From: Actinospica acidithermotolerans
GTDB lineage: Bacteria > Actinomycetota > Actinomycetes > Streptomycetales > Catenulisporaceae
DNA length: 64,000 nt
Direction: 5' to 3'
Assembly (NCBI RefSeq): GCF_018139625.1
Contig: NZ_JAGSOH010000028.1
Location: 1 to 64,000 of the forward strand
The position numbers and the translations under genes were made by a program. The notes under the pieces are model-generated. The model did no database searches. It was not told the DNA's origin and saw only the letters and a list, made by a program, of their open reading frames with translations. Positions 1 through 64,000 of this stretch are shown here, one piece after another. Each line of letters opens with the position of its first letter. Positions within the stretch are counted from its first letter, which is position 1.

Positions 1-337
1 TGAGGCGACCAGGAACCTGCCGGGGGTGCAAGCGGCGGCGGCTAGGGGTGGCGGGTGCTTTTTCGCTGCGCCGCGTGCACCCCCGGCAGAACCCTGGTAG
101 GGCTGCGCCTGCCAGGCGAGGAGAGCACCAAGACCTCGGCGGAGCCGTGCGCCGCGCTTCGCCCGCCCCGGCTTACTTCGCGCTGCGTTCGTCCTGCCGC
201 GCTGCGGCCGCATTGCTTGCTGCGTCCGTCTTACCCGTGCCGCGCCTGCTCGGTGCGGCGTCGTGTCCCTCGTGCTGCCCGGAGCCGTTGCCGCTGCCGT
301 ACCCGTGTTCGTTTGCCGTTGCCGGCGGGTTTCCCTG
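1..337. other. Gene-free left edge with a long inverted repeat
   Basis: I see no convincing gene here. The region holds a perfect 14-bp inverted repeat, CTGCCGGGGGTGCA at 17-30 and its complement at 76-89. It extends imperfectly outward through CCAGG at 9-13 and CCTGG at 93-97. The 45-nt loop contains a T-run near 59-63. It lies downstream of the leftward HNH gene, so it could be a terminator, but it is about 240 bp past the stop codon. It could equally be the edge of a small mobile sequence. Confidence 0.5.
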
Positions 338-1561
338 TCAGCTTTCCGATAGCTTCTGGTGTTTATGTTGTTGATGGGTGAGAGCGTGGTGTTCGGCGCA
401 GAGCAGAGTCAGGTTGCGGGTGGTGGTGGGTCCGCCGTTGCTGAAGGGGATCTTGTGGTGGGCGTGTAGTGCGTAGGTGGTCGGCCTTGAGCAGCCGGGG
501 TGGCTGCAGTGCCGGTCGCGGTAGGCGAGTGCTGTGCGTTGGGGCGGTGTGGCGAGTCGGGTGTGCGGGTTGGTGTCGATTCTGACTCCGTCCAGGGCGA
601 TGGGGATTCCATCGTCGTCGAGTTCGAGCAGGTGAACCTCGGGACTCTCGACCGCGTCTTGCGGCACGACTGTGCCGTAGACGGTCTCGCTCAGGCCGGC
701 CGGGTCCTTCTTGCGCGGGGAGTAGTACAGCATTGGCGGGGTGAAGCGGGCCTGGCGTAGTTTGGCGGGAGCGTTGTGGAAGATCTCGGCGAGGTGCACG
801 AGTGCCTGGACGTTGATTTGCTCGGTGGTGCGCACGTCGTCGGGCAGGGGGTGGGCCTGGTCGTACTGGGCCTGGCGGAGCCAGTCTGCGGTTTGCAGGT
901 CGATGGCGGATCGCAGGGTGGTGGCGCGGACGGCGTCGAGCAGGATCTCGATGCGGCACATGCCGTTTTCGAGTTCGGCCGTGCGGAGGAAAGAACGGGC
1001 GCGTTGGCGGGGGATCATTTCTCGCCCTGTGTCCGGGTGGAGCGTGTGTTCCAGGGCGCGGACCTGCTGCCGGGCGGCGGTCACGCCATGGGTTTCGGCG
1101 GTGGTCAGGGCTTGGGTGACGGCGGTCACGGTGTCGATGCCAGTGCCGGTAGCGGCTTTGGCGGTGCGGGTGAGCACGCGTGCGGTGTCAGTGCCTATGC
1201 GGCCGGAGGCGAGCGGTTCGGCGAGTTCGGGTATCGCGCCGATGCGGCGGGCCGATTCGGCGATCGCGCGGGCGCGCCCGTCGGTGGCGTCGAGGTGGGT
1301 GGCGACCCACGCGGACAGGCCGCCGCGGCTGGCCTTGACCCGGTCGATCTGGGCGAGGGCGAGGATGAGCTGGCCGTGATCGGCCTGCTCGCGGGTGCCG
1401 ATCACCTCGGCGAGTTTCAGCAGCTGGGCCGCGCCCTCGAGGTCGGCCGCCTCCAGTTCCCGCGCGATCCGCAAGCACGCGCTGATGATCTCGTCCCGGC
1501 GCGCGTCCACCTCGGCCAATAGTTCGAGCTGATTCCGCAAGACCTCCGCGACCCCGCCCAT
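338..1561 (-). CDS. HNH endonuclease, DUF222 (13E12 repeat) family
   Basis: The 407-residue protein has the helical N-terminal DUF222 region of the actinobacterial 13E12 family (about residues 1-270) followed by a C-terminal HNH nuclease domain. The HNH part is visible as CSHPGC, then the HAHHKIPFSNGG stretch, then CAEHH near the end, giving the zinc-binding Cys residues and the catalytic His pair. Members occur in many copies in actinobacterial genomes and are often linked to mobile DNA; their physiological substrate is unknown. The gene stands alone. Its upstream region (1562-1700) is unusually AT-rich for this window. The first ATG gives the usual family length. Confidence 0.88.
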   Translation of the reverse strand: MGGVAEVLRNQLELLAEVDARRDEIISACLRIARELEAADLEGAAQLLKLAEVIGTREQADHGQLILALAQIDRVKASRGGLSAWVATHLDATDGRARAIAESARRIGAIPELAEPLASGRIGTDTARVLTRTAKAATGTGIDTVTAVTQALTTAETHGVTAARQQVRALEHTLHPDTGREMIPRQRARSFLRTAELENGMCRIEILLDAVRATTLRSAIDLQTADWLRQAQYDQAHPLPDDVRTTEQINVQALVHLAEIFHNAPAKLRQARFTPPMLYYSPRKKDPAGLSETVYGTVVPQDAVESPEVHLLELDDDGIPIALDGVRIDTNPHTRLATPPQRTALAYRDRHCSHPGCSRPTTYALHAHHKIPFSNGGPTTTRNLTLLCAEHHALTHQQHKHQKLSES

Positions 1562-1879
1562 TTCTCCCGCCCCATTCCTACGTCATGTGTTCGATCGGAT
1601 ACTTATAGTCTAGATAGGCATGCCGATAAAAGGTGTGTTTCTTGATTAACTCATACAAAAAGACTGATTGGGGGCGGATGGGGCGCGTAATTTTGCGGTG
1701 TGGAGGCGATTACGCGGGGAGGGGTGGACTTGATGCATGGGTATCGGCGCAGGGTGCCGTGTTGGATGAGAGTGGACGTAGAGTCCGGACGGAGGTGGCC
1801 CGCGTATCTCATACGTCCTGGACGCGCCGACTTCGGGGGATTGGGTGTGTTCTCGGGGTGCGGCGAGTATCAAGGATGT
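1562..1879. promoter_or_regulatory. AT-rich divergent promoter region
   Basis: This 318-bp gap separates the leftward HNH gene from the rightward protease. Bases 1580-1680 are clearly richer in A and T than the surroundings and include TATAGTCTAGATA around 1603-1615, a plausible -10 region for either gene. An open reading frame runs through from about 1700 into the protease, but its extra 60 residues look nothing like an S53 N-terminus. Confidence 0.4.
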
Positions 1880-3487
1880 ATGACCACCTTCGAGGCCTCG
1901 CGCCGATCCCCACTGCCGCATGCCGAGATTCTGGGGCCCGCAGACCCCACTGAGACCGCGCTCGTCACGTTGTTCCTGCGGCGGCGATCGCCGCTGCCGC
2001 AGGCGGGGAGCGTAGTGCTCACCCGCGAGGAACTGCGCGAGCGGCACGGGGCGGATCCCGCTGATGTGGCGGCGGTACGGACCGAGGTGGAGCGACTTGG
2101 GCTGGACGTCGTCTTCGCTGACGCAGGGTCACGCCGCGTTCAGGTCAGGGGAACCGTCGGGCAACTATCGGACGCCTTCGGGGTTTCGCTGCATCGGGCG
2201 CGGCACGAGGCGGGCTCGGTGCACGCGGATGCGGGGGAGTTCCGTTACAGGACCGGGGAAATTTCGCTTCCGGACTCGTTGCGTGACGTGACGGTGGCCG
2301 TGCTCGGGCTCGACACCAGGCCTCAGGCGACGGCGCATTTCCGCCGGCACAAGAAGCAGTCTGCCTCGGGCACGTTCACGCCTTTGCAGGTAGGCGCGGC
2401 TTACCAGTTCCCTGCTGCGTACGACGGCACCGGCCAAGGGATCGCACTGATCGAGCTCGGTGGCGGGTACGACGCGGCGAACCTCACGCAGTACTTCCAG
2501 TCGATCGGAGTCACGCCGCCTCAGGTCACGGCAGTGCCAGTCGATGGTGGGTCGAACGCTCCGACAGGGTCGGCTGACGGACCGGACGGCGAGGTCCAGT
2601 TGGACATCGAGGTGGCGGGGGCGCTCGCGCCCGGGTCGCCGATCACGGTGTATTTCTCACCCAACACGGACCAGGGCTTTGCGGACGCGGTGACGGATGC
2701 CGCCCACGCCACGCCGACGCCGACCGCCATCTCGATTAGCTGGGGTGGGCCGGAGAACTCGTGGTCGGCACAGTCGCTGCAAGCGCTGGATGCGGCGTGT
2801 GCGGATGCAGTGGCGCTCGGGATCACAGTGCTGGCTGCAGCCGGCGACAATGGCTCCACGGACGGAGGGACGGACGGGAAGCAGCACTGCGATTTCCCGG
2901 CCTCCAGCCCACACGTCCTGGCCTGTGGCGGCACGACGCTCGCGCTCGACGGCAAGGGCGCCATTGCATCGGAGACGGTGTGGAACGACCAAAACGGTGC
3001 GGCGACCGGTGGCGGGGTGAGCGCCGTGTATCCGGTCCCGAGTTGGCAATCGGGCGCGGGAGTGCCGAACAACGTCGACACCGGTGCCGCAGGCCGTGGC
3101 GTGCCGGACGTCGCGGGCAATGCAGATCCGGCTAGTGGGTACCAGGTTCTGATCGACGGCACGTCCACGGTCATCGGAGGCACGAGCGCGGTAGCGCCGC
3201 TCTGGGCCGCGCTTGTGGCCCGGCTGGCCCAGCAGTCCGGGAAGAAGCTGGGACTGCTGCAGACGGTGCTCTACGCGGGTGTGAAGCCCGGTGTGGCGCA
3301 GCCCGGCTTTCAGGATGTGACGTCAGGAAGCAACGGCGCGTATTCGGCGGGGGCGGGCTGGGACGCGTGCACCGGACTGGGAACGCCGGACGGTGCGACG
3401 CTGCCGGCGCTGTTCGGCTCGGCTGGGGCCGGGACTGCTGGAACCACCGCTTCCGCCGAGGGCGTCGGGAGCGGCGCGGGCAACTGA
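1880..3487 (+). CDS. S53 family peptidase (sedolisin/kumamolisin type)
   Basis: This is a 535-residue serine-carboxyl protease with its activation prodomain. The prodomain (about 1-150) shows the FGVSLHRARHE pattern of prokumamolisin. In the catalytic domain the Glu-x-x-x-Asp pair is at E238/D242 (EVQLD), the oxyanion Asp at D323 (AAAGDNGS) and the nucleophile Ser at S436 (GGTSAVAP). A calcium-site pattern (QDVTSG, GWDACTGLG) closes the domain. Such enzymes are exported and work at acidic pH, which fits an acid-tolerant soil actinomycete, though that is inference. No classical signal peptide is obvious. I chose the ATG at 1880, preceded by AAGGA at a short spacing, because the upstream in-frame extension does not match the family. 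Confidence 0.9.
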   Translation: MTTFEASRRSPLPHAEILGPADPTETALVTLFLRRRSPLPQAGSVVLTREELRERHGADPADVAAVRTEVERLGLDVVFADAGSRRVQVRGTVGQLSDAFGVSLHRARHEAGSVHADAGEFRYRTGEISLPDSLRDVTVAVLGLDTRPQATAHFRRHKKQSASGTFTPLQVGAAYQFPAAYDGTGQGIALIELGGGYDAANLTQYFQSIGVTPPQVTAVPVDGGSNAPTGSADGPDGEVQLDIEVAGALAPGSPITVYFSPNTDQGFADAVTDAAHATPTPTAISISWGGPENSWSAQSLQALDAACADAVALGITVLAAAGDNGSTDGGTDGKQHCDFPASSPHVLACGGTTLALDGKGAIASETVWNDQNGAATGGGVSAVYPVPSWQSGAGVPNNVDTGAAGRGVPDVAGNADPASGYQVLIDGTSTVIGGTSAVAPLWAALVARLAQQSGKKLGLLQTVLYAGVKPGVAQPGFQDVTSGSNGAYSAGAGWDACTGLGTPDGATLPALFGSAGAGTAGTTASAEGVGSGAGN

Positions 3488-3972
3488 CGTAGTGGTAGCG
3501 CCGGGGTCGACGGCGCCCATGGCGGCGCTGGGAGCGAAGTGAATGCCGACGTTGAGCGTGCTGAATGCACGGCAAGCGTCAGTCGCGCGTCGAGACCCTG
3601 GCGCTGCCAACGGCGCTCCGACGACTGAGTTGATTAGGGAGTGCTGCTGTGGCCCTCGGGGAGCACGCCCAATGATCCCTCGCTACTTGGCGGTTTTCGC
3701 GTCGCCGTCTCCTGCGACGCGTAGCGCCGTCCGTCTCATTTGCTGGATGGAGGTGGGTGCGCGCCGTGCGTCCTGGCACGCGTAGACCGCGCCGCGGACT
3801 GATGCGCAACTTACGGAGCCGCCCGCCACGTCCCCGCTTCCCCGACACACAGAGAACCCGCCCGGCCGCTTCGATGCGGGGCCGGGCGGGGGGTCTGCGG
3901 GTCGGTTGCGGTGGCCGGCCACGGCGACGGCAGGTTCACCGCGGCGCAGGTTCGACCGCAGCGCTGCCTCGA
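3488..3972. other. Convergent intergenic region
   Basis: This lies between the protease and the leftward cvn operon, whose 3' ends face each other. I see no credible gene. Its main content is the strong hairpin at 3857-3890, annotated separately. Confidence 0.6.
3857..3890 (-). terminator. Hairpin terminator of the cvn operon
   Basis: An 11-bp perfect GC stem (CCCGCCCGGCC at 3857-3867, complement at 3880-3890) with a 12-nt loop lies 82 bp past the cvnD stop. It has no U-tract, as is common in high-GC actinobacteria, and could act in both directions. Confidence 0.6.
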
Positions 3973-4557
3973 TCAGTGCGTGACCACGGCCGGCCGCGTC
4001 GCGTGTCGGCGGCCGGCGTGCTCGACCAGGGTGATCAGCACCTCCTTGACCGACGCGCGCTCGCGGGCGTCGCAGGAGATGACCGGGGTGCCGGGGTCGA
4101 GGTCCAGGGCGGCGGCGACGGAGCCCGGGTCGAAGCGGCGGGCTTCGTCGAAGTTGTTCAGCGCGACGAGGAAGGGCACGCCGCGCCGCTCGAAGTAGTC
4201 GACTGCCGGGAAGCAGTCGGCGAGGCGGCGGGTGTCGGCGAGGACGATGGCGCCGAGGGCTCCCTGCGCCAGTTCGTCCCAGAGGAACCAGAAGCGGTCC
4301 TGCCCGGGAGTGCCGAACAGGTACAGCGCCAGGTCCTCGCGTAGCGAGATGCGGCCGAAGTCCATTGCGACGGTCGTGGTCGATTTCCCTTCGACCCCCT
4401 CGGTGCTGTCCACGCCGACGCCGGCGGTGGTCATCGCCTCCTCCGTGCGCAGCGGCCGGATCTCGCTCACCGCGCCGACCAAAGTCGTCTTGCCGACGCC
4501 GAACCCTCCGGCCACCAGGATCTTCAGCGCCACAAAGCTAGAGCGCGCGGAGTCCAT
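3973..4557 (-). CDS. cvnD: CvnD-type small GTPase of a conservon
   Basis: This 194-residue protein is a Ras-like GTPase of the actinobacterial conservon group. It has the P-loop GGFGVGKTTL near residue 20, a G3-like LFGTPGQDRF segment, and VALNNFDEA where a G4 NKxD would be. In conservons the GTPase associates with a membrane heterocomplex of a sensor-kinase-like protein (CvnA), a Roadblock protein (CvnB) and a DUF742 protein (CvnC), an arrangement compared to a eukaryotic G-protein-coupled system. It is the last gene of the operon, and its start overlaps the end of cvnC by 20 bp, implying coupled translation. Confidence 0.93.
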   Translation of the reverse strand: MDSARSSFVALKILVAGGFGVGKTTLVGAVSEIRPLRTEEAMTTAGVGVDSTEGVEGKSTTTVAMDFGRISLREDLALYLFGTPGQDRFWFLWDELAQGALGAIVLADTRRLADCFPAVDYFERRGVPFLVALNNFDEARRFDPGSVAAALDLDPGTPVISCDARERASVKEVLITLVEHAGRRHATRPAVVTH

Positions 4558-4915
4558 CGATCACCTCCTGCAGCAGTCGCTCATCAGGGATGTCCACGGG
4601 GCGCACGGGTCTGGTCACCCGGATGTGCCCGTAGTCGAGCAGGTCGGTCAGGATCACCCGAGTCACCCCGAGCGGGAGGTCGAGGTCGGCCGCCAGGTCG
4701 GCGACCGAGCGCGGGCGGATCCGGCACAGTGTGAGCACCGCGGCCTGCTCGGGGCTGAGCATCGGGTCGCGCGCCGGGTCGTTCTCGGCGGTGACCAGCG
4801 ACAGCAGGTCCAGCAGCACCGGCGAGGGCCGGGCCCGGCCGCGGGTGAGCGCGTAGAGCCGCACCAGCGGCCCCGCCTGCTCGTCGTACCAGGAAGGACG
4901 GTCGTTCATCCGCAT
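4538..4915 (-). CDS. cvnC: CvnC-type DUF742 protein
   Basis: The 125-residue protein begins MRMNDRPSWYDEQAG and contains the RLYALTRGRARP and DLPLGVTRVILTDL stretches typical of DUF742, which predict a winged-helix-like fold. In conservons it is the third component, of unclear biochemical role. The start ATG overlaps the cvnB stop by one base (TGATG), and the 3' end overlaps cvnD by 20 bp. A second in-frame ATG at 4909 would remove only two residues. Confidence 0.9.
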   Translation of the reverse strand: MRMNDRPSWYDEQAGPLVRLYALTRGRARPSPVLLDLLSLVTAENDPARDPMLSPEQAAVLTLCRIRPRSVADLAADLDLPLGVTRVILTDLLDYGHIRVTRPVRPVDIPDERLLQEVIDGLRAL

Positions 4916-5325
4916 CACGGCGCCTGCGGTTGGCCGTCGCGCGCGGGCACGAACAGGTGCTCGCCCACCTGCTTGACCAGCCGGGCCATCTCGTAGGCGA
5001 CCAGGCCGATATCGCACTCGGCCTCGGCGAACACCGCGAGGCAGGCGCCCGATCCAGCCGCGACCACGAACAGGAATCCGTCGTCGAACTCGACCATGCT
5101 CTGCCGTACCGCGCCCGCGCCGAACTGCCGGGTCGCGCCCTTCGCCAGGCTGTTGAATCCGCTGGAGACGGCCGCCAGGTGCTCGCGGTCCTCCCGGCTC
5201 AGATTGCGCGTGGCCGCCATCGCCAGGCCGTCCGTCGACAGGAGCACGGCGTGCCGTATCGCGGGCGTGCGCGTGGTCAGTTCGTCGAGCAGCCAGTTGA
5301 CCTCGCCGGCCGTGGTTCCGCTCAC
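4915..5325 (-). CDS. cvnB: CvnB-type Roadblock/LC7 protein
   Basis: This 136-residue protein is a Roadblock/LC7 domain throughout. It begins with a helix (VNWLLDELTTRTPAIRHAVL), then the strand LLSTDGLAMAA, and contains the SGFNSLAKGA and VVAAGSGACLAVFA segments usual in actinobacterial members. Roadblock proteins regulate or scaffold small GTPases, here presumably CvnD. The start overlaps the cvnA stop by four bases (ATGA) and its stop overlaps the cvnC start, so the genes are translationally linked. Confidence 0.93.
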   Translation of the reverse strand: MSGTTAGEVNWLLDELTTRTPAIRHAVLLSTDGLAMAATRNLSREDREHLAAVSSGFNSLAKGATRQFGAGAVRQSMVEFDDGFLFVVAAGSGACLAVFAEAECDIGLVAYEMARLVKQVGEHLFVPARDGQPQAP

Positions 5326-7865
5326 CGGGTGTCTTCCCCTCTCGCATCTCGCTCGTCCGCCGCCGCGTCGGGCGCGGAGGGCTGGTCGTCGGCGGGGCCC
5401 TCGGCCCGGCCGCGGGTGAATCCGCGCTGGAACGCGGACATCGTGGCCCGGTACTGCTCTGGGCTACGCGGCGGCCGCGGGTCGCCGGAGTCCTCGCCGG
5501 CCGCGGGTTCGGCCATCGGGTCGTCGGGCTTCGGCGGCGTCGGGGCCGCGCGCAGCTGCGGCGCCAGGTTCGCCTGGCGCACGCGGCGCGGCAGTCCGTC
5601 CGGGCCGAGCTCGATGCCGCTGTCCGCGGGCGGCGCGATGCTGTCGCCGAGCCCGTCGAAATTCCGCGGCTTGACCGTCCCCGAGACCCGCGAGTGCCCG
5701 TTGGTGTGCGGGACCCGCGCCGATTCGGCAGTCGGCTGCGGCGGAACCAGCGCCGGGGCGGTGGCCGCGGTGATGACCGAGGCCGCGAGGCCGCCGGCCG
5801 GGGCGACGCCGCGCGGGCCGCCGATCCGCTGCCCGCCGCCGGGCTCGTCCAGCGCGGTCGGCTGTTCGTCGGACTCACCAGGGCTCTGCATCACACTGCT
5901 CGGGATGAGCACCACGGCCGTGATCCCCCCGTACGCCGAGGCGCACAGGCTGACGCGGACCTCGTGCCGACGGGCCAGCCGGGATACCACGAACAGGCCG
6001 AGCCGGTCACTGTCGAAGAGATCATCGCCGCTGGACTCGCCGATCCGTCGGTTCGCCTCGCGCAGCGCCTCCGGGCTCATGCCCAGGCCGCGGTCCTCGA
6101 TCTCGATCGCGAATCCGGAGCCGACCGGCTCGCCGCCGACCACGACGCGGGTGTGCGGAGGCGAGAACGAGGTGGCGTTCTCGATCAGCTCCGCGAGCAG
6201 GTGAGTCAGGTCGGCCACGACCGGGCCGAGCACACGCGCCCTCGGCATCCGGCGTACCTCGACGCGCGGGTAGTCCTCGGCCTCGGCCGCTGCGGCGCGC
6301 ACCACGTCGGTCAGGTCGACCGGGTGCCGCCACGCCCGGCCCGGCGTCGCGCCGGACAGGATGATCAGGCCTTCCGCGTGACGGCGCATGCGCGTCGCCA
6401 GGTGGTCGAGGCGGAAAAGATCCTCGAGGTGATCCGGTTCCTCGATCCGACGCTCCATGGCGTCCAGCAGCCCGAGCTGACGGTGCACGAGCACCTGGCT
6501 CCGTCGAGCGAGGTTGAGGAAGACCCCGGACACGCCCGAGACGAGCTCCGCGCGTTCCACGGCGGCCTGCATGGCGGCCTGGGACGCGACGGCGAGCGCC
6601 TCGGCGACCTCGCCGAGCTCACCGGCCCGCGGATCAAGCGGCGGAGCCTGCTGCTGCGGTACGACGTTCTGCCCGGCGCGCAGCTTCGCCATCGTCTCGG
6701 GCAGACGCCGCCCGGCGAGGTCGAGGGCGTAATCGCGCAGCCCGACCAGATCGGTGACCAGCCGTCGTCCGATGCCCACCGAGATCACCAGGCTGACGAT
6801 GAGGGCGAAAAGGCCGAGCAGGACGCCGAACCCTGAGCCGGTCGTCAGCAGCCTGCTGTAGGGATTCTCGGATGCCGGCGTGGCCGCGGTCCGCGAGGCG
6901 GAGTCGAGGTCGGCGAGCACGGTCGGCGCGAGCGAGTCCCAAGCGCGGGCCGGCGCGGCGTTGTCCGCATTCTGGCCCGGACCGGCGACGATCACGGCGT
7001 TCTGCAGCGCCGTGAGAGACTGACCGGTGATGGTGGCCGTCGGGTCGGCCACGCTCATCGCGGCCTGACGCAGATACGAGCGCTCCGCGTAGACTGCGCC
7101 GACGAACGCCGGGTACGCGGCTCCGCTCAGTGCGCCTGAGTTATGCATGCCGCCGAGCAGTGCATCCTGAAGGGCCAGTTGCTCGCGTGCCTCGGAAAGA
7201 TTCAGCGCCGCCTGCGCTGTCGATGACGCTCCCGAGATCGTGGCGAGCGTGGCCTGTACGTTGAGCGCGTCGGCGATGGCCGTGGCGTACGCGTTGTCCG
7301 CGCTGGATACGGACAGCGAGTGCCCGATGATTCCAGTGCGGATCGCGCTGAGCGCGTCCATGGCCTTCATCGTGGTCGTCAGTCGAATCGGAAGCTGCGG
7401 GTCCAGGTCGGCCGCAGCCGCCGCCGATTGGTTCACGCCGAGGCGCAACATCGCCTCCTCGTCGCGGGACGCCGAAATACGCGCGTTGAGCGTCGTCGGG
7501 GCGGCGCCGGTCACGGCGAGGTAGGAAACCGCCTCCGAGCGTTCCTCCTGCAACGCTGTGACCGTATTGTCGAGTGGCGCGGCGACTGAGGAGTCCAGCG
7601 TCTTCAGCTGCGACTGGTTGTACGCGGCACTGATCGTGTTGACTGCGGCAATTCCCCACAGCGCTGTCAAAGAGACCACGGGAAGCGCGAGCAGGCTGAC
7701 GATTCGGGCGCGGACGGTTCGCGGGGCAAAGCGGAACCTGCGACGGGGCCGGGACTGGCGGACCGGCGCCTGCGGCGGCTCGACGGGACGGCGGTGCGCG
7801 GCGCGGCGCGACCGGCGCTGCTCGACGGGGAAATCCGACGTGGACGGGGTCGTCTGAGTTGTCAT
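5322..7865 (-). CDS. cvnA: CvnA-type sensor histidine kinase-like protein
   Basis: The 847-residue membrane protein has a basic N-terminus, a first membrane helix (ARIVSLLALPVVSLTALWG), a large extracytoplasmic region resembling nitrate-sensor (NIT) domains, and a second helix (GVLLGLFALIVSLVISVGIG). A HAMP-like linker and a kinase core with the ATPase N-box ELIENATSFSP follow. The C-terminal 220 residues are Pro-, Gly- and Ala-rich and probably disordered. It heads the conservon as the presumed signal receptor. The ATG overlaps the upstream MHYT gene stop by one base (TGATG), so the MHYT gene belongs to the same operon. A much longer reading frame upstream was rejected because it runs through the MHYT gene in another frame. 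Confidence 0.92.
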   Translation of the reverse strand: MTTQTTPSTSDFPVEQRRSRRAAHRRPVEPPQAPVRQSRPRRRFRFAPRTVRARIVSLLALPVVSLTALWGIAAVNTISAAYNQSQLKTLDSSVAAPLDNTVTALQEERSEAVSYLAVTGAAPTTLNARISASRDEEAMLRLGVNQSAAAAADLDPQLPIRLTTTMKAMDALSAIRTGIIGHSLSVSSADNAYATAIADALNVQATLATISGASSTAQAALNLSEAREQLALQDALLGGMHNSGALSGAAYPAFVGAVYAERSYLRQAAMSVADPTATITGQSLTALQNAVIVAGPGQNADNAAPARAWDSLAPTVLADLDSASRTAATPASENPYSRLLTTGSGFGVLLGLFALIVSLVISVGIGRRLVTDLVGLRDYALDLAGRRLPETMAKLRAGQNVVPQQQAPPLDPRAGELGEVAEALAVASQAAMQAAVERAELVSGVSGVFLNLARRSQVLVHRQLGLLDAMERRIEEPDHLEDLFRLDHLATRMRRHAEGLIILSGATPGRAWRHPVDLTDVVRAAAAEAEDYPRVEVRRMPRARVLGPVVADLTHLLAELIENATSFSPPHTRVVVGGEPVGSGFAIEIEDRGLGMSPEALREANRRIGESSGDDLFDSDRLGLFVVSRLARRHEVRVSLCASAYGGITAVVLIPSSVMQSPGESDEQPTALDEPGGGQRIGGPRGVAPAGGLAASVITAATAPALVPPQPTAESARVPHTNGHSRVSGTVKPRNFDGLGDSIAPPADSGIELGPDGLPRRVRQANLAPQLRAAPTPPKPDDPMAEPAAGEDSGDPRPPRSPEQYRATMSAFQRGFTRGRAEGPADDQPSAPDAAADERDARGEDTR

Positions 7866-8704
7866 CAGCGGCCGGGTCCGTCCATCAGCGGGCGGCGCGA
7901 GACCGGACCGGGCGCGGCGGCGGACGGAGCCTGGGCGGCGGCCGCCGGGGCCGGTACCTGGATCGGCGCCGTCGAGCCGGTGTCGGAAAGTCCCACGTAA
8001 GCGGCCGTCAGGAACAGGTAGGAACCGAGCCCGACCGTCAGCGGGAAGATGAAGTCCATCGCGGTCGCGCCCGAAGGAGGCGGCCCGCCGGCATCGACGA
8101 ACACACGCACTGCGGCCATCCCCGTGTAGTGCATCGCGCTCACCGCGATGCCCATCACGAGGCTGGCGCCGAGCGTGGCGAGCGGGTTGTGGATGGTCAG
8201 CGATGCCCACAGCGCGGCGGTGGCGGCGACGGTTGCGATGGCGACCGAGGCACCGACCTCCCAGTCCGCGTAGTGGATGACGCCGTCGATGTGGACCGCC
8301 GACATGCCGATGTAGTGCATCGCCGCGACACCGAATCCGGTGGCGAGCCCGCCGCCGGCCAGCGAGCGGGGCCGTCCGCCGCCGTGCGCCACGACGAAGA
8401 CGCCGACGCCGACGACGACGATCGCCACAACGAGGCTCAGCAGCGTGAGCGGCACGTTGTAGCGGACCTGCGAGCCGGTCACGGTGAATCCGAGCATGGC
8501 GATGAAGTGCATGGTCCAGATGCCGGTGCCGATCGCGATCGCGGCTGATATCAGCCAGTTGCGGCGGCTTCGGCGGTCCGCCGCGTGCACCGCCCGCAGC
8601 GTGGCGCGCAGCCCGAGAGCGCCGCCGACGCAGGCCATCAGGTACGACAGCACCGGGGTCAGCCAGCCGAAGCCCGTCTCGCTGATCATCCCCATCGAGC
8701 CCAT
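7865..8704 (-). CDS. MHYT-domain integral membrane sensor
   Basis: This 279-residue protein is almost entirely membrane helices and has three copies of the MHYT signature: WTMHFIAML, AAMHYIGMSA and SAMHYTGMAA. MHYT domains are predicted to bind copper through Met and His residues near the outer membrane face and to sense oxygen, CO or NO; most are fused to output domains. This one has none, only a short Pro/Ala tail. It is translationally coupled to cvnA, so the conservon may be its output; that link is inference. Confidence 0.92.
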   Translation of the reverse strand: MGSMGMISETGFGWLTPVLSYLMACVGGALGLRATLRAVHAADRRSRRNWLISAAIAIGTGIWTMHFIAMLGFTVTGSQVRYNVPLTLLSLVVAIVVVGVGVFVVAHGGGRPRSLAGGGLATGFGVAAMHYIGMSAVHIDGVIHYADWEVGASVAIATVAATAALWASLTIHNPLATLGASLVMGIAVSAMHYTGMAAVRVFVDAGGPPPSGATAMDFIFPLTVGLGSYLFLTAAYVGLSDTGSTAPIQVPAPAAAAQAPSAAAPGPVSRRPLMDGPGR

Positions 8705-8969
8705 GGCGCCCCTTCGTGGTCATTTCGTTATTCGTGGCAGACCCCGACGATGGCACGGGTGGTGGGCGGCCCGTGGTTTTTTCCCCGAACTTTTCCCGAT
8801 CTTGAGCGGAGGGGGAGTGGCCGCAGGGGAGGCTATGGGACAGCCCTGAGTGCCCGGAGCATGACGTTCGGTGAGATTTCGTGACGCTGCCGGGCGGTTT
8901 CGAACATTGATACACCGGCCACGTACGGTAGTCGACGCCGGGTAGAGAACCGACAGAGTGTCGGTAAAC
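8705..8969. promoter_or_regulatory. Promoter region of the MHYT-cvn operon with a small hairpin
   Basis: The region separates two leftward genes. ACCGACA-gag-TGTCGGT at 8949-8965 is a perfect 7-bp inverted repeat directly after the stop codon of the gene to the right, so it is probably that gene's terminator. The rest should contain the promoter of the MHYT-cvn operon. I could not assign a -10 element with confidence. Confidence 0.45.
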
Positions 8970-10256
8970 TTAACGGAGGCCCTGCGCCAGCGGCAGCGTA
9001 CGGCCGATCGCCACGTGGTGCCGGCGGTCGCAGAACTCCAGCACCGCGCCGCCGCTCTCGGCCGCCGCATGGGCACCCACACGGGCGAGTTCGAGCTCGT
9101 TCGCGTCCCGTGCCGAGACGGTGACGAATCCCGCGGCGGAGATCTCCCCTTCGCGGCCGGCCGGGCCGACCACGATCGAGGCCGCGCCCGTCACGCCCGA
9201 GGGCAGGAAGGCGGCCGGCGCCGCCAGGTCGATCGCGCCGCCGAGCGTGCGCGGCCACTGCTTGACCCAGCCCGTCGCGTGCCACCAGGTCGCCGCGCGC
9301 GGGCCGGAGCCGCCGGTCACTGCGCAGCCGCGCGGGGCCCGGGCGTCCACCTCTTCGGGCTGCCAGGGGGTTTCCGCATGCCGGGGGCCGGGGAGCGGGC
9401 CGCGGCCGGGCAGCAGCAGCGAGCCGAGCAGGCCGGTCACCGCCGCGCGGTCCAGCGGCACCAGCGGGCCAAGCCGTCCGCCGGTCGCGTCGTCCCTGCT
9501 CAGCTGGGCGAAGACGTTCTGCGCCGCCTTCGTCGCGACGAGCGCCAGGCCACGTTCGCCCTGGCAAAGTTTTGCAGCGCGGCCGATCAGCGCCGGGTGA
9601 TAGGCGAGGGACAGCACCGCGTACGCGCGAGTACGGCCGGCGGGGCCCGGGACCTGGTAAAGCAGCTGGATACGCCGTACGGTCCCGGCTGCCGGGGGCG
9701 TGTTCAGGCATTCGCCGAGCCGGGCCGCGAGGTCGCGCGTGTCGGCGCCCCGCAGCACGCTGGTCGCGATCTCGGCGACGGCCAGCAGCTCAGGCGGCCC
9801 GCCGTGCCCGGCGTGCAGGACCAGCGCGGGCTCGAGCGCCCCGGACAGCTGCGGCAGCCAGTGCATGCCGCCCAGGTCGAAAGGCTGCCGGTCACGCGCC
9901 GCCGACGCCGGCAATTTTCGCAGCCGCCGCCGCGTGCCCCGCACCCGCAGCCGGCCGAACAGGCCGCCGGCCGGATCGACGTTGCGCGCCGTAGGCTTCG
10001 GCCCCGCGGGCTCGGACCCCGGCTGCCGCTGCTGCGGACCCTTCGCCGCAGGCACGGGGACGGGCCCCCGCGGCTTGCGCTGGGGCGCGGGCGGCGGCGG
10101 GGACTGGCGGGCCGCCTGTCCCCGGGTCTGCTGCTGGTGCGTGGCCACGTTCGCAGTGTGACACAGCTCTGCCTCCCGCCGGTTCTCCGGCACCGGACCC
10201 GACCGCATGTCCACCTCCACAAGCCCGGCGAGCGCTCGAACGCGCCGGATCCGCAT
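8970..10256 (-). CDS. Conserved actinobacterial protein, possibly EccE-like
   Basis: I do not firmly recognise this protein of up to 428 residues. The first 110 residues are Gln-, Pro- and Arg-rich and look disordered. A folded domain follows, rich in short beta-strand patterns (HWLPQLSGALEPALVLHAG), ending CDRRHHVAIGRTLPLAQGLR. That ending and the overall shape recall the C-terminal part of type VII secretion EccE proteins, but the usual N-terminal membrane helices are missing and no other ESX gene is nearby. A GTG at 10148 (VATHQQQTRG) is a plausible later start. It is transcribed divergently from the alpha-glucosidase. Confidence 0.5.
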   Translation of the reverse strand: MRIRRVRALAGLVEVDMRSGPVPENRREAELCHTANVATHQQQTRGQAARQSPPPPAPQRKPRGPVPVPAAKGPQQRQPGSEPAGPKPTARNVDPAGGLFGRLRVRGTRRRLRKLPASAARDRQPFDLGGMHWLPQLSGALEPALVLHAGHGGPPELLAVAEIATSVLRGADTRDLAARLGECLNTPPAAGTVRRIQLLYQVPGPAGRTRAYAVLSLAYHPALIGRAAKLCQGERGLALVATKAAQNVFAQLSRDDATGGRLGPLVPLDRAAVTGLLGSLLLPGRGPLPGPRHAETPWQPEEVDARAPRGCAVTGGSGPRAATWWHATGWVKQWPRTLGGAIDLAAPAAFLPSGVTGAASIVVGPAGREGEISAAGFVTVSARDANELELARVGAHAAAESGGAVLEFCDRRHHVAIGRTLPLAQGLR

Positions 10257-10472
10257 CGAGTGATCCCCTCTTCCGACCAGTGGGAACCCTCCGGACCTGA
10301 CAGTCTCTACCCCCGTGGCGCAACCGTGGCGGGCTCCGATGAGTCAGCAATCTTGTCCGGCAGACGCACCGGATACATCGGACCACGCCTGTTACGCCGT
10401 TTTACATATTCCTCACAAATGCGGCATCGTGGACCGGTACCTTTTCGTGCGCGCCTTGAGAGGATCGATGGA
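10257..10472. promoter_or_regulatory. Divergent promoter region of the alpha-glucosidase
   Basis: This 216-bp divergent gap serves the leftward EccE-like gene and the rightward GH13 gene. The stretch 10395-10420 (CGTTTTACATATTCC) is locally AT-rich and contains TACATA as a possible -10. The GH13 ribosome-binding site GAGAGGA sits 8 bp before its ATG. Confidence 0.4.
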
Positions 10473-12233
10473 ATGACGGTGACCGGCCACGCCGAGGGCG
10501 CGACCAGGACGCAGTCGCCAAGCAAGCCCGCCACGGTGCCCGCCCCGGCCGCCGCCTTCCACGCGCAGGCGACTCCGTGGTGGCGAGATGCGGTGATCTA
10601 CCAGGTCTACATCCGATCCTTCGCCGACGGTAACGGCGACGGGATCGGCGACCTGCTGGGCATCCGCACCCGGCTGCCGTACCTCAGGGCGCTCGGCGTG
10701 GACGCCGTCTGGATCACCCCGTTCTACGCCTCCCCGATGGCCGACGGCGGCTACGACGTGGCCGAACACCGCGAGGTCGACCCGCTGTTCGGCACCCTCG
10801 GAGACGCCGAGGCGCTGATCGACGAGGCCCACCGGCACGGCATCCGGGTCATCCTGGACATCGTGCCGAACCACACCTCGGCCGCGCACCGCTGGTTCCG
10901 CGAGGCCCTCGACGCCGCCCCCGGCGACGCCGCGCGCGACCGCTACATCTTCCGCGCCGGCCGCGGCGAGGACGGCGAACTGCCGCCGAACGACTGGGAG
11001 TCCGTCTTCGGCGGGCCCGCCTGGACCCGGATCGCCGAGCGGACCGGTGAGCCCGGCGAGTGGTACCTGCACCTTTTCGACCCGGCGCAGCCCGACCTCA
11101 ACTGGTCGCACCCCGAGGTGCGTGACGAGCACGAGCAGATCCTGCGCTTCTGGCTCGACCGCGGCGTGGACGGCTTCCGGATCGACGTGGCACACGGGAT
11201 GATCAAGCAGGAGGGCCTGCCGGACGTCGGCTACACCGACCAGATCGAGATGCTCGGCAGCGCCGTGCTGCCGTATTTCGACCAGGACGAGGTACACGAC
11301 ATCCACCGCTCGTGGCGGCGCATCCTCGACGAATACCCAGGTCAGCGCATCGCGGTCGCCGAGGCCTGGGCGCCCTCGCTCGAGCGGCTGGCCGCATACG
11401 TCCGCCCGGACGAGCTGCACCAGGCGTTCAACTTCCACTTCCTCGGCACCCCGTGGCAGCGCGACGAGCTGCGCTCGGTGATCGAGGACTCGCTGCGCAC
11501 GTCGTCGCTGGTCGGAGCCCCGACCACGTGGGTGCTCTCCAACCACGACATCCGCCGCCACGTAACCCGCTACGGCGGTGGCGAGAGCGGTCTGCGCCGC
11601 GCACGCGCCGCGGCGCTCATGATGCTGGCGCTGCCCGGCTCCGCGTACCTGTACCAGGGCGAGGAGCTCGGGCTGGAAGAGGTGCTCGACCTGCCGGAGG
11701 AACTGCTCCAGGATCCGCAGCGCCTGCGCAGCGAGGACGGCTCCTCGGGCCGCGACGGCTGCCGCGTCCCCCTGCCCTGGGGCGGCAGCGAGTCCCCGTA
11801 CAACTTCACGCCGCTGAACATCGCCGCAGGATGGCTCCCCGCCCCCGCGCGCTGGCGCGAGAAGACGGTCGAAGCCCAGTGGGACGACGCCGCCTCCACC
11901 CTCGGCCTCTACCGCCGCGCACTCAAGCTCCGCCGCGACCTCCCCGCCCTCGGCGACGGCCACCTCGACTGGCCCGAGGACCCCGAGGTCATCGCGGGCG
12001 ACCCGAACGACCTCCTCGTGTTCCGCCGCGCCCCCGGCTTCGTCTGCACGGTGAACGTCGGCACGACCCCGATAACAATCCGCCGGCCGGGCGTTCTCGA
12101 GCTTGCGAGTGTGGACATGGACGAGGCAGCGGCCCAGGTCGCTGACGCCGGGCTTAGCGGTTCGGTCGCCACGGTCGGCCTGCCGCCGGACTCCACGGCA
12201 TGGTGGACCGACGGCGACCGCAGCAGCCGCTGA
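10473..12233 (+). CDS. GH13 alpha-glucosidase
   Basis: This 586-residue enzyme is an alpha-amylase-superfamily (GH13) glucosidase that would release glucose from short alpha-glucans, probably in the cytoplasm because no signal peptide is seen. The barrel starts at WWRDAVIYQVYIRSF (residue 36). Catalytic residues are visible: nucleophile D238 in DGFRIDVAH, acid E297 in VAEAW, and D359 in LSNHD. DIVPNHTS (129-136) is conserved region I. The C-terminal beta domain ends LPPDSTAWW. I chose the ATG at 10473 with GAGAGGA upstream; a far longer in-frame extension overlaps the opposite-strand gene and has no domain. No transporter or regulator gene is adjacent. Confidence 0.93.
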   Translation: MTVTGHAEGATRTQSPSKPATVPAPAAAFHAQATPWWRDAVIYQVYIRSFADGNGDGIGDLLGIRTRLPYLRALGVDAVWITPFYASPMADGGYDVAEHREVDPLFGTLGDAEALIDEAHRHGIRVILDIVPNHTSAAHRWFREALDAAPGDAARDRYIFRAGRGEDGELPPNDWESVFGGPAWTRIAERTGEPGEWYLHLFDPAQPDLNWSHPEVRDEHEQILRFWLDRGVDGFRIDVAHGMIKQEGLPDVGYTDQIEMLGSAVLPYFDQDEVHDIHRSWRRILDEYPGQRIAVAEAWAPSLERLAAYVRPDELHQAFNFHFLGTPWQRDELRSVIEDSLRTSSLVGAPTTWVLSNHDIRRHVTRYGGGESGLRRARAAALMMLALPGSAYLYQGEELGLEEVLDLPEELLQDPQRLRSEDGSSGRDGCRVPLPWGGSESPYNFTPLNIAAGWLPAPARWREKTVEAQWDDAASTLGLYRRALKLRRDLPALGDGHLDWPEDPEVIAGDPNDLLVFRRAPGFVCTVNVGTTPITIRRPGVLELASVDMDEAAAQVADAGLSGSVATVGLPPDSTAWWTDGDRSSR

Positions 12234-12306
12234 GCGGGTTCGACGATCCGCTGAATGCAAATCGCGGCAGCCGTCGCGCGAATTACTTCGCCGCGCCCTT
12301 GGCTGA

Positions 12307-12362
12307 TAGTCAGGGGCGCGTAGTCGAGGGCGCGTAGTCAGGGGCGCGTAGTCAGGGGCGCG
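12307..12362. repeat. Four tandem copies of a 14-bp repeat
   Basis: The unit TAGTCAGGGGCGCG occurs four times head to tail, starting at 12307, 12321, 12335 and 12349. Copy 2 reads TAGTCGAGGGCGCG; the others are identical. It starts about 75 bp past the GH13 stop. The length suggests a slippage-prone minisatellite. Confidence 0.9.
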
Positions 12363-12459
12363 GCGCTCTCGTCACGGCGGTGGGAGTTTTCGCAGCCGAG
12401 ATGGTTGTCGGCGGCTGAGCTGTTCGAGTGCGGTACGGCGGAGCGCGGTGTGGCGTGGT

Positions 12460-12520
12460 GCCGGTGCGGTGCGGCGCGGTGCGGTGCGGTGCGGTGCGGC
12501 GTGGCGTGGCGTGGCGTGGT
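12460..12520. repeat. Pentanucleotide repeat tract (GGTGC/GGCGT)
   Basis: A run of GGTGC units changes into a run of GGCGT units. The tract is low in sequence complexity and is likely prone to slippage and to assembly errors. Confidence 0.85.
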
Positions 12521-12788
12521 GCGAGGCGTCGCTTCGCTTCGCGGTACTCGTGGGTCAGCGGCGCGGGGATTTTAAGCTGCGCCCCAACCGAGTGCTCAGA
12601 CGTGGCCGGCCGAGGCGATATCTCGCAGCGCCCTGGCCGAGCGTTGATTGCACGGCGCATTCCCGGAGGCGGCATCGTGGAGGGCTGTTGCTACCGCTGG
12701 GCAGTAATTTGCGGTGCCGCTGAGTGCATCCGAGCCCGTCTGATCTGACCGAATGTCAGGAGCGCGACTCCGGGTACCCGACGAAAGA

Positions 12789-13355
12789 CTAGGGACGCGG
12801 CCAGTTCACGAGTGCCACGTGTAGGGCGTCAATGACGCGCGCCCAGGAGCCCTCCACGTCGCCGGAATGCACGAACGCGCCCGACATCTCTAGGTTCGCG
12901 AAGCCGTGGAACGTGCTGCCGAGAAGGCGCACCGCATGTACGTCCTCGCCTTCCGGCAGCTTGTACTCGCGCAGAATCGACCGCGTGAGTGCGCTGTGCC
13001 GCATGGCCGGTGCGGCTGCGAGCGACGACGCGTCAATTCGAAGCCCGGCCGCCGCGTATCGGCCGGGATGCTCCTTGGCGTAATCCCGATACGCGGCCGC
13101 GAACGCAACAAGCGCGTCCTTCCCCGCGCGCCCGGCCAGCGCGTCTGCCGCCCGATCCGCGAGTTCGGTCAACGCCAACGCCGCAACGCGCACGCGCAGC
13201 TCATCCGCGCTCTTGATGTGCGAGTAGAGGCTCGCGACCGTCACGCCGAAGCGCCGCGCCAACGCCGAGACGGTGACCTGCTCGAACCCGACCTCATCGG
13301 CCAGCTCCGCTGCGGCCTGGGCCAAGCCCTCGACACTCACACCTGCGCGCGCCAC
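12789..13355 (-). CDS. TetR-family regulator with WHG C-terminal domain
   Basis: This 188-residue protein has an N-terminal TetR helix-turn-helix (VTVSALARRFGVTVASLYSHIKS, split near residues 28-50) and a C-terminal WHG-type ligand domain marked by HPGRYAA and HAVRLLGSTFHGFANLE. TetR proteins repress their own promoter and a neighbour until a small ligand binds. It is divergent from the FBP-domain gene with a 71-bp gap that carries candidate operators. The start gives a standard TetR N-terminus. Confidence 0.93.
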   Translation of the reverse strand: MARAGVSVEGLAQAAAELADEVGFEQVTVSALARRFGVTVASLYSHIKSADELRVRVAALALTELADRAADALAGRAGKDALVAFAAAYRDYAKEHPGRYAAAGLRIDASSLAAAPAMRHSALTRSILREYKLPEGEDVHAVRLLGSTFHGFANLEMSGAFVHSGDVEGSWARVIDALHVALVNWPRP

Positions 13356-13426
13356 GTGCGACCTCCATCGAACCTAAAAGCCTTAGGAAGTTGCATAATA
13401 CCTCTAGGCATGCTTGGCTGCCGACC
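13356..13426. promoter_or_regulatory. Divergent promoter with candidate TetR operators
   Basis: The 71-bp gap contains the perfect inverted repeat CCTAA-N5-TTAGG at 13373-13387 and a second, looser CCTCTAGG at 13401-13408. CATAAT at 13394-13399 could be a -10 element for the rightward gene. A repressor bound here would block both divergent genes. This is inference from position and symmetry. Confidence 0.55.
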
Positions 13427-13927
13427 ATGAGACCCGTCACTGAGAGCGAAATCCGCACCTGCTTCGTCAACTGCTCGAAGGGGGAGGCGCTGCGGATGAA
13501 CCTGCCACGCGACTTCGCCGACGTGCCGTGGGAGGATCTGGACTTCCTCGGCTGGCGCGACCCTGGCGCGCCCGACCGCGGATACCTCGTGGCGGAGCGA
13601 GGAGAAAAGGGGTTGGTCGGCGTATCGCTGCGCAGCGCCTCGGGCGGCGGACGTGGATTCACCGCGCGCAGCATCTGCAGCATCTGCAAGACCACCCGCA
13701 CCGGCGGGGGCGTAGCGCTGCTCAGCGCGCGCAGGGCGGGGGAGTCCGGCCGCAACGGGAACACGGTCGGCCAGTACATCTGCTCCGACCTGGCCTGCTC
13801 GCTCTATGTTCGCGGCAAGAAGGTTTCCGCAGGCACGCTGCTCGACGAAACGCTGGAGACGCAGGCGCGCATCGCGCGGGTCGAAAAGGGCCTGGACGCC
13901 TTCCTGAACAAGATCACCGCAGGATGA
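13427..13927 (+). CDS. FBP-domain protein with treble-clef zinc finger
   Basis: The 166-residue protein matches the actinobacterial FBP family, named for similarity to the C-terminal zinc finger of elongation-factor-G-binding protein. The finger is visible as ICSICKTT (about 79-86) and YICSDLACSLYVRG (about 114-127), giving four Cys ligands. By homology it may contact the ribosome or a translation factor. The ATG at 13427 fits the family start (MRPVTESEIR); a TTG further upstream lies inside the operator region and was not used. Confidence 0.85.
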   Translation: MRPVTESEIRTCFVNCSKGEALRMNLPRDFADVPWEDLDFLGWRDPGAPDRGYLVAERGEKGLVGVSLRSASGGGRGFTARSICSICKTTRTGGGVALLSARRAGESGRNGNTVGQYICSDLACSLYVRGKKVSAGTLLDETLETQARIARVEKGLDAFLNKITAG

Positions 13928-14778
13928 TGCAGAATTTCCCCGCCGACGTCCCCGTGGCCGTCTTAGTGTCGAAGGACCTCGGCGTCGTCGTCGGGATCGC
14001 CCAACCGCGGTGAGTGCTGTTTATCGTGGGCGACTGATTATGGTGGGCGATGGCCGGAGTGCGACTGCTCGTCCTGACTGGGCCGGTCCGGCCTCGCGCC
14101 TACCTGCGCCAGCCCGAATGGCGCGGAAAAATAGCCGCGCGCAAGTGAGATTGGCAAGCACGTGCTCACGAGCACCAGCTGAGGCCATCGTGGCCGGCCC
14201 GGATGCAGCAACCTTCGATGGCGCTGCTGCTCGATCACCCGTGCACTGCGAACTTCTTCGATTCAGGGCGCATCAGAGCCCAGGTCGCGAACGTGATGCG
14301 CGCGCTGGCTGGGTCCAGGCCGCCGCGAGCTGCCCCCACCGTGCCCTCGCTCCGCGCCCACCCCTTACCCCGAGCGCTACGAGCTGTTTCGCGATTGGGT
14401 TGGGGGCGCATCGGGCCCCGGCGCCAGAACGTGAGCGTCTCTATTTCTGGCCCGACTTTAAGCTGGTTCCACCCGTGACCCCGCTCCGTTCCCGTTCCTC
14501 ATCAGAGCGCACCCTCGTGTGCCGCCTGCTTCCGGAGCTACCACGCCCCGGCACCCGCCGAACCCGACGGTTTCCACGGACCACCACGGCGCGGCCACCA
14601 TGTGCGCCGCGCAGCCGCGTCTCAGGGCACAGCGATAGATTCGGCCCGGGCTCGTTCAGGACCCGGCGATGAACGGCTCGGCACCTGCCGTTCATCGCCT
14701 CGTCTTGCCGCGTTATCCGATGCCTGCGGCGTTTTTGGTTTTTGAGGATGCTTTACTTCGCAGAACCTTTCCAGTTTC
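13928..14778. other. Gene desert between the FBP and WhiB genes
   Basis: In this 851-bp convergent gap I find no reading frame with a recognisable domain. Several open frames exist, as expected in GC-rich DNA, but they are Arg/Pro/Ala-rich and lack sensible ribosome-binding sites. The one clear structure is the hairpin at 14665-14699. A decayed gene cannot be excluded. Confidence 0.5.
14665..14699 (-). terminator. Perfect 12-bp hairpin downstream of whiB
   Basis: GGCGATGAACGG at 14665-14676 pairs perfectly with 14688-14699 around an 11-nt loop. It lies 80 bp past the WhiB stop codon, so a terminator is the simplest reading. The stem is less GC-rich than the other terminators here and there is no U-tract, so a protein-binding site is possible. 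Confidence 0.5.
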
Positions 14779-15183
14779 TCAACGCAGCGCGGCCACCGCG
14801 CGCGGGCGCGGGATGCGGCGGCCGAAGGACGAACCTGTCGCCAGCTCCCGATCGGCCTCGCTCAGCCCGCCCCAGACGCCGAACAGCTCAGGGGTGCCGA
14901 GCGCGTGCGCACGGCACTCGCGCAGCACCGGGCACGAGGCGCAGATCTGCTTCGCCTCGCCCTCGCGGGCCTCGCGGTCCCGCGTGCGCTCCTTCTCCGG
15001 CCCGAAGAAAAGCCGCGCGTCCGCCCCCTGGCACCGCGCCTGCTCCTGCCAGCCCAGACGCAGATCCGCGATCGCCGGGATCCGCGCCGCGTTGCGCGCC
15101 GACCGGCGCTCCGGCAGCAGCGCGAGCCCGCCGCTCACGGAGGCGCCCGCCATGGAAGCAGCGGCCGTTTCCGTTCGAGTCAT
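14779..15183 (-). CDS. WhiB-like [4Fe-4S] transcription factor
   Basis: This 134-residue protein carries the four Cys ligands of a WhiB iron-sulfur cluster at C51, C81, C84 and C90 (the last three within ICASCPVLREC), followed by the GVWGG turn. After it comes a basic tail, GRRIPRPRAVAALR, that would contact DNA or sigma factor. WhiB proteins are confined to actinobacteria and respond to oxygen, NO or redox state through the cluster. I placed the start at 15183, where GGAGGGGAAGAC precedes the ATG; an upstream ATG would add 11 acidic residues. I cannot tell which Wbl subgroup it belongs to. Confidence 0.93.
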   Translation of the reverse strand: MTRTETAAASMAGASVSGGLALLPERRSARNAARIPAIADLRLGWQEQARCQGADARLFFGPEKERTRDREAREGEAKQICASCPVLRECRAHALGTPELFGVWGGLSEADRELATGSSFGRRIPRPRAVAALR

Positions 15184-15491
15184 GTCGTCTTCCCCTCCAC
15201 TCGACTCGTCTTTCAAGGCGTCAAACGGACGACGCCGAACGGGTGTTCCCGCCGTTCGGCTAAATCTCGATCCGGTCTCGGCCTACTGAATACGACGACT
15301 GCGGCGCTCGAACCGTTCCCGATTCGCGCCCCCGATTCGCTCTTTTCCGCCCCCGGCGGCGCGCCACCCCTCTCACCAGGGGGCGCGCGCGTCCTCGCGC
15401 ACGGCGCACTTTGCGCCCGTGCACTCCCTCGCGGGGGTGGTTTCATGCAATTGCAGCCCGCATATGCGAGCGGATGGCTACCTTCTGTCAT
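15184..15491. promoter_or_regulatory. Divergent promoter region between whiB and an XRE-TPR gene
   Basis: This 308-bp divergent gap contains the inverted repeat CCGAACGG-N9-CCGTTCGG at 15235-15259, 52 bp ahead of the whiB start. It also holds half-site GGCGTC (15217-15222) facing GACGCC (15231-15236). Either may be an operator or 5'-UTR hairpin for whiB. At the other end the palindrome at 15485-15498 overlaps the XRE start. Confidence 0.45.
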
Positions 15492-15498
15492 ATGACAG
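15485..15498. promoter_or_regulatory. 14-bp palindrome over the XRE-TPR start codon
   Basis: CTGTCATATGACAG is a perfect palindrome whose centre contains the ATG at 15492. Its placement would suit an autoregulatory operator for the helix-turn-helix protein it precedes. Confidence 0.45.
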
Positions 15499-16922
15499 CA
15501 CCGCAGCCGGAGGATCGGCGGCACACCCCGGACGGGCAGACCGACGTGGTGACGCTGCGCGAACTGCGCCGACGCCGCTACTGGACCCAGGCCGACCTGG
15601 CGCTCGCCTTCGAGGAGCGCTCCCGCCAGGTCGGGCGGGCCCTGTCGCTCTCGGTGCGGCAGGTGCGCCGCTGGGAGGGCGCCGATCCGCCACTGCCGCT
15701 GCCCGCGTACCAAGAGGTCCTCGAGTCCCTCTTCGGCTTGCCGATCGAGCGCATGGGCTTCCCGGCCCCGTGGCCGGGCGCTCCGCGGCACGAGCTGGAC
15801 GAGGAGACAGGACCGCCTCCAGGGGGAGCGAACATCGCCCGGTCGTACCACGACGACCGAGAGAGAGCAGAACCAGTGAAAAGGCGTCAGTTCGTCGCCG
15901 GGGCCGTGGCCCTCGGTTCAACCGCGAGCGTATGGGCCGAACAGGACCGGCCGGCCGCGGCGGCGACGCGGACCGAGCGGGCGGGGACCACCGCCCTCGG
16001 CACGGCGGCCCGGCGTTCCGCCCTGGACCCGCAGGCCGTTGCGGGGTACGCGGCGATCACCGCGCAGCAGCGCGCGCTGTACTGGACGGTGCCCGCAGAG
16101 ACAATGATCGATCCGGTCCGCGCGCACGCCGAACTCGGCACCGAGTTGCTGCACGCGACCGGTTCCGGGATGCTGCGCGCCCGGCTGGCCGCGCCGGTGG
16201 CCGAGACCGCCCTGCTGGCGGCACGGCTGTCGTTCTTCGACGTGAAACGGGCCGACTGGGCCGCTTCGTTCTTCGACACTGCCCGGCAGGCGGCGCGCGA
16301 GGCGGGCGATCCGGCGCTGCTGAGCGCTGTGCTGGCCACGGCGGCGTTCCCGCCCGCCTTCGCCGGCGTGGCCGGGCAGGCGAGGTCGCTGATCCGGCAG
16401 GCGCTCGAGGTCGGCCTCCGCGGCGCCGGAGCCGAGCAGCGTTCCTGGCTGTACGCGGTGCAGTCCGAGGTCGAGGCCAGGCTGGGCGACGGCCGTGCCG
16501 CCACCGAGGCGATCGCCCGCGCCGAGGCCGAGCTGGGCCGCGGTGGACCGTCCCGTCCGGAGTGGCTGGACTACTACGACGCGTCCCGGCTGACCGGGTT
16601 CTCCGGCTTCTGCCAGCTGGCAGCGGGTCGGCCGGGCCGGGCCGCCGAGGCGCTGGAGCACAACCTGCGCGGGTTGACCCCGGCGGCGGGCAAGCAGCGC
16701 TCGATCACCCTGGCCGACCTGGCCGGCGCACGGGCCAGGCAGGGCGAGTACGAGGAGGCGGCACGGCTGCTCGAAGCGGCCGTCGACCAGCTCGGTCGCC
16801 ACTGGTACGCCACAGGCCTAGACCGGGTCGACGCCGTGCACCGGCGGCTCGAGCAGGGCGGCGCGCCGAGCCGCATCCTGGACTCGCTGACCGATGCGAG
16901 GCAGGCCCTGGTCGCCGCCTGA
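15492..16922 (+). CDS. XRE-family helix-turn-helix regulator with TPR-like C-terminus
   Basis: This 476-residue protein has an N-terminal XRE-type helix-turn-helix (TLRELRRRRYWTQADLALAF, about 19-80). The C-terminal 300 residues are Ala-rich helical repeats resembling TPRs (for example LADLAGARARQGEYEEAARL). Proteins of this layout are abundant in actinomycetes and several control development or antibiotic production, often with small secreted peptides; no such peptide gene is evident here. A KRRQFVAGAVALG stretch near residue 115 looks like a twin-arginine motif but is internal and so unlikely to be an export signal. A strong terminator follows the gene. Confidence 0.85.
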   Translation: MTAPQPEDRRHTPDGQTDVVTLRELRRRRYWTQADLALAFEERSRQVGRALSLSVRQVRRWEGADPPLPLPAYQEVLESLFGLPIERMGFPAPWPGAPRHELDEETGPPPGGANIARSYHDDRERAEPVKRRQFVAGAVALGSTASVWAEQDRPAAAATRTERAGTTALGTAARRSALDPQAVAGYAAITAQQRALYWTVPAETMIDPVRAHAELGTELLHATGSGMLRARLAAPVAETALLAARLSFFDVKRADWAASFFDTARQAAREAGDPALLSAVLATAAFPPAFAGVAGQARSLIRQALEVGLRGAGAEQRSWLYAVQSEVEARLGDGRAATEAIARAEAELGRGGPSRPEWLDYYDASRLTGFSGFCQLAAGRPGRAAEALEHNLRGLTPAAGKQRSITLADLAGARARQGEYEEAARLLEAAVDQLGRHWYATGLDRVDAVHRRLEQGGAPSRILDSLTDARQALVAA

Positions 16923-17291
16923 CCGCGGATCCGCAGACTGCCGCCCTCGGGCGCCGAACCCACGGCGCCCGGGGGCGGTTTCCACTCGCGACGGTAGGCA
17001 CCTGGGGACGCCCGCAGCCAAGGCGCGCTCGCCGACCGGAACCTCGGCCCGAACCGCTCGACATCCACCAGGCTGTTCGAGACGATGCACCACGCGTCAC
17101 GGCGTGGCTAAATTCAGCATCAAGTCGGAAGAAAATTCGCAGACCTGCAGCTTTTGCGTGCTGCGGGGCCGGCGTAGTGCGCCGAATCGCTGCGGAAAAC
17201 TGCACTTGAGCAGCGGTACACCGGCCTGGGCACAGGCACGGCGGCGCAGTCCACCGGCGCCACCTGCCGATGTGGGTGGGAAGATCGAGCT
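16923..17291. other. Intergenic region before kdpD
   Basis: This 369-bp gap holds the terminator at 16941-16978 and then the presumed kdpDE promoter. The stretch 17105-17155 is relatively AT-rich. GGGAAG lies about 9 bp before the kdpD GTG. No gene is evident. Confidence 0.5.
16941..16978 (+). terminator. Strong hairpin terminator
   Basis: CCGCCCTCGGGCGCCG (16941-16956) pairs with CGGCGCCCGGGGGCGG (16963-16978) around a 6-nt loop, with one internal mismatch, followed by a short T-run. It lies 19 bp past the XRE-TPR stop. Confidence 0.8.
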
Positions 17292-20087
17292 GTGAGTCAA
17301 CGCGGGAAGCTACGGGTCTACCTGGGCGCCGCCCCTGGCGTCGGGAAAACCTACAAGATGCTCGAGGAGGCGCAGCGTCGCGCCGGGCGCGGCGCCGACG
17401 TCGTGATCGGGTTCGTCGAGACGTACGGCCGCGAGCAGACCGCCCGCATGACCGAAGGTCTCGAGGTCGTGCCGCGGCTGACCCGCGTCTATCGAGGCGG
17501 CACGTTTGAGGAGATGGACCTCGACGCCGTCCTCGCCCGGCACCCGCAGGTCGCGCTGGTCGACGAACTCGCGCACTCGAACGTGCCCGGCGGCCGGCAC
17601 GAAAAGCGCTGGCAGGACGTACAGGAGTTGCTCGACGCGGGCATCGAGGTCATCACGACGGTTAATGTCCAGCACCTGGAGACGCTCAACGACGTCGTGC
17701 AGCGCATCACCGGCGTCGCCCAGCTCGAGACCGTGCCCGACGAGGTCGTACGCGCCGCGGACCAGATTGAGCTCGTCGACATGTCACCCGAGGCGCTACG
17801 CCGTCGCCTCGCGCACGGAAATGTCTACGCCGCTGAAAAAATCGACGCCGCCCTCGGCAACTACTTCCGCCTCGGCAACCTGACCGCGCTACGCGAACTT
17901 GCGCTGCTGTGGGTGGCCGACCGCGTCGACGAGGTGCTCCAGCAGTACCGCGAAAAGCATGGCATCGGCCGTGTCTGGGAGGCGCGCGAGCGCGTGGTTG
18001 TCGCACTGCCCGGTGGGGCGTCGGGCGACGCGCTGATCCGCCGCGCTGCCAGAATCGCGGCGCGCGCGTCTGGGGGCGAACTCATCGCCGTGCACATCGC
18101 CCGCTCGGATGGGCTGTCCGGCGACACGAGCCCGACCGCCCTCGCCGCGCAACGGCACCTGGTCGAGACGCTGGGCGGTACGTATCACACGATCATCGGT
18201 GACGACGTGCCCCGCGCGCTGATCGAATTCGCGCAGGCAAAAAACGCAACGCAGCTCGTCCTCGGCACCTCCCGGCGCAGCCGGTTCAACCGCTTCCTGA
18301 CAGGGCGGGGGATCGGCGAGACCACGACGATGCTCTCTGGGGACATCGACGTACACATGGTCACGCACGCGAATCCCGCGCGGCGGCGGCGCGACTGGGT
18401 TCCGCCCAACCCGCTGCGGCAGGCCGCATGGGGTTCCGGCGGACGCTGGCGCGGCATCGCGATCGCGGTCATCGCGCCGCCGATCCTCGCCGCGATCCTG
18501 TCGGCGGCCGGTCACTCGCTGAGCCTCGACGTCGCCAGCGATATTTTGCTCTTTCTCACGCTCACGGTCGCGATCGCCCGGCTCGGCGGCATGGTCTCCG
18601 CGTTCGTCGCGGCACTGTGGAGCTCGCTGCTGCTCAACTACTACTTCATCCCGCCGACGCATTCGATCACCATCGCGGAGGCGAACAACGCGATCGCGTT
18701 GGTCGTGTTCGTCATCGTCGGCCTGACGGTTGCGTCGGTTGTCGACCTGGCGATCAGACAGACGCGCAGTGCGGCCCACGCCTCGGCCGAGGCGGAGACG
18801 CTGAACGCCTTCGCCGTGGCCGTGCTCCGTGGCGACGAGGCGATCTCGGCACTGCTGGAGCGATTCCGCGAAACGTTCTCGGTGTCGTCGGTCAGCCTGC
18901 TGCAGCGCGCAGAGTCCGACGCACCGCGTCTTCCCGACGAGATCGACGACCCGAGCCGCTGGACGCTCGTGGCCGCGACCGGCGCCGACCCCGCCCTCAG
19001 CCCCGGCGGCGCCGACACCGTCATCGACGCCGGCCCGAACGCCGTACTTGCCCTTCGCGGCCGCACCCTACCTGCCGCCGACCAGCGCGTTCTCGCAGCG
19101 TTCGCCGCTCAGGCCACCGCGGCTCTGGAGCGCCGTCGACTGGCCCGGGAGGCGGCCTCCGCACAAACTCTCGCCGCCGCTGACAAAATGCGCACGGCAC
19201 TGCTCGCAGCCGTCTCGCATGACCTGCGCACCCCGCTCGCCGCGGCCAAGGCGTCGATCAGCACGCTGCGCGACCCCGAACTCGAGGTCCCGGCCGAAGA
19301 CCGCGCTGAACTGCTGGAGGCTGCGGAGGAATCGCTCGACCGCCTCACGCGTCTCGTCGAGAACCTGCTCGACATGTCCCGCCTGCAGGCAGGCGCGCTC
19401 AAGCCGAGGCTGGAACCGGTCGCGATCGAGGACATCGTGCCCAGGGCGATCGACGATGTTCCCGACGCGGCCGGCCGCGTGCGCTTCGAACCGCCCGAGC
19501 CGGATCTCCCTGCCTCCCTCGTCGACGCCCCACTGGCGGAACGCGTCGTCGCCAACCTGATCGGCAACGCCGTCACTCACACCGCCTCGACAGTCAGCGT
19601 CACGGTCTCGGCGCTGGGTGACCAGGTCGAGGTGCGGGTCATCGACCGCGGGCCGGGGATTCCGGAGGCAGACTGGGACCGGGTCTTCCGCCCGTTCCAG
19701 CGGCTCGGCGACCGCGACAACACGAGCGGCGTCGGCCTCGGCCTCGCACTCTCACGGGGACTCGCGGAGGCGATGGGCGGCACCCTCGTGCCCGAAGACA
19801 CCCCCGGTGGCGGCGTGACGATGGTGCTTTCAGTCCCCGCCGCACCCCCACACCAGCCGCATCCTGCCGCAAGGGACGGCGAAGCGGGAGAGGGTGCCGG
19901 TAGCAGGGCGAATATCGCGTCACTCAGCGGCGTTACTGGCGCTACCAGCGGTACTAGCAGTGCCAGTGATGAAACGGGCGGTGGTGCCGACGGCAGCGGC
20001 GTTTCCCCCACCAGCACCGGAACGAGCGCGAATACCGGCACAAGTGCCACGTCGAACACGAATGACGTACGGGAGGCAACCCGATGA
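17292..20087 (+). CDS. kdpD: Osmosensitive K+ channel histidine kinase KdpD
   Basis: The 931-residue sensor kinase has the full KdpD layout. The KdpD domain carries Walker A GAAPGVGKT at 12-20 and VALVDELAHSN. A Usp-like domain follows, then closely spaced membrane helices near 380-500, a GAF-like region, the phospho-acceptor AAVSHDLRTPLAAAK and the ATPase end GVGLGLALSRGL. KdpD senses K+ limitation or osmotic stress and phosphorylates KdpE. The C-terminal 55 residues are an unusual Ser/Thr/Gly-rich tail. GTG start at 17292. The stop overlaps kdpE by four bases. The KdpFABC pump genes usually found alongside are absent from this window. Confidence 0.96.
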   Translation: MSQRGKLRVYLGAAPGVGKTYKMLEEAQRRAGRGADVVIGFVETYGREQTARMTEGLEVVPRLTRVYRGGTFEEMDLDAVLARHPQVALVDELAHSNVPGGRHEKRWQDVQELLDAGIEVITTVNVQHLETLNDVVQRITGVAQLETVPDEVVRAADQIELVDMSPEALRRRLAHGNVYAAEKIDAALGNYFRLGNLTALRELALLWVADRVDEVLQQYREKHGIGRVWEARERVVVALPGGASGDALIRRAARIAARASGGELIAVHIARSDGLSGDTSPTALAAQRHLVETLGGTYHTIIGDDVPRALIEFAQAKNATQLVLGTSRRSRFNRFLTGRGIGETTTMLSGDIDVHMVTHANPARRRRDWVPPNPLRQAAWGSGGRWRGIAIAVIAPPILAAILSAAGHSLSLDVASDILLFLTLTVAIARLGGMVSAFVAALWSSLLLNYYFIPPTHSITIAEANNAIALVVFVIVGLTVASVVDLAIRQTRSAAHASAEAETLNAFAVAVLRGDEAISALLERFRETFSVSSVSLLQRAESDAPRLPDEIDDPSRWTLVAATGADPALSPGGADTVIDAGPNAVLALRGRTLPAADQRVLAAFAAQATAALERRRLAREAASAQTLAAADKMRTALLAAVSHDLRTPLAAAKASISTLRDPELEVPAEDRAELLEAAEESLDRLTRLVENLLDMSRLQAGALKPRLEPVAIEDIVPRAIDDVPDAAGRVRFEPPEPDLPASLVDAPLAERVVANLIGNAVTHTASTVSVTVSALGDQVEVRVIDRGPGIPEADWDRVFRPFQRLGDRDNTSGVGLGLALSRGLAEAMGGTLVPEDTPGGGVTMVLSVPAAPPHQPHPAARDGEAGEGAGSRANIASLSGVTGATSGTSSASDETGGGADGSGVSPTSTGTSANTGTSATSNTNDVREATR

Positions 20088-20785
20088 TGCGGGTTCTGGT
20101 GGTGGACGACGAGCCGCAGTTGCTCCGCGCCCTGCGGATCAACCTGTCGGCACGCCGCTACGAGGTCGTCGTCGCCGTCGACGGCGCGTCCGCACTGGAA
20201 GCCGCCGCCCGCCACCTGCCCGACCTCGTCGTCCTCGACCTCGGCCTGCCCGACATGGACGGCGCCGACGTCATCGCCGGCCTACGCGGCTGGACCAAGG
20301 TCCCGATCCTCGTGCTCTCCGGCCGAGCCGACGCCTCCGACAAGGTCGACGCCCTCGACGCCGGCGCGGACGACTACGTCACTAAGCCCTTCTCGATGGA
20401 AGAGCTGATGGCCCGCCTTCGCGCCCTTCAACGCCGCGTCGAATCCGAAGCCGGCGCCGACGAGCCGGTCGTACAAATCGGCCACTTCAGCGTCGACCTG
20501 AGTGCGAAGACCGTCACCAAAAGCGCCGCTGCCCCGGCCGGTACTCCGGACGCCGTTCACCTCACGAAGACCGAGTGGGCTGTCCTGGAGGTCCTGGTTC
20601 GCAACCCCGGCAGGCTCGTATCCGGCAAGCAGTTACTCCAGCAGGTCTGGGGCCCCGCGTACGAGTCGGAGACCAACTACCTGCGCTTCTACCTCGCCAA
20701 GCTGCGCCAGAAGCTCGAACCCGAGCCGTCGCACCCGCGTCAGTTGCTGACCGAACCCGGGATGGGCTACCGCTTCCAGCCATAG
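20084..20785 (+). CDS. kdpE: OmpR-family response regulator KdpE
   Basis: This 233-residue regulator has a receiver domain with acidic pocket VVDDE (6-10) and phospho-acceptor D52 (VVLDLGLPDMDG), plus conserved Lys in YVTKPFSMEEL. A C-terminal winged helix (LTKTEWAVLEVLVRNPG, then TNYLRFYLAKLRQKLE) completes it. KdpE phosphorylated by KdpD activates kdpFABC in other bacteria. Its ATG lies in the ATGA overlap with the kdpD stop. An IS element is inserted 14 bp after its stop codon, so whatever once followed it has been displaced or lies beyond the element. Confidence 0.96.
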   Translation: MMRVLVVDDEPQLLRALRINLSARRYEVVVAVDGASALEAAARHLPDLVVLDLGLPDMDGADVIAGLRGWTKVPILVLSGRADASDKVDALDAGADDYVTKPFSMEELMARLRALQRRVESEAGADEPVVQIGHFSVDLSAKTVTKSAAAPAGTPDAVHLTKTEWAVLEVLVRNPGRLVSGKQLLQQVWGPAYESETNYLRFYLAKLRQKLEPEPSHPRQLLTEPGMGYRFQP

Positions 20786-20867
20786 GGCAGACGACACGAT
20801 GGGCTGTACCCCGTGGTGTGGACACCTGAATACTTGGGCCTTGCATGGCCTGTAGGAAGGGGTCCCG

Positions 20868-21167
20868 ATGGGACAGCGAGGGCGTCCATCCCTGCGTACC
20901 GAGGAGTTCCGGCGTGACGCGGTCGAGCTGGTGCGCTCGTCCGGTAGGCCGATCGCGCAGATCGCCGACGAGTTGGGGGTCAACCGGGAGACGCTGCGTT
21001 CTTGGGTGCGCCGGGCCGAGAAGGACCAGGCGCTTGCGCAGGCCGGGGTCGGCCGCGATGAGCTCGAGGAGCTCGCCCGGCTGCGGCGGGAGAACGCCGA
21101 GTTGAAGATCGAGCGCGAGATCCTGCGCAAGGCGGCGCAGTATTTCGCGCGGGAGATGGGTCGATGA
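20868..21167 (+). CDS. IS3-family transposase OrfA
   Basis: The 99-residue protein has the helix-turn-helix of the IS3 OrfA group (RTEEFRRDAVELVRSSG, then QIADELGVNRETLRSWVRRA) and a C-terminal leucine-zipper-like coiled coil (ELEELARLRRENAELKIER). It binds the element ends. Its stop overlaps the orfB start as ATGA. Confidence 0.95.
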   Translation: MGQRGRPSLRTEEFRRDAVELVRSSGRPIAQIADELGVNRETLRSWVRRAEKDQALAQAGVGRDELEELARLRRENAELKIEREILRKAAQYFAREMGR

Positions 21168-22111
21168 CCTGCCGCTACCGGTTCATCTCCGAACATGCGA
21201 AGCCGTACACGGTCAAGCGGCTGTGTCGTGTGCTGGGCGTGCACCGCTCCGGCTACACCCGGTGGGCTGCCGGCGCCCAGGCGCGTGCGGCGAAGGCCGC
21301 CGCGGACGCCGAGTTGGCCGAGGAGATCCGGCAGGTGCACGCGGATTCGCGCGGTACCTACGGGGTGCGGCGGATCGATGCCGAGATCACCGCGCGGCGC
21401 GAGGCGGCCGGGTGCGGCCCGGTCAACCGCAAGCGGATCGAGCGGGTGATGCGCGAGAGGCGGATCCAGGGCCGGCGTCGGCGGCGACGGGTGGCGACAA
21501 CGGTCCAGGACCCTGCCGCCGCAGGCCTGCCCGACCTGGTCGGCAGGGAGTTCACCGCCGTGGGCCCGGATGAGAAGTGGTGTGGCGACATCACCTACGT
21601 CCCGGTCGGCACGTCGGGTTTCGTCTACTTCGCCACGGTGATCGACTTGTTCTCCGGGCGCCTGCTCGGGTGGTCGATCGCCACCCACATGCGCGCCGAA
21701 CTCGTGCGCGACGCGCTGGCGGCCGCGGTCGCCGCGCGCGGAGGCGATGTATCAGGGGTCATATTCCACAGCGACCGCGGGTCGCAGTACACGTCGTTCC
21801 TGGTCGCCGAGTACTGCCGCGACCAGGGCATACGCAGGTCCATGGGACGGCGCGGGGTGTGCTGGGACAACGCCGCAGCCGAAAGCTTCTTCAGCAACTT
21901 CAAGCTCGAGACCTTATACGAGCTGGAGACCCGGCGGTTCGACGACGAGGGCCACGCCCGCCGAGAGATCTTCCGCTGGATCGCCTGGTACAACCACCGC
22001 AGACGCCACTCCCGCGCCGACTACCTCTCACCCGCCGACTACGAAAGCCGATACCGGCAGCAGTTCGACCACGCCAACCATAGTGCTACACTGATAACCA
22101 TAGCCGCATGA
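21164..22111 (+). CDS. IS3-family transposase OrfB (DDE integrase)
   Basis: This 315-residue protein is the catalytic subunit. The helical HTH_21 region has the GTYGVRRI motif, and the rve integrase core shows the DDE triad: D in WCGDITYV, D in FHSDRGSQYTS and E in NAAAESFFSNFK. The ATG at 21164 overlaps the orfA stop by four bases. Classical IS3 elements make OrfAB by -1 frameshifting; here termination-reinitiation could supply OrfB, and I did not identify a slippery site. Confidence 0.96.
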   Translation: MTCRYRFISEHAKPYTVKRLCRVLGVHRSGYTRWAAGAQARAAKAAADAELAEEIRQVHADSRGTYGVRRIDAEITARREAAGCGPVNRKRIERVMRERRIQGRRRRRRVATTVQDPAAAGLPDLVGREFTAVGPDEKWCGDITYVPVGTSGFVYFATVIDLFSGRLLGWSIATHMRAELVRDALAAAVAARGGDVSGVIFHSDRGSQYTSFLVAEYCRDQGIRRSMGRRGVCWDNAAAESFFSNFKLETLYELETRRFDDEGHARREIFRWIAWYNHRRRHSRADYLSPADYESRYRQQFDHANHSATLITIAA

Positions 22112-22143
22112 AACCCGGTGACCACATCCCGGGGGACGGCCCA

Positions 22144-22583
22144 CGACCCTGGAGCGTTACGTGCGGTAGTCTTGTATCTGACGTTCAGTCACCAAGGTGG
22201 GGTGTGGGCACAGACCTGTGCGCATGAACGTCAGCGGACCGGCACCAGCGTGCGACGCGGCGGGATTTTTTGCATCGGACTGCCAGGCCGCGATGCGCGG
22301 GGCAAAATTTCACATCGAGGCAGTGGTCCAGCGCAGCGGAAGCAAGGAACTGCATCAACAGGGGCAGGGGCGGCAGGGGCAGGGAAGCACCGTGGGACAG
22401 TGGACGCGTGACGGTGCCGTACGTCGCCGCATTGGCGAGGCGGTGGCGTAGGGCCGTATCAACGGCGTCATGTTGCCGGTCGACGGCGGGCGCGCCGTGT
22501 CTGGCCGCGACCCTGGAGAGAGCGGCGGTTGATCCAGGTCGCGATCCAGGTTTGAAGGCGGCGGCTTCGGTAGCGTGCGCTCC
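22144..22583. other. Intergenic region behind the IS with a gene remnant and inverted repeat
   Basis: CTGACGTTCA at 22178-22187 and its perfect complement at 22225-22234 form a 10-bp inverted repeat with a 37-nt spacer. Farther on is a short-chain dehydrogenase fragment, annotated separately. No intact gene is seen. Confidence 0.5.
22404..22532 (+). pseudogene. 3' remnant of a short-chain dehydrogenase/reductase gene
   Basis: One frame reads RRIGEAVA, a TAG stop at 22449-22451, then GRINGVMLPVDGGRAVSG before TGA at 22530. The INGVMLPVDGG block is the hallmark C-terminus of classical SDR enzymes, and RRIGE plus AVA resemble the segment before it with a deletion between them. The catalytic and NAD-binding parts are absent. 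The IS lies 260 bp upstream and may relate to the loss. Confidence 0.55.
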
Positions 22584-23129
22584 ATGGAGAACATCGAGAC
22601 GCACCGGCTCGTCTTGCGTCGTCCCGTGCTTGAGGACGCGCGTCCGCTGGCGGATATCAATGCCGATCCCGAGGTCATGAAGTACATCGGCAACGGCAAG
22701 GTGCGCACCGCCGAGGAGACGGCCGCGGGACTCGAAAACGCGATCGCCGCATGGAACGTGCACAGCTACGGTCAGTTTTCGATGATTCTGCGGGACACGG
22801 GGGAGTACCTCGGATGGGTGACCCTGGCCGAGCCGGCGTTCCTGCCCGAGGTGTTGCCTGCCGTGGAAATCGGCTGGCGTCTCGGCCGCAGCTACTGGGG
22901 ACACGGCTACGCGACCGAGGGTGCGGAGGAAGTCCTGAGGTTCGGCTTCGAGTCGTGCGGACTCGATGAGATCGTCAGCATCCGGCATATGGAAAACGAC
23001 GCGTCACGCCGCGTGATGGAGAAGCTGGGTCTGCACTTCGACTTCGAGACCACGGTCCCGGCGTACCGCCAGCCGGTCGCCGTGCACTCGATCTCCCGCG
23101 CGCAGTACGGCAGATTGCGGCGCGCGTAG
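22584..23129 (+). CDS. GNAT-family N-acetyltransferase (RimJ/RimL-like)
   Basis: The 181-residue protein begins MENIETHRLVLRRP and has the acetyl-CoA-binding segment GRSYWGHGYATEGAEEVL (about 99-116) and the later NDASRRVMEKLGL helix, typical of RimJ/RimL-like acetyltransferases. These modify N-termini of ribosomal proteins or small amines; the substrate cannot be predicted here. The ATG at 22584 is preferred over a GTG three codons earlier because it gives the usual family start. No operon partner is apparent. Confidence 0.92.
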   Translation: MENIETHRLVLRRPVLEDARPLADINADPEVMKYIGNGKVRTAEETAAGLENAIAAWNVHSYGQFSMILRDTGEYLGWVTLAEPAFLPEVLPAVEIGWRLGRSYWGHGYATEGAEEVLRFGFESCGLDEIVSIRHMENDASRRVMEKLGLHFDFETTVPAYRQPVAVHSISRAQYGRLRRA

Positions 23130-23181
23130 GGCGGGCGCCGCACGTGGGGCGCCTTGCGCGGCGTCCCGGACGGCGCCGGAA

Positions 23182-23213
23182 GTACGTCAGGGGCCTGCTA
23201 TGTACTGACGTAC
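23182..23213. promoter_or_regulatory. 9-bp inverted-repeat operator before a Phd-like gene
   Basis: GTACGTCAG (23182-23190) and CTGACGTAC (23205-23213) form a perfect inverted repeat with a 14-nt spacer, ending 9 bp before the GTG at 23223. Autorepression from such a site is the rule for Phd/YefM-family antitoxins. TATGTA within the spacer could be the -10. Confidence 0.6.
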
Positions 23214-23222
23214 GTTGGGCGG

Positions 23223-23816
23223 GTGAAAAGACGCATACCTTCCGCGACCGTGGAGACGATCACCGTCACGGACGTTCGAGTAGTGCTGCCGTCGATCCTG
23301 GCCCGGCTCAAGCTGGGAGGACGGGATGCGACGCCGGTCCTGATCGGCCGGCACCGCGAGCCGATGGCCGTGCTCATTTCGATCGAGCAGTTCTACGAGT
23401 ATTGCTCGCTGGTCGTCGCGGCGCTGAATGTCGCCGAGGCCGGGCGGCCCGGGAACGATACTGGACCCGGGGCCGACCCTAGGCCTCGGTCTGGTCCTAA
23501 GCCGGCGCCCGGTCCTGGATCTGGTCCCGGCTCTCGGCCAGGCCCTGGCCCTGGCGCTAGACCTGGGTCTGGTCCTAAACCGGCGCCCGGTCCTCCGCCT
23601 GGTCCCGGCGCTCGGCCCGGCCCTGGCCCTGGCGCTAGGCTTGGCCCCGGTCCTAAACCGGCGCCTGGTCCTAGACCTGGCCCCGGTCCTCGGCCTGGCC
23701 CCAGCCCTAAACCTAGCCCTGGGCCCGGTTCTCGGCCTGGCCCGGGTCCTAGACCTGGCCTCGGTCCCCGGCCTGGCCCTGGACCTCGGCCTGGCCCAGG
23801 GCCTGGGCCTGCCTGA
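23223..23816 (+). CDS. Phd/YefM-like domain fused to a Pro-Gly repeat tail
   Basis: The 197-residue protein has two parts. Residues 8-62 (ITVTDVRVVLPSILARLK, then PVLIGRHREPMAVLISIEQF) match the Phd/YefM antitoxin fold: a short helix, the strand-loop-strand, and the AVLIS motif before a helix. From residue 75 on it is a Pro-Gly-Arg/Lys/Ala repeat built on a 26-residue unit starting GPKPAPGP at 91, 117 and 143, then degenerating. I know no described family with this pairing. No toxin gene follows; the next gene is a HAD phosphatase. A GTG start at 23223 places an inverted-repeat operator just upstream. The repeat is probably disordered and extended; its role is unknown. Confidence 0.6.
   Translation: MKRRIPSATVETITVTDVRVVLPSILARLKLGGRDATPVLIGRHREPMAVLISIEQFYEYCSLVVAALNVAEAGRPGNDTGPGADPRPRSGPKPAPGPGSGPGSRPGPGPGARPGSGPKPAPGPPPGPGARPGPGPGARLGPGPKPAPGPRPGPGPRPGPSPKPSPGPGSRPGPGPRPGLGPRPGPGPRPGPGPGPA
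23493..23815 (+). repeat. 78-bp tandem repeats encoding Pro-Gly units
   Basis: Direct repeats of 78 bp start at 23493, 23571 and 23649, each beginning GGTCCTAA(A/G)CCGGCGCC, then break into shorter CCTGGCCC-type units to the end of the gene. Such sequence is length-variable and hard to assemble. Confidence 0.8.
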
Positions 23817-23880
23817 GACTGGAATGGGACGCGGCCCGGGGAAAAGGGGCGCGGGCGTTGAGGCGCTGCTGGCTCGCATG

Positions 23881-23942
23881 GCGGTGTGGGCAACCCAACG
23901 TGGCGCTCGCACGGCGGTGTGGGCAACCCAACGTGGCGCTCG
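23881..23942. repeat. Two perfect 29-bp direct repeats, 33-bp period
   Basis: The block starting GCGGTGTGGGCAACCCAACG occurs at 23881-23909 and, identically, at 23914-23942. A partial third GCGGTG follows at 23946. It lies between the Pro-Gly gene and the HAD gene. Confidence 0.85.
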
Positions 23943-24039
23943 GGCGGCGGTGGGGGGCGGCCCGGCGTGGCGCTCGTGTGGCGCTTGCGTGGGACTCCCT
24001 AGATCGTGGGGGCGAGGCGCGAGCACCTAGGATCATGGC

Positions 24040-24696
24040 GTGATTACTGCTGCGCCGCAGGCGCTGGTGTTCGACTTCGACGGGCTGATCCTGGACACGG
24101 AGACTCCCGAGTTCCGCGCGTGGCAGGAGCTGTTTTCCAGGTACGGTGGGACATTGACCACGGCCGACTGGGCCCACGTGATCGGGTCGCTGGACTCGGG
24201 CTGGAATCCAGCGGTCGAGCTCGGGCGGCAGACGGGGCGGACGTTCGACGAGGCGGCGCTGCGGGCCGAGTGGAAACCGCGGCAGGTCGAGCTGTTGGCC
24301 GAGGAGACGATCCGGCCGGGCGTGCTTGAGCTGCTCAAGGAGGCCAGGCTGCGCGGCATCCGGCTCGCGGTGGCGTCGAGCTCGAAGCGGTGGTGGGTGC
24401 AGGGGCACCTGGAGCGGCTGGGTATATACGAGTCCTTTGACGCGGTGGCGACGGGGGACGAGGTCCCGCGGACGAAGCCCGATCCGGCGGTGTACCTGCT
24501 CGCGCTTCAGCGGATCGACGTCCTGGGCAACGCGGCGATCGCGCTCGAGGACTCGCCGAACGGGGTGCGAGCGGCTCAGGCAGCCGGGATGAGGTGCGTG
24601 GCTGTGCCGAACGACGTCAGCAGGCATCTCGACCTCTCGGCGGCGGATGGGATCCTCGACAGCCTCGGCGAGTTTGACCTGGAGAGCTGGATCTAG
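24040..24696 (+). CDS. HAD-superfamily hydrolase (beta-phosphoglucomutase-like)
   Basis: This 218-residue protein shows all four HAD motifs: nucleophile DFDGLILDTE (12-21), motif II VASSS, motif III Lys in TKPDP and acidic motif IV EDSPNG. The helical cap between motifs I and II is that of the beta-phosphoglucomutase-like subgroup, which act on sugar phosphates or other small phosphoesters. The substrate cannot be assigned. The GTG at 24040 gives the usual start. It is flanked on both sides by tandem repeats. Confidence 0.93.
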   Translation: MITAAPQALVFDFDGLILDTETPEFRAWQELFSRYGGTLTTADWAHVIGSLDSGWNPAVELGRQTGRTFDEAALRAEWKPRQVELLAEETIRPGVLELLKEARLRGIRLAVASSSKRWWVQGHLERLGIYESFDAVATGDEVPRTKPDPAVYLLALQRIDVLGNAAIALEDSPNGVRAAQAAGMRCVAVPNDVSRHLDLSAADGILDSLGEFDLESWI

Positions 24697-24836
24697 GCCG
24701 TGGGCTGTTGCTGCCGCGCCCGCGCCGATGCCCCTGCTCTGCGCAAGGATGTGGTCGCCCGGATGGTCACAGAGGGCTGAGAAATGAGTGGCGCCTGAAG
24801 CGGATAGGGCTTCGGAGGGCCGAAGGTTGGAGATCC

Positions 24837-24979
24837 GAAGGCTCGAGGCGTGCGCAGTGGAGTGGAAGGCTCGAGGCGTGCGCAGTGAAGTGGAAGGCTC
24901 GAGGTTGCGCAGTGAAGCGGAAGGCTCGAGGCGTGCGCAGTGAAGTGGAAGGCTCAAGGCGTACGCGCTGAAGTGAAGG
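24837..24979. repeat. Five tandem copies of a 28-bp repeat
   Basis: Copies start at 24837, 24865, 24893, 24920 and 24948. Each resembles GAAGGCTCGAGGCGTGCGCA followed by GTGAAGTG; the third copy lacks one base and the last is the most diverged. The period is 28 bp with no unique spacers, so this is a VNTR rather than CRISPR. Confidence 0.9.
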
Positions 24980-25090
24980 ACGGCGAGGTCGGAGTCGCCG
25001 AAAGGGCCCCCGGCACGTCGGACTTAGGACGCGGCGGCGGGGGCCCTCCGGAGCTACCGTGCCGCTCACCCGGCGACGGCAATCACCCGG

Positions 25091-25280
25091 CGCGGCAGCT
25101 CTCGGGGTGGAGCGGCTGTTGCGGACTTCTGCGCGGCAGCTCTTGGGGTGGAGCGGCTATTGCGGAAGGTTGTTGCGGGCTTTCGCGCGGCAGCTCTTGG
25201 GGTGGAGCGGCTGTTGCGGAAGGTTGTTGCGGGCATCCGCGCCGCCGCTCCGGGGTGGAGCGGCGGCTGTTGCGGACATT
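25091..25280. repeat. Degenerate ~41-54 bp tandem repeat, four copies
   Basis: Units beginning CGCGGCAGCTCTTGGGGTGG and continuing AGCGGCTGTTGCGGAAG start near 25091, 25132, 25186 and 25239. Spacing is 41, 54 and 53 bp, the first unit being shorter. The block lies 30-220 bp past the chitinase stop. Confidence 0.8.
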
Positions 25281-25313
25281 TGCCGCGAACGGTTGCTGTG
25301 CTGCGTAGACCTG

Positions 25314-27737
<2,424 letters not shown>

Positions 27738-28413
27738 AATGGACTAGACCTCTGTGGGTCGAGTCCAATGATTGGTGTAGACCAGTAGGCCGTCAAGGTG
27801 TCATGGGGTTAAGGATTCTTATGCTGCACGCCTGTGCAGATGTGCAGGTGGGCTTGACACGTTCGTCCGGGAACTGGGAGACTTGCCTCGGCCTTTAAGG
27901 GGTCTTTAAGCGGCCCCGGTCTTTTTGGGGGCCTTCAGGAAGTCCGCGAGGGGCGCGACGGCGCCACGGCCGAGGGGAGGCGAACGATGGAACCGAGTAG
28001 TCCCGGCCATGATACGGGCCACCCGAAACTCCGGCCCGCACGCGTTCGCAAGCCCCTGACCCGCCCCGCGGCCTGAACCCCCGGTAGCGGCCGGCCCCGG
28101 CAACGACCGGCACCGGCCCTCGGGTTCGCTTCCCCGGGCATCACCCGTTTGCGGCGTGCGCGCGACCGTGTCCAGGTCCCGTCGCCACGGCACCCGATTT
28201 TTCTCCTCACGGGCAACAGCCCCGGCACCCTCATGCACGGCGTCCCGACGTAGGGACCGCCGCCCCGACCGTGCCCGGATCCGGCTGCTGCTCCGGCGTG
28301 CCCGCGCTCGGCCCGGCCGCGGTAGCTCCATGCCGCCTGTTCGCACCCGTACGTTCGATCATGCCAGAGCGTCCTGGCGTGGTCGTGCGCGCGGCGTGAG
28401 GAGAGGACACCTC
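27738..28413. other. Divergent region between chitinase and Nramp-type transporter
   Basis: The chitinase promoter boxes lie at 27740-27784. TTGACA at 27854-27859 could be a -35 for a rightward promoter, but I see no convincing -10. The rest, to the ribosome-binding site GGAGAGG at 28400-28406, holds open frames without domains. I looked for an Mg2+ or Mn2+ riboswitch consensus ahead of the transporter and did not recognise one. Confidence 0.5.
27740..27784. promoter_or_regulatory. Two chitinase-promoter (dre-like) boxes
   Basis: TGGACTAGACCT (27740-27751) and TGGTGTAGACCA (27773-27784) differ by two and one bases from TGGTCTAGACCA, the core of the DasR-responsive element and of the direct repeats in Streptomyces chitinase promoters. 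DasR is the GntR repressor that responds to glucosamine-6-phosphate. No dasR gene is in the window. Confidence 0.65.
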
Positions 28414-30042
28414 ATGACCGACCTGATCACCGCCCCGGTTCGTTCCACCGCAGTGCTCGACGACGCGCACGTCGGCGACATCAAGGGCGCCTTCGGCACC
28501 ATCAAGCTCGGCGACGCCGCGCCCCGCGCCGGCCTGAGCCGCAAGCTCAAGACCCTGCTGGCCGTCGTCGGCCCCGGCCTCATCGTGATGTGCGGGGACA
28601 ACGACGCCGGCGCGTTCTCCACGTACGGCCAGACCGGGCAGGACTACGGCACCTCGCTGCTGTGGGTGCTGCTGCTGCTCGTGCCCGTGCTCTACGTCAA
28701 CCAGGAGATGGTCGTCCGGCTCGGCGCCGTCACCGGCGTCGGGCACGGCAAGCTCATCATCGAGCGCTTCGGGAAGTTCTGGGGCGCCTTCAGCGTCATC
28801 GACCTCTTCCTGCTCAACGCCCTGACGCTCGTCACGGAGTTCATCGGCATCACGCTCGCCGTCGGCTACCTCGGCCTGCCGAAGGCGCCCTCGATCCTGG
28901 CCGCCGCGGCCGTCGTCATCGGCGCCGCGTCGACCGGCTCCTTCCGCCGCTTCGAGCGCGTCGCGATGCTGCTGTGCTTCGGCAGCCTGATCCTCATCCC
29001 GATCGCGCTGATGCTGCACCCGAGCGCGGGCAGCATGGCCTCCGGCTTCCTGATCCCGTCGATGCCCGGCGGCGCCTCGCAGCTGTCCACGGTGATGCTG
29101 CTGGTCATCGGGCTCGTCGGCACGACCGTCGCGCCCTGGCAGCTGTTCTTCCAGCAGAGCTACGTCATCGACAAGCGCATCACCACCCGCTTCCTCAAGT
29201 ACGAGAAGGCGGACCTGTGGATCGGCATCGTCATCGTGCTCGTCGGCGCCGCCGCGATCATCGGCTTCGCCAGCGCCGCCACGGCGGGCACCGCGGCCCA
29301 CGGCGGCTTCACCGACGCTTCCGGCCTGGCCTCCGCTATCGCGGCCAAGGGCGGGCACGTGCTCGGCATCATGTTCGCGATCGCGCTGCTGGACGCCTCG
29401 ATCATCGGCGCCTTCGCCGTGTCGCTGTCCACCGCGTACGCGATCGGCGACGTGTTCGGCGTGAACCACTCGCTGCACCGCGGGGTCAAGCAGGCCAAGG
29501 GTTTCTACGGGGTGTACGTGGGCGTGATCGGCCTCGCCGCGGCCATCGTGCTGATCCCGAACGCGCCGCTCGGCCTGATCACCAACGGCGTGCAGGCGAT
29601 GGCCGGCGTGCTGCTGCCCTCGGCGTCGGTCTTCCTGCTGCTGCTGTGCAACGACAAGGAAGTGCTCGGGCCCTGGGTCAACGGCCGGCGCACGAACCTG
29701 TTCACCTCGGCCGTGCTCGGTGTCCTGGTGATGCTCTCGGTGATTCTCACCGCGTCGGTGCTCTTCCCGGCCATCACGGCCCGACAGATCGTCGGCATCA
29801 TGGTGGGCTGCGCGGTGGTGGGACTGGTCCTTGGCGGGTACGCGGTGACGCACCGCGGACCGGTTCGGGCGATCGACCGCACCGGCGCCGAGGACTGGCG
29901 GATGCCGCCGCTGTCCCAGCTCGGGAAGGCGGAGCTGTCCAGTGGCACCCGCGTCGGGATGGGCGCGCTGCGCGGCTACCTCGTGGTCTCCGCGCTGCTC
30001 GTCATCGTGAAGGTGATTGAACTCACGCTGGCCTCACACTGA
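28414..30042 (+). CDS. Divergent Nramp-family metal ion transporter
   Basis: This 542-residue polytopic membrane protein (about 11-12 helices) belongs to the Nramp superfamily: the TM1 region reads GPGLIVMCGDNDAGAFSTYGQ and the TM6 region VGTTVAPWQLFFQQ. Canonical Nramp Mn2+/Fe2+ transporters have DPGN in TM1 and Met-Pro-His in TM6. Here these are NDAG (63-66) and Ala-Pro-Trp (240-242), so the metal-binding Met is missing. Nramp-related Mg2+ transporters also lack this Met, so a hard cation such as Mg2+ is more likely than Mn2+; that is inference. Start chosen at the ATG preceded by GGAGAGG. Confidence 0.85.
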   Translation: MTDLITAPVRSTAVLDDAHVGDIKGAFGTIKLGDAAPRAGLSRKLKTLLAVVGPGLIVMCGDNDAGAFSTYGQTGQDYGTSLLWVLLLLVPVLYVNQEMVVRLGAVTGVGHGKLIIERFGKFWGAFSVIDLFLLNALTLVTEFIGITLAVGYLGLPKAPSILAAAAVVIGAASTGSFRRFERVAMLLCFGSLILIPIALMLHPSAGSMASGFLIPSMPGGASQLSTVMLLVIGLVGTTVAPWQLFFQQSYVIDKRITTRFLKYEKADLWIGIVIVLVGAAAIIGFASAATAGTAAHGGFTDASGLASAIAAKGGHVLGIMFAIALLDASIIGAFAVSLSTAYAIGDVFGVNHSLHRGVKQAKGFYGVYVGVIGLAAAIVLIPNAPLGLITNGVQAMAGVLLPSASVFLLLLCNDKEVLGPWVNGRRTNLFTSAVLGVLVMLSVILTASVLFPAITARQIVGIMVGCAVVGLVLGGYAVTHRGPVRAIDRTGAEDWRMPPLSQLGKAELSSGTRVGMGALRGYLVVSALLVIVKVIELTLASH

Positions 30043-30050
30043 ACAACCGT

Positions 30051-30071
30051 CACCTGTCTAACGGGCAGGTG
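30051..30071 (+). terminator. Hairpin after the Nramp-type gene
   Basis: CACCTGTC (30051-30058) pairs with GGCAGGTG (30064-30071), 8 bp with one G-T pair and a 5-nt loop, 8 bp past the stop codon. Confidence 0.55.
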
Positions 30072-30304
30072 AGGTGACGCCCCGTCAGGTCCCGGTACGC
30101 CGCGCGCGTGCCGGGACGCCGCTTTCCGGCCGTCTTCCGGGGGCGCACACCAGCGCGAAGGCCTGGCAATGCGCGCGCCCCCTCTATAAGGTCGCCCCGG
30201 GCGGCGGGTGCCTCCCCGTCCGCCCGGCGCAAAGGATTATCACCCGTTCGGGAAAGCGCCGTACAGCGGGCCGCTCCGGTGGTTACGCTGGCAGCGGCTC
30301 TTCG

Positions 30305-30324
30305 GCACGTGCGTTTGCACGTGC
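30305..30324. promoter_or_regulatory. Two GCACGTGC palindromes
   Basis: Identical 8-bp palindromes GCACGTGC at 30305-30312 and 30317-30324 are separated by GTTT, 24 bp before the HAD start codon. Together they make a symmetrical site suited to a dimeric or tetrameric repressor. Confidence 0.4.
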
Positions 30325-30347
30325 ACGGTCGGAAGGAGACCACCACC

Positions 30348-31058
30348 GTGAATCCCACACACGACCCCGGTAGGCGGCAGGCGCCCCCGCGCTCGCGCAC
30401 CGTCGAGGCCGTGGTCTTCGACGTCGGGGAGACCCTCGTCGACGAGAGCATCGAGTACCACGGCTGGGCCGACTGGCTCGGCGTGCCCCGGCACACCTTC
30501 TCCGCCGTCTTCGGCGGCGTGGTCGGCGCCGGACGCGACCACCTGGAAGCCTTCGAGTACTTCAAGCCGGGCTTCGACCTGGAGCGCGAGCGGCTGGCCC
30601 GCGCCGAGGCCGGACGTCCCGAGGGCTACAGCGAGCGCGACTTCTACCCGGACGCGCGCCCCACCCTCGCCGCCCTTCACGAGGCCGGGTACCTGGTGCT
30701 GATCGCCGCGAACCAGACCAGGCAGTCGCACCGCAGGCTCGAGTCGATGAACCTGCCGGTCGACCTGGTCACCACCTCGGACACCTGGGGCATCAGCAAG
30801 CCGGACCCGCGCTTCTTCGCGAAGGTCGTCGAGGTCTGCCGCGGCCTGCGCCCGGGCATCGAGGCCGGGCAGATCTGCTACGTCGGCGACCGCCTGGACA
30901 ACGACATGCGCCCCGCGTGGGAGGCCGGACTGCGCACCGCTCACATCCGCCGCGGCCCCTGGGGCCACCTGCACGGCGAGGACCCGGATCTGGTCGCCAA
31001 GGCCGACTTCCGGCTCGCAAGCCTCAGCGAGCTTCCGGAACTGCTGTCCGAGCAGTAG
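30348..31058 (+). CDS. HAD-family hydrolase
   Basis: The 236-residue protein has HAD motif I as DVGETLVDE (about 25-33), motif III SKPDPRFF and motif IV as YVGDRLDNDM, the last typical of HAD hydrolases related to 2-haloacid dehalogenase and phosphoglycolate phosphatase. The Glu in place of the second Asp of DxD (DVGE) is seen in a subset of HADs and makes a classical phosphatase role less certain. The GTG at 30348 has GGAAGGAG 9 bp upstream. The following operon starts 86 bp later on the same strand. Confidence 0.85.
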   Translation: MNPTHDPGRRQAPPRSRTVEAVVFDVGETLVDESIEYHGWADWLGVPRHTFSAVFGGVVGAGRDHLEAFEYFKPGFDLERERLARAEAGRPEGYSERDFYPDARPTLAALHEAGYLVLIAANQTRQSHRRLESMNLPVDLVTTSDTWGISKPDPRFFAKVVEVCRGLRPGIEAGQICYVGDRLDNDMRPAWEAGLRTAHIRRGPWGHLHGEDPDLVAKADFRLASLSELPELLSEQ

Positions 31059-31144
31059 GAACGGGGCCGGAAACCCGCCCTGCACGCCGTGCCGCGGCTA
31101 GAGTGTCCACCGAGTGAATCGCATTCATACGGTGGGGGCTTGCA

Positions 31145-32422
31145 GTGGCGATGGCGACGGCGCGGCGGATACGGACGGCAGGTGCGCCCCCCGGGCGGGG
31201 CACCCGCCTCGACACTCCCACCCGGCTGTGGCTGCTGCTGACGACGGCCGTGGCGGCGGTCCTCACGGTCGGACTGGTCGCCGGCTTCAGCCTCGCCGGG
31301 CGGGAGTCCTCCGCCTCGCACACCGCGCATGACACCGAGGTGCTCTACACCGAGGTGCAGAACCTCTCCTACAGCCTCGCCGACGCGAACGCGACGGCGG
31401 CCACCGGCCTGCTGATCGGCCCGCAGACGCCCGGCCAGTTCACGTCGCGCTACGACGCCGACATCGCCCAGGCCGAGGACCTGCTCGCCGCCGCCTCGCA
31501 GCGGGTGACCGGCGACGCGTACGCCTCCGCGCAGCTCAAGGCCGTCGCCGAGCAGCTCCCGCAGTACACCGGCATGATCGGCCAGGCGCTCGCCGAGAAC
31601 CGGCTCGGCTACCCCGTCGCGGGCGCGTACCTGCGGCAGGCCTCCGAGCTGCTGACCGGCTCGATGCTCACCGAGACGTGGCACGTCGTGAAGGAGCAGC
31701 AGGACGCGACCAGCGGCGGGCTCGGCTCCTCGACCGCGTTCCCCTGGTGGGAGTTCGGCGTCGGGGTGCTCGCGCTCCTCGTGCTGTGGCGGGTCTCGCG
31801 TCGCGTCGCGGGCGTCTCCCGGCGGCGGTTCAACCCGGGCCTGCTCGGCGCCGTGCTGGCGGTGGCGGTGCTGCTCGTCTGGAGCGTGTACGCCGCCGGC
31901 GCCGTCAGCCTCGAGGGCGGCAGCGCGCGCACCGACTACATCGGCCTGGCCGCGGCGCAGACGCAGATCTCAGAGCTCTCCCTCACGGAGGCGTACGTCG
32001 CGCTGCAGCAGATCGACCGCGGCGAGGACCAGGGGGCGGACGCCGCCGCCGCGAACACGGCTCTGAAGGCCGCGAACCCCGACCCCGGCTCGACCGGGCC
32101 GTCCGACTACCGCGCGGTTTCCGGATGCGTGACCCAGGCGATCGGGCTCGCCGCCGGCGGGAGGTACCAGGCCGCGATCGACGCGACCGTCGGCAGCGGC
32201 AAGACGGCCGGCGAGGGCGGCTGCGAGCCGGCCGTCGGCACCCTGCGCGCGGATCTGCAGAAGACCGCGGCGGCCGAGCAGGCGAAGTTCGGCCGGGACA
32301 TGAGCAGCGTCGGCTCCGAGTACGCGGGCGCCGCGGCGTTCGCGCTGGCGCTGGTGATCGGGCTGCTGGGCGCGGCGTCCGCGGCCTACGGCCTCAACCG
32401 GCGGCTGGCGGAGTTCCGGTGA
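31145..32422 (+). CDS. glnX: GlnX-like four-helix membrane signalling protein
   Basis: The 425-residue protein has four membrane helices: LWLLLTTAVAAVLTVGLVAG (from residue 28), VGVLALLVLWRVS, LLGAVLAVAVLLVWSVYAAG and FALALVIGLLGAASAAYG near the end. Two extracytoplasmic segments lie between helices 1-2 and 3-4. Size and layout match mycobacterial GlnX, which passes the signal from the Asp/Glu-binding protein GlnH to the kinase PknG. Here a GlnH-like lipoprotein gene follows with a GTGA overlap or a 26-bp gap, and pknG is three genes on. Sequence is poorly conserved in this family, so the call rests on topology and context. Confidence 0.75.
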   Translation: MAMATARRIRTAGAPPGRGTRLDTPTRLWLLLTTAVAAVLTVGLVAGFSLAGRESSASHTAHDTEVLYTEVQNLSYSLADANATAATGLLIGPQTPGQFTSRYDADIAQAEDLLAAASQRVTGDAYASAQLKAVAEQLPQYTGMIGQALAENRLGYPVAGAYLRQASELLTGSMLTETWHVVKEQQDATSGGLGSSTAFPWWEFGVGVLALLVLWRVSRRVAGVSRRRFNPGLLGAVLAVAVLLVWSVYAAGAVSLEGGSARTDYIGLAAAQTQISELSLTEAYVALQQIDRGEDQGADAAAANTALKAANPDPGSTGPSDYRAVSGCVTQAIGLAAGGRYQAAIDATVGSGKTAGEGGCEPAVGTLRADLQKTAAAEQAKFGRDMSSVGSEYAGAAAFALALVIGLLGAASAAYGLNRRLAEFR

Positions 32423-32448
32423 GCGCGACGAAGGGGGCGGGAGCTGCC

Positions 32449-33420
32449 ATGAGGGGGAGAAGGATGCGGCGGATATCGAAGGTCCTCGGGGTCGCGATCG
32501 CGGCCGCGGCCGCGGCGAGCGCGTGCTCCAGCCCGGGAGCGGGGTTCGCCTCCGCGCAGCCGAGCGCTCCCGCGGCCGTCTTCGCCGCCACGGCCCCGGC
32601 CGCGACGCAGTCCGCGAGCAGCGGGAACTGCGACGTGTACGCGTCGTCCGCGGCGCCCTCCGCGAGCGACGCGGCGGGGCCCGACGTCGCCTTGATCAAG
32701 AGCCGCGGGCACGTGACCGTGGGCGTCGCGGCGGACCAGTACCTGACCGGCTACCTGGGGGCGGACGGCAGCGAGCAGGGCTTCGACATCGACCTCGCGC
32801 ACGCGATCTCGCAATCGCTGTTCGGCGATCCGGACAAGGTCGTCTTCGATGTGATCAGCACCGACGAGCGCATTCCCGACCTCCAGGCGCACAAGGTCGA
32901 CCTGGTGATCGACACGATGACGATCACCTGCGACCGGCTCGCGAAGGTCGGTTTCTCCGCCGTCTACTACGAGGCGAGCCAGAAACTGCTGGTGGAGAAG
33001 TCCTCCGGCTACACGGGCCTGAACGACCTCGGCGGCCGGAAGGTGTGCGCGCAGACCGGCTCCACCTCGATCTCGCTCATCCAGCACGCCGCCGCCAAGC
33101 CGGTCGCGGTCGAGGTCACCGACATCAGCGACTGCCTGGTGCTGCTGGAGGAGAACAAGGTCTCCGGGATCTCCACCGACGACACCATCCTCGCCGGGCT
33201 CGCGCAGCAGGACCCCAACCTCGAGGTGCTGCCGGCCCAGCTGGAGACGGAGCCGTACGGCATCGCCGTCGCGCACGGCGCCACCGACCTCGAGGGGTAC
33301 GTGAACGGCGTGCTCGCGCGGTACGAGTCGGACGGCGGCTGGGCCGCGTCCTACGCCCGCTGGTTCAAGGGCAGCCTGGGCCCCGCGAGCCCGCCGGTTG
33401 CGCAATACTCGAACCAGTAG
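32449..33420 (+). CDS. glnH: GlnH-like solute-binding lipoprotein
   Basis: This 323-residue protein begins with a basic lipoprotein signal ending ASAC, with lipid-attachment Cys C26, and a low-complexity linker. A type 3 solute-binding domain follows (HVTVGVAADQYLTGYL, GFDIDLAHAIS, KVDLVIDTMTIT, GRKVCAQTGSTS). Domains of this class bind polar amino acids. No ABC permease or ATPase gene is nearby, which argues for sensing instead of transport, as for mycobacterial GlnH acting with GlnX and PknG. I used the ATG at 32449 (GGGAG upstream); a GTG at 32419 overlapping the glnX stop is a possible coupled start. Confidence 0.85.
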   Translation: MRGRRMRRISKVLGVAIAAAAAASACSSPGAGFASAQPSAPAAVFAATAPAATQSASSGNCDVYASSAAPSASDAAGPDVALIKSRGHVTVGVAADQYLTGYLGADGSEQGFDIDLAHAISQSLFGDPDKVVFDVISTDERIPDLQAHKVDLVIDTMTITCDRLAKVGFSAVYYEASQKLLVEKSSGYTGLNDLGGRKVCAQTGSTSISLIQHAAAKPVAVEVTDISDCLVLLEENKVSGISTDDTILAGLAQQDPNLEVLPAQLETEPYGIAVAHGATDLEGYVNGVLARYESDGGWAASYARWFKGSLGPASPPVAQYSNQ

Positions 33421-33453
33421 CGTCGATCCGCACCAGCACGAGCCCGAGGACGC

Positions 33454-34701
33454 ATGCCGCCGTACGGAGAAATGAGCCCGCCCGCCCCGCTCACCCGGGA
33501 CAACGTGGACGCGGAACTCGCCCGGCTCGACGCCGACGCCGGGCGGGTCTCCGACGCCCTCGTCGAGCTGACCGAGTACAACTCCTACAAGCTGCTGGAG
33601 AGCGCGCCGCTGTCCGGCACGACCGCGCAGCGCTGGCAGCGGGTCAGCGCGAAGATCGCGGCGCTCTGGGACGACTACACCGCCTACCAGGACGTGCTCA
33701 ACCGGGCGCGGGAGATCCGCGGCCGCCGGGTCAAGCCGCGCCCCGAGGACCTGGCCGCGATCACGAAGCTGCTGCGCGGCCCGTCGATCACGCTCTCCAC
33801 GAAGTCCGTCGCGCTCTCCGAGCGCACCCTGCTGGGGCCATCGGCGATCTCGGAGACCGCGACGCTGGCCCAGACGCTGCACCGGATGGACACCGAGTAC
33901 CAGCTCGCCGCCGACTTCGTCGCGCAGACCGAGGAGGCCTGGAACCGGCTGTTCGCCGCGGCCGACCCGGTGCAGGAGCGGCTCAAGCGGCTCGGCGCGA
34001 CGGCCAGGGACATCGGCGACCGCTCGGTGGGCACGGCCGTCGCCGGGCTGATCGACGGCTACGCGGCGCTGCGCCGGGAGATCTTCGCCGACCCGCTCGG
34101 GCTGACCGCCCCGGGCTCCGCCTTCCCGGGCCGGCTCGCCGAGATCGACCGGCAGATCGGCGTCGTGGCCGAGGCCGCCGCGCACCAGGCCGACCTGCGC
34201 GCCGACTACGAGCGCGGCACCGAGCACCTGCGCCAGCTGGTGGAGCGCATCGACCAGGTCGAGGCCGGGCAGCGCAGCGTCGCGCGGACCGTGCGCGACA
34301 AAATCCTGATAGAGAAACTCCCGGCGTTCACCACCCAGGCGCCCGCGCTGCGCGCCCGCCTCGGCGCGCTGGACGCCCTGCGCGACCAGGGGCAATGGGC
34401 CAGGCTCGCCTCCGAGGCGGCGATCCTCGGCGACGCGCTCGACGCGGCGCTGGCCGAGGCCGCCAGGGTCGAGAAGCTCATGTCCGGACTCCTGGAACGG
34501 CGCGAGGAGCTGCGCGGCAGGCTGCAGGCCTACCGGGTCCGCGCGGCCCGGATGGGAGCAGCCGAAAGCCAGCCCCTTGAGGCCTACTACCAGGCCGCCC
34601 GCGAGCTGCTGTGGACCAGGCCCTGCGACCTCGCGGCCGCGACCCGCGCGCTCAGCGTGTACCAGAAGGCCGTGCTGGCGCTGGATCAGGGCCGATCCTG
34701 A
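33454..34701 (+). CDS. Conserved protein of the pknG locus, unknown function
   Basis: I do not recognise a named domain in this 415-residue protein. It is soluble, without signal peptide or membrane helix, and mostly long amphipathic helices with heptad-like patterns (ELARLDADAGRVSDALVEL near the start; AARVEKLMSGLLERREEL near the end), suggesting an extended coiled-coil scaffold. It sits between the glnH-like gene and pknG, with short spacing on both sides, so it is probably co-expressed and may bridge the sensor and kinase. Start at 33454, with an alternative ATG at 33472. Confidence 0.7.
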   Translation: MPPYGEMSPPAPLTRDNVDAELARLDADAGRVSDALVELTEYNSYKLLESAPLSGTTAQRWQRVSAKIAALWDDYTAYQDVLNRAREIRGRRVKPRPEDLAAITKLLRGPSITLSTKSVALSERTLLGPSAISETATLAQTLHRMDTEYQLAADFVAQTEEAWNRLFAAADPVQERLKRLGATARDIGDRSVGTAVAGLIDGYAALRREIFADPLGLTAPGSAFPGRLAEIDRQIGVVAEAAAHQADLRADYERGTEHLRQLVERIDQVEAGQRSVARTVRDKILIEKLPAFTTQAPALRARLGALDALRDQGQWARLASEAAILGDALDAALAEAARVEKLMSGLLERREELRGRLQAYRVRAARMGAAESQPLEAYYQAARELLWTRPCDLAAATRALSVYQKAVLALDQGRS

Positions 34702-34771
34702 TCCCGGGCCTGGAGCAGCGCCGCGGGCCGGCGCCATTGGGAAGACACAGCCTAGACGGGGGAGTGATGCG

Positions 34772-37189
34772 ATGATGGCTGACATGCGGTGTACCCGGCC
34801 CGGTTGCGGCGGAACGATCATGGACGGCTACTGCGACACCTGCGGCCTCGCGGCCAAGACCGCGGCCCCGGCAGCCACCTTCGGCGCGCCGTCCGCCCCC
34901 TCCGCGGGGGCCGCTTCCGGCCCCGCCGCGGACCGCTGCGCCCGGCCGGGCTGCGGCGGAACGGTCATGGACGGCTACTGCGACACCTGCGGACTGGCCG
35001 CGAAGAACACTGCCGGGCACGTGCCCGCGCAGGGCGCCGGCCGGGAGACCTCGGCCCGCACCTCCTCGTCCCTGTCCGCCCGCTCCTCCTCGCGCACCTC
35101 CACCGGCCGCACCCGCGGCTCCGCCCTCTCCGCCCGCGCCACCAGCCGCGGAGCCGGCTCCACCCGCGGCTCGCGCAGCACCGGCCGCGGCGGCCTGGGC
35201 CTGGGCATCGTGGAGATCCCCAGCATCGAGTACCGCGACCCGAGCGAGGCCGTGCTCGCGAACCCCGAGGTGCCCGAGCACAAGCGCTACTGCTCGCACT
35301 GCGGCAAGCAGGTCGGCCGCGGCAAGAACGGCCACCCGGGGCGCACCAAGGGCTTCTGCGCCCAGTGCCGCAACGGCTACGACTTCGAGCCGAAGCTCGT
35401 CGCCGGCGACATCGTGGCCGGGCAGTACGAGGTGCTCGGCTGCCTCGCGCACGGCGGCCTCGGCTGGATCTACCTGGCCAGGGACAACAACGTCTCCGGC
35501 CGCTGGGTCGCGCTCAAGGGCCTGCTCGACACCGGGGACGAGGCCGCGCTGGCCGCCGCCGTGGCCGAGCGGCAGTTCCTCGCCGAGGTCGAGCACCCGA
35601 ACATCGTCAAGATCTACAACTTCGTGCAGCACGACACCGGCGACTACATCGTCATGGAGTACGTCGGCGGCAAGTCGCTCAAGCAGATCGCCCTCGACTA
35701 CAAGGACCTCAACGCCGGCCAGTCCCTGCCGCTGGCCCAGGTGCTCGCCTTCGCCATCGAGATCCTGCCCGCCTTCGGCTACCTGCACTCGATCGGCCTG
35801 CTCTACAACGACTTCAAGCCGGACAACATCATCCAGTCCGAGGAGCAGCTCAAGCTGATCGACCTCGGCGCCGTGATGGCCTTCGACGACGAGGAGTCGG
35901 ACATCTACAGCACCGAGGGCTACAAGGCCCCGGAGCTGGAGAACGACGGCCCGAGCGTCGAATCGGACCTCTACACCGTCGGCCGGATGCTGGCCGTGCT
36001 GGCCTTCGACTTCAAGGGCTACCAGCGCGACTTCGCCTACAAGCTGCCCAACCGCGAGTCGGTCCCGGTGCTCACCCGCTTCGAGTCCTTCGACCGGGCA
36101 CTGCGCCGGGCCACCCACGCGCGGCGGGAGCGGCGCTTCTCCTCGGCCGCCGAGATGGCCGTGCAGCTCACCGGCGTGCTGCGCGAGGTCGTCGCCCTGG
36201 AGCGCGGCGAGCAGCAGCCCGCGGTCTCCTCGCTGTTCACCACCGAGCGGTACTCGGCCGGCACCGAGGGCGTGACCGCGGCCGACGCCCCGACCAGCGC
36301 CCAGTTGGCCGCCGCGCTGCCGCTGCCGCTGCCGGACCCGGCCGACCCCAACTTCGGGTATCTCAACACCCTGGGCGGCCGCGCGGACCAGATCATCCGG
36401 GTGCTCGGCGAGCTGCGCAACCCGACACCCGAGGTGCATTACCGCGTCGTGCGCGCCGCGATCGAGATCGGCAGTTTCGACGAGGCGCGCCGCCGGCTCG
36501 ACAAGATCGCCGCGGTGGACGCCTTCGACTGGCGGGTCGGCTGGTACCGCGGCCTGGTCGCGCTGTGCCAGGGCGACGCGCTGGAGGCGCGCGCGAAGTT
36601 CGAGGAGGTCTACGCGGAGCTGCCCGGCGAGCTCGCGCCCAAGCTGGGCATCGCGGTGGCCGCCGAGCAGGCCGCGCAGCTGTCCGACGCGCTGCGCTAC
36701 TACCAGCTCGTGTGGAGCGTGGACCGCTCCTACGTGACCGCCGCGTTCGCGCTGGCCCGGCTGCGGATCGGCGCCAAGGACCACGCCGGCGCCGTCGAGG
36801 TGCTCGGCCAGATCCCGGAGATCGCCATCCAGCGCACCGCGGCCGAGATCGCGGCCGTGCGCGCCCGGCTGGACTCCCCGGGCTTCGCCGACTGGGCCGG
36901 CCCGGCCGAGCTGGCCAGGCTCGGCGAGCGCGTCGACGCGCTCGGCCTGGACGGCGAGGCGCACGAGTCGCTGGTCTGCGAGGTGCTCGGCGGCGCGCTC
37001 GCCTGGCGGCTGCACGACCCGGCCGCCCCCGCCGACCGCACCCTGTTCGGCGCCGCCCTCACCGAGGACGGCCTGCGCGGCGCGCTGGAGCGCTCGTACC
37101 GGGCCAGGGCGCGGATGGCGCAGAGCCGGGCGGCCCGGATCGCGATGGTCGACTGCGCGAACCAGGTGCGTCCGCGGACGTGGGTCTGA
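34772..37189 (+). CDS. pknG: Serine/threonine protein kinase PknG
   Basis: The 805-residue soluble kinase has the PknG architecture. Two N-terminal zinc ribbons occur (Cys 7/12/21/24 and 56/61/70/73, both ending DGYCDTCG), then a Ser/Thr/Arg-rich segment (91-138). A rubredoxin-like Cys cluster (174/177/196/199), the kinase domain (about 219-480) and C-terminal TPR-like repeats follow. Catalytic residues include K249 (VALK), D347 in YNDFKPDN instead of HRD, and D364 in DLG instead of DFG, both usual for PknG. In mycobacteria PknG phosphorylates the FHA protein GarA to adjust glutamate metabolism. The two extra N-terminal ribbons are not in mycobacterial PknG. Start at ATG 34772, GGGGGAG upstream. 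Confidence 0.95.
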   Translation: MMADMRCTRPGCGGTIMDGYCDTCGLAAKTAAPAATFGAPSAPSAGAASGPAADRCARPGCGGTVMDGYCDTCGLAAKNTAGHVPAQGAGRETSARTSSSLSARSSSRTSTGRTRGSALSARATSRGAGSTRGSRSTGRGGLGLGIVEIPSIEYRDPSEAVLANPEVPEHKRYCSHCGKQVGRGKNGHPGRTKGFCAQCRNGYDFEPKLVAGDIVAGQYEVLGCLAHGGLGWIYLARDNNVSGRWVALKGLLDTGDEAALAAAVAERQFLAEVEHPNIVKIYNFVQHDTGDYIVMEYVGGKSLKQIALDYKDLNAGQSLPLAQVLAFAIEILPAFGYLHSIGLLYNDFKPDNIIQSEEQLKLIDLGAVMAFDDEESDIYSTEGYKAPELENDGPSVESDLYTVGRMLAVLAFDFKGYQRDFAYKLPNRESVPVLTRFESFDRALRRATHARRERRFSSAAEMAVQLTGVLREVVALERGEQQPAVSSLFTTERYSAGTEGVTAADAPTSAQLAAALPLPLPDPADPNFGYLNTLGGRADQIIRVLGELRNPTPEVHYRVVRAAIEIGSFDEARRRLDKIAAVDAFDWRVGWYRGLVALCQGDALEARAKFEEVYAELPGELAPKLGIAVAAEQAAQLSDALRYYQLVWSVDRSYVTAAFALARLRIGAKDHAGAVEVLGQIPEIAIQRTAAEIAAVRARLDSPGFADWAGPAELARLGERVDALGLDGEAHESLVCEVLGGALAWRLHDPAAPADRTLFGAALTEDGLRGALERSYRARARMAQSRAARIAMVDCANQVRPRTWV

Positions 37190-37264
37190 CGGTGGACGGC
37201 GTGAACCGCTCCGCGCGCTTGCGGACCGTGTGACGGAGCACAGACCAGGGATGAGGACGGGGAC

Positions 37265-38413
37265 GTGACAGAGCCCGAACAGCCGGACGCCGCGGCAGGC
37301 GGACTGGACGAGACGCTCGGCGAGACGCTCGAGACGCCGATCGCCCGGCCGGCGGCCGCCTGGCCGAGCTGCCCGGCCTGCGGGGCCGAGGTCGCGCCCG
37401 AGGACGGCTACTGCGAGGAGTGCGGCGCCGACCTGCTGGTGCGCCGCTCCGAGCCCGCGCTGCCGTCCGGCGGCCCGTGCCGCTCGGCGGACTGCGCGGG
37501 AGAGTCGTTCACCGACGGGTACTGCGACGTGTGCGGATCCCCGGAGCCGGACCCGCGCGACCACTACGAGCGCGACCTCGGCCCGGTCGCCGGGGTCACC
37601 GACCGCGGCCTGCGGCACTCGCGCAACGAGGACGACATGTCCCTCGCCGTGCTCGGCGCCTCGGGCGGCGCGCCGATCGCCGTCGCGGTGGTCTGCGACG
37701 GGGTGTCCACCTCGTACAAGCCGGAGACCGCCTCGGCCGCCGCCGCGCTCACCGCCCGCGAGCACCTGGTGCTGGCGCTGCGCCGCGGCGAGGACCCGCA
37801 CTCGGCCACCCTGGGCGCCTTCGAGCAGGCGAACAAGGCCGTGGTCGCGCTGCCCGCCGACCCCGTCGACGAGGGCAACGGCCGGGCCAGCACCATGGTC
37901 ACCGCGATCGTCGCCGAGGACGGCGTCACCGTCGGCTGGGTCGGCGACGCGCGCGTCTACTGGCTGGATTCGAACCCCGAGGACTCCCTCGCGCTGACCC
38001 TCGACGACTCCTGGGCCGGGCGGATGATCGCGGACGGCACGCTCACCGAGGAGGAGGCGTTCAAGTCCCCGCTCGCGCACACCATCCTGCGCTGGCTCGG
38101 CCCCGGCGCCCCCGAGGAGCCGGCCAACCTGCGGGTCTTCCTGCCGGACGGCCCCGGCCTCGTGCTCGCCTGCAGCGACGGGCTGTGGAACTACGTCCCC
38201 GACGCCGCCGACCTGGCCAGGCTCGCCGCGGGCGGCTTCGGCGGCCTGCAGGCCGCCGCCAACGCGATGGCGTCCGTCGCGATCGAGGGCGGCGGCCACG
38301 ACAACATCACCGCGGTGCTCGTGCCCTGGCCGCCGCGCCGGCCGGAGCAGGGCGGGGAGCCGACGAGCGAGATCCAGGCAGTCAACGAGCCAGTCGAGGG
38401 GAACGAGCAGTGA
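37265..38413 (+). CDS. PP2C-family protein phosphatase with zinc ribbons
   Basis: This 382-residue protein begins with two zinc ribbons (CPACG...YCEECG at 36-53, and C72/C77 with YCDVCG) resembling those of PknG. A PP2C catalytic domain follows, with metal-binding motifs TDRGLRHSRNEDDM (112-125), VVCDGVST with D145, WVGDARVYW and GGHDNIT. It would remove phosphate from Ser/Thr, probably opposing PknG next door. GTG start at 37265, 75 bp after pknG; the stop overlaps the vWA start as GTGA. No membrane helix or signal peptide is present. Confidence 0.93.
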   Translation: MTEPEQPDAAAGGLDETLGETLETPIARPAAAWPSCPACGAEVAPEDGYCEECGADLLVRRSEPALPSGGPCRSADCAGESFTDGYCDVCGSPEPDPRDHYERDLGPVAGVTDRGLRHSRNEDDMSLAVLGASGGAPIAVAVVCDGVSTSYKPETASAAAALTAREHLVLALRRGEDPHSATLGAFEQANKAVVALPADPVDEGNGRASTMVTAIVAEDGVTVGWVGDARVYWLDSNPEDSLALTLDDSWAGRMIADGTLTEEEAFKSPLAHTILRWLGPGAPEEPANLRVFLPDGPGLVLACSDGLWNYVPDAADLARLAAGGFGGLQAAANAMASVAIEGGGHDNITAVLVPWPPRRPEQGGEPTSEIQAVNEPVEGNEQ

Positions 38414-39723
38414 GCAACCAGCCCCAGTTCACGGTCAACGTCTACCAGAACGAGTATCTGGCCGAGGGCGCCTCCGAGGTCAACGCCATCGTCTCGGTGC
38501 AGTCCGCGGCGGCCTTCGGCGGGGCGACGAACAGCCGCGCCGCCCAGGTGATCATGGTCGACTGCTCGGGCTCGATGGACTACCCACCGACCAAGATGGC
38601 CGCCGCCCGGCAGGCCACCGAGGCGGCGATCGACGCGATCCGCGACGGCGTGCCCTTCGCGGTCGTCGCCGGAACGCACGTGGCCCGGATGGTCTTCCCC
38701 GGCACCGAATACCTGGTGCCCGCCGACGCCTCCTCGCGCGCCGCGGCCAAGGCGGCCGTGGCCCGGCTGACGGCCGGCGGCGGCACCGCGATGGGCCAGT
38801 GGCTGGCGATGGCCGACCGGCTGTTCACCGGGCACGAGCAGGCGATCCGGCACGCGATCCTGCTGACCGACGGCAAGGACGAGCACGAGGACCCCGCCGA
38901 CCTGGCCGCGGCCCTGTCCCGCTGCGAGGGCCGGTTCACCTGCGACTGCCGCGGCATCGGCACCGACTGGGTGGTGGCCGAGCTGCGCAAGGTCTCGACC
39001 GCGCTGCTCGGCACCGTGGACATCGTGGCCGACCCGGGCCGGCTGTCCGCGGACTTCCAGCAGATCATCGAGCACGCGATGGGCAAGGCCGTCGGCGACG
39101 TGCGGCTGCGGGTGTGGGCCCCGCAGGGCGCGCAGGTGAAGTTCGTCAAGCAGGTCGCGCCGCAGATCGTGGACCTCACCGGCCGCCGCGCGCCCGGGCC
39201 GAACCCGCTGACCGGCGACTACCCGACCGGCGCGTGGGGCGCCGAGTCGCGCGACTACCAGGTCTGCGTCCAGGTGCGGCCCGGCTCGGTCGGCGACGAG
39301 ATGCTCGCCGCGCGGATAGGCCTGGTCGCGGTGGACGGCGCCGGCCAGGCCGCCGTGCTCGGCCAGGGCCTGGTGAAGGCGATCTGGTCGGACGACATCG
39401 CGCAGACCGGCCGGATCGACCGCACCGTGGCCGACTACACCGGCCAGACCGAGCTGGCCGACGCGATCCGGGAGGGCCTCGAGGCGCGCAAGAACGGCGA
39501 CCTGGACACGGCCACGGCCCGGCTCGGCCGGGCGGTGAAGCTGGCCGCCGAGTCCGGCAACGACGAGACCGCGCTGCTGCTGTCGAAGGTCGTGGACGTG
39601 GACGACCCGGCCACCGGCACCGTGCGGCTCAAGCAGCGCGTCTCCGACGCCGACGAGATGACCCTGGACACCCGCTCGACCCGCACCGCGCGGGTCGGCA
39701 AGAACCGCAACAACCACAGCTGA
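38410..39723 (+). CDS. von Willebrand factor A domain protein
   Basis: The 437-residue cytoplasmic protein has a vWA domain (about 44-200) with an intact MIDAS metal site: DCSGSM (51-56), T126 in GGGTAMG and D154 in LLTDGKD. The C-terminal half has beta-rich and helical segments (TGQTELADAIREGLEARKNG) without a domain I can name. vWA proteins act as Mg2+-dependent protein-interaction modules. The GTG start overlaps the PP2C stop. A kinase, a PP2C phosphatase and a vWA protein together recall the TerY-P triad described for Ter-linked stress systems, but no Ter genes are present here. Confidence 0.93.
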   Translation: MSNQPQFTVNVYQNEYLAEGASEVNAIVSVQSAAAFGGATNSRAAQVIMVDCSGSMDYPPTKMAAARQATEAAIDAIRDGVPFAVVAGTHVARMVFPGTEYLVPADASSRAAAKAAVARLTAGGGTAMGQWLAMADRLFTGHEQAIRHAILLTDGKDEHEDPADLAAALSRCEGRFTCDCRGIGTDWVVAELRKVSTALLGTVDIVADPGRLSADFQQIIEHAMGKAVGDVRLRVWAPQGAQVKFVKQVAPQIVDLTGRRAPGPNPLTGDYPTGAWGAESRDYQVCVQVRPGSVGDEMLAARIGLVAVDGAGQAAVLGQGLVKAIWSDDIAQTGRIDRTVADYTGQTELADAIREGLEARKNGDLDTATARLGRAVKLAAESGNDETALLLSKVVDVDDPATGTVRLKQRVSDADEMTLDTRSTRTARVGKNRNNHS

Positions 39724-39748
39724 GCGCCAGCTCGAGGGAGTGTTTGCC

Positions 39749-40804
39749 ATGGCGAGATGTCCGGCGGGGCACGAGTCAGAGGCCAGCGACTACTGCGACA
39801 CCTGCGGGCTGGTGATCGGGGCGCAGCCGGCCGGGACCGGCGCGTCCGCGGCCGCCCCGACGCTCGTCGCCCCGGCGGCGCCGGCGACCACGGCCGGCGG
39901 TCAGGCGGGTGGCGGTCAGGCGGGCGGCGGCGCGGGCGGCGCGTGCCCGGTCTGCCAGGCCGAGCGCAACGGCCGCTTCTGCGAGGAGTGCGGATACGAC
40001 TTCGAACTCGCCGAGGCGATGCCCCAGGTCACCATGACCCCGGGCGTCCCCCCGGCCGAACCGGAGGCGGAGCCCGAGCCGGCGAACGGGTCCGCATCCG
40101 GCTCCGGCGGCCGGGGCCTCGACCTGGAGGCCGAGCTGGCGCGCGCCGAAGCCGAAGCGGAGGCAGAGCGGCAGTCCGCCGCGTCCGCTGCGTCCGGTGC
40201 GTCGGCCGCGCCTGCTGAGACCTCCGAGCCCCAGGCCGAGGCCGAGCCGTCCGCCCACCCGGAGTCATCGGCCCCCGAGTCTTCGACGCCTGAGTCCTCG
40301 ACCCCTGAATCCTCGGCCCCTGACTCCGCCGTCCCGGAGCCCCTGTCGCCCGAGGCGGAGGCCGCGCTCAACCTCGCCTCCGTGCTCACGCCGGCCTCCG
40401 CGTTCGGCTCCGAGCTGACCCTCGTCGTGAACGCGGACCGCGACTACTACAAGGCGCAGATCGAGCGCGGCGACATCATCGAGTCCGAATTCCCGTTCCC
40501 GAAGTACCCGCACGAGCGCCGCTTCACCTTCACCGACAGCCCGATCCGCATCGGCCGTGCCTCGGCCAGCCGCGGCCTGGCCCCCGAGATCGACCTCACC
40601 GGCCCGCCCCTCGACCCCGCCGTCTCGCATCTGCACGCGCAGCTGCTCCGGCACGACGAGGGCTGGGTCGTCGTCGACCTCGACTCGGCCAACGGCACCC
40701 GCCTCAACGACGCCGAGGAGCCCCTCGCGGCGGAGACCGAGATCCCGGTCAACCGCGGCGACCGCATCCACCTCGGCGTCTGGACGACGATCACCCTCCA
40801 GTAG
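39749..40804 (+). CDS. FHA-domain protein with zinc ribbons
   Basis: The 351-residue protein has two Cys-pair ribbons (C16/C19 in DYCDTCG; C66/C69 and C78/C81 in CPVCQ...FCEECG), an acidic Pro/Glu/Ser linker with five near-repeats of PESS(A/T) at 171-193, and a C-terminal FHA domain. That domain has IRIGR (266-270), SHLHA in place of SxxH (293-297) and NGTRLN (315-320). FHA domains bind phosphothreonine. It is the last gene of the pknG run and could be a substrate or reader of PknG, like GarA/OdhI, although its N-terminus is different. I chose the ATG at 39749 with GAGGGA upstream. Confidence 0.92.
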   Translation: MARCPAGHESEASDYCDTCGLVIGAQPAGTGASAAAPTLVAPAAPATTAGGQAGGGQAGGGAGGACPVCQAERNGRFCEECGYDFELAEAMPQVTMTPGVPPAEPEAEPEPANGSASGSGGRGLDLEAELARAEAEAEAERQSAASAASGASAAPAETSEPQAEAEPSAHPESSAPESSTPESSTPESSAPDSAVPEPLSPEAEAALNLASVLTPASAFGSELTLVVNADRDYYKAQIERGDIIESEFPFPKYPHERRFTFTDSPIRIGRASASRGLAPEIDLTGPPLDPAVSHLHAQLLRHDEGWVVVDLDSANGTRLNDAEEPLAAETEIPVNRGDRIHLGVWTTITLQ

Positions 40805-40813
40805 CCGCAACCC

Positions 40814-40859
40814 GGCGCGGCGGGCCACGCCCTACGTCGGCGGCAGATCCCGCCGCGCC
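40814..40859. terminator. Bidirectional hairpin terminator
   Basis: GGCGCGGCGGG (40814-40824) pairs perfectly with 40849-40859, 11 bp with a 24-nt loop, between the convergent FHA and epoxide hydrolase genes. It would end the long pknG operon on one strand and the hydrolase on the other. Confidence 0.65.
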
Positions 40860-40894
40860 GCCGAAACCGGCCCCGGCCCGGCCGCCCGCCGGCG

Positions 40895-42058
40895 TCAGGA
40901 ACGAAGGGTGCGCAGGCCGGCGCGGATCTCGTCGACCAGGATCCCTGGCTGTTCCAGGGCGGCGAAGTGGCCGCCCTTGTCGGCTTCGCCGTAGTGGATC
41001 AGGTTGCTGTAGGTGTCTTCGATCCAGCTTCGCGGCAGGCGCGGGATGTCCTTCGGGAACACGGTCACCGCGACCGGAAGCGTCAGCTTCGGGCCGGCGA
41101 AGGTGAGCGACCTGTTCTCCCAGTAGATGCGGCCGGAGGACGCCGCGCTGTTGGTGAACCAGTAGAGCGATATCGCATCGAGTATGTCGTCGATGCCGAG
41201 GACGTCCTCGGCGAGCCCGTTGTTGTCGGTCTTGGACTGGAACTTCTCGTAGATCCAGGCCGCCTGGCCGGCGGGCGAGTCGGCCAGAGCGATTCCGACG
41301 GTCTCCGGCTTCGTGCCCTGAAGGTGGTTCGACCCGCCGAGCACGCCGGTGTAGAGGCCGAGCGTCTCCACGGCGTGGCGCTGTTCGGGCGTGAGCGTCT
41401 CGGGTATCAGGGCGGGAAAGGCGTACTGGGTGTTCAGATGGATCCCCAGCAGCCCCTCAGGCCGCATGGCCCCGAGCTCGGTGGTGACGACGGCGCCCCA
41501 ATCGCCGCCCTGCGCGGCCCATCGCGTGTAGCCGAGGCGCTTCATCAGCTCCACCCACGCGCTCGCGATGCGCGACACGGTCCACCCGGTCTCCGTGGGC
41601 TTCTGGGAGAACCCGAATCCGGGGAGCGACGGGATGACGACGTCGAACGAGTCGGCGGCGTCTCCTCCGTACGCGACCGGATCGGTCAGCGGGCCGATCA
41701 GCTTCAGGAACTCGACGATCGAGCCCGGCCATCCGTGCGTGAGGATCAGCGGCATCGCGCCGGGGTTCTTGGACCTGACGTGGATGAAGTGGATGTCCAG
41801 CCCGTCGATCTCGGTCAGGAACTGGGGGTGGCGGTTGAGCTCGGATTCGAAGCGCCGCCAGTCGTAGCCGCGCCCCCAGTGCTCGACCAGCGATCTGGCG
41901 TTCTCCACCCGGACCCCCTGCGACCAGTCGCCCACCGTTTCCGGATCCGGCCAGCGGGTTCCGGCCAGCCGCCGCTTCAGGTCGTCGATCTCGGATTCCG
42001 GGATCGAGACGGTGAACGGCCGGACGCGGGACGAGGCCGGCGACGTCGGTGCGGTCAT
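40895..42058 (-). CDS. Epoxide hydrolase (alpha/beta-hydrolase with EHN domain)
   Basis: The 387-residue protein starts with the epoxide hydrolase N-terminal segment (RPFTVSIPESEIDDLKRRL, then WPDPETVGDWSQG). Its alpha/beta-hydrolase core has oxyanion motif HGWPGS (108-113), nucleophile D186 in GGDWGA and catalytic His H364 in KGGHFAALE. Asp rather than Ser as nucleophile fits epoxide ring opening. The start at 42058 has AGGAGAAGGC upstream. It is divergent from a TetR gene with three phased operators between them, so it is probably induced by the TetR ligand, perhaps an epoxide or its precursor. Confidence 0.92.
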   Translation of the reverse strand: MTAPTSPASSRVRPFTVSIPESEIDDLKRRLAGTRWPDPETVGDWSQGVRVENARSLVEHWGRGYDWRRFESELNRHPQFLTEIDGLDIHFIHVRSKNPGAMPLILTHGWPGSIVEFLKLIGPLTDPVAYGGDAADSFDVVIPSLPGFGFSQKPTETGWTVSRIASAWVELMKRLGYTRWAAQGGDWGAVVTTELGAMRPEGLLGIHLNTQYAFPALIPETLTPEQRHAVETLGLYTGVLGGSNHLQGTKPETVGIALADSPAGQAAWIYEKFQSKTDNNGLAEDVLGIDDILDAISLYWFTNSAASSGRIYWENRSLTFAGPKLTLPVAVTVFPKDIPRLPRSWIEDTYSNLIHYGEADKGGHFAALEQPGILVDEIRAGLRTLRS

Positions 42059-42103
42059 TTGCCTTCTCCTCTTCTGAGCTTCGAGGCGCGGCGCAACCTT
42101 CCG

Positions 42104-42175
42104 TTGCACACTGGTGTGCAGCCTATCTCATTGCACAGCCGTGTGCAGTGTGGCCTATTGCACAGTGGTGTGCAA
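42104..42175. promoter_or_regulatory. Three 18-bp TetR operators phased at 27 bp
   Basis: TTGCACACTGGTGTGCAG (42104-42121), TTGCACAGCCGTGTGCAG (42131-42148) and TTGCACAGTGGTGTGCAA (42158-42175) share the palindrome TTGCACA-N4-TGTGCA(A/G). Their starts are exactly 27 bp apart. They fill the gap between the divergent hydrolase and TetR genes and end 10 bp before the TetR GTG. Confidence 0.85.
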
Positions 42176-42185
42176 AAATGGCGCC

Positions 42186-42785
42186 GTGCCTACCGAGTCC
42201 TCCCGCGCGCGCTCGATGAACGAGACACGCGATCGCATCCTCGACGTCGCCCTCGCCGTGCTGGGCGAGAACCCCGACGCCGGAATGGGCGAGATCGCCT
42301 CCGCCGCCGGTGTCGTGCGCCGCACGGTCTACGGCCATTTCCCCTCGCGCCTCGACTTGATCCGGACGCTCACGGAAAGGGCCGTCGGCGAGATGACGGC
42401 AGTGCTGACCGAAGCCGACGCCTCCGACGCGCGGGCGGGCGCGGCATGGGCCGAATTCATCGCCCGCCTGTGGCCGGTCGCGCACCGCTACCGGGTGCTG
42501 CTGGCGCTGCGCCGCGGCGAGTACGGCGAGGCGATCCACGCCCTGCTCGGGCCGCTCGACGAACTCCTCGCGGGCCTCGTGAAGCGGGGCCAGGACGGCG
42601 GCGTGTTCGCGAAGCACCTCCCGGCGGACCTGCTGAGCCAGATCGCCTACGGCGCCGTGTTCGCCATCGCCGACAGCGACCGGTCGAACGGCACGCTCGG
42701 CGCCCGGGCGGCGACCATCACAAGCCTGCTCATGCTGGGAGTTCCCGAGGCCCGCGCAACCGCCCTCGCGGGCGACCTTCCCTGA
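42186..42785 (+). CDS. TetR-family repressor of the divergent epoxide hydrolase
   Basis: This 199-residue protein has the TetR N-terminus (NETRDRILDVALAVLGENP, then IASAAGVVRRTVYGHFPSR) and a variable helical C-terminal domain. It starts 10 bp after a triple operator shared with the hydrolase gene, so autorepression and co-repression are likely. I used the GTG at 42186; the ATG at 42216 (MNETRD) is equally plausible and closer to the usual family start. The last 25 codons are duplicated in the region downstream. Confidence 0.9.
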   Translation: MPTESSRARSMNETRDRILDVALAVLGENPDAGMGEIASAAGVVRRTVYGHFPSRLDLIRTLTERAVGEMTAVLTEADASDARAGAAWAEFIARLWPVAHRYRVLLALRRGEYGEAIHALLGPLDELLAGLVKRGQDGGVFAKHLPADLLSQIAYGAVFAIADSDRSNGTLGARAATITSLLMLGVPEARATALAGDLP

Positions 42786-43108
42786 CCCGCGGGGAGGCAG
42801 GGCTGCGGGGGGACGGAGGCCGGCCCTGGGCCACCTCAGAGGCTCGCACCGCGGCGACCATCACTAGCCTCCTGATGCTGGGAGTTCCCGAGGCCCGGCA
42901 ACAACCGCCCTCGCGGGCGACCGGCCCGGCCCCGCGGGGAGACAGGGCTGCGAGGTACGGAAGCTGACCCTAGGCCACCAGATCCCGCCGAGTCTCGGAG
43001 GCTCGCACCGGGCCCAGTGCCCGGGCAGCGACCATCCCTAGCCTGCTGAGGCCCCTGCCTAGGCCACCAGGTCCCGCCGTGTCTCCGAGCCTCGCACCGG
43101 GCCCAGCG
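42711..43108. repeat. Convergent gene junction present in three tandem copies
   Basis: The end of the TetR gene plus the facing end of the MocR gene form a unit that occurs three times. Units start with GCGACCATC at 42711 (real TetR tail), 42854 (copy) and 43028 (short remnant). Each ends with GGCCACC and a GAGGCTCGCACC-like block from the MocR tail: 42827 onward (degenerate), 42973 onward (good copy) and 43072 onward (the real MocR end). Periods are 143 and 174 bp. Confidence 0.8.
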
Positions 43109-44549
43109 CTGTGCGCGCGGCCACGAGCCGCCGCACGGCCTCGCGGAGCACCTCGGGCGTCTGCGAGTAGGGCACCCGCAGGAAGCGCTCGTACGTCCCC
43201 GGGTCCGGCCCGAAGCGCGGGCCGCTCTGCAGGACCAGGCCGTGCGTGCCCGCGCGGTAGACGAGCTGCGTGGACTCCTCGCCCTCCGCGAGCTGCACCC
43301 ACAGGCTCAGGCCGCCCGGAGGCGTGTGCCACGTCCAGTCCGGCATCGACTCGCGCAGTGCCGCCTCCAGGACGGCGCGGCCCGCGCGCGACTCGGCGCG
43401 GCGGTCGTCCTCGACGCCCATGCCCTCGCGCAATACGGCGACGCCGATCAGCTGGTCGATCACCGGCGACGCGAGGTCCAGCGAGGCGCGGGCGGCGGCG
43501 AGTTCGTGCACGATGCGGCTCGGCGCGCGCAGCCAGCCGACGCGGATGCCGCCCCAGAAGGACTTGCCGAGCGATCCGCACACCAGCAGACGTTCCGCGT
43601 CAGCGGGGGAGACCCCGGTGGCGAACGGCGGCGGCACCGGGACGTCCAGCGCGATGTCGGTGATCGTCTCGTCGGCCAGCAGCCAGGCGCCCGCCCTTCG
43701 CGCCGCGCGGGCGATCCGGCCCGCCTGCTCCGGCGGCATCAGCATCCCGGTCGGGTTGTGGAAGTGCGGGATCGTGTAGACCAGCCGCGGGGAGAGCCGG
43801 GAGGCCGCCTGCTGCAGCGGCATCTGGCCGGTGGCGCCGTCGAGCCAGCCGCTCGTCTCGTCCAGCGGCACCGGGTAGAGCCGAGCGCGCGAGGCGGTGA
43901 ACGAGTCGATCACGTTCGCGAAGGTGGGCCCCTCCAGCAGCACCCGATCGCCCTGGCGCACCAGCAGCCTGGCCACCAGGCTGATCGCGCCCTGCGCCCC
44001 GGAGGTCACCAGGATCTGGTCGGGCGAGGTCGGCAGGCCGCGCGCGGTGTACCGCTCCGCGATCGCCTCGCGCATCTCCGGCAGGCCGTAGGGCCGGAAG
44101 GAGTTGCCGGCCGCGAGCAGCGGCAGCCGTTCCGCCGCCCACGCGGTGGCCGCGCGCAGTTCGGCCGTCGGGGCCGCGGGCCCGGCGCAGCTCAGGTCGA
44201 GCAGGTCGGGGTCGCCGTAGTCGTGGAAGCCACCCGTCGGCCGCGCGAAGAGCCGCTCGGGCAGCGCCGTGAAGGTGCCGGACCCGCGGCGCGCCACCGC
44301 GTACCCCTGCTCCACCAGCAGCGTGTACGCCGCGGTGATCGTGGTCCGGCTGACCTGCAGCGCCTCGCTCAGCGGCCGTTCCGCGGGCAGCCGCGCGCCG
44401 ACCGCGATCCGGCCGTCGAGGATCAGCGACCTGATCCGCTCGGCCAGCGCCTGCCTGGCCGGGTGCGCCCCGGACTCGCCGACCACCCGCCACGGCCCGA
44501 GCAGCCGGGCCAGTTGCGCGGGTCCCAACGCGGATGCGGCCCCGTCCAT
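43059..44549 (-). CDS. MocR-family (GntR/aminotransferase fusion) regulator
   Basis: The 496-residue protein joins a GntR winged helix (about 28-98; RLPAERPLSEALQVSRTTITAAY in part) to a fold-type I aminotransferase domain (about 120-480). The PLP-binding Lys is in GSLGKSFWGG, and NPTG lies in HFHNPTGML. Such regulators sense PLP or an amino-compound and bind direct repeats. It is divergent from a YczE-type membrane protein gene 53 bp away, a pairing common for MocR proteins, so that gene is the likely target. Its 3' end is duplicated downstream. Confidence 0.94.
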   Translation of the reverse strand: MDGAASALGPAQLARLLGPWRVVGESGAHPARQALAERIRSLILDGRIAVGARLPAERPLSEALQVSRTTITAAYTLLVEQGYAVARRGSGTFTALPERLFARPTGGFHDYGDPDLLDLSCAGPAAPTAELRAATAWAAERLPLLAAGNSFRPYGLPEMREAIAERYTARGLPTSPDQILVTSGAQGAISLVARLLVRQGDRVLLEGPTFANVIDSFTASRARLYPVPLDETSGWLDGATGQMPLQQAASRLSPRLVYTIPHFHNPTGMLMPPEQAGRIARAARRAGAWLLADETITDIALDVPVPPPFATGVSPADAERLLVCGSLGKSFWGGIRVGWLRAPSRIVHELAAARASLDLASPVIDQLIGVAVLREGMGVEDDRRAESRAGRAVLEAALRESMPDWTWHTPPGGLSLWVQLAEGEESTQLVYRAGTHGLVLQSGPRFGPDPGTYERFLRVPYSQTPEVLREAVRRLVAARTALGPVRGSETRRDLVA

Positions 44550-44602
44550 CAGTCCACTCCCCTTGGATTGGCTATCGCTGAGCAGTCCACTTCTCCGTCA
44601 GC
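44550..44602. promoter_or_regulatory. MocR/yczE divergent promoter with AGTCCACT direct repeats
   Basis: AGTCCACT occurs at 44551-44558 and 44584-44591 in the same orientation, 33 bp apart. Its complement AGTGGACT resembles the AAAGTGGWCTA motif reported for PdxR, a MocR-family regulator. Three helical turns between repeats would suit a MocR dimer. Confidence 0.6.
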
Positions 44603-45589
44603 ATGGCAGAGTCAGCCCGAGCAGACAAGGACGGCAGCCGACCGATGTCCATAGTGAACGCGACCCGCCCCACCGGTCCCACCGCCGCGAGAGCCATAGA
44701 CGGCGCCGCCGTGTACGCCGCGACCGCCATCGATAGCGCCCCCGCGAGCGCCGAGACCGCCGTCGACGGTGCCGCCGCGCTCACCGCCCCACACGCCGCC
44801 TCGACCGCCGCGCACGCCATCGGGGGCACCGCCCCGCACGCCGCCGCGCACGCAGCCCCGCACGCCCCCGCGAGCGCCGAGAACGCCGTCGACGGTGCCG
44901 CCGCGCTCACCGCCCCACACGCCGCCTCGACCGCCGCGCACGCCATCGGGGGCGCCGCCGCGCACGCCGCCGTAGGCGCCGTCGAGATCTGGCCGCGCGA
45001 ACGCGCTGTGGCCCGGCTCACCCAGCTCACGCTCGGCCTGCTGCTCTACGGCGTCAGCGAGGCGATGATGCTCGCGCCGGGCGTCGGGGTGGATCCGTGG
45101 GACGTCTTCCACACCGGCCTGTCCCGGATCACCGGCGTCGCCGTCGGCACGGTGCTGATCGTCGTCGGTGCGCTGGTGCTGCTGCTCTGGATCCCGTTCC
45201 GTCAGCGGCCCGGCATCGGCACGGTCGCCAACGTGGTCCTGATCGGGGCCGTCGTGGACCTCATCCTGCCGGCGGTCCCCGTCCCGCACGCGCTCGTGCT
45301 GCGCTGGGCGCTGTTCGTGTCAGGGGTCGTGCTCAACGCCGTCGCCACCGGCATGTACATCGGAGCCGGCCTCGGCCCCGGCCCGCGCGACGGCCTGACC
45401 ACCGCGCTCGCCGCCCGCGGCCGCTCGATCCGCGTCGTGCGCACCGGCATCGAACTCTCGGTGCTCGCCGTCGGCTGGCTGCTCGGCGGCAACGTCGGGA
45501 TCGGCACCGTCGTCTACGCCGTCGCCATCGGGCCCCTGGTCCACGTGACGATTCCGCGGTTCCGTCTGCCCGTCGCGAAAAAGGCCTGA
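44603..45589 (+). CDS. YczE/YitT-type membrane protein with repeated Ala/His extension
   Basis: From about residue 130 this 328-residue protein is a polytopic membrane domain of the YczE type (LTLGLLLYGVSEAMMLAPGVGVDPWDVF, quoted in part; GAGLGPGPRDGL). The first 130 residues are an Ala/His/Asp-rich extension containing a 42-residue unit (ASAE(T/N)AVDGAAALT...) present twice, the result of a 126-bp tandem duplication. YczE proteins are of unknown function and are often controlled by a divergent MocR regulator, as here. An ATG at 44645 (MSIVNATRP) with AAGGA upstream is an alternative start. A terminator follows. Confidence 0.85.
   Translation: MAESARADKDGSRPMSIVNATRPTGPTAARAIDGAAVYAATAIDSAPASAETAVDGAAALTAPHAASTAAHAIGGTAPHAAAHAAPHAPASAENAVDGAAALTAPHAASTAAHAIGGAAAHAAVGAVEIWPRERAVARLTQLTLGLLLYGVSEAMMLAPGVGVDPWDVFHTGLSRITGVAVGTVLIVVGALVLLLWIPFRQRPGIGTVANVVLIGAVVDLILPAVPVPHALVLRWALFVSGVVLNAVATGMYIGAGLGPGPRDGLTTALAARGRSIRVVRTGIELSVLAVGWLLGGNVGIGTVVYAVAIGPLVHVTIPRFRLPVAKKA
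44744..44980 (+). repeat. 126-bp in-frame tandem duplication
   Basis: The block beginning GCGAGCGCCGAGA at 44744 recurs at 44870 with very few changes through about 44955, then diverges. The period of 126 bp keeps the frame and doubles a 42-residue unit in the N-terminus of the YczE-type protein. Confidence 0.85.
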
Positions 45590-45608
45590 CTACGAACCCT
45601 TAAGACGG

Positions 45609-45635
45609 CCCCGGAAGCGCAACGGGTTTCCGGGG
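45609..45635 (+). terminator. Hairpin terminator after the YczE-type gene
   Basis: CCCCGGAA (45609-45616) pairs perfectly with TTCCGGGG (45628-45635) across an 11-nt loop; 20 bp past the stop codon. Confidence 0.7.
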
Positions 45636-45665
45636 CACCTTATTCTCGGCTACGCTCGCGTTCAT

Positions 45666-45704
45666 AACTAGTTGCGGCCGTAACTAGTTTCGATCGAACT
45701 AGTT
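45666..45704. promoter_or_regulatory. Three AACTAGTT palindromes
   Basis: AACTAGTT occurs at 45666-45673, 45682-45689 and 45697-45704, with starts 16 and 15 bp apart. They lie 143-181 bp before the start of the XRE-family gene and are the only such AT-rich palindromes nearby, suggesting an operator array. Confidence 0.6.
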
Positions 45705-45846
45705 GCGCTGCATCAATGCTGGTAGGAGTCATGTAGCCGCAGCGTTTCAAAAGGGGCACCGAAAGGCGTCGGATCGGCGAAGGCCGTCACTCTTCTGCAT
45801 TAAAGCGGCGGGGCGAAGCCGAAAATCAGCCCATAACTTTCTCCGC

Positions 45847-47256
45847 GTGACTACGCGACCACTCCCGCGAACCCCGAATCTGCCCCTCCGTCGCGCGCGG
45901 CAGTCGATGCGGCTGAGCCAGGCTCAGTTCGCCGAGGCGATCCGCGCCGCCGGCAATGCGATCGGGGCGCCGAACCACTGCACCAAGCGGCTCGTGCAGA
46001 AGTGGGAGACCGGTGAACACGCCGCCTGCAGGCCCGATTACCTCAGGGTCCTGCAGGCGGTCACCGGGCTCTCGGCGCGTGAACTGGGCTTCCGCGTCCT
46101 GCCCGACGAAGCCGGACTGGCCGCGCTGGCCGCGCCCGGCTCGGTCGCCGCGACGGTCGCGGACGGCTCCGCGAACCACCTCGCCGCCACCAGGGTCGGC
46201 GCGATGTTCGCGATGTCCGGGCTCACCGAGTATTCGGCGAACGGCTCGATCGAGAGCTCCATGGACCGGTTGCGGTACGCGCTCGACCACCCCTCCACCG
46301 TCGACGCGCGCACCGCCGAACTCGTCGAGGCCTCCACCTCGAGACTCTTCGACCTGCAGCACCACAGCCCGTCCCGGCTGCTCGCCCCGACCGTGGACCG
46401 GCACATCGGGACCGTGACCTCGCTGCTCACCGCGGCTCGGCACGAGTCCGTGCGCCGCCGGCTGATGCTGAGCGCCGGACGCAGCGCGCTGCTGGCCGGC
46501 TGGCTGGCCTTCGACCGCGCGGACACCGCGTCCGCGCACCGGTACTGGGACACCGCGATCGGCGCGGCCGAGGGCACCGTCGACGCGCAGCTGCTCGCCG
46601 CGAGCCTGACGTGCCTGTCGTACTCGGCGGCCAGGCGCGGCGACCCGGCCACCGCCTGGCAGCTCTCTCACACGGCCGCTCAGCACGCTCTGGCCGACCG
46701 CCGCGCCGCCGCGTGGGCCACGTCCCGCGCCGCGCTCCACGCCGCCGCGCTCGGCGAATTCGACGCCGCCCGCGCCGCCATGGACCGGGCCCAAGAGTTG
46801 GGCGCCGACCTGCCGAGCCCGCGCCCGGGCGACGGCGGCTCGCCGTGGACGCGCTTCTTCGGCCGCGCCCGGCTGCTCTCCAGCACAGCGCACGTCGCCG
46901 CTCTCACCGGCGACAAGTACGCCGCCGAGTACGCAGTCCAGGCCGTCGACGCCCTCGGCCCCGCCCGGGTCAAGGGCCGCGCCGTCGTCCTCGCCGAGTG
47001 CGCCCTGGTAGCCGCCGTGACCGGCGAACTCGAGCGCTGCCTCGACCACGGCGCCGCCGCCGCTGCCCTGACCCGCGAGATGGACGTCAGCCTGGCCGCC
47101 GACCTGCTCTACGCGGTCGTCCCGCTGGTCCTGCCGTACTCCGACACGCGCGCCATCCGCGAACTGCTCCCGCACCTCACGCGCCTGATCCGCCCGATCG
47201 ACCGGGAGGACATCGATCGGAAGGACGTGACTGCGCCGGAGGAGGGGGAGGGTTGA
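45847..47256 (+). CDS. XRE-family regulator with TPR-like C-terminus
   Basis: The 469-residue protein has an N-terminal helix-turn-helix (RRARQSMRLSQAQFAEAIR, then RLVQKWETGEHAACRPDYL) and a long helical, TPR-like remainder (for example AALGEFDAARAAMDRAQEL). It resembles the actinomycete developmental regulators of the same layout as the protein at 15492. I used the GTG at 45847, which begins TTRPLPRTPNLPLRRAR; the open frame extends upstream to 45703 but no good ribosome-binding site is seen there. A decayed vapBC pair follows. Confidence 0.85.
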   Translation: MTTRPLPRTPNLPLRRARQSMRLSQAQFAEAIRAAGNAIGAPNHCTKRLVQKWETGEHAACRPDYLRVLQAVTGLSARELGFRVLPDEAGLAALAAPGSVAATVADGSANHLAATRVGAMFAMSGLTEYSANGSIESSMDRLRYALDHPSTVDARTAELVEASTSRLFDLQHHSPSRLLAPTVDRHIGTVTSLLTAARHESVRRRLMLSAGRSALLAGWLAFDRADTASAHRYWDTAIGAAEGTVDAQLLAASLTCLSYSAARRGDPATAWQLSHTAAQHALADRRAAAWATSRAALHAAALGEFDAARAAMDRAQELGADLPSPRPGDGGSPWTRFFGRARLLSSTAHVAALTGDKYAAEYAVQAVDALGPARVKGRAVVLAECALVAAVTGELERCLDHGAAAAALTREMDVSLAADLLYAVVPLVLPYSDTRAIRELLPHLTRLIRPIDREDIDRKDVTAPEEGEG

Positions 47257-47275
47257 TCGGTGTGGTCGGCTTGGC

Positions 47276-47434
47276 ACGACCACGAAGAAGGACACGGTCA
47301 ACGCCGCTCTCCGCGAAGTGGCCAATCGCTCTCAGCGCATGGCGGCGTTCCGTCGACTCGCGGCCCGCTCGACCGATGAGCAGGATGCGGCGGACTACTT
47401 CGCGCGGCGCAAGGCGGCAAAGGGCGTCCGGTGA
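47276..47434 (+). pseudogene. VapB antitoxin gene, 5'-truncated
   Basis: This frame encodes TTTKKDTVNAALREVANR and onward to ADYFARRKAAKGVR, the characteristic C-terminal half of VapB antitoxins. The N-terminal DNA-binding strand (usually MRTTLDIDDEL-like) and a start codon are missing; immediately upstream is the end of the XRE gene. The stop overlaps a GTG as GTGA, the normal vapB-vapC junction. Confidence 0.75.
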
Positions 47435-47582
47435 CCGCGACGTTCCTGCTCGACGCATCCGCGAAACCGAGATCAGATGGGTCCCGCGGGGGCTGACGGT
47501 GCTTCACGACGATCGCGACTATGAGGCGGTCGCGCGGGTGCTGCCCGAGGCCGGACAGCACCGCATCACGTCCGTCGGCTGA
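47431..47582 (+). pseudogene. VapC toxin gene remnant with internal deletion
   Basis: From the GTG at 47431 the protein starts VTATFLLDASA, the N-terminal PIN strand with the first catalytic Asp, then runs into a stop. A different frame then carries GLTVLHDDRDYEAVARVLPE, the C-terminal PIN segment, up to 47582. The central part with the other acidic residues is gone, so the toxin cannot be active. Confidence 0.7.
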
Positions 47583-47619
47583 CGCTCGGCCGGTCAGCCG
47601 CCGTAGCCGGTCAGCCGCC

Positions 47620-49149
47620 TCAGTCGCGCAGCGAGCCCATCCACTGCTCGATGCCGGCGACGGTGCGCGGCAGCGCGGCCGAGAGGTTCTCGTTGCCGTC
47701 CGCGGTGACCAGGATGTCGTCCTCGATCCGCACGCCCACGCCGCGATACTCCTCCGGCACCGTCAGGTCGTCGAGCTGGAAGTACAGGCCCGGCTCGACG
47801 GTCAGGATCATGCCGGGCACGAGCTGCGCGTCGACGTAGTCCTCGGTGCGGGCGTCGGCGCAGTCGTGCACGTCGAGGCCGAGCATGTGGCCGGTGCCGT
47901 GCAGCGTGTAGCGGCGCTGCAGGCCCAGCTCGATGACGCGCTCCGCCGGGCCTTCGAGCAGGCCCCACTCGACGAGCCGCTCGGCCAGCACGCGCTGCGA
48001 AGCCTCGTGGAAGTCGCGGAAGCGGGCGCCCGGGCGGACGGCCGCGATGCCGGCCTCCTGCGCGTCGTACACGGCCTCGTAGATCTTCTTCTGCAGCTCG
48101 GAGAACCGGCCGTCGATCGGCAGCGTGCGGGTGACGTCGGCCGTGTACAGCGTGTCCGTCTCCACGCCGGCGTCCAGCAGCAGCAGCTCGCCCGGGCGGA
48201 CGGCGCCGTCGTTGCGCACCCAGTGCAGGGTGGTCGCGTGCGGGCCGGCCGCGCAGATCGAGCCGTAGCCGACATCGTTGCCCTCGACCCGGGCACGACG
48301 GTAGAACGTGCCCTCGATCCAGCGCTCCGAGGTCGCGATCGCCTGGCCCAGCTCGCGCACCACGTCGGTGAAGCCGGTGGCGGTCGCGGCGCACGCGCGG
48401 CGCATCTGCTCGATCTCCCACTCGTCCTTCACCAGGCGCATGCCGTGGAGGAAGACCTTCAGCTCCTCGTCGAGCTCGGCCGCGGCCCGCTCGTCCCGGC
48501 CGGAGGCCAGGTCCACCACGGCGTCGAGCTGCTCGTCGTGGCCGCGCAGGATGCGGGTGACGACGCCCTGGTCGGCGACGATCGCCTCGGCCAGCTGCTC
48601 GGCCGCCTGCCGCGAGTCGCGGGTGGCCAGGCCCAGGATCGCCGCGGCCTCCGTCAGGGAATTGCGACGGCCCACCCACAGCTCGCCGTAGCCGCTGAGC
48701 CAGAACTCGCCGTCCTCGCGGTTCGAGCGCGGCAGCAGGTAGATCGCCGCCTCGTGCCCGCCGTCTGCCTTCGGCTCCAGGATCAGCACGCTGTTCTCGG
48801 TCTGATCGCCGGTCAGGTAGACGTAGTCGCAGCTGGCGCGGAACGGGTAGTCGGTGTCGTTCGAGCGGACCTTCAGGTTGCCGGACGGGATGACCAGCCG
48901 GTCGCCCGGGAACGCCGCGGACAGCGCCTTGCGCCGCTTCGCCGCATACGGCGACTGAGCCGACGGCTCGAGCCCGTCCCGCTCGGTGTCGGCCCAGCCG
49001 GAGCGCATGCTCGCGCCCAGCTCCTCGCTGATCTCCCCGTACAGGCCGTTCTTGCGCCCGGAACGGACCGGCTGCTCGCGGTCCCCCGTCTCCGCCGCCG
49101 TCTCCGCTGCCGCCGCCGTCTCCGCCGTCTGCTCGACCCGCTCTGTCAC
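47620..49149 (-). CDS. pepP: Xaa-Pro aminopeptidase (M24B)
   Basis: The 509-residue protein has an AMP_N N-terminal domain (about 60-190; KALSAAFPGDRLVIPSG) and a C-terminal pita-bread metallopeptidase domain. Metal ligands are visible as LLLLDAGVETDTLYTADVT in part (two Asp), HGTGHMLGLDVHD (His), LTVEPGLYF (Glu) and VRIEDDILVT (Glu). It removes N-terminal residues before proline and needs Mn2+ or similar. I chose the GTG at 49149 (VTERVEQ), with GAGGAAGGG upstream; a further ATG would add 11 residues. The first 45 residues are Ala/Glu/Thr-rich, as in other actinomycete members. Confidence 0.94.
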   Translation of the reverse strand: MTERVEQTAETAAAAETAAETGDREQPVRSGRKNGLYGEISEELGASMRSGWADTERDGLEPSAQSPYAAKRRKALSAAFPGDRLVIPSGNLKVRSNDTDYPFRASCDYVYLTGDQTENSVLILEPKADGGHEAAIYLLPRSNREDGEFWLSGYGELWVGRRNSLTEAAAILGLATRDSRQAAEQLAEAIVADQGVVTRILRGHDEQLDAVVDLASGRDERAAAELDEELKVFLHGMRLVKDEWEIEQMRRACAATATGFTDVVRELGQAIATSERWIEGTFYRRARVEGNDVGYGSICAAGPHATTLHWVRNDGAVRPGELLLLDAGVETDTLYTADVTRTLPIDGRFSELQKKIYEAVYDAQEAGIAAVRPGARFRDFHEASQRVLAERLVEWGLLEGPAERVIELGLQRRYTLHGTGHMLGLDVHDCADARTEDYVDAQLVPGMILTVEPGLYFQLDDLTVPEEYRGVGVRIEDDILVTADGNENLSAALPRTVAGIEQWMGSLRD

Positions 49150-49231
49150 TACCCACGCCCTTCCTCGACCGTTACGGGGCACAGCGTAGCCGCTCCCGGA
49201 CGCGCCCGATAGACCGGCCGTCCGGTGGGCC

Positions 49232-49771
49232 TTACAGCGGGCCGAACAGCCAGTTCCCGACGTCCGCCGGGTCGTTCGACGCGTAGAAGGCCTGCGCGGC
49301 GGCGGCCACCTCCGGACGGCTGAGCACCCCGTCGTCGTCCGAGTCGAGCAGGTCGAAGGCCTCGACCGTGTCCTGCGCGCCGACGCCGTACGAATGCATC
49401 CACTTGGTGAACTCGCTCAGGTCGATCACGCCGTTGCCGTCGGCGTCCACCATCTCGAAGATGAGCTCCACCGGGTCGTGCGCGGGCGGCAGCGGCTGCT
49501 CGCGCATCAGCCGCTCGCAGCCGTCCATGAACTGGCTGAGCGAGATCCGGCCCTCGCCGTCCGAGTCCATCAGGCCCCGCAGCTGCTCCCACAGCTCGAG
49601 GTAGGCGTGGTGGACCCGTTCGTACTCCGGCGTGCCAGGAAGGTGCCCGAACGCCGCGCACAGCCGCAAGGTGACGAGGTCGTAGTCCCGTTGCGAGAGG
49701 TACCCGTTGCCGTCGGTGTCGAGCAGCGCGAACCGCAGCTGGAGCTTGCGGCGCTGGAGTGCGGTGAGCAT
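49232..49771 (-). CDS. Four-EF-hand calcium-binding protein
   Basis: This 179-residue cytoplasmic protein has four EF-hand loops: DTDGNGYLSQRD (18-29), DSDGEGRISLSQ (69-80), DADGNGVIDLSE (109-120) and DSDDDGVLSRPE (143-154). Positions 1, 3 and 5 are acidic or Gly/Asn in each; the canonical Glu at position 12 is replaced by Asp in loop 1 and Gln in loop 2, so loops 3 and 4 should bind Ca2+ best. It resembles calerythrin-like proteins of actinomycetes, thought to act as Ca2+ buffers or sensors. It follows the chitinase on the same strand, separated by a terminator. Confidence 0.95.
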   Translation of the reverse strand: MLTALQRRKLQLRFALLDTDGNGYLSQRDYDLVTLRLCAAFGHLPGTPEYERVHHAYLELWEQLRGLMDSDGEGRISLSQFMDGCERLMREQPLPPAHDPVELIFEMVDADGNGVIDLSEFTKWMHSYGVGAQDTVEAFDLLDSDDDGVLSRPEVAAAAQAFYASNDPADVGNWLFGPL

Positions 49772-49786
49772 GCGTCCATTGCAACG

Positions 49787-49820
49787 CGCCGGGCCCCGGG
49801 GCGCATCCCGAGGCCCGGCG
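49787..49820 (-). terminator. Hairpin terminator of the second chitinase
   Basis: CGCCGGGCC (49787-49795) pairs perfectly with 49812-49820, 9 bp with a 16-nt loop, 26 bp past the chitinase stop and just before the EF-hand gene. Confidence 0.65.
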
Positions 49821-49846
49821 GGCTTGAAAAGTGGTGAATGCGCTCC

Positions 49847-51460
49847 TCACCCGGTGTACGCGTCGAAGATCTTCGTGAAGTCGAGCGCGCTCTGCGAGAT
49901 CTCCGAGCAGGACGGCAGCCCGGAGGCCGAGCCGCCGCACGGCTGGTCCCGGTCCACCGACCAGAAGGCGAGCCGGCCGAGGTGCGCCGAATCCGCCCAG
50001 GTGACCAGCGTTTGCGCGTCGGCCTCCGAGAAGACCTCGGCCGAGTTGTCGTTCTGGCCGATCATCGGGGTGACGCCGATGTTCGCGTAGGTGTCGCCCG
50101 GCCAGTCCGCCTGCACCTGGGTCAGCGTGCTCTCGGCGGCCTCGACGGCCTCCTGGCCCATGTCGCCGGTGAACGACGAGCCGTAGTCCATCGCCATCAC
50201 GTTGACCAGGTCGATGCGGACGTTGTCCTGCTTGGCCAGCGCGAGGAAGGCCACGCCGTCCGCCGCCAGGCCGGTCGGCAGCACGGGCAGCGTCACCGAC
50301 ACGACGAGGTTCGGATTCGCCGCCTCGAGCGCGGCGATCGCCTGGAAGCGCAGGTTGTTGTCCGCCGTGTAGTCGAGCGGGGCGCCTTCGATGTCGAAGT
50401 CGATGTGCGTCACACCCAGGTGGGTGATCACGGACTGGTACGCCGCCTGGAGGGCGGACTCGGTCGTGCACGCCATCGCGAGCTCGGTGCCGCCCGCGCC
50501 GCCGAACGACACGATCGGCGTCGCGCCGTCCGCCTTCGCGGTGGCGATCTCCTGGTCCATCGCCGGGTCGTCGGTGACCGGGAGCGTGTCGCCCCAGATC
50601 GGCGAGCACCCGGAGGAGATCACGAAGGCCGCCGTGTACGAGGTGAGCCCCGCCTTGGCGGCGGAATTCAGCATCGGCTCCTGGTTGTTCGACATGTCCA
50701 CGTACGGTGCGACCTTGCCGACCGGGCCGCCGCCCGCCGTGCCGGTCCCGGTGGCCGTCGCGCTCGCGGACGCGGACGCGGACGCGGTGGCGGTGGACGT
50801 GGCGGTCGCCGTACCCGTCGACGACGTGCTCGGGCTGCCGGTCGAGGTGGTACCGGCAGTCAGCGAGAAGTCGTCGGCGTAGTACTCGGGCTGCGCGTAC
50901 CAGCCGTGGATGTAGACCGTCAGCGAGGTCTGCGACGCCCCCGTCGTGATCGACATCGAGAGCTGCTGCCAGCTCGTCGCCGACGGCGTCCACGTGTCGC
51001 TGCCGCCGGTGTCGCCGAGGTAGACGTAGGAACCCTCGACGTACGCCGAGAGCGTGTACGTCGTGTTCGCCTGGACGGTGACCGTCTGCGTGCACTGAGC
51101 GTCGTCGGACGAGGTGGGTGTTCCGGCGAGCGCGTACGAGCCGGAGTGCGCGGGACTGCCGACGACGCTCGCCGTCCCCGGATCGCACGTCCAGCCCGAC
51201 AGGCTCCCCGACTCGAAGCCGGCGTTGCTCAGCAGATTGGCGGCGGCCGCGGACGCGGCGCCGGTGGACAGGTACAGAGCCGCCGGAACGACGAGCGCCG
51301 CGGCGGCGGCCCCCACCCCCAGCCGCACAGACCGCCGGGGGCGCTGCCGGTCGGTGGTGCGGGTGCGGGTGTGAGCGTAAGTGTGGGTGTGGGTGTGGTC
51401 GGGGGCGGTGTGAATGCGCGGGTGCCTGTTCCGAGCGGACGTGCGTGTCCATCTCTGCAT
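49847..51460 (-). CDS. Secreted GH18 chitinase with N-terminal CBM
   Basis: The 537-residue protein has a long basic leader with a hydrophobic signal (RRSVRLGVGAAAAALVVPAA), possibly a Tat signal. A carbohydrate-binding module near NLLSNAGFESGSLSGW, an Ala/Ser/Thr linker and a compact GH18 domain starting at YVDMSNNQ follow. Its active site is THIDFDIEG with acid E358. The GH18 type, with the strand IVSFGGAGG, differs from that of the chitinase at 25314 and resembles exo-acting or class-D-like enzymes, while the CBMs are near-duplicates. Start at ATG 51460; the GAAGGAG upstream is rather far (about 13 bp). Two TGGTCTAGTCC boxes precede it. Confidence 0.92.
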   Translation of the reverse strand: MQRWTRTSARNRHPRIHTAPDHTHTHTYAHTRTRTTDRQRPRRSVRLGVGAAAAALVVPAALYLSTGAASAAAANLLSNAGFESGSLSGWTCDPGTASVVGSPAHSGSYALAGTPTSSDDAQCTQTVTVQANTTYTLSAYVEGSYVYLGDTGGSDTWTPSATSWQQLSMSITTGASQTSLTVYIHGWYAQPEYYADDFSLTAGTTSTGSPSTSSTGTATATSTATASASASASATATGTGTAGGGPVGKVAPYVDMSNNQEPMLNSAAKAGLTSYTAAFVISSGCSPIWGDTLPVTDDPAMDQEIATAKADGATPIVSFGGAGGTELAMACTTESALQAAYQSVITHLGVTHIDFDIEGAPLDYTADNNLRFQAIAALEAANPNLVVSVTLPVLPTGLAADGVAFLALAKQDNVRIDLVNVMAMDYGSSFTGDMGQEAVEAAESTLTQVQADWPGDTYANIGVTPMIGQNDNSAEVFSEADAQTLVTWADSAHLGRLAFWSVDRDQPCGGSASGLPSCSEISQSALDFTKIFDAYTG

Positions 51461-51552
51461 GCTGCTGATCGCACTCCTTCGTGCCGGATCGTGCAGGTGG
51501 GTGTGCAAGGGATCGCGCGGGTGCGCGAGCGCGCGGTGCCGAGGGCCGTGGG

Positions 51553-51583
51553 TGGTCTAGTCCTCTGCATATGGTCTAGTCCA
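51553..51583. promoter_or_regulatory. Two chitinase-promoter (dre-like) boxes
   Basis: TGGTCTAGTCCT (51553-51564) and TGGTCTAGTCCA (51572-51583) are direct repeats with starts 19 bp apart, 93-123 bp before the chitinase and about 100 bp before the divergent MerR gene. On the other strand they read TGGACTAGACCA, close to the box at 27740 and to the DasR core TGGTCTAGACCA. Confidence 0.65.
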
Positions 51584-51679
51584 ATCTGCCGACGCTGGCA
51601 AGATGCCGCGCGCGTCCGGATTGCGATCTTCGGCCGGGGATGTTGACCTTGACTGGGACCCGGCAGGGAAGGGATGCGG

Positions 51680-52528
51680 ATGACCGAGTCGGACGCGGAC
51701 GAGGTGAGCACCGGCGAGTTCGCCAGGCTCAGCCGGCTCTCGCCCAAGGCGCTGCGCCTGTACGACCACGCCGGCGTGCTCGAACCGAGCCGGGTGGACC
51801 CGGTGACCGGCGCCCGCCACTACCTGCGCGGCCAGCTCGAGCGCGCGTACCTCGTCTCGTCGCTGCGCCAGGTGGGTATCCCGCTCACCGAGATCAAGAC
51901 CGCCCTCGACGAGGAGGGCTCGCTCGGCGCCGACCGCATCGCAGCCTTCTGGGCCGAGGCCGAGGCAGAGCACGCCGCCCGCCGACGCCTCGTCGGCTCA
52001 CTCACCGAGCGCCTGCGCGGCAACGTGTCCGCCGCCACCTCCATGGCCTACGCGGTCTCCACCCGGTCGCTCCCGGACCGCAGCGTCCTGGCGCAGACGA
52101 GGCACCTGCACATCGACGAGCAGACCGCCGTGCGCGAGGAGTTCGTCGGCAACCTCCGCCACGCCGGAATCAAGCCCCTGCCCGGCGTGGCCGGCGCGCC
52201 CTTCATCATCTACTACGGCGACGTCAGCGCCGACAGCGATGGGCCGATCGAGTGGTGCTGGCCCGTCCCCGAAGACCGCGCGCCCGAACTCGCCAAGCGC
52301 TTCCCCGACCTCACCCTGCGCACCGACCCGGCGCATCAGGAAGCGTACGTCCACTACGGAGCCACCACGCTCCTGCACGCCGCCCGCATCGTCCTCGCGG
52401 CCCAAAGCCTCCTCGCGTGGTCCCGCGACCAGGACCGCCAGACCGTCGGCCCGCTCCGCCTCGTCTACCTCGAGTCGCAGGGGGAGGGGTCGGTCCCGGA
52501 CTGCGACGTGGCGGTGCCGTTGAGGTAG
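51680..52528 (+). CDS. MerR-family regulator with GyrI-like effector domain
   Basis: The 282-residue protein has a MerR winged helix (STGEFARLSRLSPKALRLYDHAGVL, in part) and linker helix, then a C-terminal GyrI/AraC-effector-like domain (VYLESQGEGSVPDCDVAVPL at the end) as in BmrR/TipA-type multidrug sensors that bind amphiphilic compounds. It is divergent from the chitinase and shares its promoter region. I chose the ATG at 51680, with GGGAAGGG 6 bp upstream; an ATG at 51674 is nearly equivalent. Confidence 0.9.
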   Translation: MTESDADEVSTGEFARLSRLSPKALRLYDHAGVLEPSRVDPVTGARHYLRGQLERAYLVSSLRQVGIPLTEIKTALDEEGSLGADRIAAFWAEAEAEHAARRRLVGSLTERLRGNVSAATSMAYAVSTRSLPDRSVLAQTRHLHIDEQTAVREEFVGNLRHAGIKPLPGVAGAPFIIYYGDVSADSDGPIEWCWPVPEDRAPELAKRFPDLTLRTDPAHQEAYVHYGATTLLHAARIVLAAQSLLAWSRDQDRQTVGPLRLVYLESQGEGSVPDCDVAVPLR

Positions 52529-52534
52529 GGGAGA

Positions 52535-52552
52535 GGGCCGCTCTGCCGGCCC
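52535..52552. terminator. Small convergent hairpin
   Basis: GGGCCG (52535-52540) and CGGCCC (52547-52552) form a 6-bp stem with a 6-nt loop between the convergent MerR and SpoIIE-type genes. Confidence 0.4.
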
Positions 52553-52568
52553 CGCACCGGATCTCGCG

Positions 52569-54698
52569 CTACGGCAGCGCCAACTCGAACCAGACGCTCT
52601 TCCCGCCGCTCGTCCGCCGCGTTCCCCAGCGCTGCGACAGGGCCTTGACGAGGTGGAGCCCGCGGCCGCCGTCGTCGTCCTGGTCCGCGGCGCGCAGCTG
52701 CGGGGTCTCGTCGGAGGTGTCGTAGACCTCGCAGAGCAGCGCGTTGTCGCGCAGGAGACGGACGCTGATCGGGCCGTTGGTGTAGAGCAGCGCGTTCGTG
52801 ACCAGCTCGCTTGCGAGCAGCTCCGCGGTCTCCTCGAGCTGGCTCAGCCCCCAGCCGTGGAGGGTGCTGCGGACGTTCTTGCGGGCGCGGGCGACGGCCG
52901 GGAGCTCGGGCTCCACGGTCCACTGGGCTGTGGCGGTGGACGGGATGCCGCGGACTCTCGCGATGACGAGCGCTGCGTCGTCCATGGTGCGGTCGCCGCG
53001 CAGGCCGGAGATGACCGTGTCGGCGATGGCCTCCAGCGGCAGGGTCGCGTCCTTGATCTCGCGGACGAGGTCCTGCATGCCGTCGTCGATGTCGCGGCCC
53101 GGCGCCCTGCTCTCGACGAGGCCGTCGGTGCACAGGACGAGCAGGCTCTCGTCCTCGAACTCGATGTCCTTGCTCTCGAACGTGTGCCCGCCGACGCCGA
53201 GCGGGACGCCCGGCGGCAGGTCGATGATGGTGGTCTCGCCGTCGGGGGTGACCATGAGGGGCGGGATGTGGCCAGCGCGCGCTATGCGGCAGATGCGGGT
53301 CGCCGGGTCGTAGACCGCCACGAGGCACGTCGCGAACAGTATCTCGCCGTCGCCGAGGCCGTCGGCGAGCTCGTCGAGGTTGCGGAGCACCTCGGCGGGC
53401 TGCAGGTCCAGCGCCGCGAGCGTCCGGGTCGCGGTGCGCAGCTGGCCCATGACGGCGGCGGCGCGGATTCCGTGGCCCATGACGTCGCCCACGACCATGG
53501 CGACGCGGCCGCCGCGCAGGCCGATGACGTCGTACCAGTCGCCGCCGACGCCGGTCAGGTCGCTGGCGGGAAGGTAGCGGTGCGCCACGTCGACGCCGGT
53601 GTGGTCGCCGGAGTCGGCCGGCAGCAGCGCTCGCTGCAGCATCAGGGCCGTGTTGCGCTCGTGGCTGTAGAGCCGCGCGTTGTCCACGCACAGGGCCGCG
53701 CGGGCGGCGAACTCCTCGCCGAGCACGGCCTCGCCGCCGGAGAACGGCCTGCGGTCCGAGCCGCGGGCGAACATCGCGATGCCGAGGACGGCGCCGCGCG
53801 CGACGAGCGGGACCACGAGCATGCAGTTGCCCACGAGGTGCGGGGCGGGGGACGGGTCCATCCCGGGCCACAGCTTCTGCGCCGCGGCGAGGTCCAGCGA
53901 GCTGAGGGTGCGCGGCCTGCCGGTGCGCAGCACCTGGCCGAACACCGTGTTCGGCGCGTGCAGCACGGTCGCGTCCTCGGGCAGCATCGCCTCGAGCGCG
54001 GGGTCCTGCGCCTTCACGGCGACCCGGCGCACCCGGATCTCGTCGCCCTCCAGCCACGGCGGCGGCAGCTCGAACTCGTCGACGACCGACTCCATCAGCA
54101 CCACGGACGCCGTGTCGGCGAAGCGCGGGACGGCGACGTTCAGCAGCTCCTGCGCGGTGTGCGCCATGTCCAGCGTGGTGCCGATCATGGTGTTCGCCTC
54201 GGTGAGCAGCTGCACCCGGCGCATCATCGCGACCGAGGCCGCGTGCTCCTGGAACTGGCCGATGGCGGCGAGCGCGGCCTCGGCGGTGCCGAGCGGCGCG
54301 GGGCGCGCGGCCGGCACGGACTGGCCGACCCGGTCGGTCACCACGATCAGCGCGCCGGGACGGCCGCGCCGGTCCTGGATCGGCTGCCAGCCGCACTCGA
54401 CCGGGTGAACGAGCCCGTCGGCGTCCAGCAGCGGCAGCGAGCCCGACCAGCTGCGCCCGGCCAGCACGGTGCCGAGCAGCTCGTCCAGCGACGCGCGGTC
54501 TTCGGGCCGCACCATCAGGGTACGCATACGGCGGCCGCAGGCCCGGCCGGCCGAGAGCCCGAACAGCGCCTGCGCGCCCCGGCTCCAGCTGGTGATCCTG
54601 CCGTCCGTGCCGACGGTCAGGGTCGCCGGCCACGGCCGCTGCGGCGCGGCGGGGGTCTGTTCACCCCCGAACGCCCTGCTCCAGGGTGTTGCCCCCAT
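52569..54698 (-). CDS. PAS-GAF-SpoIIE phosphatase with RsbW-like kinase domain
   Basis: This 709-residue cytoplasmic regulator has a PAS domain (about 20-140), a GAF domain (about 165-340), a SpoIIE/PP2C phosphatase domain (TGVGGDWYDVIGL, VVGDVMGHGIRAAAVM, CTDGLVE, MDDAALV) and a C-terminal HATPase domain of anti-sigma-factor type (ELLASELVTNALLYT, GGRGLHLVKALSQRWG). Such proteins combine antagonist phosphatase and anti-sigma kinase activities and are plentiful in streptomycetes, where they control SigB-like stress sigma factors. The partner anti-anti-sigma factor is not in the window. I used the ATG at 54698 (MGATPWSRAF); the frame extends 34 codons upstream without domain support. Confidence 0.93.
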   Translation of the reverse strand: MGATPWSRAFGGEQTPAAPQRPWPATLTVGTDGRITSWSRGAQALFGLSAGRACGRRMRTLMVRPEDRASLDELLGTVLAGRSWSGSLPLLDADGLVHPVECGWQPIQDRRGRPGALIVVTDRVGQSVPAARPAPLGTAEAALAAIGQFQEHAASVAMMRRVQLLTEANTMIGTTLDMAHTAQELLNVAVPRFADTASVVLMESVVDEFELPPPWLEGDEIRVRRVAVKAQDPALEAMLPEDATVLHAPNTVFGQVLRTGRPRTLSSLDLAAAQKLWPGMDPSPAPHLVGNCMLVVPLVARGAVLGIAMFARGSDRRPFSGGEAVLGEEFAARAALCVDNARLYSHERNTALMLQRALLPADSGDHTGVDVAHRYLPASDLTGVGGDWYDVIGLRGGRVAMVVGDVMGHGIRAAAVMGQLRTATRTLAALDLQPAEVLRNLDELADGLGDGEILFATCLVAVYDPATRICRIARAGHIPPLMVTPDGETTIIDLPPGVPLGVGGHTFESKDIEFEDESLLVLCTDGLVESRAPGRDIDDGMQDLVREIKDATLPLEAIADTVISGLRGDRTMDDAALVIARVRGIPSTATAQWTVEPELPAVARARKNVRSTLHGWGLSQLEETAELLASELVTNALLYTNGPISVRLLRDNALLCEVYDTSDETPQLRAADQDDDGGRGLHLVKALSQRWGTRRTSGGKSVWFELALP

Positions 54699-55042
54699 CT
54701 CGAGCTCGCTCTCGTTCGTCCAGGTGGGCGGTCGGAAGTATATCGTCCTGTCAGGGCCGTGAATCAAGACAGGGCGCGGAAATAGCGCTCGGCCGCACAC
54801 GCCGGGTGACGATCTGGGTCACTTCCTCGCCCTACCCGTTCCCCACACTCCCCACCCGTACCCGCCGGGGGCGCACGGGAGCGAACAGGGGTGCTATCGA
54901 ACGGAGAAACGATCGTCCCCGCGCCGCCGAACCGGGCGGGCGGGGACGAATCGGCGGATTCCGCTGCCGGGCAACGGGATCCGGCGCGGCCCGGGAGTGG
55001 ACCCGCGCCGGATCCGCTGTGGTCCCGGAGCCGTTTTCCAGG
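54699..55042. other. Intergenic region between amt and the SpoIIE-type gene
   Basis: This 344-bp gap contains the amt terminator at 54977-55015 and the presumed promoter of the SpoIIE-type gene in 54700-54950. I see no gene in it. Confidence 0.5.
54977..55015 (-). terminator. Hairpin terminator of amt
   Basis: GGATCCGGCGCGG (54977-54989) pairs perfectly with 55003-55015, 13 bp with a 13-nt loop, 27 bp past the amt stop codon. Confidence 0.8.
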
Positions 55043-56503
55043 TCAGCTTTCGGCCGCGGGGACCTCGGCCTCGGCGACCGGTTCCGCCGCGTGCGCCGCC
55101 GGCGCGGCCGCGCCGGCGAGGGCCGGTTCACTCACTGATGTGCTGAGCGTGTCACTCGGGTACACGACCTCGTCGTGGATCGCGAGGTCGCCGGTCTCGA
55201 GTTGCTCGTCGGTCAGCCGCAGCTTGACGAACAGGCCGACGAACTTGAGGATCAGGAAGGTGCACAGCGCGGTCCAGCCGATGACCGTGAGGGCCGCGCC
55301 CGCCTGCACCTCGAGCTGGTGCCAGGTGTGCGAGCCGTAGAGCAGCCCGGTGACCGAGACCGCCGAGGACTTCGAGTCGCCGGCCAGGTAGACCAGCACG
55401 TTCGGGTCGGCGAAGATCCCCACCAGAAGACCGCCGCAGAGCCCTGCGATGCCGTGCGTGTAGACGACGCCCAGGGTGTCGTCCACCTTGGCGAAGAACC
55501 ACTTCTTGGACAGCTTGTACCAGCTCAGCCACACGACCACCGAGGTGATCGCGCCCACCGCGATCGCGCCGAGGCCGTTGAGGTAGCCGGCGGACGGGGT
55601 GATGGTGACCAGGCCGACGATCATGCCGTTGATCGCGCCGAGCAGCGTCGGCTTCTTGGCGGGGCTGAAGAACAGGTCCATCAGCAGCCAGGTCATCAGC
55701 GCCACCGCGGTGGCCAGGTTCGTGTTGACCACGGCCAGGGCCGCGTCCGCGCCGGCGAAGTACGGGTCGCCGCCGTTGAACCCGTTCCAGCCCAGCCACA
55801 GGATGCCCGCGCCGGTCGCGCACAGCAGCAGGTTGTTCGGGGCGCCGTGCTCGCGGTCCTTCTTCAGCCGCGGCCCGATCACCGCCGCCGCCACGAAGCC
55901 CGCGGTGCCCGCCGACAGGTGGATGACGTACCCGCCGGAGTAGTCCACCGCGCCCATGCCGGCCCAGAAGCCGCCGCCCCACAGCATGAAGGCGTCGACC
56001 GTGTAGACGATCGTGGTCCACAGCGGCACCACGATGAGCCAGGCCTTGAAGCTCATCCGCCCGATCACCGAGCCGAGCCACAGCAGCGGGGTGATGGCGG
56101 CGAAGACGAACTGGAAGTAGAACAGCGCCGATTCGGAGAAGTTGAAGGGCGGCATCAGCCCGGACAGCAGCGGAATCGAGGCCTGCGATTCCTGTCCGGC
56201 GCCGAGCGAGGTTCTCGGCACGCCCACGAAACCGCTGCCGGAGCCGGCCACCGTGGTCTTGATCCACGGGCTGCCGAAGCCCATGTTGAACGCCCACAGC
56301 GCCCAGACGATCAACACCAGCGAGAACGCGCTGAAGGCCATCAACATGGTGTTGACGGCCCATTTCTTCTGGACCAGCCCGCCGTAGAGCACCGCCAGGC
56401 CGGGCAGGCTCATCAACCCGACCAGGGTGGCCGCGGTCAGCTGCCAGGCGGCGTCCCCCGAGGAGTACCCGGTGGTCGGATAGGGGATGTAAGTCAGGTG
56501 CAC
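55043..56503 (-). CDS. amt: Ammonium transporter (Amt family)
   Basis: The 486-residue protein is an 11-helix Amt transporter for NH4+/NH3 uptake. The pore twin histidines are H195 (YVIHLSAG) and H350 (VVYTHGIAG), and the conserved Asp is D187 (VDYSGG). A 65-residue Ala/Glu/Pro-rich cytoplasmic tail follows the last helix. In streptomycetes amtB is followed by glnK and glnD; neither is present here, since a terminator comes directly after. A weak GlnR-like site lies about 135-150 bp upstream. Confidence 0.95.
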   Translation of the reverse strand: MHLTYIPYPTTGYSSGDAAWQLTAATLVGLMSLPGLAVLYGGLVQKKWAVNTMLMAFSAFSLVLIVWALWAFNMGFGSPWIKTTVAGSGSGFVGVPRTSLGAGQESQASIPLLSGLMPPFNFSESALFYFQFVFAAITPLLWLGSVIGRMSFKAWLIVVPLWTTIVYTVDAFMLWGGGFWAGMGAVDYSGGYVIHLSAGTAGFVAAAVIGPRLKKDREHGAPNNLLLCATGAGILWLGWNGFNGGDPYFAGADAALAVVNTNLATAVALMTWLLMDLFFSPAKKPTLLGAINGMIVGLVTITPSAGYLNGLGAIAVGAITSVVVWLSWYKLSKKWFFAKVDDTLGVVYTHGIAGLCGGLLVGIFADPNVLVYLAGDSKSSAVSVTGLLYGSHTWHQLEVQAGAALTVIGWTALCTFLILKFVGLFVKLRLTDEQLETGDLAIHDEVVYPSDTLSTSVSEPALAGAAAPAAHAAEPVAEAEVPAAES

Positions 56504-56637
56504 TGTGCGCTCCGTTCGTCAATGCTGCGTGAACGTGCAAGGTGCGGTTGATCGCGCGGAATACCCCTGTGCGGCAATGGATTACGGGATATTGCGCGCA
56601 CCTTGACAGTGCGCCGTGACACGGCGATAGCGGATCT

Positions 56638-56653
56638 GTTTCGCGAATGCTAC
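56638..56653 (-). promoter_or_regulatory. Candidate GlnR box upstream of amt
   Basis: On the minus strand GTAGC-N6-GAAAC resembles the actinobacterial GlnR consensus GTTAC-N6-GAAAC, with the second half perfect and the first at 3 of 5. It lies 135 bp upstream of the amt ATG. This is weak evidence; GlnR commonly activates amt genes. Confidence 0.35.
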
Positions 56654-56718
56654 GAACGGCGCATGGCTACAGGTGGACGCCCACGGCCTGGGAACCGCCC
56701 GGCGACCGCGCCGGAATA

Positions 56719-57780
56719 TCAGCCCTCGGATTCGGCCTGCGCGTAGAGCGCGCCGACCCAGTCGCCGAAGTAGACGGAGTAGGACACGTCCGGGACGTCG
56801 CCGCCGGCCTCGTAGCCGCCGATCACCCCGACGACCGTGCCGAGGTCCGTGGTCGAGTCCACGTCCTGCAGGAACGGGCCGCCGCTGGTGCCGCCGGGGT
56901 AGTCGTCGCAGTCGAACTGCAGCTGCGGGGTGGTCAGCGAGGGGTCGCTGAACTCCGAGGTGTAGTTCGTGCAGTCCACCGGCTCCTCGGTGGACTCCGG
57001 GTAGCCGATGACCCGGGTCAGGCCCGTGTAGCCGGGGCTCAGGCCGAGGTCGTCGCCGCCGACCACGTCCTGGATCTTGGTCTCCGAGCCCTCCTGGTGC
57101 ACGACCAGGAACGCCACGTCGTAGTTCGGGTCGCTGGTGGCCGCCCACTGCGGCGGCACGATGACCGCCGACGGGATCCACACGCCGTACGGGTCCTCGC
57201 CGTCGTGGTAGCCGGGCACGAAGGCGATGTCGGTGTAGACGCCGGAGGAGTCGTACACGCAGTGCGCCGCCGTCACGACGATGTCGCCCTCGGGGCTGTT
57301 GACCACGCTGCCGGTGCAGTAGTGGCCCTGGCCGGAGATCGAGCCGTCCGAGGTGCTGAACATCGCCCCCACCTGTGGCAAGCCGCCGAAGGCGACGCCG
57401 GCGAGCGGGCTGGAGACCGTCATCGGGGTGCCGGCGGCCGCGCTGTAGGCCTCCTTGGCCGCCGCGCTGCCCGACCCGGACCCGGTCGCGTTCGCGGTCG
57501 GGTTCGGCACGGCGCTGCCGGAGCCGAGCGCGCCGGCCGCGGCGCCGGAGCCGCGCGGGGCGGTCGCGGAGGCGGAGTTCAGCCGGGAGGTCCAGTAGGA
57601 GCCCGCGGCGGACGCGTCGGAGGACGGGATCGGGATGACGCCGCCGTTCGCGTACGCGGTGTTCCGGTGGCCGAGCACGGTGGGCCACAGGATCCCGGCG
57701 CCGAGCGCGACCACCCCTGCGCCCGCGACCGCGAGGCCGACGGACCGCCGCCGCGCCCGCTCCCGCCCTGCTCGAACCAT
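56719..57780 (-). CDS. Trypsin-like serine protease, exported
   Basis: The 353-residue protein has a basic leader and hydrophobic segment (RRRSVGLAVAGAGVVALGAG, about 10-30) acting as signal peptide or anchor, a Gly/Ala/Ser-rich linker, and a chymotrypsin-fold domain. The triad is H173 (VTAAHC), D221 (YDVAFL) and S299 (GGTSGGPF). Cys pairs near the His and before the Ser suggest disulfides. Start at ATG 57780 (MVRAGRER); the frame continues 22 codons upstream without support. It stands alone between amt and the hopanoid operon. Confidence 0.92.
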   Translation of the reverse strand: MVRAGRERARRRSVGLAVAGAGVVALGAGILWPTVLGHRNTAYANGGVIPIPSSDASAAGSYWTSRLNSASATAPRGSGAAAGALGSGSAVPNPTANATGSGSGSAAAKEAYSAAAGTPMTVSSPLAGVAFGGLPQVGAMFSTSDGSISGQGHYCTGSVVNSPEGDIVVTAAHCVYDSSGVYTDIAFVPGYHDGEDPYGVWIPSAVIVPPQWAATSDPNYDVAFLVVHQEGSETKIQDVVGGDDLGLSPGYTGLTRVIGYPESTEEPVDCTNYTSEFSDPSLTTPQLQFDCDDYPGGTSGGPFLQDVDSTTDLGTVVGVIGGYEAGGDVPDVSYSVYFGDWVGALYAQAESEG

Positions 57781-57858
57781 GAAATCCGATCCCACCGGTG
57801 AGGTACTGGCCGTCGTCCGGATGCCGGACGGACACGACCCGGCCATGATCTCCCCAAA

Positions 57859-57890
57859 CCGGGTGCCCGCGCCAGCGCGCGGGCACCCGG
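57859..57890 (-). terminator. Hairpin terminator of the hopanoid operon
   Basis: CCGGGTGCCCGCG (57859-57871) pairs perfectly with 57878-57890, 13 bp with a 6-nt loop, 24 bp past the hpnH stop. Confidence 0.85.
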
Positions 57891-57914
57891 GAGCGGGAAG
57901 GCCTTAACCGAATC

Positions 57915-58919
57915 TTAGATGTCCCTGGCCGCCCGGATCGACTCCTTGAGCGAGGACATCGTCGCCAGCACCGCCGAGGGCTCGTAGCCGCAGTGCGCCA
58001 TGCAGTTCGCGCAGCGCGGATCCTTGCCCCGGCCGAACTTGTCCCAGTCGGTGGTCTCGATCAGCTCCTTGTAGGTGCTCACGTAGCCGTCGTTGAGCAG
58101 GTAGCAGGGCCGCTGCCAGCCGAAGAGCGAGTACGACGGGATGCCCCAGGGGGTGCACTCGAAGTCCCGCTTGCCCTCCAGGAAGTCCAGGAACAGTGCC
58201 GAGTGGTTGAAGCGCCACTTCTGCCGGCGGCCGTCCGCGAAGGCCTTCTTGAACAGCTCCCGGGTCTGCGTGACGCCGAGGAAGTGCTCCTGGTCCGGCG
58301 CCTTCTCGTAGGCGTACGCCGGGGAGATCATCAGGTTGTCGACCTTGAGGTCGTCGTTCAGGTAGTCCAGCACCTCGATCACGGACTGGGCCGTGTCGGT
58401 GTTGAAGAAGGTCGTGTTCGTGTTGACCTTGAACCCGGCCTCCTTGGCCAGCCGGATCGCCTCGACCGCGCCCTCGAAGCCGCCCTCCTTGCTCACCGCC
58501 CGGTCGTGCGCCTCCTTCAGGCCGTCGATGTGCACGACCCAGGCGAAGTACGGCGAGGGCTTGAACTTGTGCAGGTGCCGCTTGAGCAGCAGCCCGTTCG
58601 TGCACAGGTAGACGAACTTCTTCTTGGCGATCAGTTGGTTGACGATCTCGTCGATCTGCGGGTGCATCAGCGGCTCGCCGCCCGCGATCGAGACCATCGG
58701 CGCGCCCGACTCCACGATGGCGCCGACGGCCTGCTCGACCGGCATGCGCTGCTTGAGGACGTTGGCCGGGTGCTGGATCTTGCCGCAGCCGGCGCAGGCC
58801 AGGTTGCACGCGAAGAGCGGTTCGAGCTCGACGATCAGCGGGAACTTCTTGACGCCCTTGATCTTCTGCTTGAACAGATAGGCGCCCAGCCTCGCGGTCT
58901 GCCGCAACGGAATGGACAT
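57915..58919 (-). CDS. hpnH: Adenosyl-hopene transferase HpnH (radical SAM)
   Basis: This 334-residue radical SAM enzyme adds the 5'-deoxyadenosyl group to diploptene, the first step toward extended (C35) hopanoids. The [4Fe-4S]-binding CxxxCxxC is C38, C42, C45 (ACNLACAGC), followed by the GGEPLMHP motif. C-terminal Cys residues (RCANCMAHCGYEP) may bind another cluster. It ends the operon, 10 bp after the hpnG-ispH fusion gene. Start ATG gives the standard family N-terminus MSIPLRQ. Confidence 0.96.
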   Translation of the reverse strand: MSIPLRQTARLGAYLFKQKIKGVKKFPLIVELEPLFACNLACAGCGKIQHPANVLKQRMPVEQAVGAIVESGAPMVSIAGGEPLMHPQIDEIVNQLIAKKKFVYLCTNGLLLKRHLHKFKPSPYFAWVVHIDGLKEAHDRAVSKEGGFEGAVEAIRLAKEAGFKVNTNTTFFNTDTAQSVIEVLDYLNDDLKVDNLMISPAYAYEKAPDQEHFLGVTQTRELFKKAFADGRRQKWRFNHSALFLDFLEGKRDFECTPWGIPSYSLFGWQRPCYLLNDGYVSTYKELIETTDWDKFGRGKDPRCANCMAHCGYEPSAVLATMSSLKESIRAARDI

Positions 58920-58929
58920 GGTTCCCCTC

Positions 58930-60513
58930 TCAGGCTTTCTTCGTCGGCAGTGCGGGCATCGCCGGCAGGGTGAAGCGGTAGGTCTCCTCGGTGCCCGCGG
59001 GCTCCTCGCGGCGGATCGGGCCGAGCGCGGCGAGCGCCGCGACCACCTCCTCCACCAGCGCGGGCGGCGCGGACGCGCCGGCCGTCAGGCCGACCGTTCC
59101 CGCGCCGGCCAGCCACGCGGGATCGACCTGGTCGGCGCCGTCCACCAGGTGGGCGGCGGCTCCCGCGCGCTCGGCCACCTCGACCAGGCGCAGCGAGTTC
59201 GAGGAGTTCGCCGAGCCGACCACCAGCACCACGTCGGCGCCCGCGGCCACGTCGCGGATCGCGCGCTGCCGGTTCGTCGTCGCGTAGCAGATGTCCGAAC
59301 TCGGCGGCTCCCCGATGCCGGGGAACGTCTCCCGCAGCGCCTTCACGACGTGCTCGGCCTCGTCCTCGGCCAGGGTGGTCTGCATCAGGTAGGCGACCCG
59401 GTCGGGGTCGGGCACCTCGAGCGCCTTGACCTCCTCCGGGCTCTCCACCAGATGGATGCGCGGAGAACGCGGGTCCGGGTCCTCGCCCATCAGACCCTCT
59501 GATTCGTCGTGGTTCGGGTGCCCGATGAACACGACGCTGTTCCCGTCGCGCAGCGCCCTGCGCGCCTCGGAGTGCACCTTGGCCACCAGCGGGCACGTGG
59601 CGTCGACCACGGCCAGCGCCCTGGCCTCGGCCTCCAGCCGCACCGACGGGGCCACGCCGTGCGCCGAGAGCACCACCGGCACGCCGTCCGGAACCTCGCT
59701 CAGCTCCTCGACGAAGATCGCGCCGCGCCGCTCCAGGTCGGCCACGACGAACGTGTTGTGCACGATCTGCCTGCGCACATACACCGGCGGCCCGTAGGTC
59801 TCCAGCGCCTGCTCGACGATCTCGATGGCCCGCTCCACGCCGGCGCAGAACGAACGCGGCGAGGCGAGCACGACCCGGCGCGAGGGGTGTGCCGCGGCGG
59901 CCCAGGACTCGATCGCCGCGACGAGCTTCGCCAGGGTCTTGAGGGCGGCACGGCCGCGGCCCGGCGTCGCCGGGTGCACGAGCCCCGCCGACGCGTCGTC
60001 GACCACGACCCTGACCGCCGCGAACGGCGAGTCGGTGAGCGTGCCGAGCACCGAGCCCTCCATGTCCACCGAGAGGTAGCCCTCGGCGGCCAGGGCCCTG
60101 CGGCGCTTGCCGTGCACGACGCGGTCCGTGGTCACCGTCGGGCCGAGGTGCACCCTCGTGCCCGGCAGCACCCGCCGCAGCGCCGCGGCGAGCAGCGGGG
60201 CGGCGGGGGAGTGGACCACGGCGCCGTCCGGGCCGTGGATCTCGCTGGAGACCACGACGTCGCCCGCGCGCACCTGCGACGGCAGCCCGCCGGCCACGCC
60301 CGCGAGCACCACCGGCGCGCCGTCCCGCGGCAGCACCCGGGCCGCGCGCGCGGCCCGCATGCCCACCGTGACGACGCTGGTCTCCAGGCCGGCGCCGCGG
60401 CGCAGCGCCCGCGCCTCGATGCCGAGCGCGGCGGCCACCGTCACTGGGGCGCTCCGCAACGCTTCGCCGGCGCCGGGCCGGGCGTTCGCGACTGTGCTCA
60501 TTGATTCGCTCAT
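58930..60513 (-). CDS. HpnG nucleosidase-IspH reductase fusion
   Basis: This 527-residue protein joins two enzymes. Residues 22-205 are a purine nucleoside phosphorylase-like domain (VVLAGVAGGL, SVDMEGSVLG with E152) matching HpnG, which removes adenine from adenosylhopane. Residues 212-527 are a full IspH (HMBPP reductase): Cys ligands C223 (SFCAGV), C307 (DATCPL), C409 (DICYATT), plus HNTFVV, SAHGV, GHPNHDE and GSANSSNS. IspH makes IPP and DMAPP, so one polypeptide serves both precursor supply and side-chain processing. Its start overlaps the shc stop by four bases. Whether other IspH copies exist in the genome is unknown. Confidence 0.93.
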   Translation of the reverse strand: MSESMSTVANARPGAGEALRSAPVTVAAALGIEARALRRGAGLETSVVTVGMRAARAARVLPRDGAPVVLAGVAGGLPSQVRAGDVVVSSEIHGPDGAVVHSPAAPLLAAALRRVLPGTRVHLGPTVTTDRVVHGKRRRALAAEGYLSVDMEGSVLGTLTDSPFAAVRVVVDDASAGLVHPATPGRGRAALKTLAKLVAAIESWAAAAHPSRRVVLASPRSFCAGVERAIEIVEQALETYGPPVYVRRQIVHNTFVVADLERRGAIFVEELSEVPDGVPVVLSAHGVAPSVRLEAEARALAVVDATCPLVAKVHSEARRALRDGNSVVFIGHPNHDESEGLMGEDPDPRSPRIHLVESPEEVKALEVPDPDRVAYLMQTTLAEDEAEHVVKALRETFPGIGEPPSSDICYATTNRQRAIRDVAAGADVVLVVGSANSSNSLRLVEVAERAGAAAHLVDGADQVDPAWLAGAGTVGLTAGASAPPALVEEVVAALAALGPIRREEPAGTEETYRFTLPAMPALPTKKA

Positions 60514-62507
60514 GTGCTTTCCACAACGTCGTAATCGGCGGTGTGCGCAGCCACGCTGTAAAAGTCTACGGCGCGGCCGAGCGCGGTCAGCGGAAAGACA
60601 AGCCGGTAGAGGTGGTAGTTGATGTAGAAGTCGCCGGGGAACCCGGTGCCGGTGAACAGGTCCTCGTCCCAGGTTCCGTCAGGGCGCTGAGTCTCCGCCA
60701 GGTAGAGCACGCCGCGGTCGATCGCCGCGCGCAGCTCCGGGGTCACGGCTGACGGAGTCTCGGCGACCGACAGCAGCGCGAGCAGCGCCCATGCGGTCTG
60801 CGAGGCGGTGGAGTCGCCGCGGCCGATCCACGCGGGATCGACGTACGAGCGCAAATCCTCGCCCCAGCCGCCGTCGAGGTTCTGATGCCCGATCACCCAC
60901 GCCGTCGCGCGGCGCAGCGCCGGGTGCGAGGGCGCGATGCCCGCCGCGGTCAGCGCGGGCACCACCGCCCCGGTGCCGTACACGTGGTTGGCGCCCCAGC
61001 GGCCGAACCAGGAGCCGTCCTGCTCCTGGTGGTCAAGCAGCCAGCGGACGCCGCGCAGCGCGGCGGGAGAGTGGCCCTTGCCGAGCGCCGCGTACGCCTC
61101 GACGATGTGCGCGGTCACGTCGGCTGACGGCGGGTCGATCACCGCGCCGAAGTCGCAGAACGGCAGCTTGTTGATGAGCGTGCGGGTGTTGTCCGCGTCG
61201 AACGCGCCCCAGCCGCCGTCCTTGGACTGCATCCCCTCGACCCAGGCGAGACCGCGGTCCATCGCGGCCCGGATCCTGCGCTCGCGCACCGGCTCCCCGT
61301 CGGGGTTGCGGGCCCGCATCAGCGCCAGCAGGATCTCGGCCGTGTCGTCGGTGTCCGGGTAGCCGTCGTTGGCGAACTCGAACGCCCAGCCGCCGGGGGC
61401 CAGCGCGGGCCGGCGCACCGACCAGTCGCCCTTGACGGTGATCTCCTCGCCGAGCAGCCAGTCGATGCCGCTCGCGTACGCCGCGTCCTGCGGGCCGCTG
61501 CCCGAGTCGGCGAGCGCGACGAGCGAGAGCGCGGTGTCCCACACCGGGGACTGGCAGGCTTCCAGCCGCCGCGTCGGGCCCTGCGCGGTCTCCTCGCGCA
61601 CCACGAAGCCGTCCAGGCCGGCGATCCCGGCGCGGATCACGGGGTGGTCCATCGGATAGCCCATCAGGTGCAGGGCCATCAGGGAGTAGACCCAGGGCGG
61701 CTGGATCCCGCCCCAGCAGCCGTCCGCCTCCTGCCGGGCGATGATCCACTCGGCGGCCTGGCGCAGCGCCGCACGGCGCACCACCGGGATCCGCCGCTTC
61801 TCGTACCGGTGCAGCCAGCGGTCGAGGCCGCGGAAGAACGTCGAGATCCGATCCTCGTCCGGGGCCGGTCCCGGGACGAGGCCGGTGCGCAGCTCGTCCA
61901 CCCCGAACGGCAGCGGACGGCTCGGCTTGTAGTGCCAGACGATCGTCAGCGGCACCACGGTCTGCCGGGCCCAGCAGGCCCAGTCGTAGACGTTCAGCGG
62001 GACCTGCCGGGGCAGGAAGATCAGCTCGGGCGGCATGGCCGGCAGGTCGTCCCAGCTCCACAGCCCGAACAGGGCCAGCCAGATCCGGGTGAACACCCGG
62101 GTCGCCTCGAGCCCGCCGTTCGCCCTGATCCACTCGGCCGCCCCGGCCATGTGCGCGTCCTTAGGCCGGTCGCCCGCCAGCCGCAGCGCCACGTACGCCT
62201 CGACCGTGGTGGACAGCTCGGCCGGGCCGCCGTGGAAGGTGGCCCAGGTTCCGTCGGCCCGTTGCTGGGATCGGATCCACCGGGCCGTCTGCTCGACGGT
62301 CCGTGGGTCCGAGATGCCCAGGAACTCGCGCAGCAGCAGGTCCTCGGCGTCCATCGTCACATTGGTCGCCAGCTCCCCCTTCCACCAGCCGGCCGGGTCC
62401 TGCAGCGCGAGCAGATGCCCGCGCGCGGACTCGGCGGCTCGGGATGCGGCCTCGGGTGGGCCCGGGGGGCGGCCGGTCGAGACCGGCCGTTCCGCGATCG
62501 CAGTCAT
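60510..62507 (-). CDS. shc: Squalene-hopene cyclase
   Basis: The 665-residue enzyme cyclises squalene to hopene/hopanol at the membrane. The protonating motif DTDDTA is at D385-A390. Several QW repeats are present (QDPAGWWKGE near 36, QEDGSWFGRWG, QNLDGGWGED, QRPDGTWDE). Its start at ATG 62507 (MTAIAERP) has GAGGAGG upstream; an upstream extension of 52 codons has no family match. The stop overlaps the next gene start (ATGA), indicating coupled translation. Confidence 0.96.
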   Translation of the reverse strand: MTAIAERPVSTGRPPGPPEAASRAAESARGHLLALQDPAGWWKGELATNVTMDAEDLLLREFLGISDPRTVEQTARWIRSQQRADGTWATFHGGPAELSTTVEAYVALRLAGDRPKDAHMAGAAEWIRANGGLEATRVFTRIWLALFGLWSWDDLPAMPPELIFLPRQVPLNVYDWACWARQTVVPLTIVWHYKPSRPLPFGVDELRTGLVPGPAPDEDRISTFFRGLDRWLHRYEKRRIPVVRRAALRQAAEWIIARQEADGCWGGIQPPWVYSLMALHLMGYPMDHPVIRAGIAGLDGFVVREETAQGPTRRLEACQSPVWDTALSLVALADSGSGPQDAAYASGIDWLLGEEITVKGDWSVRRPALAPGGWAFEFANDGYPDTDDTAEILLALMRARNPDGEPVRERRIRAAMDRGLAWVEGMQSKDGGWGAFDADNTRTLINKLPFCDFGAVIDPPSADVTAHIVEAYAALGKGHSPAALRGVRWLLDHQEQDGSWFGRWGANHVYGTGAVVPALTAAGIAPSHPALRRATAWVIGHQNLDGGWGEDLRSYVDPAWIGRGDSTASQTAWALLALLSVAETPSAVTPELRAAIDRGVLYLAETQRPDGTWDEDLFTGTGFPGDFYINYHLYRLVFPLTALGRAVDFYSVAAHTADYDVVEST

Positions 62508-62533
62508 GTCAGCGTGCCTCCTCGGCACGCCCC

Positions 62534-63571
62534 TTACCACGTCCTTGAGAGGAGAAACCTGGTGACTTCGGCGAGATCGGCGAGCGCGCTGGGCGGCGGG
62601 GCCAAGCGGTCCAATCGGGCTAGGGACTCGCGTGTGTGCAGGTCGGCGCGTTCCCGGCTCCACGCACGCCCCCCGGCGCGCTCCACCAGATCCGCCGCGC
62701 GGACGAGATCGGCGGCGCTCAGCTCGCCCGGCTGCGCGAGCACCGCGCGCAGCTCCCCGGACGCCTCGGAGCCCGCCGACAGGGCCGCCACGACCGGCGC
62801 GGAGCGCTTGCGCGCGGCGAGGTCCGCGGCGACCGGCTTACCGGTGGTGTCGGTCTCGCCCCAGATGCCCAGCATGTCGTCGACGAGCTGGAAGGCCATG
62901 CCGAGATGATGGCCGTACTCGGCGAGCAGCCGGACCTTCTCCGGGCCCGCGCCGTACGCCTGGGCCCCCAGGCTCGCGCTCGCGGACAGCAGGCTCGCGG
63001 TCTTGCCCTGCTCCATCAGCAGGCACTGCTCCACCGTCGCCGACTCGTTCCCGGCCAGCTCCAGGTCCTCGCTCTGACCCGCGATCAGCTCCTGCACCAT
63101 CGCGCCGAGTGCCGGGACCGCGGACGGGCTGCGCTCGGCCAGCACCTCGAAGGCCAGGGTCTGCAGCGCGCAGCCGGCCAGCAGCGTCTGGTTCTCGCCG
63201 AACACGGTCCACGCGGTCGGCCGGTGCCGCCGGGTGCGGTCGCCGTCCATGATGTCGTCGTGCAGCAGCGAGAAGTTGTGGATCAGCTCCACGGCCACCG
63301 CCGCGTCGATCACCGCTGGCTCGTCCCCGGCGGCGCCCGCCGCGCGGGCGCCGAGCACGGCCAGGGCCGGGCGCAGCGCCTTGCCGCCGGAGCCGTGCGG
63401 GTCCGGCCGGCCCTGCGCGTCCTGCCAGCCGAAGTGATAGCGGGCGATGCCGCGCATCCGGGGGTGCAGCCCTTCGAGCCGGCGCTCGATCTCCGGGTCG
63501 ACCAGCTTTTTCGTCTCGGTGAGGATCTCCGCCGCCGTGCGCTCCGCAGTATCCGCCTGCGTCTCAGTCAA
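62534..63571 (-). CDS. Polyprenyl (farnesyl/geranylgeranyl) diphosphate synthase
   Basis: The 345-residue protein is a trans-isoprenyl diphosphate synthase. The first Asp-rich motif is DDIMD (105-109) and the second is DDMLG (231-235), with Gly where DDxxD is classical, followed by IWGE, as in many actinomycete members. It should supply farnesyl diphosphate for squalene in hopanoid synthesis. Its start overlaps the hpnE stop by four bases and shc begins 26 bp later. Chain length cannot be read securely. Confidence 0.93.
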   Translation of the reverse strand: MTETQADTAERTAAEILTETKKLVDPEIERRLEGLHPRMRGIARYHFGWQDAQGRPDPHGSGGKALRPALAVLGARAAGAAGDEPAVIDAAVAVELIHNFSLLHDDIMDGDRTRRHRPTAWTVFGENQTLLAGCALQTLAFEVLAERSPSAVPALGAMVQELIAGQSEDLELAGNESATVEQCLLMEQGKTASLLSASASLGAQAYGAGPEKVRLLAEYGHHLGMAFQLVDDMLGIWGETDTTGKPVAADLAARKRSAPVVAALSAGSEASGELRAVLAQPGELSAADLVRAADLVERAGGRAWSRERADLHTRESLARLDRLAPPPSALADLAEVTRFLLSRTW

Positions 63572-64000
63572 GCCCGTGCTCCATTCCGGTGCGCGTGTAC
63601 CGACACAAAGTGTTCTTGCGCAGCACGCGCCGCGCTAATCCCGCTGCGCACCGCGCTCTCCATCGTGTCCGGCCAGCCCGTCGCGGTCCACGCGCCGGCC
63701 AGGTACAGCCCAGGGACCGCGGTGACCGGCCCCGGGCGCAGCGCCGCGCTGCCGCTGGCCTGCCGGAACGTCGCCTGCTTCTCCCGGGTGACGAAGAACT
63801 CCTCGACGCTCGCGCCCCTCGCCTCGGGCAGCAGCTTCTTGAGTTCGTCCTCGAATAACGGACGCAGTTCGGCGACGGGGCGACCGATCAGCGCGTCCGC
63901 CGCCGAGACGGTGACCGCCACGTAGCGGCCCGCGCCGGGCAGCCCGGCGGCCGCGGTGCGGTCGAAGATCCACTGCGCCGGGGAGTCGACCCCGGCCAGG
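63568..64000 (-). CDS. hpnE: Squalene-forming FAD oxidoreductase HpnE, C-terminal part
   Basis: Only the C-terminal 143 residues are in the window; the start lies beyond 64000. The ending GLYLAGAWTATGWPDTMESAVRSG is the C-terminal FAD-binding motif of the HpnE family, which with HpnC and HpnD makes squalene from farnesyl diphosphate via presqualene diphosphate and hydroxysqualene. The operon therefore continues to the right, probably with hpnD and hpnC. The stop overlaps the polyprenyl synthase start (ATGA). Confidence 0.9.
   Translation of the reverse strand, partial: LAGVDSPAQWIFDRTAAAGLPGAGRYVAVTVSAADALIGRPVAELRPLFEDELKKLLPEARGASVEEFFVTREKQATFRQASGSAALRPGPVTAVPGLYLAGAWTATGWPDTMESAVRSGISAARAAQEHFVSVHAHRNGARA

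Follow-up and report, generated by a model that had tools for sequence, protein, structure and literature searches.

In Mycobacterium and Corynebacterium, PknG is encoded in an operon of three genes, and to our knowledge research on this kinase has been almost confined to these two genera. The kinase/phosphatase/FHA pathway of type VI secretion (PpkA-PppA-Fha1) is a possible functional parallel. In Sulfolobus, ArnC phosphorylates the vWA protein ArnB at sites in its C-terminal bundle, phospho-threonines near the C-terminal end are read by the FHA domain of ArnA, and PP2A undoes the modification (PMC6509490, PMC12852372, PMC7472852). The TerY-P triad of kinase, PP2C and vWA is defined by a kinase with a C-terminal zinc ribbon (PMC11090510). 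No link between PknG and an ArnAB-type pair was found in the literature searched.

The window analysed here is a 64,000-nucleotide stretch of the soil actinobacterium Actinospica acidithermotolerans (contig NZ_JAGSOH010000028.1). An earlier note had described a run of seven genes at 31145-40804 in it, and all seven were located on the + strand in the order given there: GlnX, GlnH, a helical protein, PknG, PP2C, vWA and FHA. A GlnX-family membrane protein and a GlnH-type binding protein therefore share one run with pknG. The intergenic distances along the run are 26, 33, 70, 75, -4 and 16 bp; the PP2C and vWA genes overlap by 4 bp, and the other gaps span 16-75 bp. A scan for sigma-70-like promoters inside the run found none, and a terminator scan gave a single terminator-like match on the other strand; both are weak evidence at this G+C content. 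The gene set, its conservation, the folds and the intact active sites are direct observations. Our main reading, with a probability of about 0.5, is that these genes form a conserved signalling operon: GlnX-controlled PknG phosphorylates the vWA protein, which is then bound by the FHA protein, and the PP2C reverses the modification.

The GlnX-family membrane sensor (31145..32422, +) has a constant position among orthologous loci. It matches NCBIfam NF058618 with an E-value of 7.3e-63 and a score of 213 bits, which is under the curated cut-off of 250. The following gene (32449..33420, +) encodes a GlnH-like solute-binding lipoprotein with matches to SBP_bac_3 (1.8e-26) and to the M. tuberculosis GlnH structures 6h1u/6h2t (E 1.5e-57). 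Its sequence contains a lipobox-like Cys near residue 26. The earlier note had suggested that external Asp/Glu is sensed, as in mycobacteria. The Asp/Glu residues R147, T162, S164, R169, D250 and W232 of mycobacterial GlnH were compared, and five of the six contacts are retained or conservatively substituted (R141, T156, T158, R163 and D244). The sixth, W232, is replaced by Ile226 at a position that is highly variable among relatives. Since Trp232 is replaced and GlnH is missing from the cyanobacterial and betaproteobacterial sets, an Asp/Glu ligand should not be assumed.

PknG (34772..37189, +) consists of tandem N-terminal zinc ribbons (34790..34993, +), a Ser/Thr/Arg-rich linker and the rubredoxin, kinase and TPR domains (Pfam PknG_rubred, Pkinase and PknG_TPR). 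It matches PknG_TPR at 2.9e-74 and is the sole such protein in the genome, and the match to the M. tuberculosis PknG structure 2pzi has an E-value of 5e-150. The active site is intact, with the catalytic Lys, Asp, Asn and DxG retained in 65-67 of 67 proteins. The likeness to the GlnH-GlnX-PknG-GarA/OdhI system of Mycobacterium and Corynebacterium lies in the identical order of the orthologous GlnX, GlnH and PknG genes, in the TPR and rubredoxin domains and in the presence of a GarA orthologue in the genome. The locus differs, however, by four genes added between and after these three and by the extra zinc ribbons of PknG. The ribbons are two copies of CxxxxCxGxxxDGYCDxCG, a pattern not found among the mycobacterial PknG proteins examined. 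The comparison of ribbon presence with vWA presence gave four cases in the same direction and none in the opposite one (p 0.125), which is not significant with relatedness counted.

The set is not peculiar to this genome: in Streptomyces and several further families it is the usual setting of pknG. The gene order is identical in Catenulispora, Streptomyces and other actinobacterial families, a Dormibacteraeota genome has a permuted version, and cyanobacteria, one Melainabacteria-side genome and one betaproteobacterium have the set without GlnH. GlnX accompanies the set across phyla. The gene-neighbourhood check proposed in the earlier note therefore favours a real grouping, since the set recurs in distant lineages with only about 30-50% protein identity, far beyond chance. 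Among 247 sampled genomes of the class, all 47 bearers of the full-length vWA protein also have PknG, and the vWA protein occurs in 0 of the 171 genomes without PknG. Two loci (L060 and L061) have PP2C-vWA-FHA with no adjoining PknG and three (L022, L053 and L070) have PknG-PP2C-FHA with no vWA, which counts against the main reading.

Mycobacteriaceae have GlnX-GlnH-PknG only, and the well-studied mycobacterial version of the set looks like a stripped-down form. A broader and more tentative proposal is that the original bacterial PknG signalling was a six-part core of actinobacteria, cyanobacteria and others (GlnX, helical protein, PknG, PP2C, ArnB-type vWA and ArnA-type FHA). GlnH would then be a later addition, and the GarA/2-oxoglutarate dehydrogenase control of Mycobacteriales may be a remnant after loss of vWA and FHA. 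Outside Mycobacteriales the vWA-FHA switch would be the main PknG output. If the larger set is usual, models of GlnX-PknG control and of PknG targets rest on a reduced system. Streptomyces and cyanobacteria that carry the set are easily manipulated hosts.

The vWA gene (38410..39723, +) encodes an ArnB-type protein with a beta-sandwich, a vWA domain and a helical bundle (VWA_3_C 2.9e-23). Its family profile matches PDB 4fx5 at E 1.5e-189, and its model superposes on 4fx5 with Z 54.8, rmsd 1.2 and 56-57% identity. This structure is of the orthologue Caci_2163 from Catenulispora acidiphila. It was deposited with a family name only, and the literature consulted does not discuss its gene neighbourhood; the operon gives the crystal structure a biological setting. 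The model also gives a full-length match to ArnB (8s05_A; Z 30.1, rmsd 3.6, 367 residues) and a match to VWA2 (5a8j, Z 27.7), and its MIDAS residues are retained in 44 of 44 proteins. Among the structures compared, the best matches are ArnB-type.

The C-terminal motif DEMTLDTRSTRTAR (39652..39693, +) is a candidate phospho-acceptor on the basis of residue conservation. Its Thr426 (codon 39685-39687) is retained in 43 of 44 proteins and Ser423 in 41 of 44, and Thr426 is conserved in three cyanobacteria as well. The structural alignment with ArnB stops at model residue 426, equal to ArnB 378, near ArnB T371-T375. Two observations count against a phosphosite. The model of this region is fairly confident (pLDDT about 89), so the Thr could be retained for structure. 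In addition, KKTRIVSKT is the Thr-bearing basic tail of other cyanobacterial vWA proteins outside such a neighbourhood.

The FHA protein (39740..40804, +; FHA 7.9e-10) has two N-terminal zinc ribbons, a low-complexity linker and a C-terminal FHA domain (Pfam, residues 269-346; 40544..40777, +). Its profile matches GarA, OdhI and ArnA. At the phospho-Thr site, Arg is retained in 42 of 43 proteins and both Ser and Asn-Gly in 43 of 43. The PP2C phosphatase (37265..38413, +) also has two N-terminal zinc ribbons (PP2C_2 4.4e-7, Zn_Ribbon_1; NF033484 1.3e-30), and its metal-binding Asp residues are retained in 48-49 of 49. Among known systems, the vWA/FHA part is closest to the archaeal ArnA-ArnB pair and not to the TerY-P triad, because the match between the vWA model and ArnB is full-length, the FHA protein has ArnA-like ribbons and the TerY-P kinase ribbon is absent. 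The likeness to the Sulfolobus acidocaldarius system includes the intact MIDAS, an adjacent gene for a partner with an N-terminal zinc ribbon and a C-terminal FHA domain, a Ser/Thr kinase, a phosphatase and a tie to nutrient state. However, the set here is bacterial, its kinase is PknG beneath a membrane sensor and its phosphatase is a PP2C, a different family from PP2A. Sequence identity is about 15%, and the archaellum output is not common to both.

In the main reading, GlnH outside the membrane would bind a small polar amino acid and signal to GlnX, as is known in mycobacteria and corynebacteria. GlnX would activate PknG via the TPR domain, following the published model, and PknG would phosphorylate the conserved Thr residues at the C-terminal end of the vWA protein. 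Before phosphorylation the FHA protein may hold the vWA protein loosely by a zinc ribbon, and afterwards its FHA domain would grip it tightly, as in Sulfolobus ArnA-ArnB. The PP2C would then take off the phosphate. The zinc ribbons common to PknG, PP2C and FHA may gather all three at a vWA hub. We infer every phosphorylation and binding step here. The complete path proposed in the earlier note, which leads from outside the cell by way of PknG to a phospho-dependent complex, agrees with the data, and the conservation of the set across phyla strengthens it. For PknG, the operon brings together a defined candidate substrate, a protein to read the phosphorylation and an enzyme to reverse it, and a likely missing PknG target is now testable. 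If this reading is true, the ArnA-ArnB type of nutrient switch would extend from archaea to bacteria, beneath a defined membrane sensor.

PknG could instead act as in mycobacteria, through GarA/OdhI on 2-oxoglutarate dehydrogenase, with PP2C, vWA and FHA as accessory proteins that tune or localise it. This is possible but rather unlikely. The genome has a GarA orthologue (G000:C16), which to judge from the sequence lies downstream of a glycine-cleavage-H-like gene, and GarA is found in 217 of the 247 genomes. However, EVTST replaces ETTSV in this orthologue, so that the PknG-site Thr (T21/T14 of GarA/OdhI) is absent and M. tuberculosis T21 corresponds to Val; several further genomes with the module have Gln or Val at this residue. 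Most genomes that lack PknG encode GarA too, and the vWA, PP2C and FHA genes are absent as a block from the family in which the GarA motif is fixed as ETTSVFR. Since Streptomyces GarA keeps ETTS, GarA may remain the main PknG target there. It does not hold as a general rule that GarA of module-bearing genomes is without the PknG-site Thr, as Streptomyces, family f79 and part of family f85 retain it.

It is more doubtful that PknG acts mainly on the FHA protein, by phosphorylating its linker and with GarA-like self-binding, while the vWA protein is a ribbon-bound structural partner, or that the FHA domain reads the PknG linker. A Ser/Thr/Arg-rich linker precedes the rubredoxin domain in module-bearing lineages, and the N-terminal segment of known PknG recruits FHA proteins (PMC8546545). 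The FHA-protein linkers have no evident Thr motif common to lineages; the tail Thr of the vWA protein, by contrast, is almost invariant.

The earlier note raised the likeness to the TerY-P triad. A triad of that type, acting as a metal-responsive switch tied to phage defence or stress beside fortuitous GlnX/GlnH neighbours, is very improbable: the kinase, PP2C and vWA genes do adjoin and zinc ribbons are numerous, but the ribbons sit at the N-termini of three proteins, the kinase ends in PknG_TPR, the vWA protein is tripartite and ArnB-type, sensor and FHA genes are included with GlnX travelling along across phyla, and a PADLOC scan found no defence family past generic kinase matches and one weak match.

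That weak match is to DruC (E 0.003) and falls on the all-helical protein (33454..34701, +), whose place beside pknG is conserved and which is probably a scaffold for PknG's surroundings. A Pfam search with it gave no match, and Foldseek gave nothing at E under 0.001 and no clear structural relative. Its best VIA matches (designed coiled coils and EzrA, Z 10-11) are in the generic helical-bundle range and were rejected. Its AlphaFold2 model is all-helical with a pLDDT of 90, and 26 orthologues were aligned.

The gene downstream of FHA is convergent. Upstream, a HAD-hydrolase gene (30108-31058) lies on the same strand 86 bp from the run and was considered as an eighth member. It is placed outside the set because in Catenulispora it is on the opposite strand, several kb from the set.

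The window carries seven genes on the + strand between 31145 and 40804. The first four gaps measure 26, 33, 70 and 75 bp; the fifth and sixth genes overlap by 4 bp, and 16 bp separate the sixth from the seventh. GlnX matches NF058618 (E 7e-63, below the family cut-off), GlnH is an SBP_bac_3 protein matching M. tuberculosis GlnH (E 1.5e-57), and the third gene encodes a helical protein that belongs to no family. PknG has rubredoxin, kinase and TPR domains, PP2C has zinc ribbons, the vWA protein contains VWA_3_C and the last protein an FHA domain. The coordinates and family matches bear out the earlier note, which described seven same-strand genes with short gaps or overlaps running from GlnX to FHA. 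This PknG is the one PknG_TPR protein in the source genome, which is Actinospica-like, and is 83% identical to PknG of Actinospica durhamensis, the closest named relative of that genome.

The set is real and conserved, probably functions as one system, and is likely linked to a switch of the ArnAB type, the phosphorylation switch of Sulfolobus. The individual pieces are already known. PknG is not mentioned in the ArnAB literature checked for that name, and neither a phosphatase nor a von Willebrand protein is mentioned in the PknG operon literature checked. No description of the gene combination with its likely ArnAB-type link was found in the literature searched, which left subscription journals mostly outside; an earlier one is possible.

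Profiles derived from genes of the window were used to compare PknG neighbourhoods at named loci and in genomes belonging to the same class and phylum. This comparison, proposed in the earlier note for actinobacteria, found the set in several actinobacterial families and beyond. The exact seven-gene order occurs in Actinospica, three Catenulispora loci with sufficient contig, the coded families f8, f79, f86 and f105 (the helical gene being highly divergent in f8, f79 and f105) and 9 of 9 Streptomycetaceae main loci examined. GlnX-GlnH follows FHA in family f85 and in a Dormibacteraeota locus. Mycobacteriaceae and Corynebacterium have GlnX-GlnH-PknG only, and their second copies are PknG alone. 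Three genomes of the cyanobacterial phylum have helical protein-PknG-(PP2C)-vWA-FHA-GlnX, with PP2C not detected in the set at one locus (L079); a further genome of this phylum, presumably on the Melainabacteria side, carries the set in a different order, and none of these four loci gave a GlnH match. The order in the betaproteobacterium Solimicrobium is vWA-FHA-GlnX-helical-PknG-PP2C. The Solimicrobium silvestre locus (L010) has GlnX and lacks GlnH; among the 299 genomes sampled in this phylum, only that of Solimicrobium silvestre itself has PknG_TPR, suggesting transfer.

In a class-wide sample of 247 genomes PknG is present in 76, and all 47 genomes with a full-length vWA match fall within these 76, counts that are not independent of ancestry. 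The same dependence applies to the helical protein, found in 47 genomes, all listed for PknG except the Streptomyces-type G423. Its locus (L062, G423:C25:38000-57900) is a decayed set in which PknG is a fragment and vWA is broken; the helical, PP2C and FHA genes are still there. Second PknG-like genes of Streptomyces (L042, L077) are each paired with a vWA protein, with no PP2C or FHA found nearby. Family f86 has additional PP2C-vWA-FHA sets (L058-L061); L058 and L059 have a helical protein and a kinase without most of PknG, and no kinase was found adjoining the set in L060 and L061.

In a PknG tree, Mycobacteriaceae form one strongly supported clade nested among module-bearing lineages, with Actinospica and Catenulispora next to it; the rows from Dormibacteraeota and the betaproteobacterium are nested there too. 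This placement favours a history in which Mycobacteriaceae lost four genes, with transfer to other phyla. The direction is likely rather than proven because the tree comes from a quick search, is rooted on paralogues, leaves several forks open and was built without the rows from cyanobacteria.

The best match of the predicted vWA structure (pLDDT 94) is 4fx5, from Catenulispora acidiphila, at Z 54.8; ArnB 8s05_A follows (Z 30.1, rmsd 3.6, 367 residues). The ArnB paralogue VWA2 (5a8j) gives Z 27.7 and the remaining matches Z 24 and below. The three-domain fold common to 4fx5 and VWA2 was already seen by Hoffmann et al. 2019 (PMC6509490). The FHA-protein profile matches GarA, OdhI and ArnA structures, and zinc ribbons precede the FHA domain as the zinc finger does in ArnA. 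Unphosphorylated ArnB of Sulfolobus is held by the zinc finger of ArnA. Once the kinase ArnC has phosphorylated ArnB on Thr residues of its C-terminal region, the FHA domain of ArnA binds, and PP2A reverses this (PMC12852372, PMC7472852). A separate, common ArnB-like vWA family is present in cyanobacteria (L083-L087), with tandem genes in L083 and L085 and a conserved KKTRIVSKT-type tail; no FHA neighbour of these genes was found.

Within the set, most PknG, PP2C and FHA proteins have N-terminal ribbons of the CxxC...YCxxCG type, which may dock on the vWA protein as in ArnA-ArnB. Across 60 rows the vWA protein and the PknG ribbon are both present in 31, both absent in 19 and discordant in 10, one counted ribbon (L077) actually being a rubredoxin. 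Counted on the tree, the informative pairs are 4 same and 0 opposite, which is not significant. In the Streptomyces paralogue loci L042 and L077 a zinc ribbon is fused onto the C-end of the vWA protein itself.

The active sites are conserved, namely PknG Lys, Asp and Asn (67/67), PP2C metal Asp positions (48-49/49), the vWA MIDAS (44/44) and the FHA binding residues Arg (42/43), Ser (43/43) and Asn (43/43). The vWA C-end has the consensus D-E-M-x-L-D/E-T-x-S-T-K/R-T-V-R, with Thr426 conserved in 43/44, Ser423 in 41/44 and Thr424 in 36/44; the cyanobacterial form is ALETRSTKTTRIPK. The +3 position from Thr426 is mostly hydrophobic, a common FHA preference. The structural alignment stops at model residue 426 and ArnB residue 378, near ArnB T371-T375, which are phosphorylated late. 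It is possible that the tail serves a structural role, since cyanobacterial ArnB-like proteins outside the set likewise have a basic C-end with Thr and the stretch is modelled with fair confidence.

The known PknG targets are GarA T21 in M. tuberculosis and OdhI T14 in C. glutamicum (PMC2784874). The GarA motif is ETTSVFR in 19/19 Mycobacteriaceae, ETTST in Streptomyces and variable in other families. The source-genome GarA (L055, G000:C16) has EVTST instead of ETTSV, leaving only the adjacent Thr. Since the PknG-site Thr is Val, PknG cannot target GarA at the classical site in this genome; GarA could be a target in Streptomyces. A zinc ribbon is found at the N-terminus of the source-genome GarA and on most non-mycobacterial GarA proteins examined.

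GlnH contact residues were taken from PMC6069109 and positioned by alignment to 6h1u. The window protein has R141, T156, T158, R163 and D244 at mycobacterial R147, T162, S164, R169 and D250, and changes W232 to I226 and K161 to D155. The ligand is likely an amino acid; that it is Asp/Glu is not assured.

Elsewhere in the window, two long open frames (47521-49212, + strand; 49149-51452, - strand) have no Pfam match in the scan, and either may be spurious. A single open frame at 58930-60513 (- strand) combines a nucleoside-phosphorylase-like domain with an IspH/LytB domain.
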